In this document: piece by piece, positions 1-39,090 of the stretch
How positions within the stretch are numbered: position 1 is the first letter of the stretch
How the letters are laid out: each line of letters starts with the position of its first letter
Origin: a bacterium
Lineage (GTDB): Bacteria > Zhuqueibacterota > Zhuqueibacteria > Residuimicrobiales > Krinioviventaceae
Assembly (NCBI GenBank): GCA_029561455.1
Contig: JAKQIY010000076.1
Location: forward strand, 145,838 to 184,927
Direction: 5' to 3'
DNA length: 39,090 nucleotides
Made by a program: the position numbers and the translations under genes
The notes under the pieces: model-generated
Told to the model about the DNA's origin: nothing
Database searches by the model: none
The model's input: only the letters and a program-made list of their open reading frames with translations

Positions 1-364
1 TGAACATATCTTCCCAGGGATACTTGTTTTGGTAATCATTCATATAAAAAGTCACTTCAGCATCGGGCATGACGATGATCATCGGCGGGATTTGCCGATT
101 TTCTATGGCGACATCCGCAGCCAGGTTCACTTCGCCAAACTGTACCCAGGCGGTTTCGTCATCGCTGTAACCGTGCAACAGGTACACAACCGGGTATTTT
201 CGGGTGGACTGGTCATAATCTGCCGGTAAATAAATAGAAAAAGGAACCGCCTTGTTAAGCAATTTACTTGAGAACGACAATCCTTCCCGCACCTGGCCAT
301 GCGGTATTGCCAATAAATTTGTGGAAAACGCTAGTAGTAGAAGGAAGAAAAAAGTTTTTCGCAT
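1..364 (-). CDS. Putative secreted esterase, N-terminal part (runs off window)
   Basis: The reading frame begins with ATG at 364 and is still open at base 1, so only about 121 residues are visible. The first 20 or so residues form a signal peptide (Met-Arg-Lys, then a Phe/Leu-rich core). The mature part reads like the esterase D / feruloyl-esterase alpha/beta-hydrolase family (putative esterase, PF00756): a strand ending VVYLLHGYSDDETAW, which holds the family's oxyanion-hole HG, and then PPMIIVMPDA. The catalytic Ser, Asp and His would lie beyond the window edge. An AAGGAA Shine-Dalgarno site sits a few bases upstream. The gene starts 15 bases after the asparaginase-domain gene ends, on the same strand, so the two are probably cotranscribed. 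The substrate cannot be read from this fragment. Confidence 0.72.
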   Translation of the reverse strand, partial: MRKTFFFLLLLAFSTNLLAIPHGQVREGLSFSSKLLNKAVPFSIYLPADYDQSTRKYPVVYLLHGYSDDETAWVQFGEVNLAADVAIENRQIPPMIIVMPDAEVTFYMNDYQNKYPWEDMF

Positions 365-379
365 ATCGGTTCCTTTCAA

Positions 380-892
380 TTATTGATTAATTTTTTCAAA
401 AGTGCCGCGTTCGCGGTTTTTGCGTACTCCGGGAAGTTTATGTACCCGGTTATGCATGGAAATATAAATACCGGCCGGCAGGATCGTGGCGGCCAGCAGC
501 GCTTCGGTAAAATTTTGCAGGGCGTCGGAATTTTCAAAACCAAACGGCCTCATAGCGCCGGTAAAAACGATCGGCATGGCCGGTTCCGTAATGGTATCGT
601 ATAAATACTGGGCGGTCACTTCCATAGTATCGGTGCCGTGCAAAATAACGATGGGCGCGCCTTCGGCAAGGAAATTTTCCACAGAAAGTTTGATGATCTG
701 CCGATCCCTGTCGGTCATTTCGAGTGAGTCTTTGTTCAACAGGTCGTGCTGGGAAACAACTGTATAGGGCAAACGCAGCCGTTTCAACATTTCCTGTAAT
801 TGCGAACTCTTGTTCAGCAGCACGCCGGTTTCCTCGTCATAGGTCTTTTCAATGGTGCCGCCGGTGGTGATGATAATAATTTTTTGTTTCAT
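380..892 (-). CDS. Short asparaginase-domain protein (170 aa)
   Basis: This protein has the N-terminal domain of type I/II L-asparaginases (PF00710). The catalytic Thr motif TTGGTIE lies at residues 9-15, the second active-site motif HGTDTM at 85-90, and TGAMRP at 111-116. Full asparaginases run to about 330 residues with a smaller C-terminal domain. This one ends at 170 with a clean stop, so it is a single-domain form. Such short asparaginase-domain proteins occur in other bacteria, so this need not be a truncation. Hydrolysis of an amide such as asparagine is the family expectation, but activity of the short form is not assured. There is no signal peptide, so it should be cytoplasmic. It is the first gene of a likely two-gene unit with the esterase. 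No convincing Shine-Dalgarno site precedes the ATG. Confidence 0.8.
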   Translation of the reverse strand: MKQKIIIITTGGTIEKTYDEETGVLLNKSSQLQEMLKRLRLPYTVVSQHDLLNKDSLEMTDRDRQIIKLSVENFLAEGAPIVILHGTDTMEVTAQYLYDTITEPAMPIVFTGAMRPFGFENSDALQNFTEALLAATILPAGIYISMHNRVHKLPGVRKNRERGTFEKINQ

Positions 893-1005
893 AATGGTAA
901 TCGCCGGATTTTGTCTGTATGTTAAATTTTGGTTATCAATTTAAGAGATACAGCCTAAAAAGCAAGACTTTTCCTCGTTTTATACCAAAACCTGGACGAT
1001 TTTAC

Positions 1006-1039
1006 TTGACAAGATTGTCTTTTTTTATTAGCTTACACT
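1006..1039 (+). promoter_or_regulatory. Possible promoter upstream of greA
   Basis: A perfect TTGACA lies at 1006-1011. Candidate -10 elements are TAGCTT at 1029-1034 (17-base spacing, weak match) or TACACT at 1034-1039 (22-base spacing, better match but too far). A start near 1040 would place the hairpin at 1040-1082 at the very 5' end of the transcript. The call rests on motif matching only. Confidence 0.3.
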
Positions 1040-1086
1040 AACAAACCGGGTTAACAAGTAATATTTGTTGACCCGGTTTGTTTTTT
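1040..1086 (+). terminator. Strong intrinsic-terminator-like hairpin in the greA leader
   Basis: Bases 1040-1057 pair with 1065-1082 in an 18-bp stem with one G-U pair and a 7-base loop. Six T follow at 1081-1086, with a second T-run at 1092-1097. The structure has the form of a Rho-independent terminator read on the plus strand. No plus-strand gene lies before it in this window, because the upstream gene is divergent. It therefore sits inside the untranslated region of greA, about 80 bases before the start codon, and may act as an attenuator. Confidence 0.75.
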
Positions 1087-1163
1087 ATATCTTTTTTAAC
1101 CGGCGGCGTCCTCGTTATGATTAATTCGACTAGTCCCGGTAGTATGAAATATGGAGAATAGTT

Positions 1164-1634
1164 ATGAAGGCAATGTACCTGTCCCAGGAGCAATTTGACA
1201 AATTAAAATCTGAACTCGATCACCTGAAACGTGTTGAAAGGAAAAAAGCCATTCAGGCTATTGCTGAAGCGCGGGAGCATGGCGATTTGAAAGAGAATGC
1301 GGAATATGCCGCCGCCAAGGAAAAACAATCCCTGGTTGAAGGCAAAATTCTGCGCCTGGAAGAGATGCTGTCCCGCGCACGGATCATGACGGAAGAAATG
1401 CAAAGCAACAGCCGGGTAATGGTCGGCAGTCGGGTAAAATTAATCGATATTAAATATGATGAAGAATTGGAATACGAACTGGTCCCCACCGCGGATTTTA
1501 ACCTTTCGGATATGGAAGCGATATCCGTTGATTCTCCGGTTGGTAAAGCATTGATCGGCAAGCAGGTTGGCGAAATGGTAGAGATCAAAGTCCCGGCAGG
1601 CACGATACAGTATAAAGTTTTAGAAATACAATAA
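1164..1634 (+). CDS. greA: Transcription elongation factor GreA
   Basis: The 156-residue length and layout are those of GreA. An N-terminal antiparallel coiled coil covers residues 1-75, and its tip carries GDLKENAEY. The two acidic residues that GreA inserts into the RNA polymerase secondary channel are present at D41 and E44, the same positions as in E. coli. The C-terminal FKBP-like domain covers about 80-156, with the family pattern SPVGKALIGKQVGE. GreA rescues backtracked RNA polymerase by stimulating cleavage of the 3' end of the transcript. The start at 1164 is supported by GGAG at 1153-1156. The gene stands alone, behind a hairpin leader that may regulate it. Confidence 0.97.
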   Translation: MKAMYLSQEQFDKLKSELDHLKRVERKKAIQAIAEAREHGDLKENAEYAAAKEKQSLVEGKILRLEEMLSRARIMTEEMQSNSRVMVGSRVKLIDIKYDEELEYELVPTADFNLSDMEAISVDSPVGKALIGKQVGEMVEIKVPAGTIQYKVLEIQ

Positions 1635-2159
1635 CTTAAAATATTTTATTATAAAGTGTAATTGTAACTTTGTTCTTTGTGGTTGGATTATTTAACAAAA
1701 TTATTGACATGGTTACCATTTGGGGGGTGGAGTGGGGTTGAGACGTAAAGTCAAACTTTAAAAGTGCGACGAAGGCCGGAGTATAAGGACGGATTTTTAC
1801 ATAATGCAAAATCGGTTATCGCGTAGATTCTCCCGCTTTACGGGATTCATATATGCGAATCGTATAGCGATGACAATCGACATTAATATTTACATGACCC
1901 GAAAGTCTGTCCACAGCTTACAGGCGTTACGAATTTTTCCACTGCATTCAAAAAATAAATTTATCATCGCTTTACTCTTCAGGAATTAGCTACCAGGAAG
2001 ACATTGGGGCTGAACACAGTAATCTCGGTAACTTTATTCAGTTATGTCCGTAAACTGATTATATCGTTTCTCCCAGTTAATCGTATACCCATGTTTACTC
2101 TATAAAAAAGGATATACAAACGATTTTTAATAATATGTCCATTAAATAAGGGAAATATT
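1635..2159. other. 525-base intergenic region with structured, G-rich stretch
   Basis: No convincing gene is present; the 61-codon frame at 1804-1989 has no family features. A TTGACA at 1704-1709 overlaps the perfect palindrome ATGGTTACCAT (1709-1719). It is followed by a G-rich run, then several short paired segments between about 1735 and 1880, for example CCCG/CGGG around 1832-1844. This may be a noncoding RNA or a long leader for the oxidoreductase at 2160, but no family can be named from reading alone. Confidence 0.35.
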
Positions 2160-3797
2160 ATGAACGCAAACGATACCCTGAGAAGAGATTTCCTCAAAAC
2201 TCTGTTGACAAGTTTGCCGGTTGTCGCCCTGGACTGGAGCGCCTTTCCTGTCAACTCTAAAGCTGCAACAAAAAGCGATCAATACGACGCCATCATCATC
2301 GGCTCCGGACTCGGTGGGTTGAGCTGCGCTGCTGCGTTTGCCCGCCAGGGATTCAAACCATTAGTGCTGGAACAGCATAGCAAACCCGGCGGTTATGCAA
2401 CCTCTTTCAAACGTAAAGATTTTGTCTTTGATGTTTCGCTACATTCCACAACCGTTGGGGAGAGAAATAATGTATACAATTTCATTCAGGGCTTTCCGGA
2501 GATCACTGACATCGAGTTTGTCCCCCACCCCGATTTGTACCGTACCATTTTCCCGGATTACGACATTCGCGTGCCGCAAAAAAACCTGCCGGGTTATATA
2601 GAAATTCTTCAGGGCCATTTCCCGGAAGAAAAGGAAGGTATTGCCGGAATATTTGCGGATATGCAGGGCTTATCCGATGATATAAGCAAATACTCCCGTA
2701 GCAACGGCCAGGTGGACATGAGCAAATTCCCGGCCGAGTTCCCCCATCTCTATAAGAACTTTCGCAACACCTGGGGGCAAATGGTCGACGCCCGGATTAC
2801 CAATCCAAAACTAAAAGCCATTATCTCCTCGCAGTGGGGTTATTACGGCCTGCCGCCGGCTAAATTGTCGCCATACTATTATGCCATGCCGACTCTCGGT
2901 TATCTCCAGCAAGGAGGCTATTATCCGCTCGGCAGATCGCAAAACATCAGTGACGCTTTTGTCAGCTATATCGAAGCACATGACGGCAAGGTTTTACTCA
3001 ATACGCAAGTCAATGAAATATTGCTTAAAAACGGGATGGCAATCGGCGTAAAAACCAAAAATGGTAAACAATTTCAGGCGCGAGTAATAGTATCCAATGC
3101 CTGCGCTTATGATACGTTTAATAAAATGATCCCGGATAAACAGTTAGTGCAGGATTATCGAAACCAGATGGAAAAGTACAGCGTCAGCCTTTCCTGCTTC
3201 CAGATTTTCCTGGGACTGAAAAAGGATCTGGTCGGGCAACTGGGTATCAAAGATACGGAAATTTTTTACAATACCGATTATGATTGTGACGCCGCCTATA
3301 CCGATATGCTGAATGCGGATATGAATAACAAAGGCTTTGGTTTAACCCTGTACGATAATTTATATAAAGGTTATTCCCCGGCCGGGAAAAACACCCTTAA
3401 TATTATGAACCTGCAAGGATTTGCACATTGGGAACCATACCAGGCCGACTATCTGCAAGGTAACAAAAAAGCCTATCGCGCTGAAAAGAATCGCATGGCG
3501 CGGATGCTGATTCAGCAGGTGGAAGAATCGTTGCTGCCCGGCTTGAGCGACGCCATCGAGGTTATGGAAATCGGCACGCCGCTGACCAATCTGCTTTATA
3601 CGTCCAATTACCGCGGCGCTATTTATGGCTGGGATCAAACCCTGAACAATTCCGGCAATACCCGTGTCGGTCATAAAACGCCGGTCAAGAATCTCTACCT
3701 GGCAGGAGCATGGACCCGTCCGGGACACGGCTATGGCGCGGTCATTCCCAGCGGATTACTCTGCTTTGCGGAAATTATGAAGGAATGGCAGGGATAA
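2160..3797 (+). CDS. FAD-dependent oxidoreductase, phytoene desaturase / carotenoid isomerase-like, Tat-type leader
   Basis: The N-terminus has a twin-arginine-like leader (RRDFLKTLL, residues 9-17). An FAD-binding Rossmann motif follows at about 43-75: DAIIIGSGLGGLSCAAAF, then an acidic residue ending the second strand (LVLEQ) and the KPGGYATSF segment. The C-terminus has the second FAD motif of the CrtI/CrtISO/retinol-saturase group, NLYLAGAWTRPGHGYGAVIP. At 545 residues it is a normal size for that group, whose members desaturate, saturate or isomerise polyene chains. The substrate is not determined, and no other carotenoid gene is nearby. The Tat-like leader suggests export of the folded, FAD-loaded protein, which is unusual for carotenoid enzymes. 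AAGGG lies a few bases before the ATG. It is a single-gene unit. Confidence 0.83.
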   Translation: MNANDTLRRDFLKTLLTSLPVVALDWSAFPVNSKAATKSDQYDAIIIGSGLGGLSCAAAFARQGFKPLVLEQHSKPGGYATSFKRKDFVFDVSLHSTTVGERNNVYNFIQGFPEITDIEFVPHPDLYRTIFPDYDIRVPQKNLPGYIEILQGHFPEEKEGIAGIFADMQGLSDDISKYSRSNGQVDMSKFPAEFPHLYKNFRNTWGQMVDARITNPKLKAIISSQWGYYGLPPAKLSPYYYAMPTLGYLQQGGYYPLGRSQNISDAFVSYIEAHDGKVLLNTQVNEILLKNGMAIGVKTKNGKQFQARVIVSNACAYDTFNKMIPDKQLVQDYRNQMEKYSVSLSCFQIFLGLKKDLVGQLGIKDTEIFYNTDYDCDAAYTDMLNADMNNKGFGLTLYDNLYKGYSPAGKNTLNIMNLQGFAHWEPYQADYLQGNKKAYRAEKNRMARMLIQQVEESLLPGLSDAIEVMEIGTPLTNLLYTSNYRGAIYGWDQTLNNSGNTRVGHKTPVKNLYLAGAWTRPGHGYGAVIPSGLLCFAEIMKEWQG

Positions 3798-4014
3798 AAA
3801 GCATTATCTTGAAACACAAGCCGTTCGATAATAAAGGGATAACATTGAAAAATAAATTTGTGTTATCCCTATTTTATTTTCAGGGGAATATTATTAATAA
3901 TAAAAGCAGATTGTTGGTTTTATATATTTTTGGAATCTTTCTGCGTCCATTTTGCTCTCCCTTCGTCTACATATTTGAATTCATTAAATCAATCAACAGA
4001 CAGGAGAAATGGTT

Positions 4015-5346
4015 ATGCAGAAACAATTTTTACAAGCCAGGGACGGGGAATTCAAATTAAACGATAAAAGTATAATCCTCAGAGGTTTTGGGGTTGGCGC
4101 CTGGATGAATTTTGAAAATTTTATGCTGCGAATTCCGGGGACCGAGAAACGTATCCGGGAGGCGTTTGCACAGGTATATGGTCAAGAAAACGCCGCTACC
4201 TTTTTTGATAATTTTTTATACTATTTTTTGACGGAAGATGATTTAAAATTTCTGGCCGGACTCGGTATTAATGTGCTGCGGTTTGCCCTGAATTACCGTC
4301 ACTTTGAGGACGATCAGCATCCCGGCATTTACAAGACGGATGGATTCAAACATCTTGACCGAGCGCTGGAGCTTTGCCGTAAATATAATATCTATGCCAT
4401 CCTGGATATGCATTCCACGCCCGGCGGACAAAATCCGGCGCAGCATACCGATAATCAAACCGGGGTTGCGCAATTTTGGGAAGACGCGTCCCTGCGCGCC
4501 AGAACTATCGAGCTATGGGGATACCTGGCTGCAAAATACCGGGATGAGACAATTATTGCCGGTTATGACCTCGTTAACGAACCGTGCTTTGTTTCCAATA
4601 CCGAAGCGTTTAATGATTTTTTTGATCAGGTTATAAAAAAGATAAGGTCTGTCGACCAAAATCACATTATTTTTCTGGAAGGAGATAACTGGTCCAAAGA
4701 TTTCAGTATATTTAAAAGTCTAGGCGGGTACCAGCAAGCGCTTTCATTTCACTTGTATCCCGGTCAGCACGTATGTATGTTTGCCGACCAGGAAAAACGC
4801 CAGGTGGAAATTAATAAAATCCTGCAGGGGTTTATAACTCTCAGGGAAAAAACCGGCATGCCGTTGTGGGTGGGCGAAACCGGCGGCTTGTTTCCCAAAG
4901 ATAAATTGACAGAAGGCCTGCGCCTGATCAAGGACGGCCTTGATCTGTTTGAAAAACATGATATTTCCTGGACATTTTGGAGTTATAAAGACGCCAATGC
5001 CATGAGTATCGTATCTCCCAGGGAAGATACAGCCTGGATGAAAATGGGCAACGAATTCAGGCCGAGATGGCAGGTAAAAGAGCGTCGCAATTCCACGATT
5101 GCCAAAGAAATATTCGTCATGCTGGAAAACCGGTATTCATATTCAATCAATGAAAGCCTGAAAAACCAACTGTCTTTTCGCCTTTCCGCCCTGCTCGATG
5201 AATTACATGTACAACAAACTGTAATACCAAAACTACAATCCATTCCCTGGGAGGAAATCAAAAACTATCCAAAATCGTTTTTATGGAAAAATTGTGATTA
5301 TTGGCAGGAGCTTGCCGAACTGGTTAAATCATATACCCGGCAGTAA
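4015..5346 (+). CDS. Glycoside hydrolase family 5 protein (cellulase-like)
   Basis: The protein is a GH5-type (beta/alpha)8 barrel. Visible family landmarks are the early RGFGVGAWMN segment, the LGINVLRFALNYRH strand, LDMHSTPGG, the acid/base motif DLVNEP (Glu about residue 189) and the nucleophile motif LWVGETGG (Glu about 288). Both catalytic glutamates are therefore present. GH5 enzymes cleave beta-linked glucans, mannans or related glycosides; the substrate is unclear. There is no signal peptide, so it probably acts in the cytoplasm on imported oligosaccharides or on a glycolipid. I place the start at the ATG at 4015, because AGGAG (4002-4006) is 8 bases from it but only 2 from the alternative ATG at 4009. 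Its last 23 bases overlap the convergent gene on the other strand. Confidence 0.88.
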   Translation: MQKQFLQARDGEFKLNDKSIILRGFGVGAWMNFENFMLRIPGTEKRIREAFAQVYGQENAATFFDNFLYYFLTEDDLKFLAGLGINVLRFALNYRHFEDDQHPGIYKTDGFKHLDRALELCRKYNIYAILDMHSTPGGQNPAQHTDNQTGVAQFWEDASLRARTIELWGYLAAKYRDETIIAGYDLVNEPCFVSNTEAFNDFFDQVIKKIRSVDQNHIIFLEGDNWSKDFSIFKSLGGYQQALSFHLYPGQHVCMFADQEKRQVEINKILQGFITLREKTGMPLWVGETGGLFPKDKLTEGLRLIKDGLDLFEKHDISWTFWSYKDANAMSIVSPREDTAWMKMGNEFRPRWQVKERRNSTIAKEIFVMLENRYSYSINESLKNQLSFRLSALLDELHVQQTVIPKLQSIPWEEIKNYPKSFLWKNCDYWQELAELVKSYTRQ

Positions 5347-6253
5347 CTTTATTATTTCCCAGGAATTCAACAAGCCAGGGATGGACCGGCTCATTAAACA
5401 TCTGTTCACCCTGGTTTTGCGCATTAAAAATTCCATTCTCGGTTATTACCCCGGTAAACAGGTTAAAAGGTATTTCTTCAAAATAAGGGTTATAAATTGT
5501 AACTTGTTCCGGCCGGTCTTGCCAAATTTCAGAGTCTGAATGGGTAGGTTCAGGAGGAAGATTTATTCCCTCCGGCAGGTACTTTTGCAAGGTACAAAGC
5601 GCGTAAACCGGTTTACCGGCTGCTTGCGCCAGCTTGACCAACATTCCAGTGCCGATCTTGTTGATTACTATTTTACTGTTAAATGAATCCGCGCCAACCA
5701 GGACAATATCACACCGGTCCACAACCTGTTTCAAAGCTGCATCAACTGCCAGGGTTACCGAAATATTTAATTGCGCCATTTCCTGAGCGGCCTGCCTGCC
5801 TTCCAGCATGGGGCGCGCTTCGGTCAGGCATACAGAAAAACGCCGCCGTTTCGCCAATTCCGATAACACAAACATTACCAGACTGCTGCGGCTGTAAGTG
5901 GCAATAACAGCCTCATGGTCAAATAATGCTTCAACCCGCTGAATCAGCATAAATTTTGCAGTTATGGCAAGTTGCATAAAATTATTGATCTTGTGAAGCG
6001 TACTAGTCTGGCAGGTTGGCCCATCCCCGGCCTGGTCACAGGCGAAAAATACCCGGTTAACCAGGTTAATTAATGATGCCATACGGGGCTGGGACAAGAT
6101 CAACTCTTTCCCAACCCCTCTGACAAAATCCAATGCCTCTATCCGTGAGGAAAAATTTTGCAGCCTGATCAGATCATGCAGGGCATGGCCCGCCTGCTGC
6201 AAAATTTCGTCCGCACCGGATAAATTATCGTTTTTTATTTGAGCAATGCTCAA
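5324..6253 (-). CDS. eIF2B alpha/beta/delta-like protein
   Basis: The 309-residue protein matches the IF-2B superfamily, which includes eIF2B regulatory subunits, methylthioribose-1-phosphate isomerase and ribose-1,5-bisphosphate isomerase. Landmarks in its C-terminal Rossmann-like half are VCLTEARPMLEGRQ, then DIVLVGADSF, and NKIGTGMLVKLAQAAGKPVY. The bacterial role is probably a sugar-phosphate isomerase or a nucleotide sensor, and the sequence alone does not choose between them. The start is a TTG at 6253 placed directly after the TAA of the antiporter gene (6254-6256), with no intervening base. This implies translational coupling to the antiporter. No Shine-Dalgarno site is seen. Its 3' end overlaps the convergent GH5 gene by 23 bases. 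Confidence 0.82.
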   Translation of the reverse strand: MSIAQIKNDNLSGADEILQQAGHALHDLIRLQNFSSRIEALDFVRGVGKELILSQPRMASLINLVNRVFFACDQAGDGPTCQTSTLHKINNFMQLAITAKFMLIQRVEALFDHEAVIATYSRSSLVMFVLSELAKRRRFSVCLTEARPMLEGRQAAQEMAQLNISVTLAVDAALKQVVDRCDIVLVGADSFNSKIVINKIGTGMLVKLAQAAGKPVYALCTLQKYLPEGINLPPEPTHSDSEIWQDRPEQVTIYNPYFEEIPFNLFTGVITENGIFNAQNQGEQMFNEPVHPWLVEFLGNNKVTAGYMI

Positions 6254-7807
6254 TTAAAAGAATACCAGCGTTGTTAAAATAAATATCGGTATTAAAATGA
6301 GTAATGACCAGGCCATATAACCAAAGAAACTGGGCATTTTCATACCGGATTCTTCGGCAATGGAACGCACCATAAAGTTCGGGGCATTGCCGATATAGGT
6401 ATTGGCGCCCATAAACACCGCACCGGTCGAAATAGCTTTTAAATATATGGAATACTCCGGCGAAATCAATAAAGCAACTTTTTCCGCTTCCGGGGCGTTC
6501 ATGGTAGCAAAAAAATTACCCAGCGCCGTATTCATAAAGGTCAAATAAGTTGGGGCATTATCCAGAAAGCTGGACAAAGCGCCGGTCATCCAGAAATAAT
6601 GCCAGGGTTCCTTTACAGCGTTAATGATAAATGCCATATTGCCATCCTTGCCGGCATTCAGCATGGCCAGCGCCGGGATAATACACATAAAAATTCCGGC
6701 AAACAGGTAGGCAACTTCCTTGATCGGGAACCAGGTAAACTCGTTGCCGTCGCGTATCTCTTTTTTGGTGGTCTTTAAAGATAAATAAACCATCAGGACA
6801 AGTATTATATCCCGTAAAATATTTTGCCAGTACATGTGCACACCCAGTACATTGACTACACCAAGTTTTGCAATTCCGCTCATTAATACACCGCCAATTA
6901 TTCCCAGCAGGAATATCAGGTTGTGTAAGCCCTGAACGCGCAGCGGCGCCTTGACGGAATTGTCTTCAACAATCAAACCGGCTTTTAATTCCTTGTTATA
7001 CAGGAAAGAATCCATCAGGAAAAATACCACCATTAACAGCCCAATAACAAACAACATTTCCGGCAATAACTGCAAAGTCCAGAAAAACGGCACATGGTGC
7101 AGGAAACCGAGAAACAGCGGCGGATCGCCCAACGGCGTTAAAGCGCCGCCGATATTACTGATCAGGAAGATGAAAAAGATCACCACATGCATTTTCGATT
7201 TGCGGTTAGAGTTGGCGCGCAGTACCGGGCGAATGAGCACCATCGAGGCGCCGGTGGTTCCTATCCACGAGGCCAGGATAGTGCCGATGAGCAGCATAAC
7301 TACGTTGGTAATCGGTTTCCCTTTCAGGCTGCCGGTTATCAAAATACCGCCCGCGGTGGTAAACAGAGCCCATAGCAAAATTATAAAGGGTATATAATCG
7401 ATCAGGTAAATATGTAATATCTGGTAAACAGCATCACCTTTATATGCAATGACAAAGGGAATGGCAAACAACAATGCCCAGAACGCCGAAACTTTGGGAA
7501 AATGATGATGCCAAAAGTGCCCGGCCAATAACGGGAATAAAGCAATAGACAAGAGAATACCGACAAATGGAATAATACTCCATAATGGTAGCACCTTGCC
7601 CAGATCACGATGGGCGCCGCCGTGAGCTTCTCCCTCGCCTTCGCCATGAACGGCTTCGCCTTCATGAGCGATCGCTGTAGAATCCGCAGCCTGATGCAAC
7701 GTATCCGCAGTCAGGGTAGCCGTTTCATTATCCTGGGCATAAGCAGTAACACCCGCAAATGCCAGCATGATAACGGCAATAGTTAGAAAAAGTGTAGTTT
7801 TGTTCAT
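6254..7807 (-). CDS. NhaD-like sodium:proton antiporter
   Basis: This is a 517-residue membrane protein with about a dozen hydrophobic segments. It is similar in pattern to the NhaD / citrate-transporter-like branch of the ion transporter superfamily; landmarks are SWIGTTGASMVLIRPVLRAN, NIGGALTPLGDPPLFLGFLH and the late SSFLDNAPTYLTFMN. The N-terminus is a signal peptide ending about residue 24. A hydrophilic stretch unusually rich in His, Glu and Gly follows (about 45-68, with HGEGEGEAHGGAHRD). The family exchanges Na+ (or Li+) for protons across the inner membrane. It is the first gene of a coupled pair with the eIF2B-like gene. A GGAC-type ribosome site precedes the ATG. Confidence 0.87.
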   Translation of the reverse strand: MNKTTLFLTIAVIMLAFAGVTAYAQDNETATLTADTLHQAADSTAIAHEGEAVHGEGEGEAHGGAHRDLGKVLPLWSIIPFVGILLSIALFPLLAGHFWHHHFPKVSAFWALLFAIPFVIAYKGDAVYQILHIYLIDYIPFIILLWALFTTAGGILITGSLKGKPITNVVMLLIGTILASWIGTTGASMVLIRPVLRANSNRKSKMHVVIFFIFLISNIGGALTPLGDPPLFLGFLHHVPFFWTLQLLPEMLFVIGLLMVVFFLMDSFLYNKELKAGLIVEDNSVKAPLRVQGLHNLIFLLGIIGGVLMSGIAKLGVVNVLGVHMYWQNILRDIILVLMVYLSLKTTKKEIRDGNEFTWFPIKEVAYLFAGIFMCIIPALAMLNAGKDGNMAFIINAVKEPWHYFWMTGALSSFLDNAPTYLTFMNTALGNFFATMNAPEAEKVALLISPEYSIYLKAISTGAVFMGANTYIGNAPNFMVRSIAEESGMKMPSFFGYMAWSLLILIPIFILTTLVFF

Positions 7808-8128
7808 TTTTGTCCAGTCCTTTCCAAGACATTTACTAGTGTATTTCTTTACTGAATAAAGAATTATAAAATATTTATTTTTTTAGTTATTTCAAAGAAA
7901 TTATTTGCCCGTAATGGGTGGCAGAGTCAATGCGGTCGTATGGGAGGTAATTTTTACACTGTTTTACATGTGTGATAAAATGCAATTTCAGTCTTTCCAT
8001 TTTTAAAATTCGAACAAAAGCAATAAACAATTTAATTTATTGAATTTATACAACACGACAACACAACATTAAAACAAAAAAAATTGATAAAATTATTGCC
8101 GCTTAAAATAACAAAAACTATACCATAA
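7808..8128. other. AT-rich intergenic region upstream of the antiporter gene
   Basis: These 321 bases separate the 3' end of the repeat-protein gene from the start of the antiporter gene, both on the minus strand. The region must hold the antiporter promoter. It is strongly AT-rich with many A and T runs. I see no gene and no convincing hairpin terminator. Confidence 0.5.
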
Positions 8129-9370
8129 TTACTGAGCTTTTTGGAGTAGAGAAGCAACTATCCGGTCGGAAGCCAGGGGTTGAAACACCTTGCGCCACAC
8201 TCCTTCCTTGCTGCAACCGGGCAGAAGACGGTGATGCCGGTTGGCAAAATAATCGAGCAATTCCAAACTCCATGGCAAACCGTTATTCTGACAAAGCCGG
8301 TTCCAGTCCCAGCGGTGTGCATATTTTTCTATAAATTCGATGCTCCAGGGCAATGCGGCGCGGGAGCTTAATTTTTGCCAATTCCAAAAAACCTGGTATT
8401 CGCCGATAAATTCTTCCGTCCAGGGCAGGTTTTCCTTGCAACTGAACATTTCCCAGTCCCATTTATCGACATAACGGGCGATGAGAGTCGCATTCCAGGG
8501 GACGCCGTCGTTGCCGCTCAAATAGCGCCAGTCCCAGCGTTCCCGGTATTTCTCGATGAACGGTTCGCTCCAGGGCAATGCGCTGTTATAACTCAGCCAG
8601 TCCCAGTCAAATGTATCCTGATAGTGCAGCAGGAATGCCTCATCCCAGGGCAAGCCTTCATTGGCGCTTAAACAATCCCAATACAGGGTATCGCGATAAA
8701 CTGATAATAGTTCTTCATTCCAGGGCAGGGACGGATTATAACTGAGCGACGCCCAATCCCAATAGTCCCGGTATTTATCCAGCAGCGCAGCCGACCATGG
8801 CAGGCCTTCATTCAAACTCAGAGCTTCCCAATTCCACTTTTCTTTATAACGGTCAATCAGCGCATTCGTCCAGTGTAAAGTTTTACGTCCGCTCAGGATA
8901 TTCCAGTCCCACTTGTCCGCAAAAGCCGACAACAGGTTTTCGTTAATAGTAAGACCTTCATTACGGCTAAGTGCGGACCAGTTTAAATTACCGGCATAGC
9001 GGTTAATTAATGGTTCGCACCAGGGCAGGGCGCGATTGGCGCTCAAACCTGCCCAACCCCATTCCCAGGCGCCCCACTGCCAGCGTTTGCTATAGCGCTC
9101 TATTAATTCTGTCGTCCAGACCAGGCTTTCATTATTGCTCAGTTCAGGCCAGTTCAAAACCCCGGCAAAAGCATCGATCATTTCTTCGCTCAAAGCATAC
9201 CACGCCGATACCAGGCCGACAGCAAATTCAGGATGAGCGGATAACAAGTCCAGCGCCTGCCTGGATTCGGAGACCACCAGTTTGTGAACAATTTCAATCG
9301 TTTTATCCAGGGCGGCAATTTCCCGCCGGTCGGTGATCACGGGCAACTGCGGAGAATTTATTTCAGCCAT
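8129..9370 (-). CDS. Protein of about thirteen 25-residue Trp/Asp repeats
   Basis: Residues 60 to about 375 are a tandem array with a 25-residue period, roughly Leu-Pro-Trp-Ser-x-x-(Leu/Phe)-Ile-x-x-Tyr-x-x-x-Trp-Asp-Trp-x-x-Leu-Ser-x-Asn. About thirteen units can be counted; the first two and the last are degenerate and unit 2 has a small insertion. The fixed Trp, Tyr and Leu positions suggest a helical or mixed solenoid used for binding. I do not recognise the family and assign no function. The protein has no signal peptide. I choose the ATG at 9370 because AAGGGA lies 7 bases before it; a TTG six bases upstream is the alternative. The start overlaps the end of the J-domain-like gene by 8 bases, so the two are translationally coupled. 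Confidence 0.78.
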   Translation of the reverse strand: MAEINSPQLPVITDRREIAALDKTIEIVHKLVVSESRQALDLLSAHPEFAVGLVSAWYALSEEMIDAFAGVLNWPELSNNESLVWTTELIERYSKRWQWGAWEWGWAGLSANRALPWCEPLINRYAGNLNWSALSRNEGLTINENLLSAFADKWDWNILSGRKTLHWTNALIDRYKEKWNWEALSLNEGLPWSAALLDKYRDYWDWASLSYNPSLPWNEELLSVYRDTLYWDCLSANEGLPWDEAFLLHYQDTFDWDWLSYNSALPWSEPFIEKYRERWDWRYLSGNDGVPWNATLIARYVDKWDWEMFSCKENLPWTEEFIGEYQVFWNWQKLSSRAALPWSIEFIEKYAHRWDWNRLCQNNGLPWSLELLDYFANRHHRLLPGCSKEGVWRKVFQPLASDRIVASLLQKAQ

Positions 9371-10277
9371 AGACAAGTCCCTTTAACAGGGATATTTCCC
9401 GTCGTAACGCTTTTTTCAACTGGGTAAAATAATGATCCTGATCATTGATACCGCACAATGTGCGATAAGCCAGGGATTGTTTCAATTCCCGGAACTCTTT
9501 TTCCACCATCTGAATTTTGGAACGCAGGGTAACCAGCATGGCTTTTAATTTTTCTTTATCGCCGATCTGCGCCGAGCGGGTCGACATTTTACCTGTTTCC
9601 AGGATGTGTAGAATTTTGCGGATTTGTTCAAGGTCATTCTTTTCATAGGCGAGTTTAAGGGCGATAAAAGTTTGTTCAGCTTCAACCTTGAATTCATCAG
9701 CGACCACATCGGGGTGGCACAATTTGCTGGCGCGGACGAAAAGTCTTCGCAGTTCCTGCTGTTGTTCGCCGACCAGATCGGGTATGATAATATCTGCTGA
9801 ATCCTGAAATATATTTTCATACAGTTTATAATCTTCATCCGGTTGAAAGGGCTTCGCTCCGGAATGAAGCGCAGCAGTATGTTTTCGATATAGTTTTTTC
9901 AATTCCAAAAGTTCCAGTATTATAGCACCCAGTTCCTGCTGATAACGGATATTAAAATAATAAAGCTGCTTTTCTATCTCTATTTTCCGGCTTGACAATT
10001 CTGCCAGTTGCATTTCCAGCGCAGTAACCTGCAAGCGGATCCCCGCCAGTTCCGGGTCTTCAAAAGGTAATATCTGGCCGGCATGAGCCAGGTAATCATC
10101 GATCAATAACGCTGCTGCCGCAAATTCCTGGTTAGCCAGTTCAGCAATAATATCCTGTAACTGTTCTTCGCTACCATCATAAAGTAACTTGCCGGTCAGA
10201 ATTTTGACAATGTCCAACTCACCAAGGGAGATCAGATTTTTAATTACCTGTAATCTTTTTACAATATCCTGGTTCAT
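9363..10277 (-). CDS. J-domain-like protein with coiled coil
   Basis: In this 304-residue protein, residues about 80-135 and 235-270 are heptad-rich and likely coiled coil. Between them, about 172-222, is a J-domain-like segment: LRRLFVRASKLCHPD followed by a helix with FIALKLAYE. The His-Pro-Asp signature that lets J proteins stimulate Hsp70 ATPase is intact at 188-190. The placement of a J-like domain in the middle of the chain is not the classical DnaJ layout. A co-chaperone or adaptor role is inferred. It is the upstream partner of the 25-residue-repeat protein, overlapping it by 8 bases. This pairing suggests the repeat protein is its partner or client-binding arm. Confidence 0.75.
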   Translation of the reverse strand: MNQDIVKRLQVIKNLISLGELDIVKILTGKLLYDGSEEQLQDIIAELANQEFAAAALLIDDYLAHAGQILPFEDPELAGIRLQVTALEMQLAELSSRKIEIEKQLYYFNIRYQQELGAIILELLELKKLYRKHTAALHSGAKPFQPDEDYKLYENIFQDSADIIIPDLVGEQQQELRRLFVRASKLCHPDVVADEFKVEAEQTFIALKLAYEKNDLEQIRKILHILETGKMSTRSAQIGDKEKLKAMLVTLRSKIQMVEKEFRELKQSLAYRTLCGINDQDHYFTQLKKALRREISLLKGLVYG

Positions 10278-10453
10278 GAATTTACCTGATTACTATTACT
10301 CACTTTATAAAAACCGGCGCTGCAGGAGCAGTGATAAAAAAAAAGAATTATTTGGTTAATTACCAACTATCTATAATAGAAAAAAATCCGCTCAAATTCA
10401 AGTAATGAAATTTTTTTCTTATCAATACAAGTGCTTCAATCAACAACATTCAA
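10278..10453. other. Intergenic region between miaA and the J-domain-like gene
   Basis: This AT-rich spacer of 176 bases lies downstream of miaA and upstream of the J-domain-like gene on the minus strand. It presumably carries the promoter of the latter. No hairpin terminator is evident. Confidence 0.4.
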
Positions 10454-11389
10454 TTAAACATGTAATAAATATAACACATTTTCTACAACCATGCCTGTTT
10501 CTGTTACATCCAAATCAATCCAGTGAATGCGTACATCGCGGCGAAACCAGGTTAACTGGCGTTTGGCATAGCGCCGAGAGTTGATCTTGATGCGCTCGAC
10601 CATTTCGTCATAGGTCATCGCACCGGTAAAATGGGCAAACACCTCCTGGTAACCGACAGTTTTCAGGGCATTCAGTTCCGGCCCCCAGCCGCGCTCGCGC
10701 AGGACTTGCACTTCATACAAAAGACCCGCTTGCAGCATAGCGTCCACCCTGCTCTCAATACGGCGGTATAGTGCTTCGCGGTCGCGGTTCAGGCCGACGA
10801 ATACGGGTGTAAATTCCGCCGGGGTCTCTTCGCCTTTGCGGAACGCTGATACCGGCATTCCGGCCAGATCATACACTTCAAGGGCGCGCACCACACGTTG
10901 AGTATCATTCGGGTGCAGGCGCGCCGCAGTAAGCGGATCCACCTGTTCCAGGATACGAAATACCGCCTCGACGCCCTCATTGCGGATGCGCTGCCGCCAC
11001 ATTTCTTTTACTTCAATATCGGAAAGCTTGGGCGCAAACAGGCCATCCACCAGCGCCTGGATGTAAAATCCGGAACCGCCAACCACTACCGGGGGAATGC
11101 CTTGCTCCAGCAGCCCGGCAATACACTGCCGCGCTTCACGGCCGTACTCGCCAGCGCTATAGTACTGGTCGGGATCGCGCATGTCGATAAAATGATGTGG
11201 TACGCGATCAAGTTCTGCTATTGTCGGTTTGGCTGTGCCAATGTCCATATAGCGGTACACCTGGCGGGAATCCGCCGACACAATTTCGCCATGCAGCGCT
11301 TCCGCCACTTGCAGCGCTAGTTCGGTTTTGCCGACCGCAGTCGGCCCGACGATGATGAGGACTTTAAATTCTTTCAAACCGCTTGTCAA
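10454..11389 (-). CDS. miaA: tRNA dimethylallyltransferase MiaA
   Basis: This enzyme transfers a dimethylallyl group to N6 of adenosine 37 in tRNAs that read codons starting with U. The P-loop is LIIVGPTAVGKTELAL near the N-terminus. Further MiaA landmarks are ADSRQVYRYMDIGTAKP, VPHHFID, VVGGSGFYIQALVDGL, the DTQRVVRALEVY helix and the C-terminal YAKRQLTWFRRD. The length of about 310 is normal. The start is uncertain: TTG at 11389 has GGAGG only 3 bases before it, and a second TTG at 11377 would give the more usual MKEFKVLIIVGPT beginning. The first 26 bases lie inside the end of mutL, so the pair is coupled. Confidence 0.96.
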   Translation of the reverse strand: MTSGLKEFKVLIIVGPTAVGKTELALQVAEALHGEIVSADSRQVYRYMDIGTAKPTIAELDRVPHHFIDMRDPDQYYSAGEYGREARQCIAGLLEQGIPPVVVGGSGFYIQALVDGLFAPKLSDIEVKEMWRQRIRNEGVEAVFRILEQVDPLTAARLHPNDTQRVVRALEVYDLAGMPVSAFRKGEETPAEFTPVFVGLNRDREALYRRIESRVDAMLQAGLLYEVQVLRERGWGPELNALKTVGYQEVFAHFTGAMTYDEMVERIKINSRRYAKRQLTWFRRDVRIHWIDLDVTETGMVVENVLYLLHV

Positions 11390-13184
11390 GTTCCTCCAGC
11401 GACAAGGTGATCATGGTGGGGCGGCCATGCGGGCAAAAATAGGGGGTTTCGCAGGCAAACAACTGGTCGATCAGCGCGGCCATGGCTGTATCGGTGAGCG
11501 GATCGCCGCTCATGATCGCCGAGCGGCAGGCCAGGCTTTTAGCCACTCGTTCCTGGATGTCCGCTTCCACGGCCAACTTTAATTTATATTCATCGAGAAT
11601 ATCCAGCAGCAGCTTGCTCTCGCGTCCCACCTGCAAGCCGCTCGGCACGCCTTCTACCACCACGGTGCGGTTGCCGAACCCCTTGACGATAAAGCCGACC
11701 TTTTCGAGGTATGGTAAAATTTCCAAAAGATAAGTGTAATCCTCGATGGTCAGTTCCAGGGTTTGCGGAAACAAGAGTTGCTGGGAAGCGGATTGTCGGC
11801 TGTGGAAATTGTTTTTTACGCGTTCATAAATAATGCGTTCATGCGCGGCGTGCTGGTCGATAATAACGAGTCCGCTTTTGATTTGTGAAACCAGGTACTT
11901 GTTGTGCAACTGCCACAGCATTTTCGCTTCCTGCTGGCGTGCGGGAACAGCCGGCGTAGCCGGGACTGCCGATTGGTTTTCGATACGAAATTGCGATGCA
12001 GCCTGGGTCGGTTTAACAGCAACCATATCTACAGGATAATCGACCTCGGGCGGGGCATCAAAATTAATGGCGGTTTGGGTAGTTTTGTTACTGCTGTAAA
12101 TTTCATCGATCAGCGAGGTGGTAAAACGTTTGGGGAAGGGCCGTCGTGATAGCTGGAATTTCTCCTGCATTTCGGGAATGATCTCATCGGTCTTGACGGC
12201 GCGTTTGATGGCGCCGCGAATGAGGGTGAACAACGATTGCTGATCCGCAAACTTTATTTCGCTCTTGGTGGGATGCACGTTCACATCGATGCGCGCGGGA
12301 TCGATGTCCAGCGAAAGCACATACAGCGGGTAACTGCCGGGCGGACACAGGTCGCCCAGTCCTGCCGCAATGGCCGCGCCGATAGTACGGTCGATAATAT
12401 AGCGCCGGTTAACGAACAGGTACTGGTCGTTGCGGGTTTTGCGCAGAATATCGAAATTGCCGATAAAACCGGTACAGGTCAACAAGGCATTGGTGTCGGA
12501 AACCTCCAGCAGGTTATCGCCCACCGTCCGGCCCAGCACATCGCCGATGCGCTGCCGCAGAGTGGACGGTTTATAGCTGAATATTTCATTATCGTCATGG
12601 TAAAATTCAAAAGCGATTTCCGGGTAGCTCAACACAAAACGGTTAACCACGGAAATAATGTGCCGGTATTCGGTATTGGTGGCGCGCAGGAACTTGCGGC
12701 GCGCCGGGGTGTTGTAGAACAGGTTTTTGACGGCGATTGATGTACCGGCGTTGCCGCCGGTGCGATCCAGTTTGACCATAACGCCGCCTTCGATGTTGAT
12801 TTGCGTGCCTTCGATGGCATCGCGGGGCACGGTTTTCATCTCTACCTGGGCCACGGCGGCAATGCTGGCCAGCGCTTCGCCGCGAAAACCGAGGGTACGG
12901 ATCTGCTCCATATCTTCCCAGGCGCCGATCTTGGAGGTGGCGTGGCGCTGAAAGGACATGATGGCGTCTTTTTCCTGCATGCCGGAACCGTTATCAACCA
13001 CCTGAATGAGACCCTTGCCGCCGTCGCGCAGCAGCACGGTGATCTTGTCCGCCCCGGCGTCGATGGAATTTTCCACCAGTTCCTTGACCACCGACGAGGG
13101 CCGGTCGATGACTTCTCCGGCGGCGATTTTATTAATAAGGTTCTCCGGCAGAACCCGAATTTTCACTTCCTGTTCCGGCGCCAT
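11364..13184 (-). CDS. mutL: DNA mismatch repair protein MutL
   Basis: This 606-residue protein carries the GHKL ATPase motifs of MutL: KIAAGEVIDRPSSVVKELVE near residue 18, DNGSGM, TLGFRGEALASI and FYNTPARRKFL. The C-terminal dimerisation domain contains DQHAAHERIIYE, matching the DQHA(X)2E(X)4E endonuclease motif, and FCPHGRP near the end. It should therefore nick DNA itself, as expected in lineages without MutH. The middle linker (about 345-425) is less conserved, as usual. It is followed by miaA with a 26-base overlap, a common bacterial gene order. The ATG at 13184 is the only plausible start near the conserved N-terminus. Confidence 0.97.
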   Translation of the reverse strand: MAPEQEVKIRVLPENLINKIAAGEVIDRPSSVVKELVENSIDAGADKITVLLRDGGKGLIQVVDNGSGMQEKDAIMSFQRHATSKIGAWEDMEQIRTLGFRGEALASIAAVAQVEMKTVPRDAIEGTQINIEGGVMVKLDRTGGNAGTSIAVKNLFYNTPARRKFLRATNTEYRHIISVVNRFVLSYPEIAFEFYHDDNEIFSYKPSTLRQRIGDVLGRTVGDNLLEVSDTNALLTCTGFIGNFDILRKTRNDQYLFVNRRYIIDRTIGAAIAAGLGDLCPPGSYPLYVLSLDIDPARIDVNVHPTKSEIKFADQQSLFTLIRGAIKRAVKTDEIIPEMQEKFQLSRRPFPKRFTTSLIDEIYSSNKTTQTAINFDAPPEVDYPVDMVAVKPTQAASQFRIENQSAVPATPAVPARQQEAKMLWQLHNKYLVSQIKSGLVIIDQHAAHERIIYERVKNNFHSRQSASQQLLFPQTLELTIEDYTYLLEILPYLEKVGFIVKGFGNRTVVVEGVPSGLQVGRESKLLLDILDEYKLKLAVEADIQERVAKSLACRSAIMSGDPLTDTAMAALIDQLFACETPYFCPHGRPTMITLSLEELDKRFERI

Positions 13185-13235
13185 AAGTATTTATATATTT
13201 TGATAGTTAATGGATCAATTTATTTGCGATTTTAT

Positions 13236-13263
13236 CAAGCCTGTATGCAATAATTCAGGCTTG
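13236..13263. repeat. Inverted repeat upstream of mutL
   Basis: CAAGCCTG (13236-13243) is repeated inverted as CAGGCTTG (13256-13263) with a 12-base loop. No T-run follows on either strand, so a terminator is unlikely. The palindrome TTGTACAA at 13261-13268 overlaps its right arm. Confidence 0.5.
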
Positions 13264-13419
13264 TACAATCCTATTATACCACTTTTAATGGTTTAATTCA
13301 AGGGGATTGTGTGGGGGGATAGGTAATTTTCAGTCCCAGATCGCGGCCTTTCCCTCATTCACCCGGAATGAAATACCTGATCTGGTAATAAAAAATTCTT
13401 GCATCTCAATAAAACAATC

Positions 13420-13439
13420 TGTACATTTGAATTGTACAA
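13420..13439. promoter_or_regulatory. Candidate operator of the toxin-antitoxin genes
   Basis: Two copies of the self-complementary hexamer TGTACA lie at 13420-13425 and 13433-13438, 13 bases apart and 22 bases before the antitoxin start. A third copy is at 13262-13267 near mutL. Phd/YefM antitoxins bind palindromes in their own promoter, so this pair is a reasonable operator candidate. Binding is inferred from position and symmetry. Confidence 0.45.
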
Positions 13440-13460
13440 AATTGGTAACAGGAGCGTTGT

Positions 13461-13694
13461 ATGGACTCAATTGCAGTTAGCGATTTACGGGCTAATTTCA
13501 AAAAAATACTCAAAAAAATTGAACATGGCTCCATCATAGATATTACATCGCGGGGCAAAGTGATTGCCAAACTGGTGCCGCCCGATTACAGCAGGGAAAT
13601 TGCCCGGCAAAAATTAATCGAGTTACGGGAAAATGCTGTTATTGGCGACGTTATTTCCCCGCTCAATGCTGCCTGGGAGGCGGCGCAGGATTGA
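13461..13694 (+). CDS. Phd/YefM-type antitoxin
   Basis: This 77-residue protein has the typical opening of the family: a first strand and helix with IAVSDLRANFKKILKKIEHG, then a strand with IDITSRGKVIAKLVP. The N-terminal half should dimerise and bind operator DNA; the C-terminal half (about 45-77) should wrap the toxin. AGGAG sits 7 bases before the ATG. Its TGA stop (13692-13694) shares bases with the TTG start of the toxin gene, so the two are coupled as is usual for such pairs. Confidence 0.9.
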   Translation: MDSIAVSDLRANFKKILKKIEHGSIIDITSRGKVIAKLVPPDYSREIARQKLIELRENAVIGDVISPLNAAWEAAQD

Positions 13695-14086
13695 TAACCG
13701 TTGATACGCATATTATTATCTGGGACGCCCTGCAGCCGGAATTGCTGAGTAAAAAAGCTCAAGCAGCAATAAACACCGCCAATACCGGGGACGGGATCAT
13801 CTTTTGCGAAATATCCTTGTGGGAAATTGCCATGTTGATGCGGAAAGACCGGCTGAAAATTGATGTCTCTTTTATGGAATTTATTAACTTGCTGAAAGCA
13901 GCAAACCATTATGTATTTACAGGCATGTCGCCGGAAATCGCGGAATTATCCGTTACCCTGCCGGAAGAGATCAACCATGATCCGGCCGATAGAATTATTT
14001 GCGCAACCGCACTGCAAACCAACACGCCCTTGCTGACCGCCGATAAAAATTTGCTCAAGAGTAATATTATAAAAACAATATGTTAA
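13691..14086 (+). CDS. PIN-domain toxin (VapC-like ribonuclease)
   Basis: This 131-residue PIN domain has the acidic metal-binding residues in their expected places: D5 in VDTHIIIWD, E40/E45 in FCEISLWEIAM, D97/D100 in HDPADRIICATAL and D118 in LTADKNLL. VapC-type toxins cut specific RNAs such as tRNAs when freed from the antitoxin. The start is TTG at 13691, overlapping the antitoxin stop in the form TTGA. All catalytic residues are intact, so the pair may be active. Pairing of a PIN toxin with a Phd/YefM-type antitoxin is common. Confidence 0.9.
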   Translation: MITVDTHIIIWDALQPELLSKKAQAAINTANTGDGIIFCEISLWEIAMLMRKDRLKIDVSFMEFINLLKAANHYVFTGMSPEIAELSVTLPEEINHDPADRIICATALQTNTPLLTADKNLLKSNIIKTIC

Positions 14087-14143
14087 GTGCAATGTATCAA
14101 GGCGCTGCTGCACTCCAATTCTCAGGAAATTATTAGAATATTC

Positions 14144-14250
14144 CACGTGCTACGCACCTCGGCGCGGTGCTATATTATAAATAGGGTAGATAGCCGCGAT
14201 TATTCTGGTTTTGGGGAGAGTTACAAGTCCCAGGTGCGTAGCACATTGTG
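14144..14250. repeat. Palindromic intergenic repeat element, MITE-like
   Basis: A perfect 13-base inverted repeat encloses about 72 bases: GTGCTACGCACCT at 14147-14159 and AGGTGCGTAGCAC at 14232-14244. The outer CAC (14144-14146) and GTG (14248-14250) could extend the stem across a bulge. A smaller hairpin (GCACC/GGTGC) lies inside the left end. The centre has ATATTATAAATAGGG. Similar GTGCTACGCACC-ended palindromes with a TATTTATA core are, as I recall, scattered between genes in Bacteroidota-related genomes. No coding capacity is present. Confidence 0.6.
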
Positions 14251-14359
14251 TTTGTGCTCGCTTTGGGATTGATGTTATGGTACAGGAAACAAGGTTGGAA
14301 ACCATTTTTTATTTTACGAACCGGGTGGGGAAATCCGGATCGATCCAGGAGTGATAAGC

Positions 14360-15052
14360 ATGAAAACCTTTGCAGATAAAATTATTGAATTCAACCTGTC
14401 GCTTGATTTCAAAGGGAGCTTGCCTGAGGGGATAAAAATAATGAATCCCTTTAAAGATGATGGCGGTATAATTTCTGTCTCCTCTGAATTTTATAAAAAA
14501 TACTACAATGATTACAATAGCCGTCACATTATATTAGGCATTAATCCGGGACGGTTTGGCGGCGGCGTAACCGGCGTACCTTTTACCGATACTAAAAGAC
14601 TTGCCGGTATATGTGGAATAAAGTATCCGGGCAGGGGAACTCACGAGCTTTCATCCGTATTCATATACGATGTTATTGAAGCCTATGGAGGCGCTGGTAA
14701 ATTTTATTCTAAATTTTACATCAATTCAATTTGTCCTCTCGGTTTTATAATCAACGATAAAAAAGGGAAATAAAAGAATTACAATTATTACGATAGCAAG
14801 GAATTAACCCAGGCAGTTTACAATTTTATGATTGAAAGCATCAGGAAACAACTCGGCATGGGGATAGAAACTGATATAGGTTTTTGTTTTGGCGCCGGGA
14901 AAAACGAAACATTTCTAAGGTCAATAAACGACAAATATGGTTTTTTTAAAAATATAATTGCCCTGGAGCATCCACGCTATATCATGCAATACCAATCTAA
15001 TTCAAAACAGCAATACATTGACAAATACTTGACTGCATTTAATCAGGTTTAA
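14360..15052 (+). pseudogene. SMUG2-like uracil-DNA glycosylase gene with one in-frame stop
   Basis: Read through, the frame encodes 230 residues of the SMUG2 (DUF4918) branch of uracil-DNA glycosylases. The first half holds the active-site strand ILGINPGRFGGGVTGVPFTD and then FYINSICPLGF. The second half holds KNYNYYDSKEL, FCFGAGKNE and the HPR-containing strand ALEHPRYIMQY. A single TAA at 14771-14773 (codon 138) splits it. The frame is the same on both sides, so this is a nonsense change and not a frameshift. The upstream half alone lacks the HPR motif and should be inactive. ATG at 14360 is chosen because AGGAG lies 8 bases before it. A sequencing error, recent decay or stop readthrough could each explain it. 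Confidence 0.75.
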
Positions 15053-15095
15053 TAAACAAAAAACAACCGGAATAAGGGACAGATCATCACAGTGC

Positions 15096-15119
15096 AGGGA
15101 CAGGTCGCGGCCTGTCCCT
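15096..15119. repeat. Short palindromic hairpin between convergent genes
   Basis: AGGGACAGG (15096-15104) and CCTGTCCCT (15111-15119) form a 9-bp stem with a 6-base loop. It lies between the convergent glycosylase pseudogene and the 905-residue protein gene. No T-run follows, so it may be a dispersed REP-like palindrome more than a terminator. A degenerate relative of its right half occurs near 13338-13356. Confidence 0.5.
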
Positions 15120-15154
15120 ATAATTAATAAATTTAATTCCCCAATAAAATCATT

Positions 15155-17872
15155 TTACCGCATCAATACCATCTTGCGTGCGGCGGTGATATTCCCTGCC
15201 GTCACCCTGTAGAAATAAACGCCGGAAGCCACAGGCAGACCGTTATCATCCATACCGCGCCATTCCACATGGTAACTGCCGGCCGGCCTGTTATCCTGAA
15301 GCAGGCAGGCCACGCGCCGTCCCAGGGTGTTAAACACTTCCACCTTGACAACAGCGGCGGCGGGCAGTTCAAAGGCGATGGTTGTGGTTGGATTAAAGGG
15401 ATTCGGATAGTTCTGCTGTAATACAAACTGCTCCGGTACACTGCTGCTACGTGATTTATCAATGCTGTTCGGTATATTCGGCGATGCTCCAATATACAGG
15501 TTTACCACAATATCAATATCAGTCATTACTTCTTCGGTAAATTCATAAGCAACCAGGAAGGCGTTGGTTTGCGCGCTATGGGCAATTGCCGGGTACACAA
15601 AGTTACCTTCCATATTATCGGTAAAGGCAATGGGCGTGTTAAAAGCCGGATCAACATCCAGGTTCCCTTCATGGTCGATAAAAACCAGCGCCGAATCACG
15701 CGGGTTGAGCCATAAACGCTGGCAGTAGATATCGGCAAACGGATTCATTTCCTGGTTTTCGCCATTCCAGGCGGCAGCCCGCCAGTCATTCCACACGATC
15801 ATATAAGCGCCGTCATTGGAACTGTAAGAGAGGTCATTCCAACTCTGTACAAATGGATCGGTAGTCACCTGGATATTGGGCCAGGTGAGCCAGGCTGCGG
15901 CGGTATCCGCCCAGGCGCCGTCTTTATCCAGCATGACTGCGGTGAACAGGCTGTCCGGACCGCGGGTAGGTTTCATGCCCAGTCGGAACGCGGTGGAATC
16001 CGGAAAATAGGCAATGCGCTGGCAGTAGATATTGTCATCGGCGCGCATATCGGTCCAGGCGACCAGGAATTCCGGGATGGGATAGCCCGAGCCCGCGCTT
16101 TTATGTAATTCTATGGGCACCGGCACATCGTTGCTTTCCACATGGGGTGAACCCTGGTCAAAGTGCAGCATACCCCAAAAAGATTGATCATCCCACCCGA
16201 TCGGGAATTCCGGCAGCCAGGGCGGGCCATAGCTTCCACCCTTGCGCAAGGGGGCTTGCGGTATTGCTTCGCCCCAGGTATTCATGAGCAAGCCATTACC
16301 GCCTTTGATTCGTACCCCCCAAATTCTGGCACCGCCCATGTAATAATACACCTCACTGCGGGAAAAGACCACCAGCCATTCATTCAGCAGTTGACCGGCC
16401 TGTCCGCAATAAGCCACATCGCATTTGTATTCATTATAATTACCTTGCGCGGCAATAGCATAATTAACTGTGGGGTCATTGGGATCACCCGGCGTCAACA
16501 GCGCGCCGTCGCCATTGATCCTCTGGCCGTAAATATCATAATTCCCTTCGGAAGACTCTCCGATCATCCTGGTATTGCGATAGTCGGTCCACACTACCAG
16601 GTAAGTATCATTTTCATAATTATAAGCGATTTTTGGGCGGGACTGATTTTTGTTATTTTTGGAAATTGCAAAACTGGAATCCGCTTCAGATTGCGGAGAA
16701 ACCAGTTTTTTCCCTCGATCATCTAGGCGGACGCCGTAAATATCCGAGTTATAATTGCGCATATCTTCCCACACCACCAGCCATTCTTTTCTTGCCGAAT
16801 TATAGTCCACAGCCGGATAGATTTCTACATTGTTAGAAGCGCTGATGGGGAAACGCGGCCCGGCCGGCGTGCCGTCGGATTTAATAATACGGCCATAAAT
16901 ATCCGCCGGTTCCTGGATCCACGCCACCAGGAACTCATCGCGGTCGGTGTTATAAGCCGTGGCAGGTTCATATTCTCCGATCACAGCGCTGTCGGCCACG
17001 CCAAATGCGACAACCTCATCGGGACGGGCCTGGCGGTTGAAATAGGGTATGCCCAAATTTTGTCCCCCCGGCTCCAGCGTAAAGAAACGCGCCGGATCAG
17101 ATTCAACAATGGCGCCGCCGCTATTTTTTTGAATGGCAAATTTATAAAGCATCGTATTACCGACTTTGTAACCGGGGAAATCAATTGATAACTCATAGAC
17201 ACCCGGTTTGCCGGATTCGGTTAAAACTGAATCATTGCCGACCCACGCGAATAACAAATTCCGTAAAATAACCCGGTCGCCAGCTCCAGGATTAAAATTG
17301 CCCAGCTTTTGTTGCACATTCATATTCACTGCAAAAGTAACCGGGTTTTGCTCAGGCCGCTTCATGCCGAATGTGTAGGTTAAAATGGTTTTTTGATCCG
17401 TGCTTTTCAAAATTAAAACGGAATCACCAACGGTTTTATACAGGATTCTACTTTCATCCACTTCAGTGGAAAAACCGGCGCCCAGGGCTACCTGTCCCGC
17501 CTGCTCCCAGGTGGTTTGCGAGCAGTTCAAAGTGTAATCGTAAATCGGCTTTCCACCGCTTGTATAAGAACCGCCGCCGTGCAATTGGACATCCTGGGGC
17601 ATTTGGGTGATGAGCAGGCTGTCGTTGTCAAAATGATATAAAGCTTTTGCCGAGCCGCTCTCGTTTCCTAATGTAAATTCTGCCTCGTATTCTTCATTAC
17701 TGAGAATCGAGAAAACCGCCTCAAAACCTTCGACAGTGGTATCATTGTAAACTGCCTGGATACAATACCAGCTTCCCTGGGGAATCTGGGCATAACCCGG
17801 TTGAACCGATAATACAAAGATCACAAGTACCGCGCTCAGCCAGCATGCAATAAAATGATGTTTGAATGTCAT
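15155..17872 (-). CDS. Secreted repeat protein with FlgD-like C-terminal sorting tail
   Basis: This is a 905-residue exported protein of unknown function. Residues 1-28 are a signal peptide ending PGYAQ. Residues about 30-170 form a beta-rich domain. Residues about 175-280 resemble a starch-binding-type beta-sandwich (VTFAVNMNVQQKLG...YELSIDFPGYKVGN...YKFAI). From about 290 to 790 run at least six degenerate units with a F/YLVAW strand followed by D-I-Y-G/C-x-R, which would suit a beta-propeller. The last 90 residues hold QNYPNPFNPTTTIAFELP and the FlgD-like Ig fold ending in RKMVLMR, a type A sorting tail for export or surface anchoring. GGAGGG lies just before the ATG. It is divergent from the lipoprotein pair. 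Confidence 0.85.
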   Translation of the reverse strand: MTFKHHFIACWLSAVLVIFVLSVQPGYAQIPQGSWYCIQAVYNDTTVEGFEAVFSILSNEEYEAEFTLGNESGSAKALYHFDNDSLLITQMPQDVQLHGGGSYTSGGKPIYDYTLNCSQTTWEQAGQVALGAGFSTEVDESRILYKTVGDSVLILKSTDQKTILTYTFGMKRPEQNPVTFAVNMNVQQKLGNFNPGAGDRVILRNLLFAWVGNDSVLTESGKPGVYELSIDFPGYKVGNTMLYKFAIQKNSGGAIVESDPARFFTLEPGGQNLGIPYFNRQARPDEVVAFGVADSAVIGEYEPATAYNTDRDEFLVAWIQEPADIYGRIIKSDGTPAGPRFPISASNNVEIYPAVDYNSARKEWLVVWEDMRNYNSDIYGVRLDDRGKKLVSPQSEADSSFAISKNNKNQSRPKIAYNYENDTYLVVWTDYRNTRMIGESSEGNYDIYGQRINGDGALLTPGDPNDPTVNYAIAAQGNYNEYKCDVAYCGQAGQLLNEWLVVFSRSEVYYYMGGARIWGVRIKGGNGLLMNTWGEAIPQAPLRKGGSYGPPWLPEFPIGWDDQSFWGMLHFDQGSPHVESNDVPVPIELHKSAGSGYPIPEFLVAWTDMRADDNIYCQRIAYFPDSTAFRLGMKPTRGPDSLFTAVMLDKDGAWADTAAAWLTWPNIQVTTDPFVQSWNDLSYSSNDGAYMIVWNDWRAAAWNGENQEMNPFADIYCQRLWLNPRDSALVFIDHEGNLDVDPAFNTPIAFTDNMEGNFVYPAIAHSAQTNAFLVAYEFTEEVMTDIDIVVNLYIGASPNIPNSIDKSRSSSVPEQFVLQQNYPNPFNPTTTIAFELPAAAVVKVEVFNTLGRRVACLLQDNRPAGSYHVEWRGMDDNGLPVASGVYFYRVTAGNITAARKMVLMR

Positions 17873-18177
17873 AAACCCTCCGGTGGAAAAAAATGTTAAT
17901 ATTACAATTACTGAAACGGATTCATTATATAAGAATATTCCATTTTTACGTAAATGTTAATAAAAATCAAAAAAACAATGAAAATACTTTAATAATTGTC
18001 CAATCCGGGGTATTCTGGTATCGATGATTCAGGGAAATACTAAAAAATAAAATTGGCAATATTCAGACCAATCTTATCAATAAAAAAGGGAATGAATTTC
18101 CGGTTGTCATGTCTAATATATAGAAAAGCAAAGCTTAAAATAATATGACTGTTTACTCCCATAATTACAGTCGGTGT
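17873..18177. other. Divergent intergenic region
   Basis: This roughly 300-base AT-rich region lies between two divergent units and must hold a promoter for each. I see no gene in it. Its right edge runs into the structured hairpin at 18178-18250. Confidence 0.4.
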
Positions 18178-18250
18178 GGGGATGCTCGACAGCTTTAGTA
18201 TTATTCGACCGAATAAACCAGAGACGGACACTGAAAGCTGTTGCATCCCC
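18178..18250 (+). promoter_or_regulatory. 73-base structured leader hairpin
   Basis: GGGGATGC (18178-18185) pairs with GCATCCCC (18243-18250). Then, past a small internal mismatch, ACAGCTTT (18189-18196) pairs with AAAGCTGT (18234-18241). Inside is a second hairpin with TTATTC/GAATAA arms around a GACC loop near 18201-18216. The element ends about 48 bases before the lipoprotein start and is followed by a short T-run. It could be an RNA control element, an attenuator or a palindromic insertion. Confidence 0.5.
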
Positions 18251-18298
18251 AACGTTTTTCTTGCTTGCTTCCCACCCAAATTGTGCTTATTTTTCAAC

Positions 18299-19069
18299 AT
18301 GACAAGACGAAAAAAATATCTGCTTTTTATTATTCTATTACCACTTTTCTACTGCGGTAAAGAGCAGGCAACCCAGTCCAACGAATTGTATTTCCGGTTG
18401 AGCGGACGTAACCTGCAGAACTGGGAGACGATGCTGGGCGATTCCCTCTTTTTTGATAATGACGAGAATACCGTTTCACTCGCCGATATTCAGACAACCC
18501 ATTTCTATCAGTACAGTCTGTTGGCAGCAAACATCAACCGGCGCGGCATTATGGCGCATAACATCACCCGCAAAGTTGTGGCGGATATCAAGGCGCTGCA
18601 AATTACCCACCAGGCAGGATTTATCTTAAACCTTGCCACCACTCCTTCCCTCACTAATAAAAAGGACAACGGCGCCGCTGTAGAATTTAGCCTAGTGGTT
18701 GACGACGGCTCGACTTCGCACAAAGAATACGGGGTGGTCCTGCGCTGGATCATCGATCCCTGGAGCAATGATTACGGCCAGGTGCAGGTATGGCAAGACT
18801 CGATCTGGGTGCATGCCGCTACATTGACCCCGGATTCATTGGATCATACCGTTTCCATAACCATGGATCGCGTTACCAAAAATGGTCATGTCCGTATCGA
18901 CAATAAAACCATAGCCAATGCCTATTCGGAAACACAAAAAACAGAGCTGCCTGCCGGTATCTATGCAATCTTGCGTTTCGGGATCATCAATGCCTGGCCT
19001 GCCGATGAAGACCTGAACCTGGCTGCGGCTGTCCGTTTTAAAAACTGGAAATGGGAATGGGAATTATAA
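18299..19069 (+). CDS. Putative lipoprotein of unknown function
   Basis: This is a 256-residue protein. The start chosen (18299) gives a textbook leader, TRRKKYLLFIILLPLFYC, with a Cys in the lipobox position at residue 19, although the residues before it are not ideal. Starting further upstream at 18176 would add 41 residues with no signal-peptide character and would place coding sequence over the hairpin. The mature part (about 25-256) is beta-rich, with alternating hydrophobic strands and many Trp, reminiscent of a concanavalin-like sandwich. I recognise no family. It overlaps the next lipoprotein gene by 19 bases, so the two are cotranscribed and may act together in the envelope. No Shine-Dalgarno site is seen. 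Confidence 0.7.
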   Translation: MTRRKKYLLFIILLPLFYCGKEQATQSNELYFRLSGRNLQNWETMLGDSLFFDNDENTVSLADIQTTHFYQYSLLAANINRRGIMAHNITRKVVADIKALQITHQAGFILNLATTPSLTNKKDNGAAVEFSLVVDDGSTSHKEYGVVLRWIIDPWSNDYGQVQVWQDSIWVHAATLTPDSLDHTVSITMDRVTKNGHVRIDNKTIANAYSETQKTELPAGIYAILRFGIINAWPADEDLNLAAAVRFKNWKWEWEL

Positions 19070-20103
19070 GCCGTCTCATAGTTTCAGGTAAGATCAATAT
19101 TGTCTACGACTGTTTTGCGTACCTGTCCATTCTATTTATATTGATACTCACAGGTTGTGCTCCTTCAATTCGCACATTCCGGGCAGACCCCACTCCCCCG
19201 TCTTATTCCCGCATCGATTCAATAGCCGACTCTGCTCCGGACAGCGTTGCCAACTCGGCGCAAAACCTGGCGAACTGGCTGGCAGCGCATGGAAAAACCG
19301 ACCTGGAAAAAACCCGTTTGCTATACCGCTGGATCACGGGAAATATTTATTACGATACCGGCATTCTGACCGGTATGACCGCCGGCTCGGATAATGCACA
19401 AGATGTTTTACGAAAGCGTTCAGCGGTGTGTGCCGGGTACGCGGGCTTGTTTGAAACTCTTGGCCGGGCGGCGGGACTTGAAGTAAAAACTATTAACGGT
19501 TATGCCAAAGGCAGTCATTACACGCCCGGCGATCACTTTAGCGGCGCGGGGAATCATGCCTGGATCGCCGTGCGTATCGACAGTGTATGGCAACTGCTCG
19601 ACCCGACCTGGGGTTCCGGTTATATTAATGAAAATGGAACATATATTCATGAATTCAACGATTACTATTTTCTAACGCCGCCACAGGAGTTGATAGCCAC
19701 CCATTTCCCGGATGAACCACGCTGGCAATTACTGGAAACTCCGACCAACCAGGATATATTTGAAAAAAACGTATTTATCAAAGATGTGTATTTTAAACAT
19801 AACATAAAAATTATCAAGCCGGATTCTGGGGTCATCTATACCAAAGGCCCATTCACAGTAGAACTTTCATGTCCGAAAGATGTGCAATTGCTTTATACCC
19901 TTGAGCATGGGAAAAACGAGATATTACCGTTACGAGCCTGTAAAGTTCAATATAAAAATTTAGTCCTTATCAGCGAGACCTTGCGCGAGCCCGGAGAATA
20001 TTTGTTGAAAATATTCTCCCGCCGGAAACAGGAATCCAATATCAGCAAATTAACACTGGTATATAAAATTATCGTCACACATACCAATTCAAATCAGCTT
20101 TAA
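19051..20103 (+). CDS. Transglutaminase-like lipoprotein
   Basis: This is a 350-residue protein with a lipobox LTGC at residues 33-36, so a lipid anchor on the envelope is expected. The central domain (about 75-215) has the papain/transglutaminase triad pattern: Cys in RSAVCAGYAGLFE, His in GNHAWIAV and Asp in LLDPTWGSGY. This is the arrangement of bacterial relatives of the kyphoscoliosis (KY) peptidase and transglutaminase-core proteins. It may act as a protease or cross-linking enzyme, or bind peptides. Residues about 245-345 form an immunoglobulin-like domain, as in KY-type proteins. The start overlaps the previous lipoprotein by 19 bases; a second ATG lies two codons downstream. Confidence 0.83.
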   Translation: MGMGIISRLIVSGKINIVYDCFAYLSILFILILTGCAPSIRTFRADPTPPSYSRIDSIADSAPDSVANSAQNLANWLAAHGKTDLEKTRLLYRWITGNIYYDTGILTGMTAGSDNAQDVLRKRSAVCAGYAGLFETLGRAAGLEVKTINGYAKGSHYTPGDHFSGAGNHAWIAVRIDSVWQLLDPTWGSGYINENGTYIHEFNDYYFLTPPQELIATHFPDEPRWQLLETPTNQDIFEKNVFIKDVYFKHNIKIIKPDSGVIYTKGPFTVELSCPKDVQLLYTLEHGKNEILPLRACKVQYKNLVLISETLREPGEYLLKIFSRRKQESNISKLTLVYKIIVTHTNSNQL

Positions 20104-20338
20104 AACAACCCCATTTTTTCCATCATTTTAAAATATTATCAGATAAACAATAAAACATACAGTTTTCACTTGACGATTTGGTCAATATTTCTTATATATA
20201 ACATACGGGAAATTAAAGGAATATTCCTAATCATGCGATTCCCCTACCTGACTATTTGAAGCTGGTACCCCGAGTTCTGGAGTAAAATTTATATACTCAA
20301 TTTATTACTGTTTTCCTTTACCACGTAAGGAGAATTAT

Positions 20339-23300
20339 ATGAGAACAAACCATTTTCCAAATGCGGGATTACTTTTCATAGCGCTGATTTTCATCAACTT
20401 TTACAGCCTTGCAGCAACTGATATGGCCGATTTAATATTATATAATGGTAAAATCATTACCGTCGATGAGCAAGATCGTATTTACCAGGCAATTGCCGTT
20501 AAAGACGGCAGGATATTACAACTCGGCAGTGATGCTGAAATTACGCCACTAACCGATCCGCGTACAAAGACGATTAACCTGCAAGGCAAAACCGTAACAC
20601 CGGGGCTGATTGACTCCCATTACCACATGATGTATTATGGAGCGCAATTCTGGCCGGGATACCTGAATATACGCCATGAAATAGTCACCAGCAAAGCCGA
20701 ACTCTTACAGGTTGTTGGTGATTATGCCCAACAATTACAACCCGGACAATGGATTTCCGGCAACCAGGGTTTTACCCTGCAATTCGGAGAAACCCTGGAT
20801 CGCTGGGATCTGGATGCGGTTGCGCCCAATAATCCCTGTTACCTGCGGCATTGCAGCGGCCAGTACTCGGTTGTGAATTCGGCAGCGCTGGATAGCGCCG
20901 GAATCGACCGGGATACGCCTAATCCCCCCGGCAGCCTGATCATGAAAGACGAGTTCGGCGAGCCTAACGGACTTTTATCCCATTACCCTGCCGAGAACCT
21001 GGTTGGAAAATACGCCACCGGCTATGGCGACCGTACCGATCAACAAAAACTGGAGGATATTGAACGCGGCCAGCAGCTTTGCCTGCAGGCCGGTTATACA
21101 TCCATTCAGGACGTTATCATCGGCAGTATTAAAGATATTCAACTCTATAAACAGTATGCCGATAGCGGCTTACTCAAAGTGCGTTTGTATACCATGCTGT
21201 TATTAAATACGGAGCAGCAAGTGGATACCCTGGTACAAATGTATCAACCAATCGATTCCGGCCTGGTGCGTTTTGGCGGCTGGAAACTGGCAATGGATGG
21301 CGGCCTGGCAGCCAAAACCATGTTAATGTATGATAAATCATTATACGCTTCTGAAATATCCTATCCCTATCATACCCAGGAAGAGATGAACAGGATGGTC
21401 AAAAAATTACACGATACCGGTTTGCAGGTAGCTGTACATGTAGGCGGCGATGAAGGGATCGATATGACCCTCACCGCCTTTGAACTCGCCATGCAGCAAA
21501 ACCCGCGTCCCGATCCCCGGCACAGGATTGAACATGGTTTATTCCCTTCACCCAGCGCTTTGACACGCATGAAGAATGCCAATATCATCCTTTCCACCCA
21601 GCCACAATGGATTACCTGGTACGGTGATAGTTATGTGTTATTAACCGATAATACCACAATGGACAGGCTATTGCCATTGAAAACCATGCTGGATATGGAT
21701 ATTCATCTCGCTTTTGGCTGCGATGTTCCGGCCTCGATATACCAGGAACCTAAATATGCTTTTTGGGGAGCCACCATGCGACGCAGTCCAATGTCAGGCG
21801 CGAATTTTACTCCCGCAGAAAAAATTAACATGCACGAAGCTCTGCGGATACATACCATGGGTTCGGCGTATGCCGGCTTTGCCGAAACCACCACCGGTTC
21901 GCTGGAGCCGGGTAAATATGCCGATATGGTGATCTGGTCGCACGATCTGTATAATATAACGCCTCAGGAATCTTTTGACCTGGCGGCGGAAATGACGATT
22001 GTCGGCGGAGAAATTCTTTATGATGATGGTCAAAATCCTGTTATTACAAATACAAATAAATGGGTTTCGGTTGGACCGATGTTGGCTAGCCGGATGAATC
22101 ACACTGCAACATTATTAAATAATGGCACAGTACTGATAACGGGATGGGAAACAAATAACTGTGAACTGTACGATCCGGCAAGTCAAACATTTAGCGCCAC
22201 CGGCGCTACTCTTTATAATCACCGGGAAGCAGCAACCGCTACTTTGCTGAATAATGGTTTGGTCTTGCTGGCGGGAGGTTACAATGCCCCTCAAAAAGCG
22301 GAATTATATGACCCGGGTATCGGTACTTTTAAATTGACCGACAGTTTAAAAGCTGAACATACCTATCACACCGCCACCTTGCTTCCTGATGGCAGGGTAT
22401 TGATCGCCGGTGGCCAGTCACCCACCGGCCCGCAGACCCAGGCAGTAGTTGAAATTTATGATCCTGTAACCAACAAATTCTCTTTAACCGACAGCTTGAT
22501 TGAAGACCGTGCTTCACATACTGCCGCATTGTTACCAAATGGTTTGGTATTAATTGCCGGCGGATTAAAAACTACCACACCGGGACATGCGGTAGGTCTT
22601 AAATCATGTGAGCTCTATGATCCATCCAGTGGAACATTTATCCAGGCTCAACCAATGAATGTATACAGGAATAGTTTCAGTGCAACATGTCTTAATAATA
22701 ATAAAATTCTTGTCTGTGGCGGAGATTGGTACAATCCCACCGGTGAATTATACGATTATATTACAGATACCTGGACTCTGACTGGTGATATGGTTTCATT
22801 AAGACAGATGCAACATACGGCCACCTTGTTGAAAAATGGTCAAGTATTAATAACTGGTGGTTTCCTTGGGGGGGCAATGAACGCTTCTGAAATATTTAAT
22901 CCGGACAATAACGAGTTTACAACAACTGATAGTATGATTGTTCCAAGAAGAGGTCATAGTGCGACCTTGCTGGCTGATGGCTGCGTACTGGTTACCGGGG
23001 GATACAGTGGAACCGACGCCACCAACCTGGCTGAACTGTATGTTACAGAAAATATAACAAATGTAAAAAAGCCGGAAAAAGGAAAAATCCGGAATTCTAC
23101 ACCGGCAGATTTTACCTTGTCGCAAAATTATCCCAATCCATTCAATCCGGTAACATATTTAAATTATAATCTGACAAAACCGGCGCAGGTAACGATTGCG
23201 GTTTACAACATCCGCGGCGAATTGGTGCACACCCTGATTGACGCCAAACACAGTCCCGGCGAATACCGGGTTACCTGGGATGGTACATCTGCTGATGGCT

Positions 23301-23383
23301 CGCCGGTCGGCAGTGGTATGTACCTCGTGCGTATGCAAGCCGGCAAACAGGTAGAGTGCCGTAAAGTAGTTTATTTAAAGTAA
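20339..23383 (+). CDS. Fusion: amidohydrolase + seven-unit Kelch-like propeller + sorting tail
   Basis: This is a 1014-residue exported protein. Residues 1-26 are a signal peptide. Residues about 30-560 are an Amidohydro_3 (YtcJ-like) metal-dependent hydrolase: VTPGLIDSHYHMM with the metal His pair H94/H96, then VHVGGDEGID, RHRIEHG and LAFGCDVPAS, ending in the LEPGKYADMVIWS strand. Residues about 575-905 hold seven Kelch / galactose-oxidase-like units, each with HTATLL, then VLIAGG and an ELYDP-type strand, enough to close a seven-bladed propeller. The last 95 residues are a FlgD-like sorting tail with QNYPNPFNPVTYLNY. AAGGAG precedes the ATG. The substrate is unknown. The junction is in frame and smooth, so this looks like a real fusion. 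Confidence 0.87.
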   Translation: MRTNHFPNAGLLFIALIFINFYSLAATDMADLILYNGKIITVDEQDRIYQAIAVKDGRILQLGSDAEITPLTDPRTKTINLQGKTVTPGLIDSHYHMMYYGAQFWPGYLNIRHEIVTSKAELLQVVGDYAQQLQPGQWISGNQGFTLQFGETLDRWDLDAVAPNNPCYLRHCSGQYSVVNSAALDSAGIDRDTPNPPGSLIMKDEFGEPNGLLSHYPAENLVGKYATGYGDRTDQQKLEDIERGQQLCLQAGYTSIQDVIIGSIKDIQLYKQYADSGLLKVRLYTMLLLNTEQQVDTLVQMYQPIDSGLVRFGGWKLAMDGGLAAKTMLMYDKSLYASEISYPYHTQEEMNRMVKKLHDTGLQVAVHVGGDEGIDMTLTAFELAMQQNPRPDPRHRIEHGLFPSPSALTRMKNANIILSTQPQWITWYGDSYVLLTDNTTMDRLLPLKTMLDMDIHLAFGCDVPASIYQEPKYAFWGATMRRSPMSGANFTPAEKINMHEALRIHTMGSAYAGFAETTTGSLEPGKYADMVIWSHDLYNITPQESFDLAAEMTIVGGEILYDDGQNPVITNTNKWVSVGPMLASRMNHTATLLNNGTVLITGWETNNCELYDPASQTFSATGATLYNHREAATATLLNNGLVLLAGGYNAPQKAELYDPGIGTFKLTDSLKAEHTYHTATLLPDGRVLIAGGQSPTGPQTQAVVEIYDPVTNKFSLTDSLIEDRASHTAALLPNGLVLIAGGLKTTTPGHAVGLKSCELYDPSSGTFIQAQPMNVYRNSFSATCLNNNKILVCGGDWYNPTGELYDYITDTWTLTGDMVSLRQMQHTATLLKNGQVLITGGFLGGAMNASEIFNPDNNEFTTTDSMIVPRRGHSATLLADGCVLVTGGYSGTDATNLAELYVTENITNVKKPEKGKIRNSTPADFTLSQNYPNPFNPVTYLNYNLTKPAQVTIAVYNIRGELVHTLIDAKHSPGEYRVTWDGTSADGSPVGSGMYLVRMQAGKQVECRKVVYLK

Positions 23384-23398
23384 CAGGTTGAGTTTTGA

Positions 23399-23424
23399 GG
23401 GCGTTAGCTATAACGCCCTTTTTT
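23399..23424 (+). terminator. Rho-independent terminator
   Basis: GGGCGTTA (23399-23406) and TAACGCCC (23411-23418) form a perfect 8-bp stem with a GCTA loop, followed at once by six T. It lies 16 bases after the stop of the amidohydrolase fusion gene. Confidence 0.92.
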
Positions 23425-24182
23425 ATGTTTATTAGTTATCGCAAAACAAAGAATTTAGAAGGCGCTTTGATACATTTCTGTTCACAGGGTCGATGCACTA
23501 TTTTTTCCCGTCCATTACTGGCACAATTATTGTTTTTGAATTACAATTCATTTCTTTTTATTAAAAATTTTAATTGGTTAAATAACAAATAATCAGACAA
23601 AGGTGTGCAGAAAAATCTTTTTGAAAAGATTATAATCCTTCCTAAATTACCAAAGATTTAATGCATACCGGTAATATGAATATGGAATAATGGACAGGAG
23701 ATAAAAGCGCGAATTTGATACGAATTGATTTGCCGGCAAGAGGGGATAACTTTAGTACAACCAATTTTTTATGCACAGGTAAATTTTTACCTTAATGGAA
23801 AAAAATACCTGTTCACCTGGCATAATCCGTATCCAGCATTCTAAATTAATATTTATTTTGTATGGACTGATGTATTATAATCACTATTTAGTCTCAGGTT
23901 ACATAGTATGATTTTAGTTTCCTGGGAATTGAAACAAGCCAAGTTTTAAAATAAGTATAAAACCGGAGCAGTAAAACCGGTTTATAAACAATAAAGCGCT
24001 GGAAAACACTATTTATTATAGAATTACAATAATGTATACAATACTTTAATTATACATATATAAAAAAGATTAAACAGACACATAGGGAGTATCAACAGAT
24101 TAACAATGTACTAAATTTTTTTCAGGTTTAAATTTATTATAAAACAAAAAGTATAAACAATAAATAATGGAGTTATTTTTTA
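23425..24182. other. 758-base AT-rich intergenic region before the paralogue array
   Basis: I see no gene here; the short frame that starts at 23395 runs through the terminator and has no family features. Small palindromes occur: AATCTTTT/AAAAGATT near 23613-23630, an AGGTAA/TTACCT hairpin at 23777-23792, and TATAAAACCGG/CCGGTTTATA at 23956-23986. The promoter of the first array gene should be near its right end. Otherwise I can assign nothing. Confidence 0.45.
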
Positions 24183-26330
24183 ATGAAATCTCAAAATTAT
24201 ATTTTGGCAACATTGATTATATTCCTCTACACAATAATATTTCTGATCATTGGCACACCCGTTACAGGAATTGCAGCACCAGGAAATGCCCTTGCTTTTG
24301 ATGGCGTGGATGATTATGTTACCACTGCCGATATTGATAACGCTTTGACAGGGTTCACAATTGAAGCCTGGGTTAAATGGAACCCATCAATCACTACAGA
24401 TGTTCAGTTTATCTGTGGTAAAGGCGTAGAACAACTCGAACTCCACACCGGCGGCGGCGCCGGCGCAAACGGCCTCCGCTTCATCCCCGTTACCGGGGTA
24501 TATCTTGATGCTGCTACTGTTTTACCAACCGGGCAATGGACTCATATTGCTGCTGTTTATAATCCTGCAACTTCGGTCGCCAAACTATACGTCAACGGAA
24601 TTGAAGAAACGCTTACGAACAATGGCCCTAATCCATTATATCCAGCAGTTGCCAATACGGCAATTCCCTTTTACATCGGGCGCCGAAGCGATAATATGTA
24701 CTATTTCAAAGGAATGATTGATGAGGTAAGGGTTTGGAATACTGTACGTTCTCAGGCACAGATTCAACAATACATGGATATCGAGGTCAGTCCTTCAGCC
24801 GGCGGATTAATTGAATACCATGATTTTAATGAAGGAACTCCCGGCGGTAATAACGCCGGCGTTACCAATCTGCCGGATTTAACCAGCAATAACTATGACG
24901 GTACATTATACAATTTTGCTCTAACCGGGTCAACCTCCAACTGGGTTGCCGGTTTTATCACCAAGGCTACCGTAACCACCGATGCCGCCGCTAATGTAAG
25001 CGCAGACGGGGCAACCCTGAACGGTACGGTGAATGCCAACAACGCCAGTACTACTGTAACCTTTGAGTATGGACTGACAACCGGTTATGGTTCAACTGTC
25101 ACTGCCGATGAAAGTCCGGTTACCGGCGGAACCGCTACGGCGGTAAGTTACACACTAACCGGCCTGCTTCCTGGCACGACCTATCATTATCGTGCAGTTG
25201 GCGTCAATTCAAAAGGGACAACCAATGGCGATGATGTTACTTTTGATACGGACGATGCGGCCATCACCTTTACCGACGGCAGCGCGTTTACTCCGGCAAT
25301 AACGTTAGGAAGCGCCAACCAGGTCATCGGCCGGTTTACATTGAGCGGCGATGTGGCCGGGGCAGCTTTGACTGCCGCTTCGATCAAACTCAATGGTACA
25401 CGCACAGGATTGTCGAACCTCAAACTATGGTCATCGGCAGATGCTACATTTGAATCCGGTTCCGACACCCAGCTTGGTAGTACTGTTGCCGCCGATCCCG
25501 GCGACGGCGGTTCGGCATCGTTCTCCGGTTTTACCAGTTCTATCGCTACCGGCGGCACGTATTATTTCCTCACCGGTGATGTTGCGGCCGGGGCTACCGG
25601 CATTGTGCAAGGCATCATTGTCGCTAACGCTAACCTTTCCTTTTTTAACGCAACGCTTTCCGGCACAATCACCAACGCCCCGCTTTCAAACGGCGACGCT
25701 TCTCTGCCGGTGGAACTGACTTCCTTCACAGCCACTGTGCAGGGCAATGCCATAGTTTTATCCTGGCAGACCGCAACTGAAACCGACAACCTCGGATTTA
25801 TTTTGGAGCGTTCCGTAGGGGCGGATGATAATCCGCCCGGAGAGGCAGGGACGGGGTGGCAAACCATCGCCTCATACCAGACCCGCAATGAACTCAAAGG
25901 ACAGGGCAACACATCCAGCCGGACGGAATATGCTTTCACGGATCAAACCGTCGAATCCGGGAAAAGCTATTCTTACCGTCTTTCTGATGTCAGCACGAAA
26001 GGAAAGATCACGGTCTATGCTTCTTTATCCATTACAATGGACAACCTTCCTGAGACGACGGAGCTTGGGAAAGCGTATCCGAATCCGTTCAATCCCCAGA
26101 CATTCATAGGCTACGAACTAGCTGAAGACACGGACGTGACCATCAGGGTCTTCGACATGTTAGGACGACAGGTGAAAACTCTCTTCAATGGACACCAGTT
26201 TGCCGGAAGCTACAATGTTTACTGGAACGCGACGGATGAGAGGGGCAACAAAGTGCCCAGCGGAAGCTACATCATTCAGATGAAGACGAAAACGACCCGG
26301 CAAACGCAGAAGGTGATGTTGATGAAGTGA
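24183..26330 (+). CDS. Array paralogue 1: LamG + Fn3 + shared modules + sorting tail
   Basis: This is a 715-residue exported protein. Residues 1-32 are a signal peptide. Residues about 35-205 are a LamG / concanavalin-like domain (ALAFDGVDDYV, FTIEAWVKW, WTHIAAVY, GMIDEVRVWN), usually a carbohydrate- or matrix-binding fold. Residues about 262-357 are fibronectin-III-like (ANVSADGATLNGTV, GLLPGTTYHYRAVG). Residues about 361-505 are shared module A, starting [11 protein letters not shown]. Residues about 507-625 are shared module B (LPVELTSFTATV). The last 85 residues are the FlgD-like tail with [11 protein letters not shown]. Module B holds an extra segment of about ten residues encoded by a palindromic insertion at 25815-25853. 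An adhesin or secreted binding role is inferred. Confidence 0.87.
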   Translation: MKSQNYILATLIIFLYTIIFLIIGTPVTGIAAPGNALAFDGVDDYVTTADIDNALTGFTIEAWVKWNPSITTDVQFICGKGVEQLELHTGGGAGANGLRFIPVTGVYLDAATVLPTGQWTHIAAVYNPATSVAKLYVNGIEETLTNNGPNPLYPAVANTAIPFYIGRRSDNMYYFKGMIDEVRVWNTVRSQAQIQQYMDIEVSPSAGGLIEYHDFNEGTPGGNNAGVTNLPDLTSNNYDGTLYNFALTGSTSNWVAGFITKATVTTDAAANVSADGATLNGTVNANNASTTVTFEYGLTTGYGSTVTADESPVTGGTATAVSYTLTGLLPGTTYHYRAVGVNSKGTTNGDDVTFDTDDAAITFTDGSAFTPAITLGSANQVIGRFTLSGDVAGAALTAASIKLNGTRTGLSNLKLWSSADATFESGSDTQLGSTVAADPGDGGSASFSGFTSSIATGGTYYFLTGDVAAGATGIVQGIIVANANLSFFNATLSGTITNAPLSNGDASLPVELTSFTATVQGNAIVLSWQTATETDNLGFILERSVGADDNPPGEAGTGWQTIASYQTRNELKGQGNTSSRTEYAFTDQTVESGKSYSYRLSDVSTKGKITVYASLSITMDNLPETTELGKAYPNPFNPQTFIGYELAEDTDVTIRVFDMLGRQVKTLFNGHQFAGSYNVYWNATDERGNKVPSGSYIIQMKTKTTRQTQKVMLMK
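25815..25853. repeat. Palindromic repeat inserted in frame in a coding region
   Basis: GGGCGGAT (25819-25826) and ATCCGCCC (25831-25838) flank a GATA loop. The segment encodes VGADDNPPGEAG where all sibling genes have a shorter AGNGAWQ or EGNGAWQ stretch. The flanking protein sequence resumes with GWQTIASYQ, so the insertion keeps the frame. Confidence 0.6.
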
Positions 26331-26384
26331 GTGGCAATCCCTTGAGAAGAAGAATACTTTCTTCATTAAACATGAAGAGTCAAT

Positions 26385-26416
26385 AGCGACGCTCATTGAA
26401 GGAGCGTCGCTGTTTT
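26385..26416 (+). terminator. Probable terminator after array paralogue 1
   Basis: AGCGACGCTC (26385-26394) and GAGCGTCGCT (26402-26411) form a perfect 10-bp stem with a 7-base loop, followed by GTTTT. The T-run is short, so termination may be partial. Confidence 0.7.
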
Positions 26417-26447
26417 GGAAAAACTACACATTCTATAGGAATCATGC

Positions 26448-27764
26448 ATGAAAGCACGGGTGCTACTATCGGGTTTTATTCTTGCGCTGGGTTCAGGGCT
26501 TTGCGCCCAATCAATATCCTTTTGGGGAACAGGTCCATTTTCATGTGTTCCTGGGGGTACTTGGCCAAATGCAGGAACATACTCTTTGCCAGGCGCAAAC
26601 GGCTATTCCGTCTATGCTTTCAATGGATGTTGGGTTGTAAATCCAGGAGATTATATATTAAGCGGAGATGGCGACGGCTGCAATACATGGAGTACCTTCA
26701 CCCTTGCAGAAAGAAGCGCCGCCATTACCTTCGTTGATGGCAGCGGCTTCACCTCAAGCGTCGTAAAAGGCGGTTTGAACCAGGCGCTTGGTCGTTTTCA
26801 ACTAACCGGCAGCGCTTCCGGTGCGACATTAACCACCGCCTCCATCAAACTAGATGGTACACGCACCGGGTTAAGCAACTTGAAACTGTGGTCTTCAACC
26901 AACAATACCTTTGAATCCGGTTCCGATACCAAGTTGGGTTCCACAGTCGGTGGCGATCCGGGCGACGGCGGTTCAGTATCCTTCTCCAGTTTCTCCAGTT
27001 CCATCGGAACCGGCGGGACGTATTACTTTTTAACCGGCGATGTTGCGGCCGGGGCCACCGGGATAGTACAAGGCGTCATTGTCGCCAACGGCAACCTTAC
27101 GATTTCCGATGGAACCCTGTCCGGCTCGATTGATAACGCCCCGCTCTCCAACGGCGATGCTTCACTGCCTGTGGAACTTGCATCTTTTACCGCCTCTGTG
27201 CAGGGCAATGCTGTTGTGCTAAACTGGCAGACCGCCAGTGAAACCGACAACCTCGGCTTTATCCTGGAACGCGCGGCTGGCAACGGCGCCTGGCAGCCAA
27301 TAGCGTCATACAAAACCAACCCAGCTTTAAAAGGTCAGGGCAATGCTTCAACAACTAACACCTATTCCTTTACGGACAACACGGTTGTCGCCGGTAGCGA
27401 GTACCGCTACCGCCTGGGCGATGTGAATGTTGCAGGGACAGTTACCATGCACTCCCCCATTTACGTAACTACAACGGCCCTGCCACAGAGCACAGTCATG
27501 CTCAATGCGTATCCCAATCCTTTCAACCCGGAAACGACCATTAAATACACCCTGCACAAGGATGCGCAGGTTACTATAACGGTTTACGACCTGCTGGGCC
27601 GCCAGGTCAAGACATTAGTCGATGAAAATCAGGTCGCCGGCGCGTACCATGTTATCTGGAACGGAACCGATGCTGCCGGTTCGCAGGCCGCCAGCGGCGC
27701 GTACCTGGTGCGCATGGAAACGGCAGAGGTTACGCAAACGCAAAAAGTGCTGCTGTTGAAATAA
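26448..27764 (+). CDS. Array paralogue 2: short Cys-containing domain + shared modules + sorting tail
   Basis: This is a 438-residue exported protein. Residues 1-20 form a signal peptide ending SGLCA. Residues about 21-90 are a small unrecognised domain rich in Gly, Trp and Tyr with three Cys (FSCVPGG, NGCWVV, DGCNTW). Residues about 92-238 are shared module A (ITFVDGSGFT), about 240-350 module B (LPVELASFTASV), and the last 87 the FlgD-like tail ([14 protein letters not shown]). It is the shortest member with module A. Its tail DNA is almost identical to that of paralogue 4 although another member lies between them. The front domain is specific to this gene and its role is unknown. Confidence 0.83.
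   Translation: MKARVLLSGFILALGSGLCAQSISFWGTGPFSCVPGGTWPNAGTYSLPGANGYSVYAFNGCWVVNPGDYILSGDGDGCNTWSTFTLAERSAAITFVDGSGFTSSVVKGGLNQALGRFQLTGSASGATLTTASIKLDGTRTGLSNLKLWSSTNNTFESGSDTKLGSTVGGDPGDGGSVSFSSFSSSIGTGGTYYFLTGDVAAGATGIVQGVIVANGNLTISDGTLSGSIDNAPLSNGDASLPVELASFTASVQGNAVVLNWQTASETDNLGFILERAAGNGAWQPIASYKTNPALKGQGNASTTNTYSFTDNTVVAGSEYRYRLGDVNVAGTVTMHSPIYVTTTALPQSTVMLNAYPNPFNPETTIKYTLHKDAQVTITVYDLLGRQVKTLVDENQVAGAYHVIWNGTDAAGSQAASGAYLVRMETAEVTQTQKVLLLK
27222..27589 (+). repeat. Near-identical block, copy 1 (partner 31489-31856)
   Basis: Over 368 bases this block differs from 31489-31856 at only five positions by direct comparison. Identity falls off sharply at both edges. It covers module B and the start of the sorting tail. 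Confidence 0.9.
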
Positions 27765-27817
27765 AAAATTTAAATTCAGAATATATTATATAGATTTTAA
27801 AATGAAAAGGAATTAAC

Positions 27818-29500
27818 ATGAATACTGATATGAAAAATTCCCTACTGGTTATTTTCATCTGTATAACATTTATGACACAATCCCTGTGGGCGTTCATTGG
27901 CAGCGGTTCAGGTACCGAAGGTAGCCCTTATATTGTTACTTCGGCGGCGGAACTCAATGACGTGCGCAACGATTTAACCGCTTATTACCGGCAAACTGCG
28001 AATATAAGTCTCAGTGGTTATGATAGCTGGACGCCAATTGGAACCGGATCAGCCACTTCTACGGCTTTCACCGGAACCTATGACGGCAATGGGCATAAAG
28101 TGACCGGGCTAACCATTACAAGTTATTCTTCTGCCGGGGCAGGACTGTTTGGCTATAATAGAGGTACAATTAAAAATCTGGGCGTTTCGGGCTCGGTAAG
28201 CGCTACAGCTACCAGTGCAGGAATTCTAGCCGGACTGAACTATTATGGAACGATGCAGAATTGTTATACGGAAGGCTCCGTTACTTCCTCAAGTAATTAT
28301 GTTGGAGGTTTTGTCGGGTCTTGTTCTTATAGCACAACAGGTATTACACAATGTTATTCCACGGCAACAGTTACCGCAACTGGTGCTGGTTCCATGAATG
28401 TAGGCGGATTCGTTGGCCATACCAATAATTCTGGCGCTACCATAAGCGAATGTTATTGCACGGGAAATGTTACTAACAACAACACAACAAGTGCTAATGC
28501 AAATACCGGTGGGTTTGTCGGGGCATCGGCATTAACCATTAGTAATTGTTATGCGACGGGAAATGTTTCATGCAGCGGCAGTCGTATTGGTGGATTTTGT
28601 GGATTTGCCTCCTATAACACGCCAATTTCATATTGCTATTCTACCGGAACCGTTACAGGTGGTAGCACCATAGGCGGCTTTGTAGGTTATTACAATACTG
28701 GAACATTTACCAGTTGTTTTTTTAATCACGATAATGCAAATATGTCATCGTATGGAGGGTATGCGACCTCTGCACCAACCGGTATTACGGCAGCAACAAC
28801 AGCCGATATGAAAACCGCATCGACCTACAGCAGTTGGAGTACCAGTTACTGGAATCTGACGAACGGCAGTTATCCCACGCTCAAATGCTTCGATGAATCC
28901 CTGCCCGTGGAACTCTCTTCCTTTACCGCCACTGTGCAGGGCAATACTATTGTTCTAAACTGGCAAACTGAAAGCGAAACCGATAACCTCGGCTTTACCC
29001 TGGAACGCGCGGAGGGTGACGGCGCCTGGCAACAGATCGCCTCGTACCAAACCAGTGATGCGCTAAAAGGCCAGGGCAACACCTCCACGACCACCAGTTA
29101 TACCTGGACCGACGCCGGTGTTGCACCGAACAGTGGGTACCGCTACCGCCTGGGCGATGTGAATGTTGCTGGGACAGTAACCATGCACTCCCCCATTGCC
29201 GTTACAATGACCGCTTTGCCGCAGAGTACGGAATTGCTGAATGCTTATCCGAATCCCTTCAACCCGGAAACGACTATCAACTATCAATTGCACAAGGACT
29301 CGCAGGTTACCATAACGGTTTATGACCTGCTGGGCCGCAAAGTTAAAACATTAATCGATGAACAGCAAGCCGCCGGATCGTACCGGACGCTATGGAACGG
29401 TACGGATAACAGTGGCGCCAAAGCCGCCAGCGGCGCGTACCTGGTACGGATGGAAACCCAGGAGGTAACACAAATACAAAAAGTACTTTTACTAAAATAG
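27818..29500 (+). CDS. Array paralogue 3: GLUG repeats + module B + sorting tail
   Basis: This is a 560-residue exported protein. Residues 1-25 form a signal peptide ending SLWA. Residues about 30-110 have the usual lead-in of GLUG proteins (SPYIVTSAAELNDVR, FTGTYDGNGHKVTGL). Seven units of the GLUG type then run from about 113 to 320, with patterns such as GGFVGxxxxxTISNCYATGNV; each has a conserved Cys-Tyr. These units form a right-handed beta-helix and are known from surface proteins and some adhesin-like or peptidase-linked proteins. Module A is absent. Module B (LPVELSSFTATV) starts about 365 and the FlgD-like tail ([14 protein letters not shown]) fills the last 85 residues. AAAGGAA precedes the ATG. 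Confidence 0.87.
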   Translation: MNTDMKNSLLVIFICITFMTQSLWAFIGSGSGTEGSPYIVTSAAELNDVRNDLTAYYRQTANISLSGYDSWTPIGTGSATSTAFTGTYDGNGHKVTGLTITSYSSAGAGLFGYNRGTIKNLGVSGSVSATATSAGILAGLNYYGTMQNCYTEGSVTSSSNYVGGFVGSCSYSTTGITQCYSTATVTATGAGSMNVGGFVGHTNNSGATISECYCTGNVTNNNTTSANANTGGFVGASALTISNCYATGNVSCSGSRIGGFCGFASYNTPISYCYSTGTVTGGSTIGGFVGYYNTGTFTSCFFNHDNANMSSYGGYATSAPTGITAATTADMKTASTYSSWSTSYWNLTNGSYPTLKCFDESLPVELSSFTATVQGNTIVLNWQTESETDNLGFTLERAEGDGAWQQIASYQTSDALKGQGNTSTTTSYTWTDAGVAPNSGYRYRLGDVNVAGTVTMHSPIAVTMTALPQSTELLNAYPNPFNPETTINYQLHKDSQVTITVYDLLGRKVKTLIDEQQAAGSYRTLWNGTDNSGAKAASGAYLVRMETQEVTQIQKVLLLK

Positions 29501-29622
29501 GTTAATTGCTTTACTGTTATGTATATATGATTCATTCTATAACGGATTACATTCCATATATTTTCTAACCAATAAAATATAATCACTTGGTGAGACAATA
29601 AAGACAAAGGAAAGGGATTAAT

Positions 29623-32031
29623 ATGTTAACAATTAAGTTGATAAGAAATTTAATTTATTCCCCCTGGTTGACATTAATTTTGTTATTAATCCTGGGAGAA
29701 GCTTCGCTGTTTGCCAATAACGGCCTTGTGATTGGCTGGCATGAAGGAACTGGTTCATACTGGTCCCATTCCGAACTTGGTATCCCACCCAATTATGATA
29801 AACCGCTCTCCGTGACAACCACTCACGGCACAATATACGGCACATTAGGGGCGGGTGAACCCACCGCCGGCGCGAAATGGGCTTACGGTCCGGAATGGGA
29901 TAACGGCAGCGGCACAAAAGGATGGGTTTTCCCCATGACCACGTCCGGTTTTGAAAATCTGACCCTGACATTTTATCAGAAGAGCAGGGATCAATCATCT
30001 CAGTACGGTCCCCGTGATTTCAAGCTCCAGTATAGTACTAACGGCAGTTCCTGGACTGACGTAGCCGGAACCAGCTTTGTTCTGACAAATAGTTGGCAGC
30101 AATTCAACGCCACATTACCTTCCGCTTGTGATGAACAAGCCACTCTTTATTTGAAATGGGTGATGAGCAGCAATGTTTCGATCAACGGCGGAGCGATTGT
30201 AGCGGAAGCGATGTCGGAATTTGCGGATTTCTATATGAACGGCGACGAGCTTCCCCTGCCCATCACCGACGTCAGCCTGAGCAATACTTCAATCAGCAGC
30301 AATAAGCCGTCCGGAACCACAGTTGGCGATCTCAGTCATACGGATGCCAACTATTATGATACTCATACATATTCCCTGGTTGCAGGAGAAGGCGATACCG
30401 ACAACAGCAGTTTTGCCATCGCTGGTACAACCTTAAAGACCGCCGCCGTGCTATCCGCCGGGGATTATTCGATTCGGGTGCAGGTCGATGACGGGACATA
30501 TACATTGGCTGAAATCTATACTATCACCGTGACCGCCTATCCGTCTGTTATTGTGGAAAATTCTGAAGATAATGCCTATTGGTGGATCACCCGCGTTCAA
30601 TTTGGCGATATTGACAAGTCCAGCGGAATGTCGGGCACTAACAATGCTGATGGGTATAGCGATTATACTAGTGAATCTGCCGGCGTTACCAGGGGGCAAT
30701 CCATTGATCTGACGGTTACCGTTAATATACCGGATGACTATGGGGAATACCTTAACGCTTATTTTGACTGGAATCGCGATTATGACCTGGAAGATGCCGG
30801 GGAAAAAGTGGAAATAGCAACTATAAGTGGAGAATCGGGAACTATTTCAAAAACTGTAAATGTTACTGTTCCCGCGGACGCCGCATTGGGCAGTACCTTA
30901 ATGAGGGTTGCAATCGACTATTATGGCAATATGGCATTAGGGGTTGCCGATATTGGCGAAGTGGAAGACTATACAATAGATATTGTTTATGTTACCTTTA
31001 CCAACGGCAGCGCTTTCACATCTGCCGTTACTCCGGGCAACGGTAACCAGGCGCTTGGTCGTTTTCAACTAACCGGCAGCGCTACCGGCGCCACATTAAC
31101 CGCCGCCTCCATAAAACTAAATGGTACACGCACCGGTTTAAGCAACTTGAAACTGTGGTCTTCAACCAACAATACCTTTGAATCCGGTTCCGACACCCAA
31201 CTTGGTTCTACCGTAGCCGTCGACCCGGGCGACGGCAGTTCCGCTTCGTTCTCCGGCTTTAGCAGCGCCATTGGCACAAGTGGCACTTACTATTTCCTCA
31301 CCGGCGATATTGCCGCCGGAGCCACCGGCGCGGTACAGGGCGTAATAGTAGCTAATGGTAATTTGACTGTTTCCGGCGGAACCCTGTCCGGCACTATCAC
31401 CAATGCTCCGCTTTCTAATGGCGATGCTTCACTGCCAGTGGAACTTGCATCATTTACCGCCGTGGTGCAGGGCAATGCTATAATACTGAACTGGCAGACC
31501 GCCACTGAAACCGACAACCTCGGCTTTATACTGGAACGCGCGGCTGGCAACGGCGCCTGGCAGCCAATAGCGTCATACAAAACCAACCCAGCTTTAAAAG
31601 GTCAGGGCAATGCTTCAACAACTACCACCTATTCCTTTACGGACAACACGGTTGTCGCCGGCAGCGAGTACCGCTACCGCCTGGGCGATGTGAATGTTGC
31701 AGGGACAGTTACCATGCACTCCCCCATTTACGTAACTACAACGGCCCTGCCGCAGAGCACAGTCATGCTCAATGCGTATCCCAATCCTTTCAACCCGGAA
31801 ACGACCATTAAATACACCCTGCACAAGGATGCGCAGGTTACTATAACGGTTTACGATCTGCTTGGCCGCAAAGTGAAAACTTTGATCGATGAGCAGCAGT
31901 CCGCCGGTTCGTACCGGGCAATATGGAATGGTACGGATGCGAGTGGGAATAAAGCTGCCAGCGGCGCGTACCTGGTACAGATGCAAACAGGTGAAATTTC
32001 ACAAACACAAAAAGTGTTACTGCTAAAATAA
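29623..32031 (+). CDS. Array paralogue 4: beta-sandwich + cadherin-like + GEVED + shared modules + sorting tail
   Basis: At 802 residues this is the longest member. Residues 1-30 form a signal peptide. Residues about 32-205 are a Trp- and Tyr-rich beta-sandwich resembling carbohydrate-binding domains. Residues about 210-302 are cadherin-like (ITDVSLSNTSISSNKPSGT). Residues about 305-452 are a GEVED domain: Asp-Trp-Asn-Arg-Asp in a possible Ca-binding loop, then TLMRVAIDY and the signature GEVEDYTI. Module A follows at about 455-600, module B at about 604-712 and the FlgD-like tail to 802. It looks like a multi-domain adhesin, but binding is inferred. Part of module B and the tail is 98-99 percent identical in DNA to paralogue 2. 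Confidence 0.85.
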   Translation: MLTIKLIRNLIYSPWLTLILLLILGEASLFANNGLVIGWHEGTGSYWSHSELGIPPNYDKPLSVTTTHGTIYGTLGAGEPTAGAKWAYGPEWDNGSGTKGWVFPMTTSGFENLTLTFYQKSRDQSSQYGPRDFKLQYSTNGSSWTDVAGTSFVLTNSWQQFNATLPSACDEQATLYLKWVMSSNVSINGGAIVAEAMSEFADFYMNGDELPLPITDVSLSNTSISSNKPSGTTVGDLSHTDANYYDTHTYSLVAGEGDTDNSSFAIAGTTLKTAAVLSAGDYSIRVQVDDGTYTLAEIYTITVTAYPSVIVENSEDNAYWWITRVQFGDIDKSSGMSGTNNADGYSDYTSESAGVTRGQSIDLTVTVNIPDDYGEYLNAYFDWNRDYDLEDAGEKVEIATISGESGTISKTVNVTVPADAALGSTLMRVAIDYYGNMALGVADIGEVEDYTIDIVYVTFTNGSAFTSAVTPGNGNQALGRFQLTGSATGATLTAASIKLNGTRTGLSNLKLWSSTNNTFESGSDTQLGSTVAVDPGDGSSASFSGFSSAIGTSGTYYFLTGDIAAGATGAVQGVIVANGNLTVSGGTLSGTITNAPLSNGDASLPVELASFTAVVQGNAIILNWQTATETDNLGFILERAAGNGAWQPIASYKTNPALKGQGNASTTTTYSFTDNTVVAGSEYRYRLGDVNVAGTVTMHSPIYVTTTALPQSTVMLNAYPNPFNPETTIKYTLHKDAQVTITVYDLLGRKVKTLIDEQQSAGSYRAIWNGTDASGNKAASGAYLVQMQTGEISQTQKVLLLK
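31489..31856 (+). repeat. Near-identical block, copy 2 (partner 27222-27589)
   Basis: This is the partner of the block at 27222-27589, offset by 4267 bases, with five mismatches in 368 bases. Four of the five lie in its first 172 bases. After 31856 the sequence turns toward the version found in paralogue 5. Confidence 0.9.
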
Positions 32032-32044
32032 AAAAACCAATTGA

Positions 32045-32081
32045 ACATTCTCCCGAATGCCAAAAATTCACGGGAGAATGT
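32045..32081 (+). terminator. Intergenic hairpin between paralogues 4 and 5
   Basis: ACATTCTCCCG (32045-32055) and CGGGAGAATGT (32071-32081) form a perfect 11-bp stem. The T-run after it is missing, so it may be a processing or stability hairpin. A close copy recurs in the next intergenic gap. Confidence 0.6.
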
Positions 32082-32127
32082 AATAATAAAATCCACAATA
32101 TCTTTTATAGACAAGGAGAACCATTTT

Positions 32128-33492
32128 ATGAAATTAATACGAACCCGTCTTTTAATATTTCTCGTTATATTTTGCAGTATGGGTTTGATTCAGGCGGCAA
32201 CCACGCTTAGCGCGGGAGATGTGATAATATTGGCAATAAATGGTGATACCGATGCTTCAAATAATTACGGCAGAGGTTTTTCCTTTATGCCATTGGTCAA
32301 CCTGGAGGCGGGAACGATAATCAACTTTACCGATTATGGCTGGAGTGATCTTACCACTGCATTCATAACTAATACTTCAGTTGCCGATGCATTTATCCAT
32401 TATACCGTTCCGGCAGGCGGCATTACCGCCGGAACTGTTATTCGATGTGATTCTTATTCAAATACAAATTTTACTTTTGATTTTTCCTATTCCGGGTCAG
32501 GCAATAATTATTTAAACACAGCAGGTTTAACCCAGGGTGATGAACTGTTAATTTTTCAGGGAAGCAGATCTACCCCTACTTTTATTTTTGCCGCATCAAT
32601 CGTGAGTACTGCCATAGTAGCATCCGGTTGGGCTACCAATGTGGGCACTAACGGCACCGACGGATCAGGCGCAGGTTCTGCATTACCCCCTGGTTTGAGC
32701 GATGATGCAACAGCCTTGTCATTCAATCGAGACGCTAGCGCTAACGATAATTGTGCCTATTCAGGAACAACAACAGCAGAAACCAGGGCAAATTGGCAAA
32801 ATCGGATTAAAAACTATTCAAACTGGACTTTTAATGATGCAGCTCCAATCCCGACTCCGCTGACCGGTCCTTATACTGTTACAGACGCTTCTTTGCCCGT
32901 AACATTGTCTTCTTTCATTGCCGGCATTCAGGGAAACACGATAGTATTGAATTGGCAAACCGCCAGCGAAACCGACAACCTCGGCTTTACACTGGAACGC
33001 GCGGCAGGCAACAGCGGATGGCAGCCAATCGCATCTTACAGAACCCATCCGGCATTAAAAGGCCAGGGCAACACTTCTACAACCACCACCTATTCCTTTA
33101 CGGATAACACAGTCACAACAGGTACGGAATACCGCTACCGCCTGGGCGATGTCAATGTCGCCGGTGTGGTAACTATGCACTCCCCCATTACCGTAATCAC
33201 AACGGCCCTGCCGCAAACTACGGAAATGTTCAATGCTTATCCTAATCCATTCAATCCTGAAACGACTATCAACTACAAACTGCACAAGGATTCGCAAGTT
33301 ACGATAATTGTGTATGACCTGCTGGGCCGGAAGGTAAAAACATTGATCGATGAACAACAGTCCGCAGGTTCGTACCAGGCGCTATGGAACGGCACGGATG
33401 AAGGCGGCGCCAAAGCCGCCAGCGGCGCATACCTGGTGCGCATGCAAACAGCAGAAGTAACGCAAACGCAAAAAGTTTTACTGGTGAAATAA
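32128..33492 (+). CDS. Array paralogue 5: AGD-type domain + module B + sorting tail
   Basis: This is a 454-residue exported protein. I start it at 32128 because AAGGAGAA lies just before that ATG and a good signal peptide (MKLIRTRLLIFLVIFC...IQA) follows; an in-frame TTG at 32041 would run coding sequence through the hairpin. Residues about 24-250 form a domain that begins TTLSAGDVIILAING, continues with FSFMPLVNLEAGTIINFTDYGW, and has a later LTQGDELLIFQGSRSTPTFIFA. The same domain opens paralogues 6 and 7. I know this pattern from other secreted proteins of the group but cannot give it a function. Module A is absent; module B starts about 262 and the FlgD-like tail about 368. Confidence 0.85.
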   Translation: MKLIRTRLLIFLVIFCSMGLIQAATTLSAGDVIILAINGDTDASNNYGRGFSFMPLVNLEAGTIINFTDYGWSDLTTAFITNTSVADAFIHYTVPAGGITAGTVIRCDSYSNTNFTFDFSYSGSGNNYLNTAGLTQGDELLIFQGSRSTPTFIFAASIVSTAIVASGWATNVGTNGTDGSGAGSALPPGLSDDATALSFNRDASANDNCAYSGTTTAETRANWQNRIKNYSNWTFNDAAPIPTPLTGPYTVTDASLPVTLSSFIAGIQGNTIVLNWQTASETDNLGFTLERAAGNSGWQPIASYRTHPALKGQGNTSTTTTYSFTDNTVTTGTEYRYRLGDVNVAGVVTMHSPITVITTALPQTTEMFNAYPNPFNPETTINYKLHKDSQVTIIVYDLLGRKVKTLIDEQQSAGSYQALWNGTDEGGAKAASGAYLVRMQTAEVTQTQKVLLVK

Positions 33493-33507
33493 GGAATCGA
33501 ATTAAAC

Positions 33508-33541
33508 TTTCTCCCGGAAACTAAAACTTTTCGGGAGAATG
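33508..33541 (+). terminator. Intergenic hairpin between paralogues 5 and 6
   Basis: TTCTCCCG and CGGGAGAA arms pair around an inner GAAA/TTTT extension. The right arm and the following GTAATAATAAA match the hairpin at 32045-32081 almost base for base, so the spacer was duplicated with the genes. Confidence 0.55.
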
Positions 33542-33591
33542 TAATAATAAAGTCAATTGTTTATTAACACATTCTTTAAAGGAGTTTTCTT

Positions 33592-35745
33592 ATGAAATTG
33601 ATACAATCATTGTTATTATTAACTCTCGTAATTTTATGCAGTACAGGTTTGATTCAAGCGGCAACTACGCTCAGCGCTGGTGATATTGCCTTTGTAATGT
33701 TTAATAATGGCGCCGACCCCATGACGTGGGCATGGGTTCCTTTAGTTGATATATCATCAGGCACAACAATCTATTTTACAGATAACGGATGGGATGGTGT
33801 TGATTTAAACGCTTTTGGTTATTCTGAAGCAGATTTAGCTACTAATAATGATGATTACTTGACTTTTGTAACTACCAGTTCTATCTCAAAAGGAACTGTA
33901 ATCTCAGTTTCCGGCACCACATTTTCACCTAGTTACGGTACAGTAACCGCTTATAATACTGCTCCGCCAAGGTCATCTTCGGGAGACCAAATGTTGGCAT
34001 ATCAGGGGTCCTTTGCATCGCCAACATTTATTGCCGGCGTTCATGCCGAATATAATAGTAGTAATTATAACGCCACAACACATTGGAGTGCTACAAATTA
34101 TAGCACAACCCGTGCTTTAGCAACTTCTACATTACCTGAAGGTTTAACGGACGGGACAAATTGTGTTTCCTTATATCCCGCTATAACTGAACAAGACTAT
34201 GCATATTATAGTGGCTCAACATTGTCAGGTACCAAAGCAGTATTATTGACTGCTATTAACAATTATGCGAATTGGACATCCAACAGCACGACCACTTATA
34301 CATGGGAACGAGGGAATTTAACAGTTACCGCATCATATCCGGAGATAAACGTCCAGGGTAACGGCAATACTATTACCGATGGAGATACTGAACCGACAAC
34401 TACCGACCATACCGATTTTAGTTCGGCAGCGGTAACCGGCGGGTCGGTCGTACGCACTTTTACAATTCAAAATACCGGGGCCGGAACTTTAACTTTGGGC
34501 GCCAATGCCGTATCCCTTACCGGCGACGCCGATTTCACAGTTACGGCGCAACCTGCCACATCAGTGGCGGCAAGTGGCAATACTACTTTTCAGGTTACAT
34601 TTGATCCTGCGGCTGCGGGTTTACGTTCAGCTTCAGTCTCCATTGCTAATGATGATAGCAATGAGAATCCCTACAACTTTGATATTCAGGGCACAGGCAC
34701 AGCCGCCATCACCTTTACCGATGGCAGCGCGTTTACCCCAACAGTTTCCGGCGGTTCCGACCGGGCCATTGGTCGTTTTAGTTTAACCGGCGATGGTACA
34801 GGAGCTAATTTAACCGCCGCATCCATCAAACTCAATGGTACCCGCACGGGATTGAGTAATATCAAATTATGGTCATCCGCTAATGCCACCTTTGAATCCG
34901 GCTCCGATACACAATTGGGTTCCACAGTGGTTGCCGATCCCGGCGACGGCAGTTCCGCTTCGTTCTCTTCATTCTCCAGCGCCATCGGTACGAGCGGCAC
35001 ATATTATTTCCTCACCGGCGATATAGCGGCCGGGGCAACAGGTCATGTGCAGGGAGTAATTGTAGGCAATGCTAATTTGACGGTTTCCGGCGGTACTTTG
35101 ACCGGCTCAATTACCAATGCGCTGCTCTCCATCAGTGATGTCTCCCTGCCGGTCGCGCTCGCTTCTTTCACTGCCAATGTGCAGGGCAATGCCATCGTAT
35201 TGAGCTGGGCGACAGCCAGCGAAACCGATAACCTCGGCTTTACCCTGGAACGCGCCGAAGGTAACAGCGCCTGGCAGCCAATAGCGTCGTACCGGACCTG
35301 TGATGCGCTCAAAGGCCAGGGCAATAAATCTACTACAACCAATTATTCCTGGACCGACGCCGGTGTTGCACCGAACAGCGAGTATCGTTACCGTCTGGCC
35401 AATGTGAATACAGCCGGGACTGTTACTATGCACTCCCCCATTGCTGTAACCATGACAGCCCTGCCGCAGAGCACGGAAATGCTGAATGCCTATCCCAATC
35501 CCTTCAACCCGGAAACATCTATCCAATACAATCTACAGCAAGATTCATACGTGACCATCACAGTCTACGATATACTTGGACGGCAGGTAAAAACGCTCTA
35601 CAGCGGCCAGCAGCCGGCCGGAAGTTATCATACCTATTGGAACGGCACCGATGCCGCCGGCGCTAAATCTGCCAGCGGCGCTTATATCCTTCGGATGGAA
35701 ACTGAAAATTTTAAACAAAATAAAAAAATCATGTTATTAAAATAA
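33592..35745 (+). CDS. Array paralogue 6: AGD-type domain + choice-of-anchor-D-like + shared modules + sorting tail
   Basis: This is a 717-residue exported protein. Residues 1-23 are a signal peptide close to that of paralogue 5. Residues about 24-245 are the same AGD-type domain ([34 protein letters not shown]). Residues about 248-370 are an Ig-like domain of the choice-of-anchor-D / ASH kind ([41 protein letters not shown]). Module A runs about 372-518, module B about 520-630 and the FlgD-like tail to 717. The tail is more divergent than its siblings ([19 protein letters not shown]). It combines parts seen singly elsewhere in the array, which supports module exchange. GGAG precedes the ATG. 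Confidence 0.86.
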
Positions 35746-35884
35746 AAAAATTACTTTTATTTATCAAACAGCACCGGCAATTTCCCGGAATTGTTAGATT
35801 ATTAAAATATAAAATGCTGAAACCGGTAAAAAAAAATACAAAATCAAACATATTTAAAGAATATATTATATTGAAAGGAATTCA

Positions 35885-37225
35885 ATGAAATTGCTACGGA
35901 TTATTTTAACAATATCAATTATGATATTCTGGGGTTCAAGCACATTCTCGGCAACTACACTTGGAGCAGGCGATATTGTTATCCTTGAATTTAACGGTAA
36001 TGGAACGGATGGATTTTCTTTTATGCCGTTGGTTAATTTAAGTGCCGGAACTAAAATTAATTTCACCGACTATGGATGGAATGCAGGGTCAGGTACATTT
36101 AATACTACCGATGAGTCTAGCTCAGGTAATGGCAATATGATAACATATACAGCTTCCGGAGCTGTATCTGCAGGTACAATTATAAGACAGGATGCATCAA
36201 ATGTAGGGGGTGCAGAATTTACACCGCACGCGGACTGGGCTTATAATTATAGTAATCAAAATTATATACACGCATTAATGTCTACCGTTGCAGGACATGA
36301 TGGAATTATTGCATTTCAAGGAACACCCACTTCACCGACTTTTATTTGGGCTTATCAAACTGGTCAATGGAATGGCACAGATTATTACTATTGCTCTGAT
36401 CTTCCAACTGGCTTAACTAATGGGGTAAATGCAATTTACTTTGCGGATTTAGAATCGGGATCAGATTTAACTGTGGATGATGGGTATTATAAGGGTCCTT
36501 ATACAGAAGCGACTGCGGCAGATTGGAGAAGTCGAGTTGCAAATAGTAGTAATTGGACCTCTATTGCATCAGGGACAGCGCCTGCGCTTTTATATCCTAA
36601 CACTTATACTGTTACAGACGCTTCATTGCCTGTTAAATTGTCATCCTTTAATGCTAATTTACTGGGTAATAATATTTTCTTATCCTGGCAAACCGAAAGT
36701 GAAACCGACAACCTCGGCTTTGTCCTGGAACGGGCGGAAGGTAACGGCGCCTGGCAGCCAATCGCTTCTTACAAAACCCATCCGGCGCTAAAAGGTAAAG
36801 GAAATGCTTCAACAACTACCACCTATTCCTTTAGGGACAACACGGTTGCCACCGGTACGGAATACCGCTACCGCCTGGGCGATGTGAATACCGCGGGAGT
36901 TGTAACTATGCACTCCCCCATTGCCGTAACTACAACGGTCCTGCCGCAGAGCACGGCAATGCTGAATGCTTATCCCAATCCTTTCAATCCGGAAACGACT
37001 ATCAACTATCAATTGCACATGGATTCTCAGGTTTCAATTACAGTCTATGACCTGCTGGGACGCACAGTAAAAACATTGATCGATGAGCAGCAGGTTGCCG
37101 GTTCGTACCATGCAATCTGGAATGGCACGGATGAGGCCGGTGCAAAAGCTGCCAGCGGCGCGTACCTGGTGCGGATGCAGACGCAGGAGATTACGCAAAC
37201 GCAGAAAGTATTACTGCTGAAATAA
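35885..37225 (+). CDS. Array paralogue 7: AGD-type domain + module B + sorting tail
   Basis: This is a 446-residue exported protein with the same layout as paralogue 5. Residues 1-22 form a signal peptide ending STFSA. Residues about 23-240 are the AGD-type domain (TTLGAGDIVILEFNGNG, FSFMPLVNLSAGTKINFTDYGW, then HDGIIAFQGTPTSPTFIWA). Module A is absent. Module B (LPVKLSSFNANLLGN) starts about 246 and the FlgD-like tail ([14 protein letters not shown]) covers the last 85. The front domain is more AT-rich than the tail, which resembles paralogue 5, so the two halves seem to have different histories. AAAGGAA precedes the ATG. Confidence 0.85.
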   Translation: MKLLRIILTISIMIFWGSSTFSATTLGAGDIVILEFNGNGTDGFSFMPLVNLSAGTKINFTDYGWNAGSGTFNTTDESSSGNGNMITYTASGAVSAGTIIRQDASNVGGAEFTPHADWAYNYSNQNYIHALMSTVAGHDGIIAFQGTPTSPTFIWAYQTGQWNGTDYYYCSDLPTGLTNGVNAIYFADLESGSDLTVDDGYYKGPYTEATAADWRSRVANSSNWTSIASGTAPALLYPNTYTVTDASLPVKLSSFNANLLGNNIFLSWQTESETDNLGFVLERAEGNGAWQPIASYKTHPALKGKGNASTTTTYSFRDNTVATGTEYRYRLGDVNTAGVVTMHSPIAVTTTVLPQSTAMLNAYPNPFNPETTINYQLHMDSQVSITVYDLLGRTVKTLIDEQQVAGSYHAIWNGTDEAGAKAASGAYLVRMQTQEITQTQKVLLLK

Positions 37226-37280
37226 TCTCCGCAAGCTGGTCAACTTTCACAGAGCATTGACATCTTGACGATAAACAGAT

Positions 37281-37312
37281 GGCTCCGGGATTCAGTTCTG
37301 GAGCCTTTTTTT
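37281..37312 (+). terminator. Rho-independent terminator
   Basis: GGCTCCGG (37281-37288) and CTGGAGCC (37298-37305) form an 8-bp stem with one G-U pair, followed by seven T. It closes the unit ending with paralogue 7. Confidence 0.88.
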
Positions 37313-37672
37313 ATTTGGGGGATTACCATGACCGGACCTTGTAATCTGATATAGCTACCTTTTAAAATAATACTTTGTTAATTTCTTATAAACTATTATC
37401 TTGTAAGGTGAATTAGAATAAACGCTTATCCATACCTCTGGATAAATACATGAAATCAGTTAACCGCTTTCCAACTTGTCAACCACTAATCGGAGCTATA
37501 ACTTTAGCCCAAACAACAATCACTCTTAAATATTCCGGTTATGAAATGATTTCACTACAGGAGATCGACCAACAAAGTATTTTCAGGATATACATAACGA
37601 GTTGACCAGAATAAAAAATCAAGATAGGTAGTAAAAATAAAGACTCTTGACGCACATTGAAAGGAACAACTT
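37313..37672. other. AT-rich intergenic region before paralogue 8
   Basis: No gene is seen in these 360 bases. A small TTATCC/GGATAA hairpin lies near 37426-37445. A promoter for the next gene is expected because a strong terminator precedes this region. Confidence 0.4.
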
Positions 37673-39090
37673 ATGAAATCTCTAAAAATCCTGGCCTTTT
37701 GGCTCATTCTTATTACGCCGGTTTTTGCGCAATATCCAACTCTGCCTTATCATCCAAACACTGTCGAACCTGGTAAATATCCGGCGCCATCATCTCCATT
37801 TCAATATAATGATTATATTACCAATGTAACATTTGCGGGTATTAATAATACCACCGGCGCAGTACTTTGGCGAAATAATTATTCCGGCTCTACCCATGGT
37901 AGCGTAGTCAGGGGGCAGGAGTACACTATTTCCGTAACGGTGAATAGTTCGGGCGCCGATTTTTCATACCAACATATTGATGCTTATATCGATTGGGATC
38001 GAAATGGTGATTGCGGGGGAAAAGCTCCCGATCATGGCGGCTCTGGCGCAATTGCTGCAGAGTGTTATGCATTAGGTAGTGGCGCTTCCCATCCGGCAAC
38101 AATGACTTTCGATATTACAGTACCCAATGATGCTGCCATTGGAACTACCTGGCTGAGAGTAACAGTTGAAGGAGATGCAGCAATTGATGCAGAATCTTAT
38201 CTCGGATATTTTGGTTATGGTGAAATAGAAGAATATGGACTTGAAGTTTCTGCCGGAACCCCTGATGTTACTTTTGCCAACGGCAGCGCCTTTACTCCGG
38301 CAATCACCCTGGGCAGCGCCAACCAGGCTATTGGTCGATTTCAATTGACCGGCAGTATTGCGGGCGCTTCACTGACCGCAGCCTCGATAAAACTCAATGG
38401 TACGCGAACCGGTCTGAGTAATCTGAAATTATGGGGCTCAACCGATGCAACCTTCAATTCCGGTTCCGATACCCAGCTTGGTTCAACGGTGGCTGCCGAT
38501 CCTGGCGACGGCAGTTCGGCGTCGTTCTCCGGCTTTAGCAGCGCTATTGGCACAAGTGGAACGTATTATTTCCTCACCGGCGATGTTTCTGCCGAAGCAA
38601 CCGGTATAGTACAGGGCGTTATCGTAGCTAATGGAAATCTAACCGTATCAGGCGGTACTTTGTCCGGCACAATCACCAACGCCCCGCTCTCCAACGGCGA
38701 TGTGTCCCTGCCGGTCGAACTGGCTTCTTTTACTGCTAAAGTAGAAGGTACAACCATTGTGTTGAACTGGGCGACCGCCAGCGAAACCGACAACCTCGGT
38801 TTTATCCTGGAACGCGCGGCAGGCAACGGCGCATGGCAGCCAATCGCTTCATACAAAACCGATGCGGCGTTAAAAGGCCAGGGCAATGCTTCAACAACCA
38901 CCTCCTATTCCTTTATAGACAACACAATCACTACAGGAACGGAATACCACTATCGCCTGGGTGATGTGAACACTGCCGGGATTGTGACCATGCACTCCCC
39001 CATTTCCGTAACCACAACTGCCCTGCCGCAGAGCACGGCAATGCTGAATGCCTATCCCAATCCGTTCAACCCGGAAACCACGGTGAAATA
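37673..39090 (+). CDS. Array paralogue 8: GEVED-type domain + shared modules, cut by window end
   Basis: The frame starts with ATG at 37673 behind AAGGAA and stays open to the last base, giving 472 visible residues. Residues 1-19 form a signal peptide (KSLKILAFWLILITPVFA). Residues about 43-195 resemble a GEVED domain, with DAYIDWDRNGDC as a possible Ca-binding loop and GEIEEYGLEV in place of the usual signature. Module A follows at about 198-340 (VTFANGSAFTP) and module B from about 345 (LPVELASFTAKV). The sorting tail has begun with [13 protein letters not shown] when the window ends; about 75 more residues are expected. Its N-terminal domain is related to one of the internal domains of paralogue 4, so the same part is used in two positions. 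Confidence 0.87.
   Translation, partial: MKSLKILAFWLILITPVFAQYPTLPYHPNTVEPGKYPAPSSPFQYNDYITNVTFAGINNTTGAVLWRNNYSGSTHGSVVRGQEYTISVTVNSSGADFSYQHIDAYIDWDRNGDCGGKAPDHGGSGAIAAECYALGSGASHPATMTFDITVPNDAAIGTTWLRVTVEGDAAIDAESYLGYFGYGEIEEYGLEVSAGTPDVTFANGSAFTPAITLGSANQAIGRFQLTGSIAGASLTAASIKLNGTRTGLSNLKLWGSTDATFNSGSDTQLGSTVAADPGDGSSASFSGFSSAIGTSGTYYFLTGDVSAEATGIVQGVIVANGNLTVSGGTLSGTITNAPLSNGDVSLPVELASFTAKVEGTTIVLNWATASETDNLGFILERAAGNGAWQPIASYKTDAALKGQGNASTTTSYSFIDNTITTGTEYHYRLGDVNTAGIVTMHSPISVTTTALPQSTAMLNAYPNPFNPETTVK

Follow-up and report, generated by a model that had tools for sequence, protein, structure and literature searches.

About 15 tailed genes lie head to tail within 31.6 kb in a bacterium related to candidate division KSB1. 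From their sequences, we consider it likely that they form a tandem array of type IX secretion system (T9SS) cargo genes that evolves through duplication, conversion of tail segments and shuffling of the front domains. In this respect, the array resembles a workshop in which surface proteins would be swapped.

Organization of the array

Open reading frame calls place eight consecutive + strand genes between position 24183 and the end of the window, that is, the whole 39,090-nucleotide stretch of DNA analysed here (Table 1). All eight have module B and a C-terminal sorting domain in common, behind front domains that are unrelated or distantly related. This agrees with the initial annotation, which described eight same-strand genes with a common FlgD-like tail and module B: tail models score above cut-off in seven of them, and only gene 8 is truncated at the window end. 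Module A likewise occurs within the window in exactly the genes named there (1, 2, 4, 6 and 8). The number of genes had to be revised. The window end, which is also a contig end, interrupts the tail of gene 8, and the remainder lies on contig C43, where the gene ends 217 nt past an 81-bp exact overlap. The array runs on for 16.8 kb of C43 with seven more tailed genes, two of them with module A, bringing the count from eight to about 15; this joining of contigs rests on the 81-bp overlap and on array-only modules common to both sides. Genes 9, 10, 11, 13, 14 and 15 pass the Pfam cut-off for PF18962.

By eye, genes 1–8 all encode hydrophobic N-termini after short basic starts. The longest reading frame of gene 5 opens at TTG 32041; a putative signal peptide is encoded from ATG 32128, the more likely start. 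Promoter and terminator scans of the array returned no excess over shuffled sequences.

Table 1. Array features in the window, with their positions and strand
Feature	Position	Strand	Description
Gene 1	24183..26330	+	LamG + weak Fn3 front, module A, module B + T9SS sorting tail
Gene 2	26448..27764	+	Small Cys-containing front (~90 aa), module A, module B + tail
Gene 3	27818..29500	+	GLUG repeat front, module B + tail
Gene 4	29623..32031	+	Beta-sandwich (weak F5/8 type C) + cadherin-like stretch + GEVED front, module A, module B + tail
Gene 5	32128..33492	+	AGD front, module B + tail
Gene 6	33592..35745	+	AGD + choice-of-anchor D front, module A, module B + tail
Gene 7	35885..37225	+	AGD front, module B + tail
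Gene 8	37673..39090	+	GEVED front, module A, module B + tail start; window-cut
Module A of gene 1	25263..25703	+	
Module A of gene 2	26724..27164	+	
Module A of gene 4	30991..31431	+	
Module A of gene 6	34708..35145	+	
Module A of gene 8	38267..38707	+	
Gene-conversion tract in gene 2	27222..27589	+	5 mismatches in 368 nt against gene 4
Partner tract in gene 4	about 31489..31856	+	
Contig overlap	39010..39090	+	81-bp exact overlap with start of contig C43

The fronts are probably binding-type domains. Pfam and NCBIfam models recover LamG, GLUG, GEVED and choice-of-anchor D, and the AGD fronts of genes 5, 6 and 7, which have no Pfam match, are one family by amino acid comparison (31–39%). No cadherin model matched gene 4 at E ≤ 0.01, and the 'GLUG helix' is properly a repeat of the beta-helix type. 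The fn3 match of gene 1 stays below the Pfam/NCBIfam threshold. A predicted model of the AGD front, at pLDDT 38, was unusable.

Type IX sorting domains and secretion genes

The C-termini of genes 1–7 match FlgD_ig, Por_Secre_tail and TIGR04183, all above curated cut-offs, with TIGR04183 scores of 38–45 bits (cut-off 23). Judged by these profile matches, the array tail is a T9SS type A sorting domain. The genome encodes SprA (TIGR04189; 897 bits against a cut-off of 200), and near sprA are a PorU-like C25 protease gene at 350 bits, under the NCBIfam cut-off of 420, and a weak PorV/Q-like gene at 71 bits, under the NCBIfam cut-off of 325. FlgD-like tails number at least 150 genome-wide, so the tail type itself is ordinary.

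Alike tails beside unlike fronts

What is unusual in the array is the presence of alike tails beside fronts that are unrelated or only weakly alike. Amino acid identity is 65–90% between core array tails, at most ~59% between them and tails in other parts of the genome, and 49% with the congener's best tail; in these sequence comparisons, the likeness of the core tails exceeds chance. The tail of gene 1 is divergent, at 53–59% to the core tails. Array fronts are unrelated or 31–39% alike, with one exception, genes 12 and 13, at 72%.

Ordinary tandem duplication followed by divergence, with selection by the export machinery keeping the tails alike, is the strongest alternative, and we regard it as unlikely. 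Clusters of exactly this kind exist in the same genome: C30 (five genes) and C36 (three genes) have tails of 80–88% identity and homologous fronts of 40–62%, and fronts are homologous in genes 5/6/7 and 12/13 of the array itself. Yet the LamG, GLUG, GEVED and AGD families cannot arise from one another by divergence, which contradicts this account for most fronts, and export evidently works with far less alike tails, given those at least 150 tails in the genome, of which the aligned non-array members are about 40–59% identical to array tails. Silent-site conversion tracts and a chimeric gene, described below, also argue against it.

Recombination between tails

Outside the near-identical tract of genes 2 and 4 (Table 1), the two genes differ at 51 positions in the next 172 nt (Fisher p about 1e-22; third-position identity 97% in the tract vs 47% in the flank), where the runs test assumes a constant rate along the gene. 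Gene 13 presents a second case. Its module B groups with that of gene 12 (support 100/100), and placement with the core is rejected (AU p 3e-12); its sorting domain is closest to the core genes (third-position shift p 0.0002). By these affinities, gene 13 is a chimera. In the tree of the sorting domain, whose 261 columns are too few for rejection, a sister pair of genes 12 and 13 survives (AU p 0.21). Segmental gene conversion between array neighbours was thus found for genes 2/4 and for gene 13, and the silent-site patterns show that tags were copied between array genes.

For most pairs, the onset of DNA similarity lies a few codons at most from one of three elements (module A, module B, the sorting domain), and in nearly all pairs the similarity stops no more than 12 nt past the stop codon. 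One block, seen when gene 4/5 is compared with gene 5/6, covers the tail, the intergenic DNA and the next putative signal peptide, as unit duplication predicts. Elsewhere in this genome, a further set of genes, C68, has a 292-bp tail block in common at 91–93%. The initial proposal that the locus yields new proteins by recombination therefore stands in the part that concerns the tails, which the tracts, the chimera and the sharp module borders indicate have recombined between genes. Averaged over the core genes, identity at 4-fold sites does not differ significantly between tail and module A (bootstrap interval -0.02 to 0.17), so that tail likeness may largely reflect plain duplication age. On this comparison we dropped global tail homogenisation and limit our claim to segmental conversion; homogenisation is patchy.

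Module A

Genome-wide, module A occurs only in the five window genes and the two continuation genes; elsewhere in the class it is rare and scattered. Its occurrence is patchy, with three other named genomes carrying it. Sequence searches linked it to no known family at usable E-values, and a DUF2572 match (0.01–0.05) was taken as chance. Module A is a predicted beta-sandwich. Its model (pLDDT 71) matched best to seven sialidase entries with CBM93 (VIA Z 8.4–8.7), the next unrelated rows reaching Z 6.7, and a Foldseek search with the same model gave nothing significant. A PDB profile match of module A to the collagen-binding adhesin 8jl8 (1e-5) is low-complexity-like.

Its predicted fold invites comparison with CBM93/BNR_assoc_N (PF14873), the N-terminal domain of Bacteroidetes sialidases. 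Any likeness would be one of fold, whereas in sequence module A has no match to PF14873 at E ≤ 10, and in the array it has no attached sialidase domain.

Relatives and other arrays

The comparison covered one genome per species. None of 59 relatives has AGD fronts, and the single congener lacks both the array AGD fronts and array-type tails. The pattern that had been named as speaking against recombination, the same genes in the same order in distant relatives with no tail homogenisation, is absent in the relatives compared. Using the flanking amidohydrolase and beta-propeller-like proteins, we found no orthologous locus in the congener. The orthologous region there was located through mutL; beyond mutL the region on the array side differs and holds other tailed proteins.

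In another phylum, a Neomarinimicrobiota genome has a four-gene array with GLUG, CSLREA-type and module-A fronts. Its tails are 82–91% identical to one another and about 43% to those of the KSB1-related array, and on this sequence evidence it is an independent array with its own homogenised tails. Its module A is 62–73% identical to that of the array, the tail of the same gene only about 43%. Silent sites of module A are near saturation between the two, which rules out a recent transfer of module A between these genomes.

These comparisons bear on another explanation, in which the genes were already fused to their tails in another lineage and were gathered here afterwards. The patchy occurrence of module A, with its three other named genomes, the 59 relatives without AGD fronts and the differing region beyond mutL are consistent with such an import. 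We nevertheless find it improbable, since tails sort by array and genome rather than by front and the near-saturated silent sites speak against recent transfer with Neomarinimicrobiota. A programmed diversity system (a shufflon, silent cassettes or a retroelement), in which a dedicated recombinase acts and a single gene is expressed, resembles the array in outline, with its constant end and row of variable partners, but is very improbable. Each of genes 1–8 has a start codon and a putative signal peptide of its own, the genes share one orientation without inverted copies, similarity borders fall at domain borders rather than at one repeated site, and no recombinase, integrase or reverse transcriptase was found among the genes scanned in the window and over the first 20 kb of C43.

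Proposed mechanism and implications

In the reading we prefer, an evolving array of T9SS cargo, each protein comprises a putative signal peptide, one to three front domains, often module A, and finally module B with a type A sorting domain. With every gene in the same head-to-tail orientation, direct repeats of ~600 bp, formed by module B and tail of the previous gene and by the gene's own, flank every front cassette. RecA-type homologous recombination between the repeats could remove or duplicate entire fronts while keeping the reading frame and copy tail segments from gene to gene, and incoming DNA with a new front could be captured through them. We infer four parts of this scheme: that the proteins are displayed on the surface, that they bind ligands, that foreign fronts are captured and that diversity brings a selective advantage. 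More tentatively, module B and the sorting domain may act as both export signal and homology anchor. Such arrays would then be landing pads at which surface-binding fronts from other lineages are gained, lost and exchanged through ordinary homologous recombination, and T9SS-cargo evolution of this form would recur in KSB1-like bacteria and Neomarinimicrobiota.

T9SS outside Bacteroidota is hardly studied, and we found no open-access paper covering both KSB1 and type IX secretion. Were the proposal true, a T9SS sorting tail would double as a recombination anchor for new surface proteins outside that phylum, and long-read metagenomes would reveal arrays whose copy number and fronts vary, both inside one population and from one population to another, with tails remaining similar. 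Short-read metagenome-assembled genomes can break inside such arrays, as in the window contig, so array size is underestimated.

Comparison with known systems

Like T9SS type A cargo (TIGR04183/PF18962), the array proteins appear to be signal-peptide cargo with a C-terminal Ig-like sorting domain, in a genome with SprA and PorU-like genes. They differ in lying outside Bacteroidota, to which a review restricts CTD proteins (PMC10202324), and in tails that also match FlgD_ig, are clustered and are partly homogenised. Domain-shuffled multi-domain adhesins such as the Csh family (PMC10952558) similarly swap binding domains between architectures; unlike the array, these are fibrillar adhesins described first in Streptococcus, with neither a tandem arrangement nor a constant export end. 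The nearest precedent is Porphyromonas gingivalis hagA/kgp, a T9SS-cargo locus (PMC9328147), and the initial statement that no system of this form had been described was too strong. There, the neighbouring T9SS cargo genes hagA, kgp and rgpA have homologous segments in common, an in-frame hagA-kgp deletion probably arose by homologous recombination (PMC9328147), and domains are rearranged between strains (PMC5266723). The P. gingivalis loci comprise few genes with common adhesin repeats, whereas the array joins about 15 mostly unrelated fronts to one tail.

Array anatomy and extent

The initial annotation had described eight consecutive same-strand genes with a common module B and tail, and this arrangement was confirmed from the open reading frames and from profile searches, in which the C-terminal domains of genes 1–7 scored above the curated thresholds for FlgD_ig, Por_Secre_tail and TIGR04183; the window end falls inside that of gene 8. 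Module B, of 100 residues, precedes the C-terminal domain, or tail, in all eight genes. Module A, of 147 residues, lies ahead of module B in genes 1, 2, 4, 6 and 8, as had been claimed. The variable N-terminal parts, or fronts, hold domain matches broadly as described, except for the cadherin reported in gene 4, where the cadherin-like stretch gave no Pfam call at E ≤ 0.01.

Features of the array and of related loci. Window positions unless a locus is named; AGD, front family of genes 5–7, without a Pfam match; L002, contig C43; L010, locus on contig C68; G000, this genome; L055, locus in a Neomarinimicrobiota MAG
Feature	Position	Observation
Amidohydrolase_3 gene	20339–23383	Close to the array on its 5′ side; Kelch repeats and a T9SS tail are fused to it
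Genes 1–8	24183 to window end, + strand	Array
Gene 1 front		LamG + weak Fn3
Gene 2 front		Small Cys-containing domain
Gene 3 front		GLUG
Gene 4 front		Weak F5/8C-like sandwich + GEVED
Gene 5 front		AGD
Gene 5 start	32041–32128	Longest ORF begins TTG, 87 nt 5′ of the likely true ATG
Gene 6 front		AGD + choice-of-anchor D
Gene 7 front		AGD
Gene 8 front		GEVED
Other genes in the array continuation	L002:4808–11060	Acetyltransferase-like, phage-tail-collar, untailed 295-aa and dockerin-type proteins
Second set	G000 C68:123232–129223 (L010:13232–19223)	Homogenised 292-bp sorting-domain block, partly unrelated fronts
REP-like repeats	L010:935–1746 and 7061–7161	Clustered, 30–73 bp
ORF beside the repeats	L010:1009–1641, − strand	Resembles REP-associated tyrosine transposase
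Orphan leader	L055:11117–11207	3′ of the last array gene; repeats the shared 5′ leader and the start of the signal peptide, as though one more unit had been lost by deletion

The contig bearing the window, C80, ends at the same point as the window, and the final 81 bases of the window recur exactly at the start of contig C43. Seven further tailed genes extend along C43 to position 16763, with acetyltransferase-like, tail-collar, untailed and dockerin-type proteins among them. Because module A is confined in a whole-genome search to the ends of these two contigs, where high-identity tails also occur, the sequence supports a single locus of ~15 tailed genes and 31.6 kb. A break within a repeat is an outcome to be had from short-read assembly.

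Like tails with unlike fronts

The tail is a type A sorting domain of type IX secretion (T9SS); in Bacteroidota this Ig-like domain acts as the signal for secretion and is both necessary and sufficient for export (PMC10202324, PMC4804311). SprA is encoded in the genome (897 bits; cut-off 200), and close to its gene lie those of a PorU-like C25 protease (350 bits, short of the 420 required) and of a weak PorV/Q-like protein. FlgD-like tails number at least 150 across the genome (276 candidates), and possession of a tail is therefore ordinary.

Amino-acid identity among the core array tails is 65–90%; the best tails outside the array reach ~59% in the same genome and 49% in the congener, the single same-genus genome compared. 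The fronts are unrelated or 31–39% alike, with the exception of genes 12 and 13 (72%). Two other clusters in this genome, on contigs C30 and C36, are plain tandem duplicates, alike in tails and in fronts too, so clustering alone does not simply give like tails with unlike fronts. In a further set, on contig C68, partly unrelated fronts precede a common tail block of 292 bp, 91–93% identical.

Traces of recombination

Comparison of genes 2 and 4 along the tail gives 10 mismatches over the initial 57 nt, 5 over the following 368 and 51 over the final 172 (Fisher p about 1e-22). Their third-position identity is 97% inside the 368-nt tract and 47% outside, the median core pair having ~59% and 60%. 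In a Sawyer-type runs test their longest run covered 39 variable third positions (permutation mean ~16.6, 99th percentile 28), a length that single permutations also reached. Gene 13 is a chimera: its module B clusters with that of gene 12 (support 100/100), placement with the core being rejected (AU p 3e-12), and its identity to the core is 75% in the sorting domain and 49% in module B (shift p 0.0002). The short sorting-domain alignment alone gives no rejection of genes 12 and 13 as sisters (p 0.21).

Silent-site likeness over all core genes was not significantly higher in the tails than in module A, and our claim for the tails is therefore limited to segmental conversion and does not extend to homogenisation throughout. 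For most pairs, similarity at the DNA level sets in within a few codons of module A, of module B or of the sorting domain; in nearly all it stops ≤12 nt after the stop codon. Genes 4/5 compared with 5/6 give a single block that runs from the tail through the intergenic region into the signal peptide of the following gene, probably the footprint of a unit duplication.

Distribution of module A and related arrays

Module A is rare: it matched strongly in one of 59 relatives and weakly in two (including the congener, 33%), and a scan of 84,980 species, its reach set by two seed patterns, placed it in three named genomes. One of these, a Neomarinimicrobiota MAG, carries four genes head to tail, with one GLUG front, two CSLREA-type fronts (named by eye) and one small-domain front with module A; the signal-peptide end is also common to these genes. 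Its tails are 82–91% identical among themselves and ~43% to those of the window array, while module A is 62–73% alike between the two and the GLUG front is 39% like that of gene 3. Tails cluster by array for this MAG and for the C30 and C36 sets; the window array has four divergent genes (1, 12, 13 and 15) that lie outside its core tail group. Silent sites of module A are near saturation between the two genomes, which thus have it in common by old sharing or old transfer. The congener, searched for module A and AGD, held no module A above 33% and no AGD. Its MutL is 75–76% identical and synteny holds for its genes for the citrate transporter, IPP transferase and MutL, with other tailed proteins on the array side of the mutL region.

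The predicted model of module A (pLDDT 71) aligns best to seven entries of Bacteroidetes sialidases (Z 8.4–8.7), followed by two P. gingivalis sialidase entries (Z 6.8) and then unrelated rows (6.7). The N-terminal domain of Bacteroidetes sialidases is CBM93 (PF14873). This glycan-binding domain also occurs with laminin_G_3 (PMC9472817). Since module A has no sequence match to PF14873 and Foldseek alone returned nothing significant for the model, the predicted fold is a lead that may point towards carbohydrate binding, short of an assignment.

A possible mechanism and its nearest precedent

In such a same-strand row, each front has a direct repeat of ~600 bp on either side. By unequal exchange between tails the row would lose or gain whole fronts in frame, conversion would keep tails alike in patches, exchange inside module A would make new combinations of fronts, and incoming DNA with matching tails could bring new fronts. 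The first of these steps are visible in the sequence as history; that foreign fronts may be captured, and that any of this is of benefit, we infer. The array is real and somewhat unusual, and it may at present be a generator of diversity, as the initial annotation proposed. Among known cases, hagA/kgp of P. gingivalis comes nearest: there, T9SS cargo genes lying side by side have given in-frame derivatives by probable homologous recombination (PMC9328147), and domains are rearranged between strains (PMC5266723).

Follow-up and report, generated by a model that had tools for sequence, protein, structure and literature searches.

A recent conversion-like tract shared by two non-adjacent paralogues in an array of genes with type IX sorting tails

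A tandem array of putative type IX cargo genes

The window (the whole stretch of DNA analysed, 39,090 bases) carries a tandem array of related genes, g1 to g8, that combine diverse N-termini with up to two shared modules and a C-terminal sorting tail (Table 1). Each of the seven complete genes, g1–g7, matches the type IX secretion system (T9SS) type A sorting domain (TIGR04183) at 37.7–44.9 bits against a curated cut-off of 23, in a scan of these seven genes. The same genome encodes SprA (TIGR04189, 897.5 bits with its neighbours), Peptidase_C25 proteins at five places and PorV family proteins (18 places pass the cut-off by a single match, and a further place does so together with its neighbours). 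SprA, the five C25-type peptidase places and the many PorV-family matches make a type IX system in this genome likely. The array genes look like T9SS cargo, and their products would be secreted by this route. Just upstream of the array, the gene at 20339-23383 encodes an amidohydrolase in fusion with Kelch repeats and with a T9SS sorting tail.

The window ends at the end of its contig (C80), whose last 81 bases (39010-39090) are identical to bases 1-81 of contig C43 (locus L010). The array goes on in C43 with at least seven further tail genes (h9–h15). Near the junction, an 89-base exact repeat is shared by g8 and h11 (38990-39078 and L010 7650-7738) and ends 12 bases before the contig end. 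The 15 array genes compared here (g1–g8 and h9–h15) are intact open reading frames, having been picked as such, and seven of the 15 contain module A. A gene inside the array that has no sorting tail (L010 5673-6326) may resemble phage tail-collar or microcystin-dependent proteins.

Table 1. Array genes in the window and tracts of low divergence between g2 and g4
Feature	Coordinates	Strand	Description
g1	24183..26330	+	LamG-like N-terminus, module A, module B, T9SS sorting tail
g2	26448..27764	+	Paralogue 2 of the original prediction; unique N-terminus, module A, module B, sorting tail
g3	27818..29500	+	GLUG repeats, module B, sorting tail; without module A
g4	29623..32031	+	Paralogue 4 of the original prediction; GEVED domain, module A, module B, sorting tail
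g5	32041..33492	+	Module B, sorting tail; N-terminus akin to those of g6 and g7
g6	33592..35745	+	Choice-of-anchor-D domain, module A, module B, sorting tail
g7	35885..37225	+	Module B, sorting tail
g8	37673..39090	+	Module A, module B; truncated at the contig end, with the remainder on contig C43
Probable recent conversion tract, g2 copy	27222..27589	+	g2 residues 259-381; 5/368 differences; exact segment edges; pS 0.03 vs 0.60 in flanks
Probable recent conversion tract, g4 copy	31489..31856	+	g4 residues 623-745; counterpart of 27222-27589
Older low-divergence tract, g2 copy (module A)	26778..26926	+	7/149 differences to g4; neighbouring segments 26/54 and 78/295
Older low-divergence tract, g4 copy	31045..31193	+	Offset 4267 from g2 copy

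A sharply bounded block shared by g2 and g4

An ungapped comparison at an offset of 4267 showed that 27222-27589 in g2 and 31489-31856 in g4 differ at only five of 368 positions (27238, 27263, 27358, 27395 and 27485), in agreement with the count given in the original prediction. Two of these, 27358 and 27485, carry states unique to g2 among the 15 genes. Identity to g2 within the block is 98.6% for g4 and 76.6% for the intervening g3, which bears out the earlier description of g3 as clearly more divergent in this region.

We applied a penalised piecewise segmentation to the string of g2/g4 differences across 26724-27761, unsupervised and blind to the block. Five segments were returned: 26724-26777 (26 differences in 54 positions), 26778-26926 (7 in 149), 26927-27221 (78 in 295), 27222-27589 (5 in 368) and 27590-27761 (51 in 172). 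The block edges thus fall at exactly 27222 and 27589, with the nearest mismatches beyond them at 27221 and 27590, and the sharp loss of identity claimed from the sequence was recovered on both sides. The contrast is weaker at the 5′ edge than at the 3′ edge, as the preceding 60 bases are only moderately diverged (pS 0.30).

The block takes in most of module B and the beginning of the type IX sorting domain, without following domain borders; in g2 the tract runs into the TIGR04183 match at residues 355-435. Throughout the block g2 and g4 are mutually nearest and past it no longer so, with a change of nearest neighbour at the 3′ edge. The original prediction had g4 resembling paralogue 5 after 31856. 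Identities there do not single out g5, which stands at 78.5% in DNA identity, level with g3, g8 and h10 (78.5% each), while g7 reaches 79.7%.

Statistical tests for conversion

We built a codon alignment of module B and the tail for the 15 array genes, with g1–g7 taken whole, g8 read across the contig overlap and h9–h15 taken from C43. C43 genes without the tail motif (5673-6326, 8426-9313 and 9606-11060) and the upstream gene at 20339-23383 were left out. Between g2 and g4, synonymous differences amount to 3.0 at 88.7 sites in the block (0.03) and 36.1 at 60.0 sites in the flanks (0.60; Fisher P 3.6e-15 on rounded counts). The resulting block/flank pS ratio of 0.06 is the minimum over 105 gene pairs, for which the next value is 0.60 and the median 0.99. 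The synonymous comparison proposed with the original prediction places the block far below its flanks, as the most extreme of all pairs. Equal synonymous distances in block and flanks, the outcome named beforehand as speaking against conversion, were not found for g2/g4.

The recombination test proposed alongside was run as a GENECONV-like scan, which seeks the best low-difference segment at polymorphic third codon positions and compares it with 300 column shuffles. For g2/g4, 3 of 117 third positions differ inside the segment and 37 of 76 outside it. The log-likelihood ratio (LLR) of 31.9 compares with a permutation maximum of 16.4, and the global P does not exceed 1/301, the smallest value that 300 permutations allow. 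A stricter, exact-run test narrowly missed 0.05 for this pair (global P 0.056). When only the 60 silent sites of invariant codons were used, no pair fell below 0.05 globally, and g2-g4 was outside the 14 best pairs listed. The pair was also missing from the 14 best listed by a first GENECONV-like version that allowed mismatches, where the scores mostly reflected tail swaps of h13.

Gene conversion and alternative explanations

For g2 and g4 the mosaic pattern and its statistical support are direct observations. Together they point, with high confidence, to gene conversion between non-adjacent tandem paralogues within one genome. About 370 bases would have been copied between the two genes by homologous recombination, plausibly through RecA-type strand invasion between their similar 3′ ends, in what was probably a non-reciprocal transfer. 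The tract would be younger than the divergence of its flanks, which gives a relative age. The five point differences would have gathered since the copying; 27358 and 27485 in particular look like later mutations because their states occur only in g2 among the 15 genes. GC3 of the block compared with the flanks indicated no clear donor, g2 or g4. A likely consequence is that the shared tail is now and then homogenised while the N-terminal cargo parts stay different.

The original prediction left the choice between conversion and unequal crossover. A tandem array with similar 3′ ends does suit unequal exchange, and either this or a recent partial duplication could in principle underlie the similarity. 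However, a single crossover or unit duplication predicts identity over a whole unit (about 1.4 kb or more), whereas identity is lost at 27221 and 27590, inside both genes, and a duplication route needs two further exchanges afterwards. The loss of identity on both sides argues against a simple unequal crossover, and we regard crossover or duplication as quite improbable. Strong constraint, acting even on synonymous sites, might instead have kept the block alike, given that it encodes a conserved domain. Across the same columns, the other 104 pairs have pS ratios of 0.60 or more and the 105-pair median is 0.99; because those pairs show no low block/flank ratio, this comparison refutes constraint as the cause, and we give it practically no credence.

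An assembly artefact, with repeats collapsed or mis-joined in a short-read graph, deserves attention given that C80 breaks off within the array and shares an exact overlap of 81 bases with C43, as is usual for contigs from a de Bruijn graph. The exact runs shared inside the g2/g4 block (104, 94 and 89 bases) are all longer than this overlap, so the phasing of the five differences could be wrong. Flanks mispaired through the block would nonetheless still give a divergent–identical–divergent pattern; since swapped flanks leave that pattern unchanged, the case for conversion does not depend on the assembly path. In addition, the block copies are not identical, two of their differences are found only in g2, and the window contains no N. 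We therefore consider an artefact very improbable and retain gene conversion as the preferred reading.

Other exchange signals in the array

The same pair of genes carries a second tract of low divergence in module A (Table 1). In a scan of module A alone across seven genes, 4 of 39 third positions differ inside 26778-26926 and 57 of 88 outside it (global P 0.0066). This tract resembles an earlier, shorter conversion-like exchange of module A, in which g2 and g4 would have exchanged a smaller piece before the block was copied.

Beyond g2-g4, signals depend on the set of genes compared. Three of 105 pairs fell below 0.05 in the 15-gene scan (g2-g4, g2-h13 and h13-h14). A subset of 11 genes, without g1, h12, h13 and h15, gave two of 55 (g2-g4 and g7-h9, the latter driven by divergent ends), and a seven-gene scan of module A, module B and tail gave four of 21 (g2-g4, g8-h11, g6-h11 and g1-g2). 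The g8-h11 pair, which shares the 89-base exact match, may represent a further exchange, though weakly indicated (P 0.17 in the 15-gene scan). The h13 gene (L010 12380-13513) is itself a mosaic: its N-terminus and module B are like those of its neighbour h12, and its tail is nearer to h14 and g2. This arrangement hints at older exchanges of the h13 tail with h14 and with g2.

Several features of the array could fit a broader role for recombination. Module A occurs in only part of the array, h12 and h13 resemble each other across module B and lose that likeness in the tail, and g5, g6 and g7 have N-termini in common, while within the block g3 has its closest match in g6. From these hints it is conceivable, if rather unlikely, that repeated exchange in the common modules and the sorting tail makes them a recombination platform, evening out the secretion signal and shuffling N-terminal cargo parts between genes. 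If so, the array would be a slow generator of new secreted proteins.

Relation to known systems

Gene conversion among bacterial antigens and paralogous surface-protein genes has been reviewed (PMC4534519), and a preprint describes conversion between paralogous genes in Mycobacterium tuberculosis (PMC13061034). The g2/g4 case is similar in that segmental, homology-driven copying within a genome leaves mosaic genes. It differs from antigen-gene conversion as outlined in the review (PMC4534519) in that a conserved tail region was copied instead of a variable antigen region.

Type IX cargo of Porphyromonas gingivalis is reported to undergo domain rearrangement and allelic exchange (PMC5266723). 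There too T9SS cargo genes with shared modules are rearranged by recombination, but the exchange described is mainly between strains, whereas g2 and g4 are paralogues of one genome. Unlike P. gingivalis, the source lineage has tails closest to those of candidate phyla, and no disease role is implied. Among the titles and abstract openings covered by a literature search, which left most subscription journals outside its coverage, we found nothing on conversion between T9SS tails.

The g2/g4 exchange is an unusually clear case of a known process and involves no new mechanism. It provides a well-bounded example, from a bacterium beyond the usual models, of conversion among T9SS-type cargo paralogues, and a warning that phylogenies inferred from such tails combine different histories. 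Should exchange turn out to recur among strains, it would be relevant to the evolution of secretion-system cargo repertoires.

Tails and exchange beyond the array

We also scanned six contigs of other genomes, chosen by eye among the matches listed, that each carry at least two tails (16 tails and 15 within-contig pairs; a third tail on one contig, G013:C307, was left out). No scan fell below 0.05; tails in these contigs are 49–57% identical, with a longest exact match of 29 bases. In the source genome, a cluster of three tails on contig C36 gave nothing significant (best P 0.149). Whole-gene scans of a five-gene cluster on contig C30 placed two of ten pairs below 0.05 (c3-c4, P 0.0033; c2-c4, P 0.0133), signals that mainly contrast N- with C-terminal parts, and module B and tail alone gave a best P of 0.35. 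Because the six relatives' contigs and the C36 and C30 clusters yielded none, clear tracts appear confined, as far as we looked, to the array that contains g2 and g4.

Using the flanking gene at 15155-17872, we looked for the syntenic locus in five relatives and obtained partial or distant matches in two, with no empty or orthologous site among the five. Tails of this kind were present in 20 of 20 genomes (the source genome and 19 relatives). Outside the source genome, the best-scoring tail matches the 200-residue query at 47% amino-acid identity, and no match listed from another genome exceeds 49%. A tail search identified 78 loci in several named candidate phyla, the best at 57% identity. 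Ten other tails of the array itself are 73–90% identical to that of g2. A second cluster of five related genes (L012 9117-16705) has similar tails, among which exact matches reach 89 and 86 bases, whereas the N-termini diverge more.
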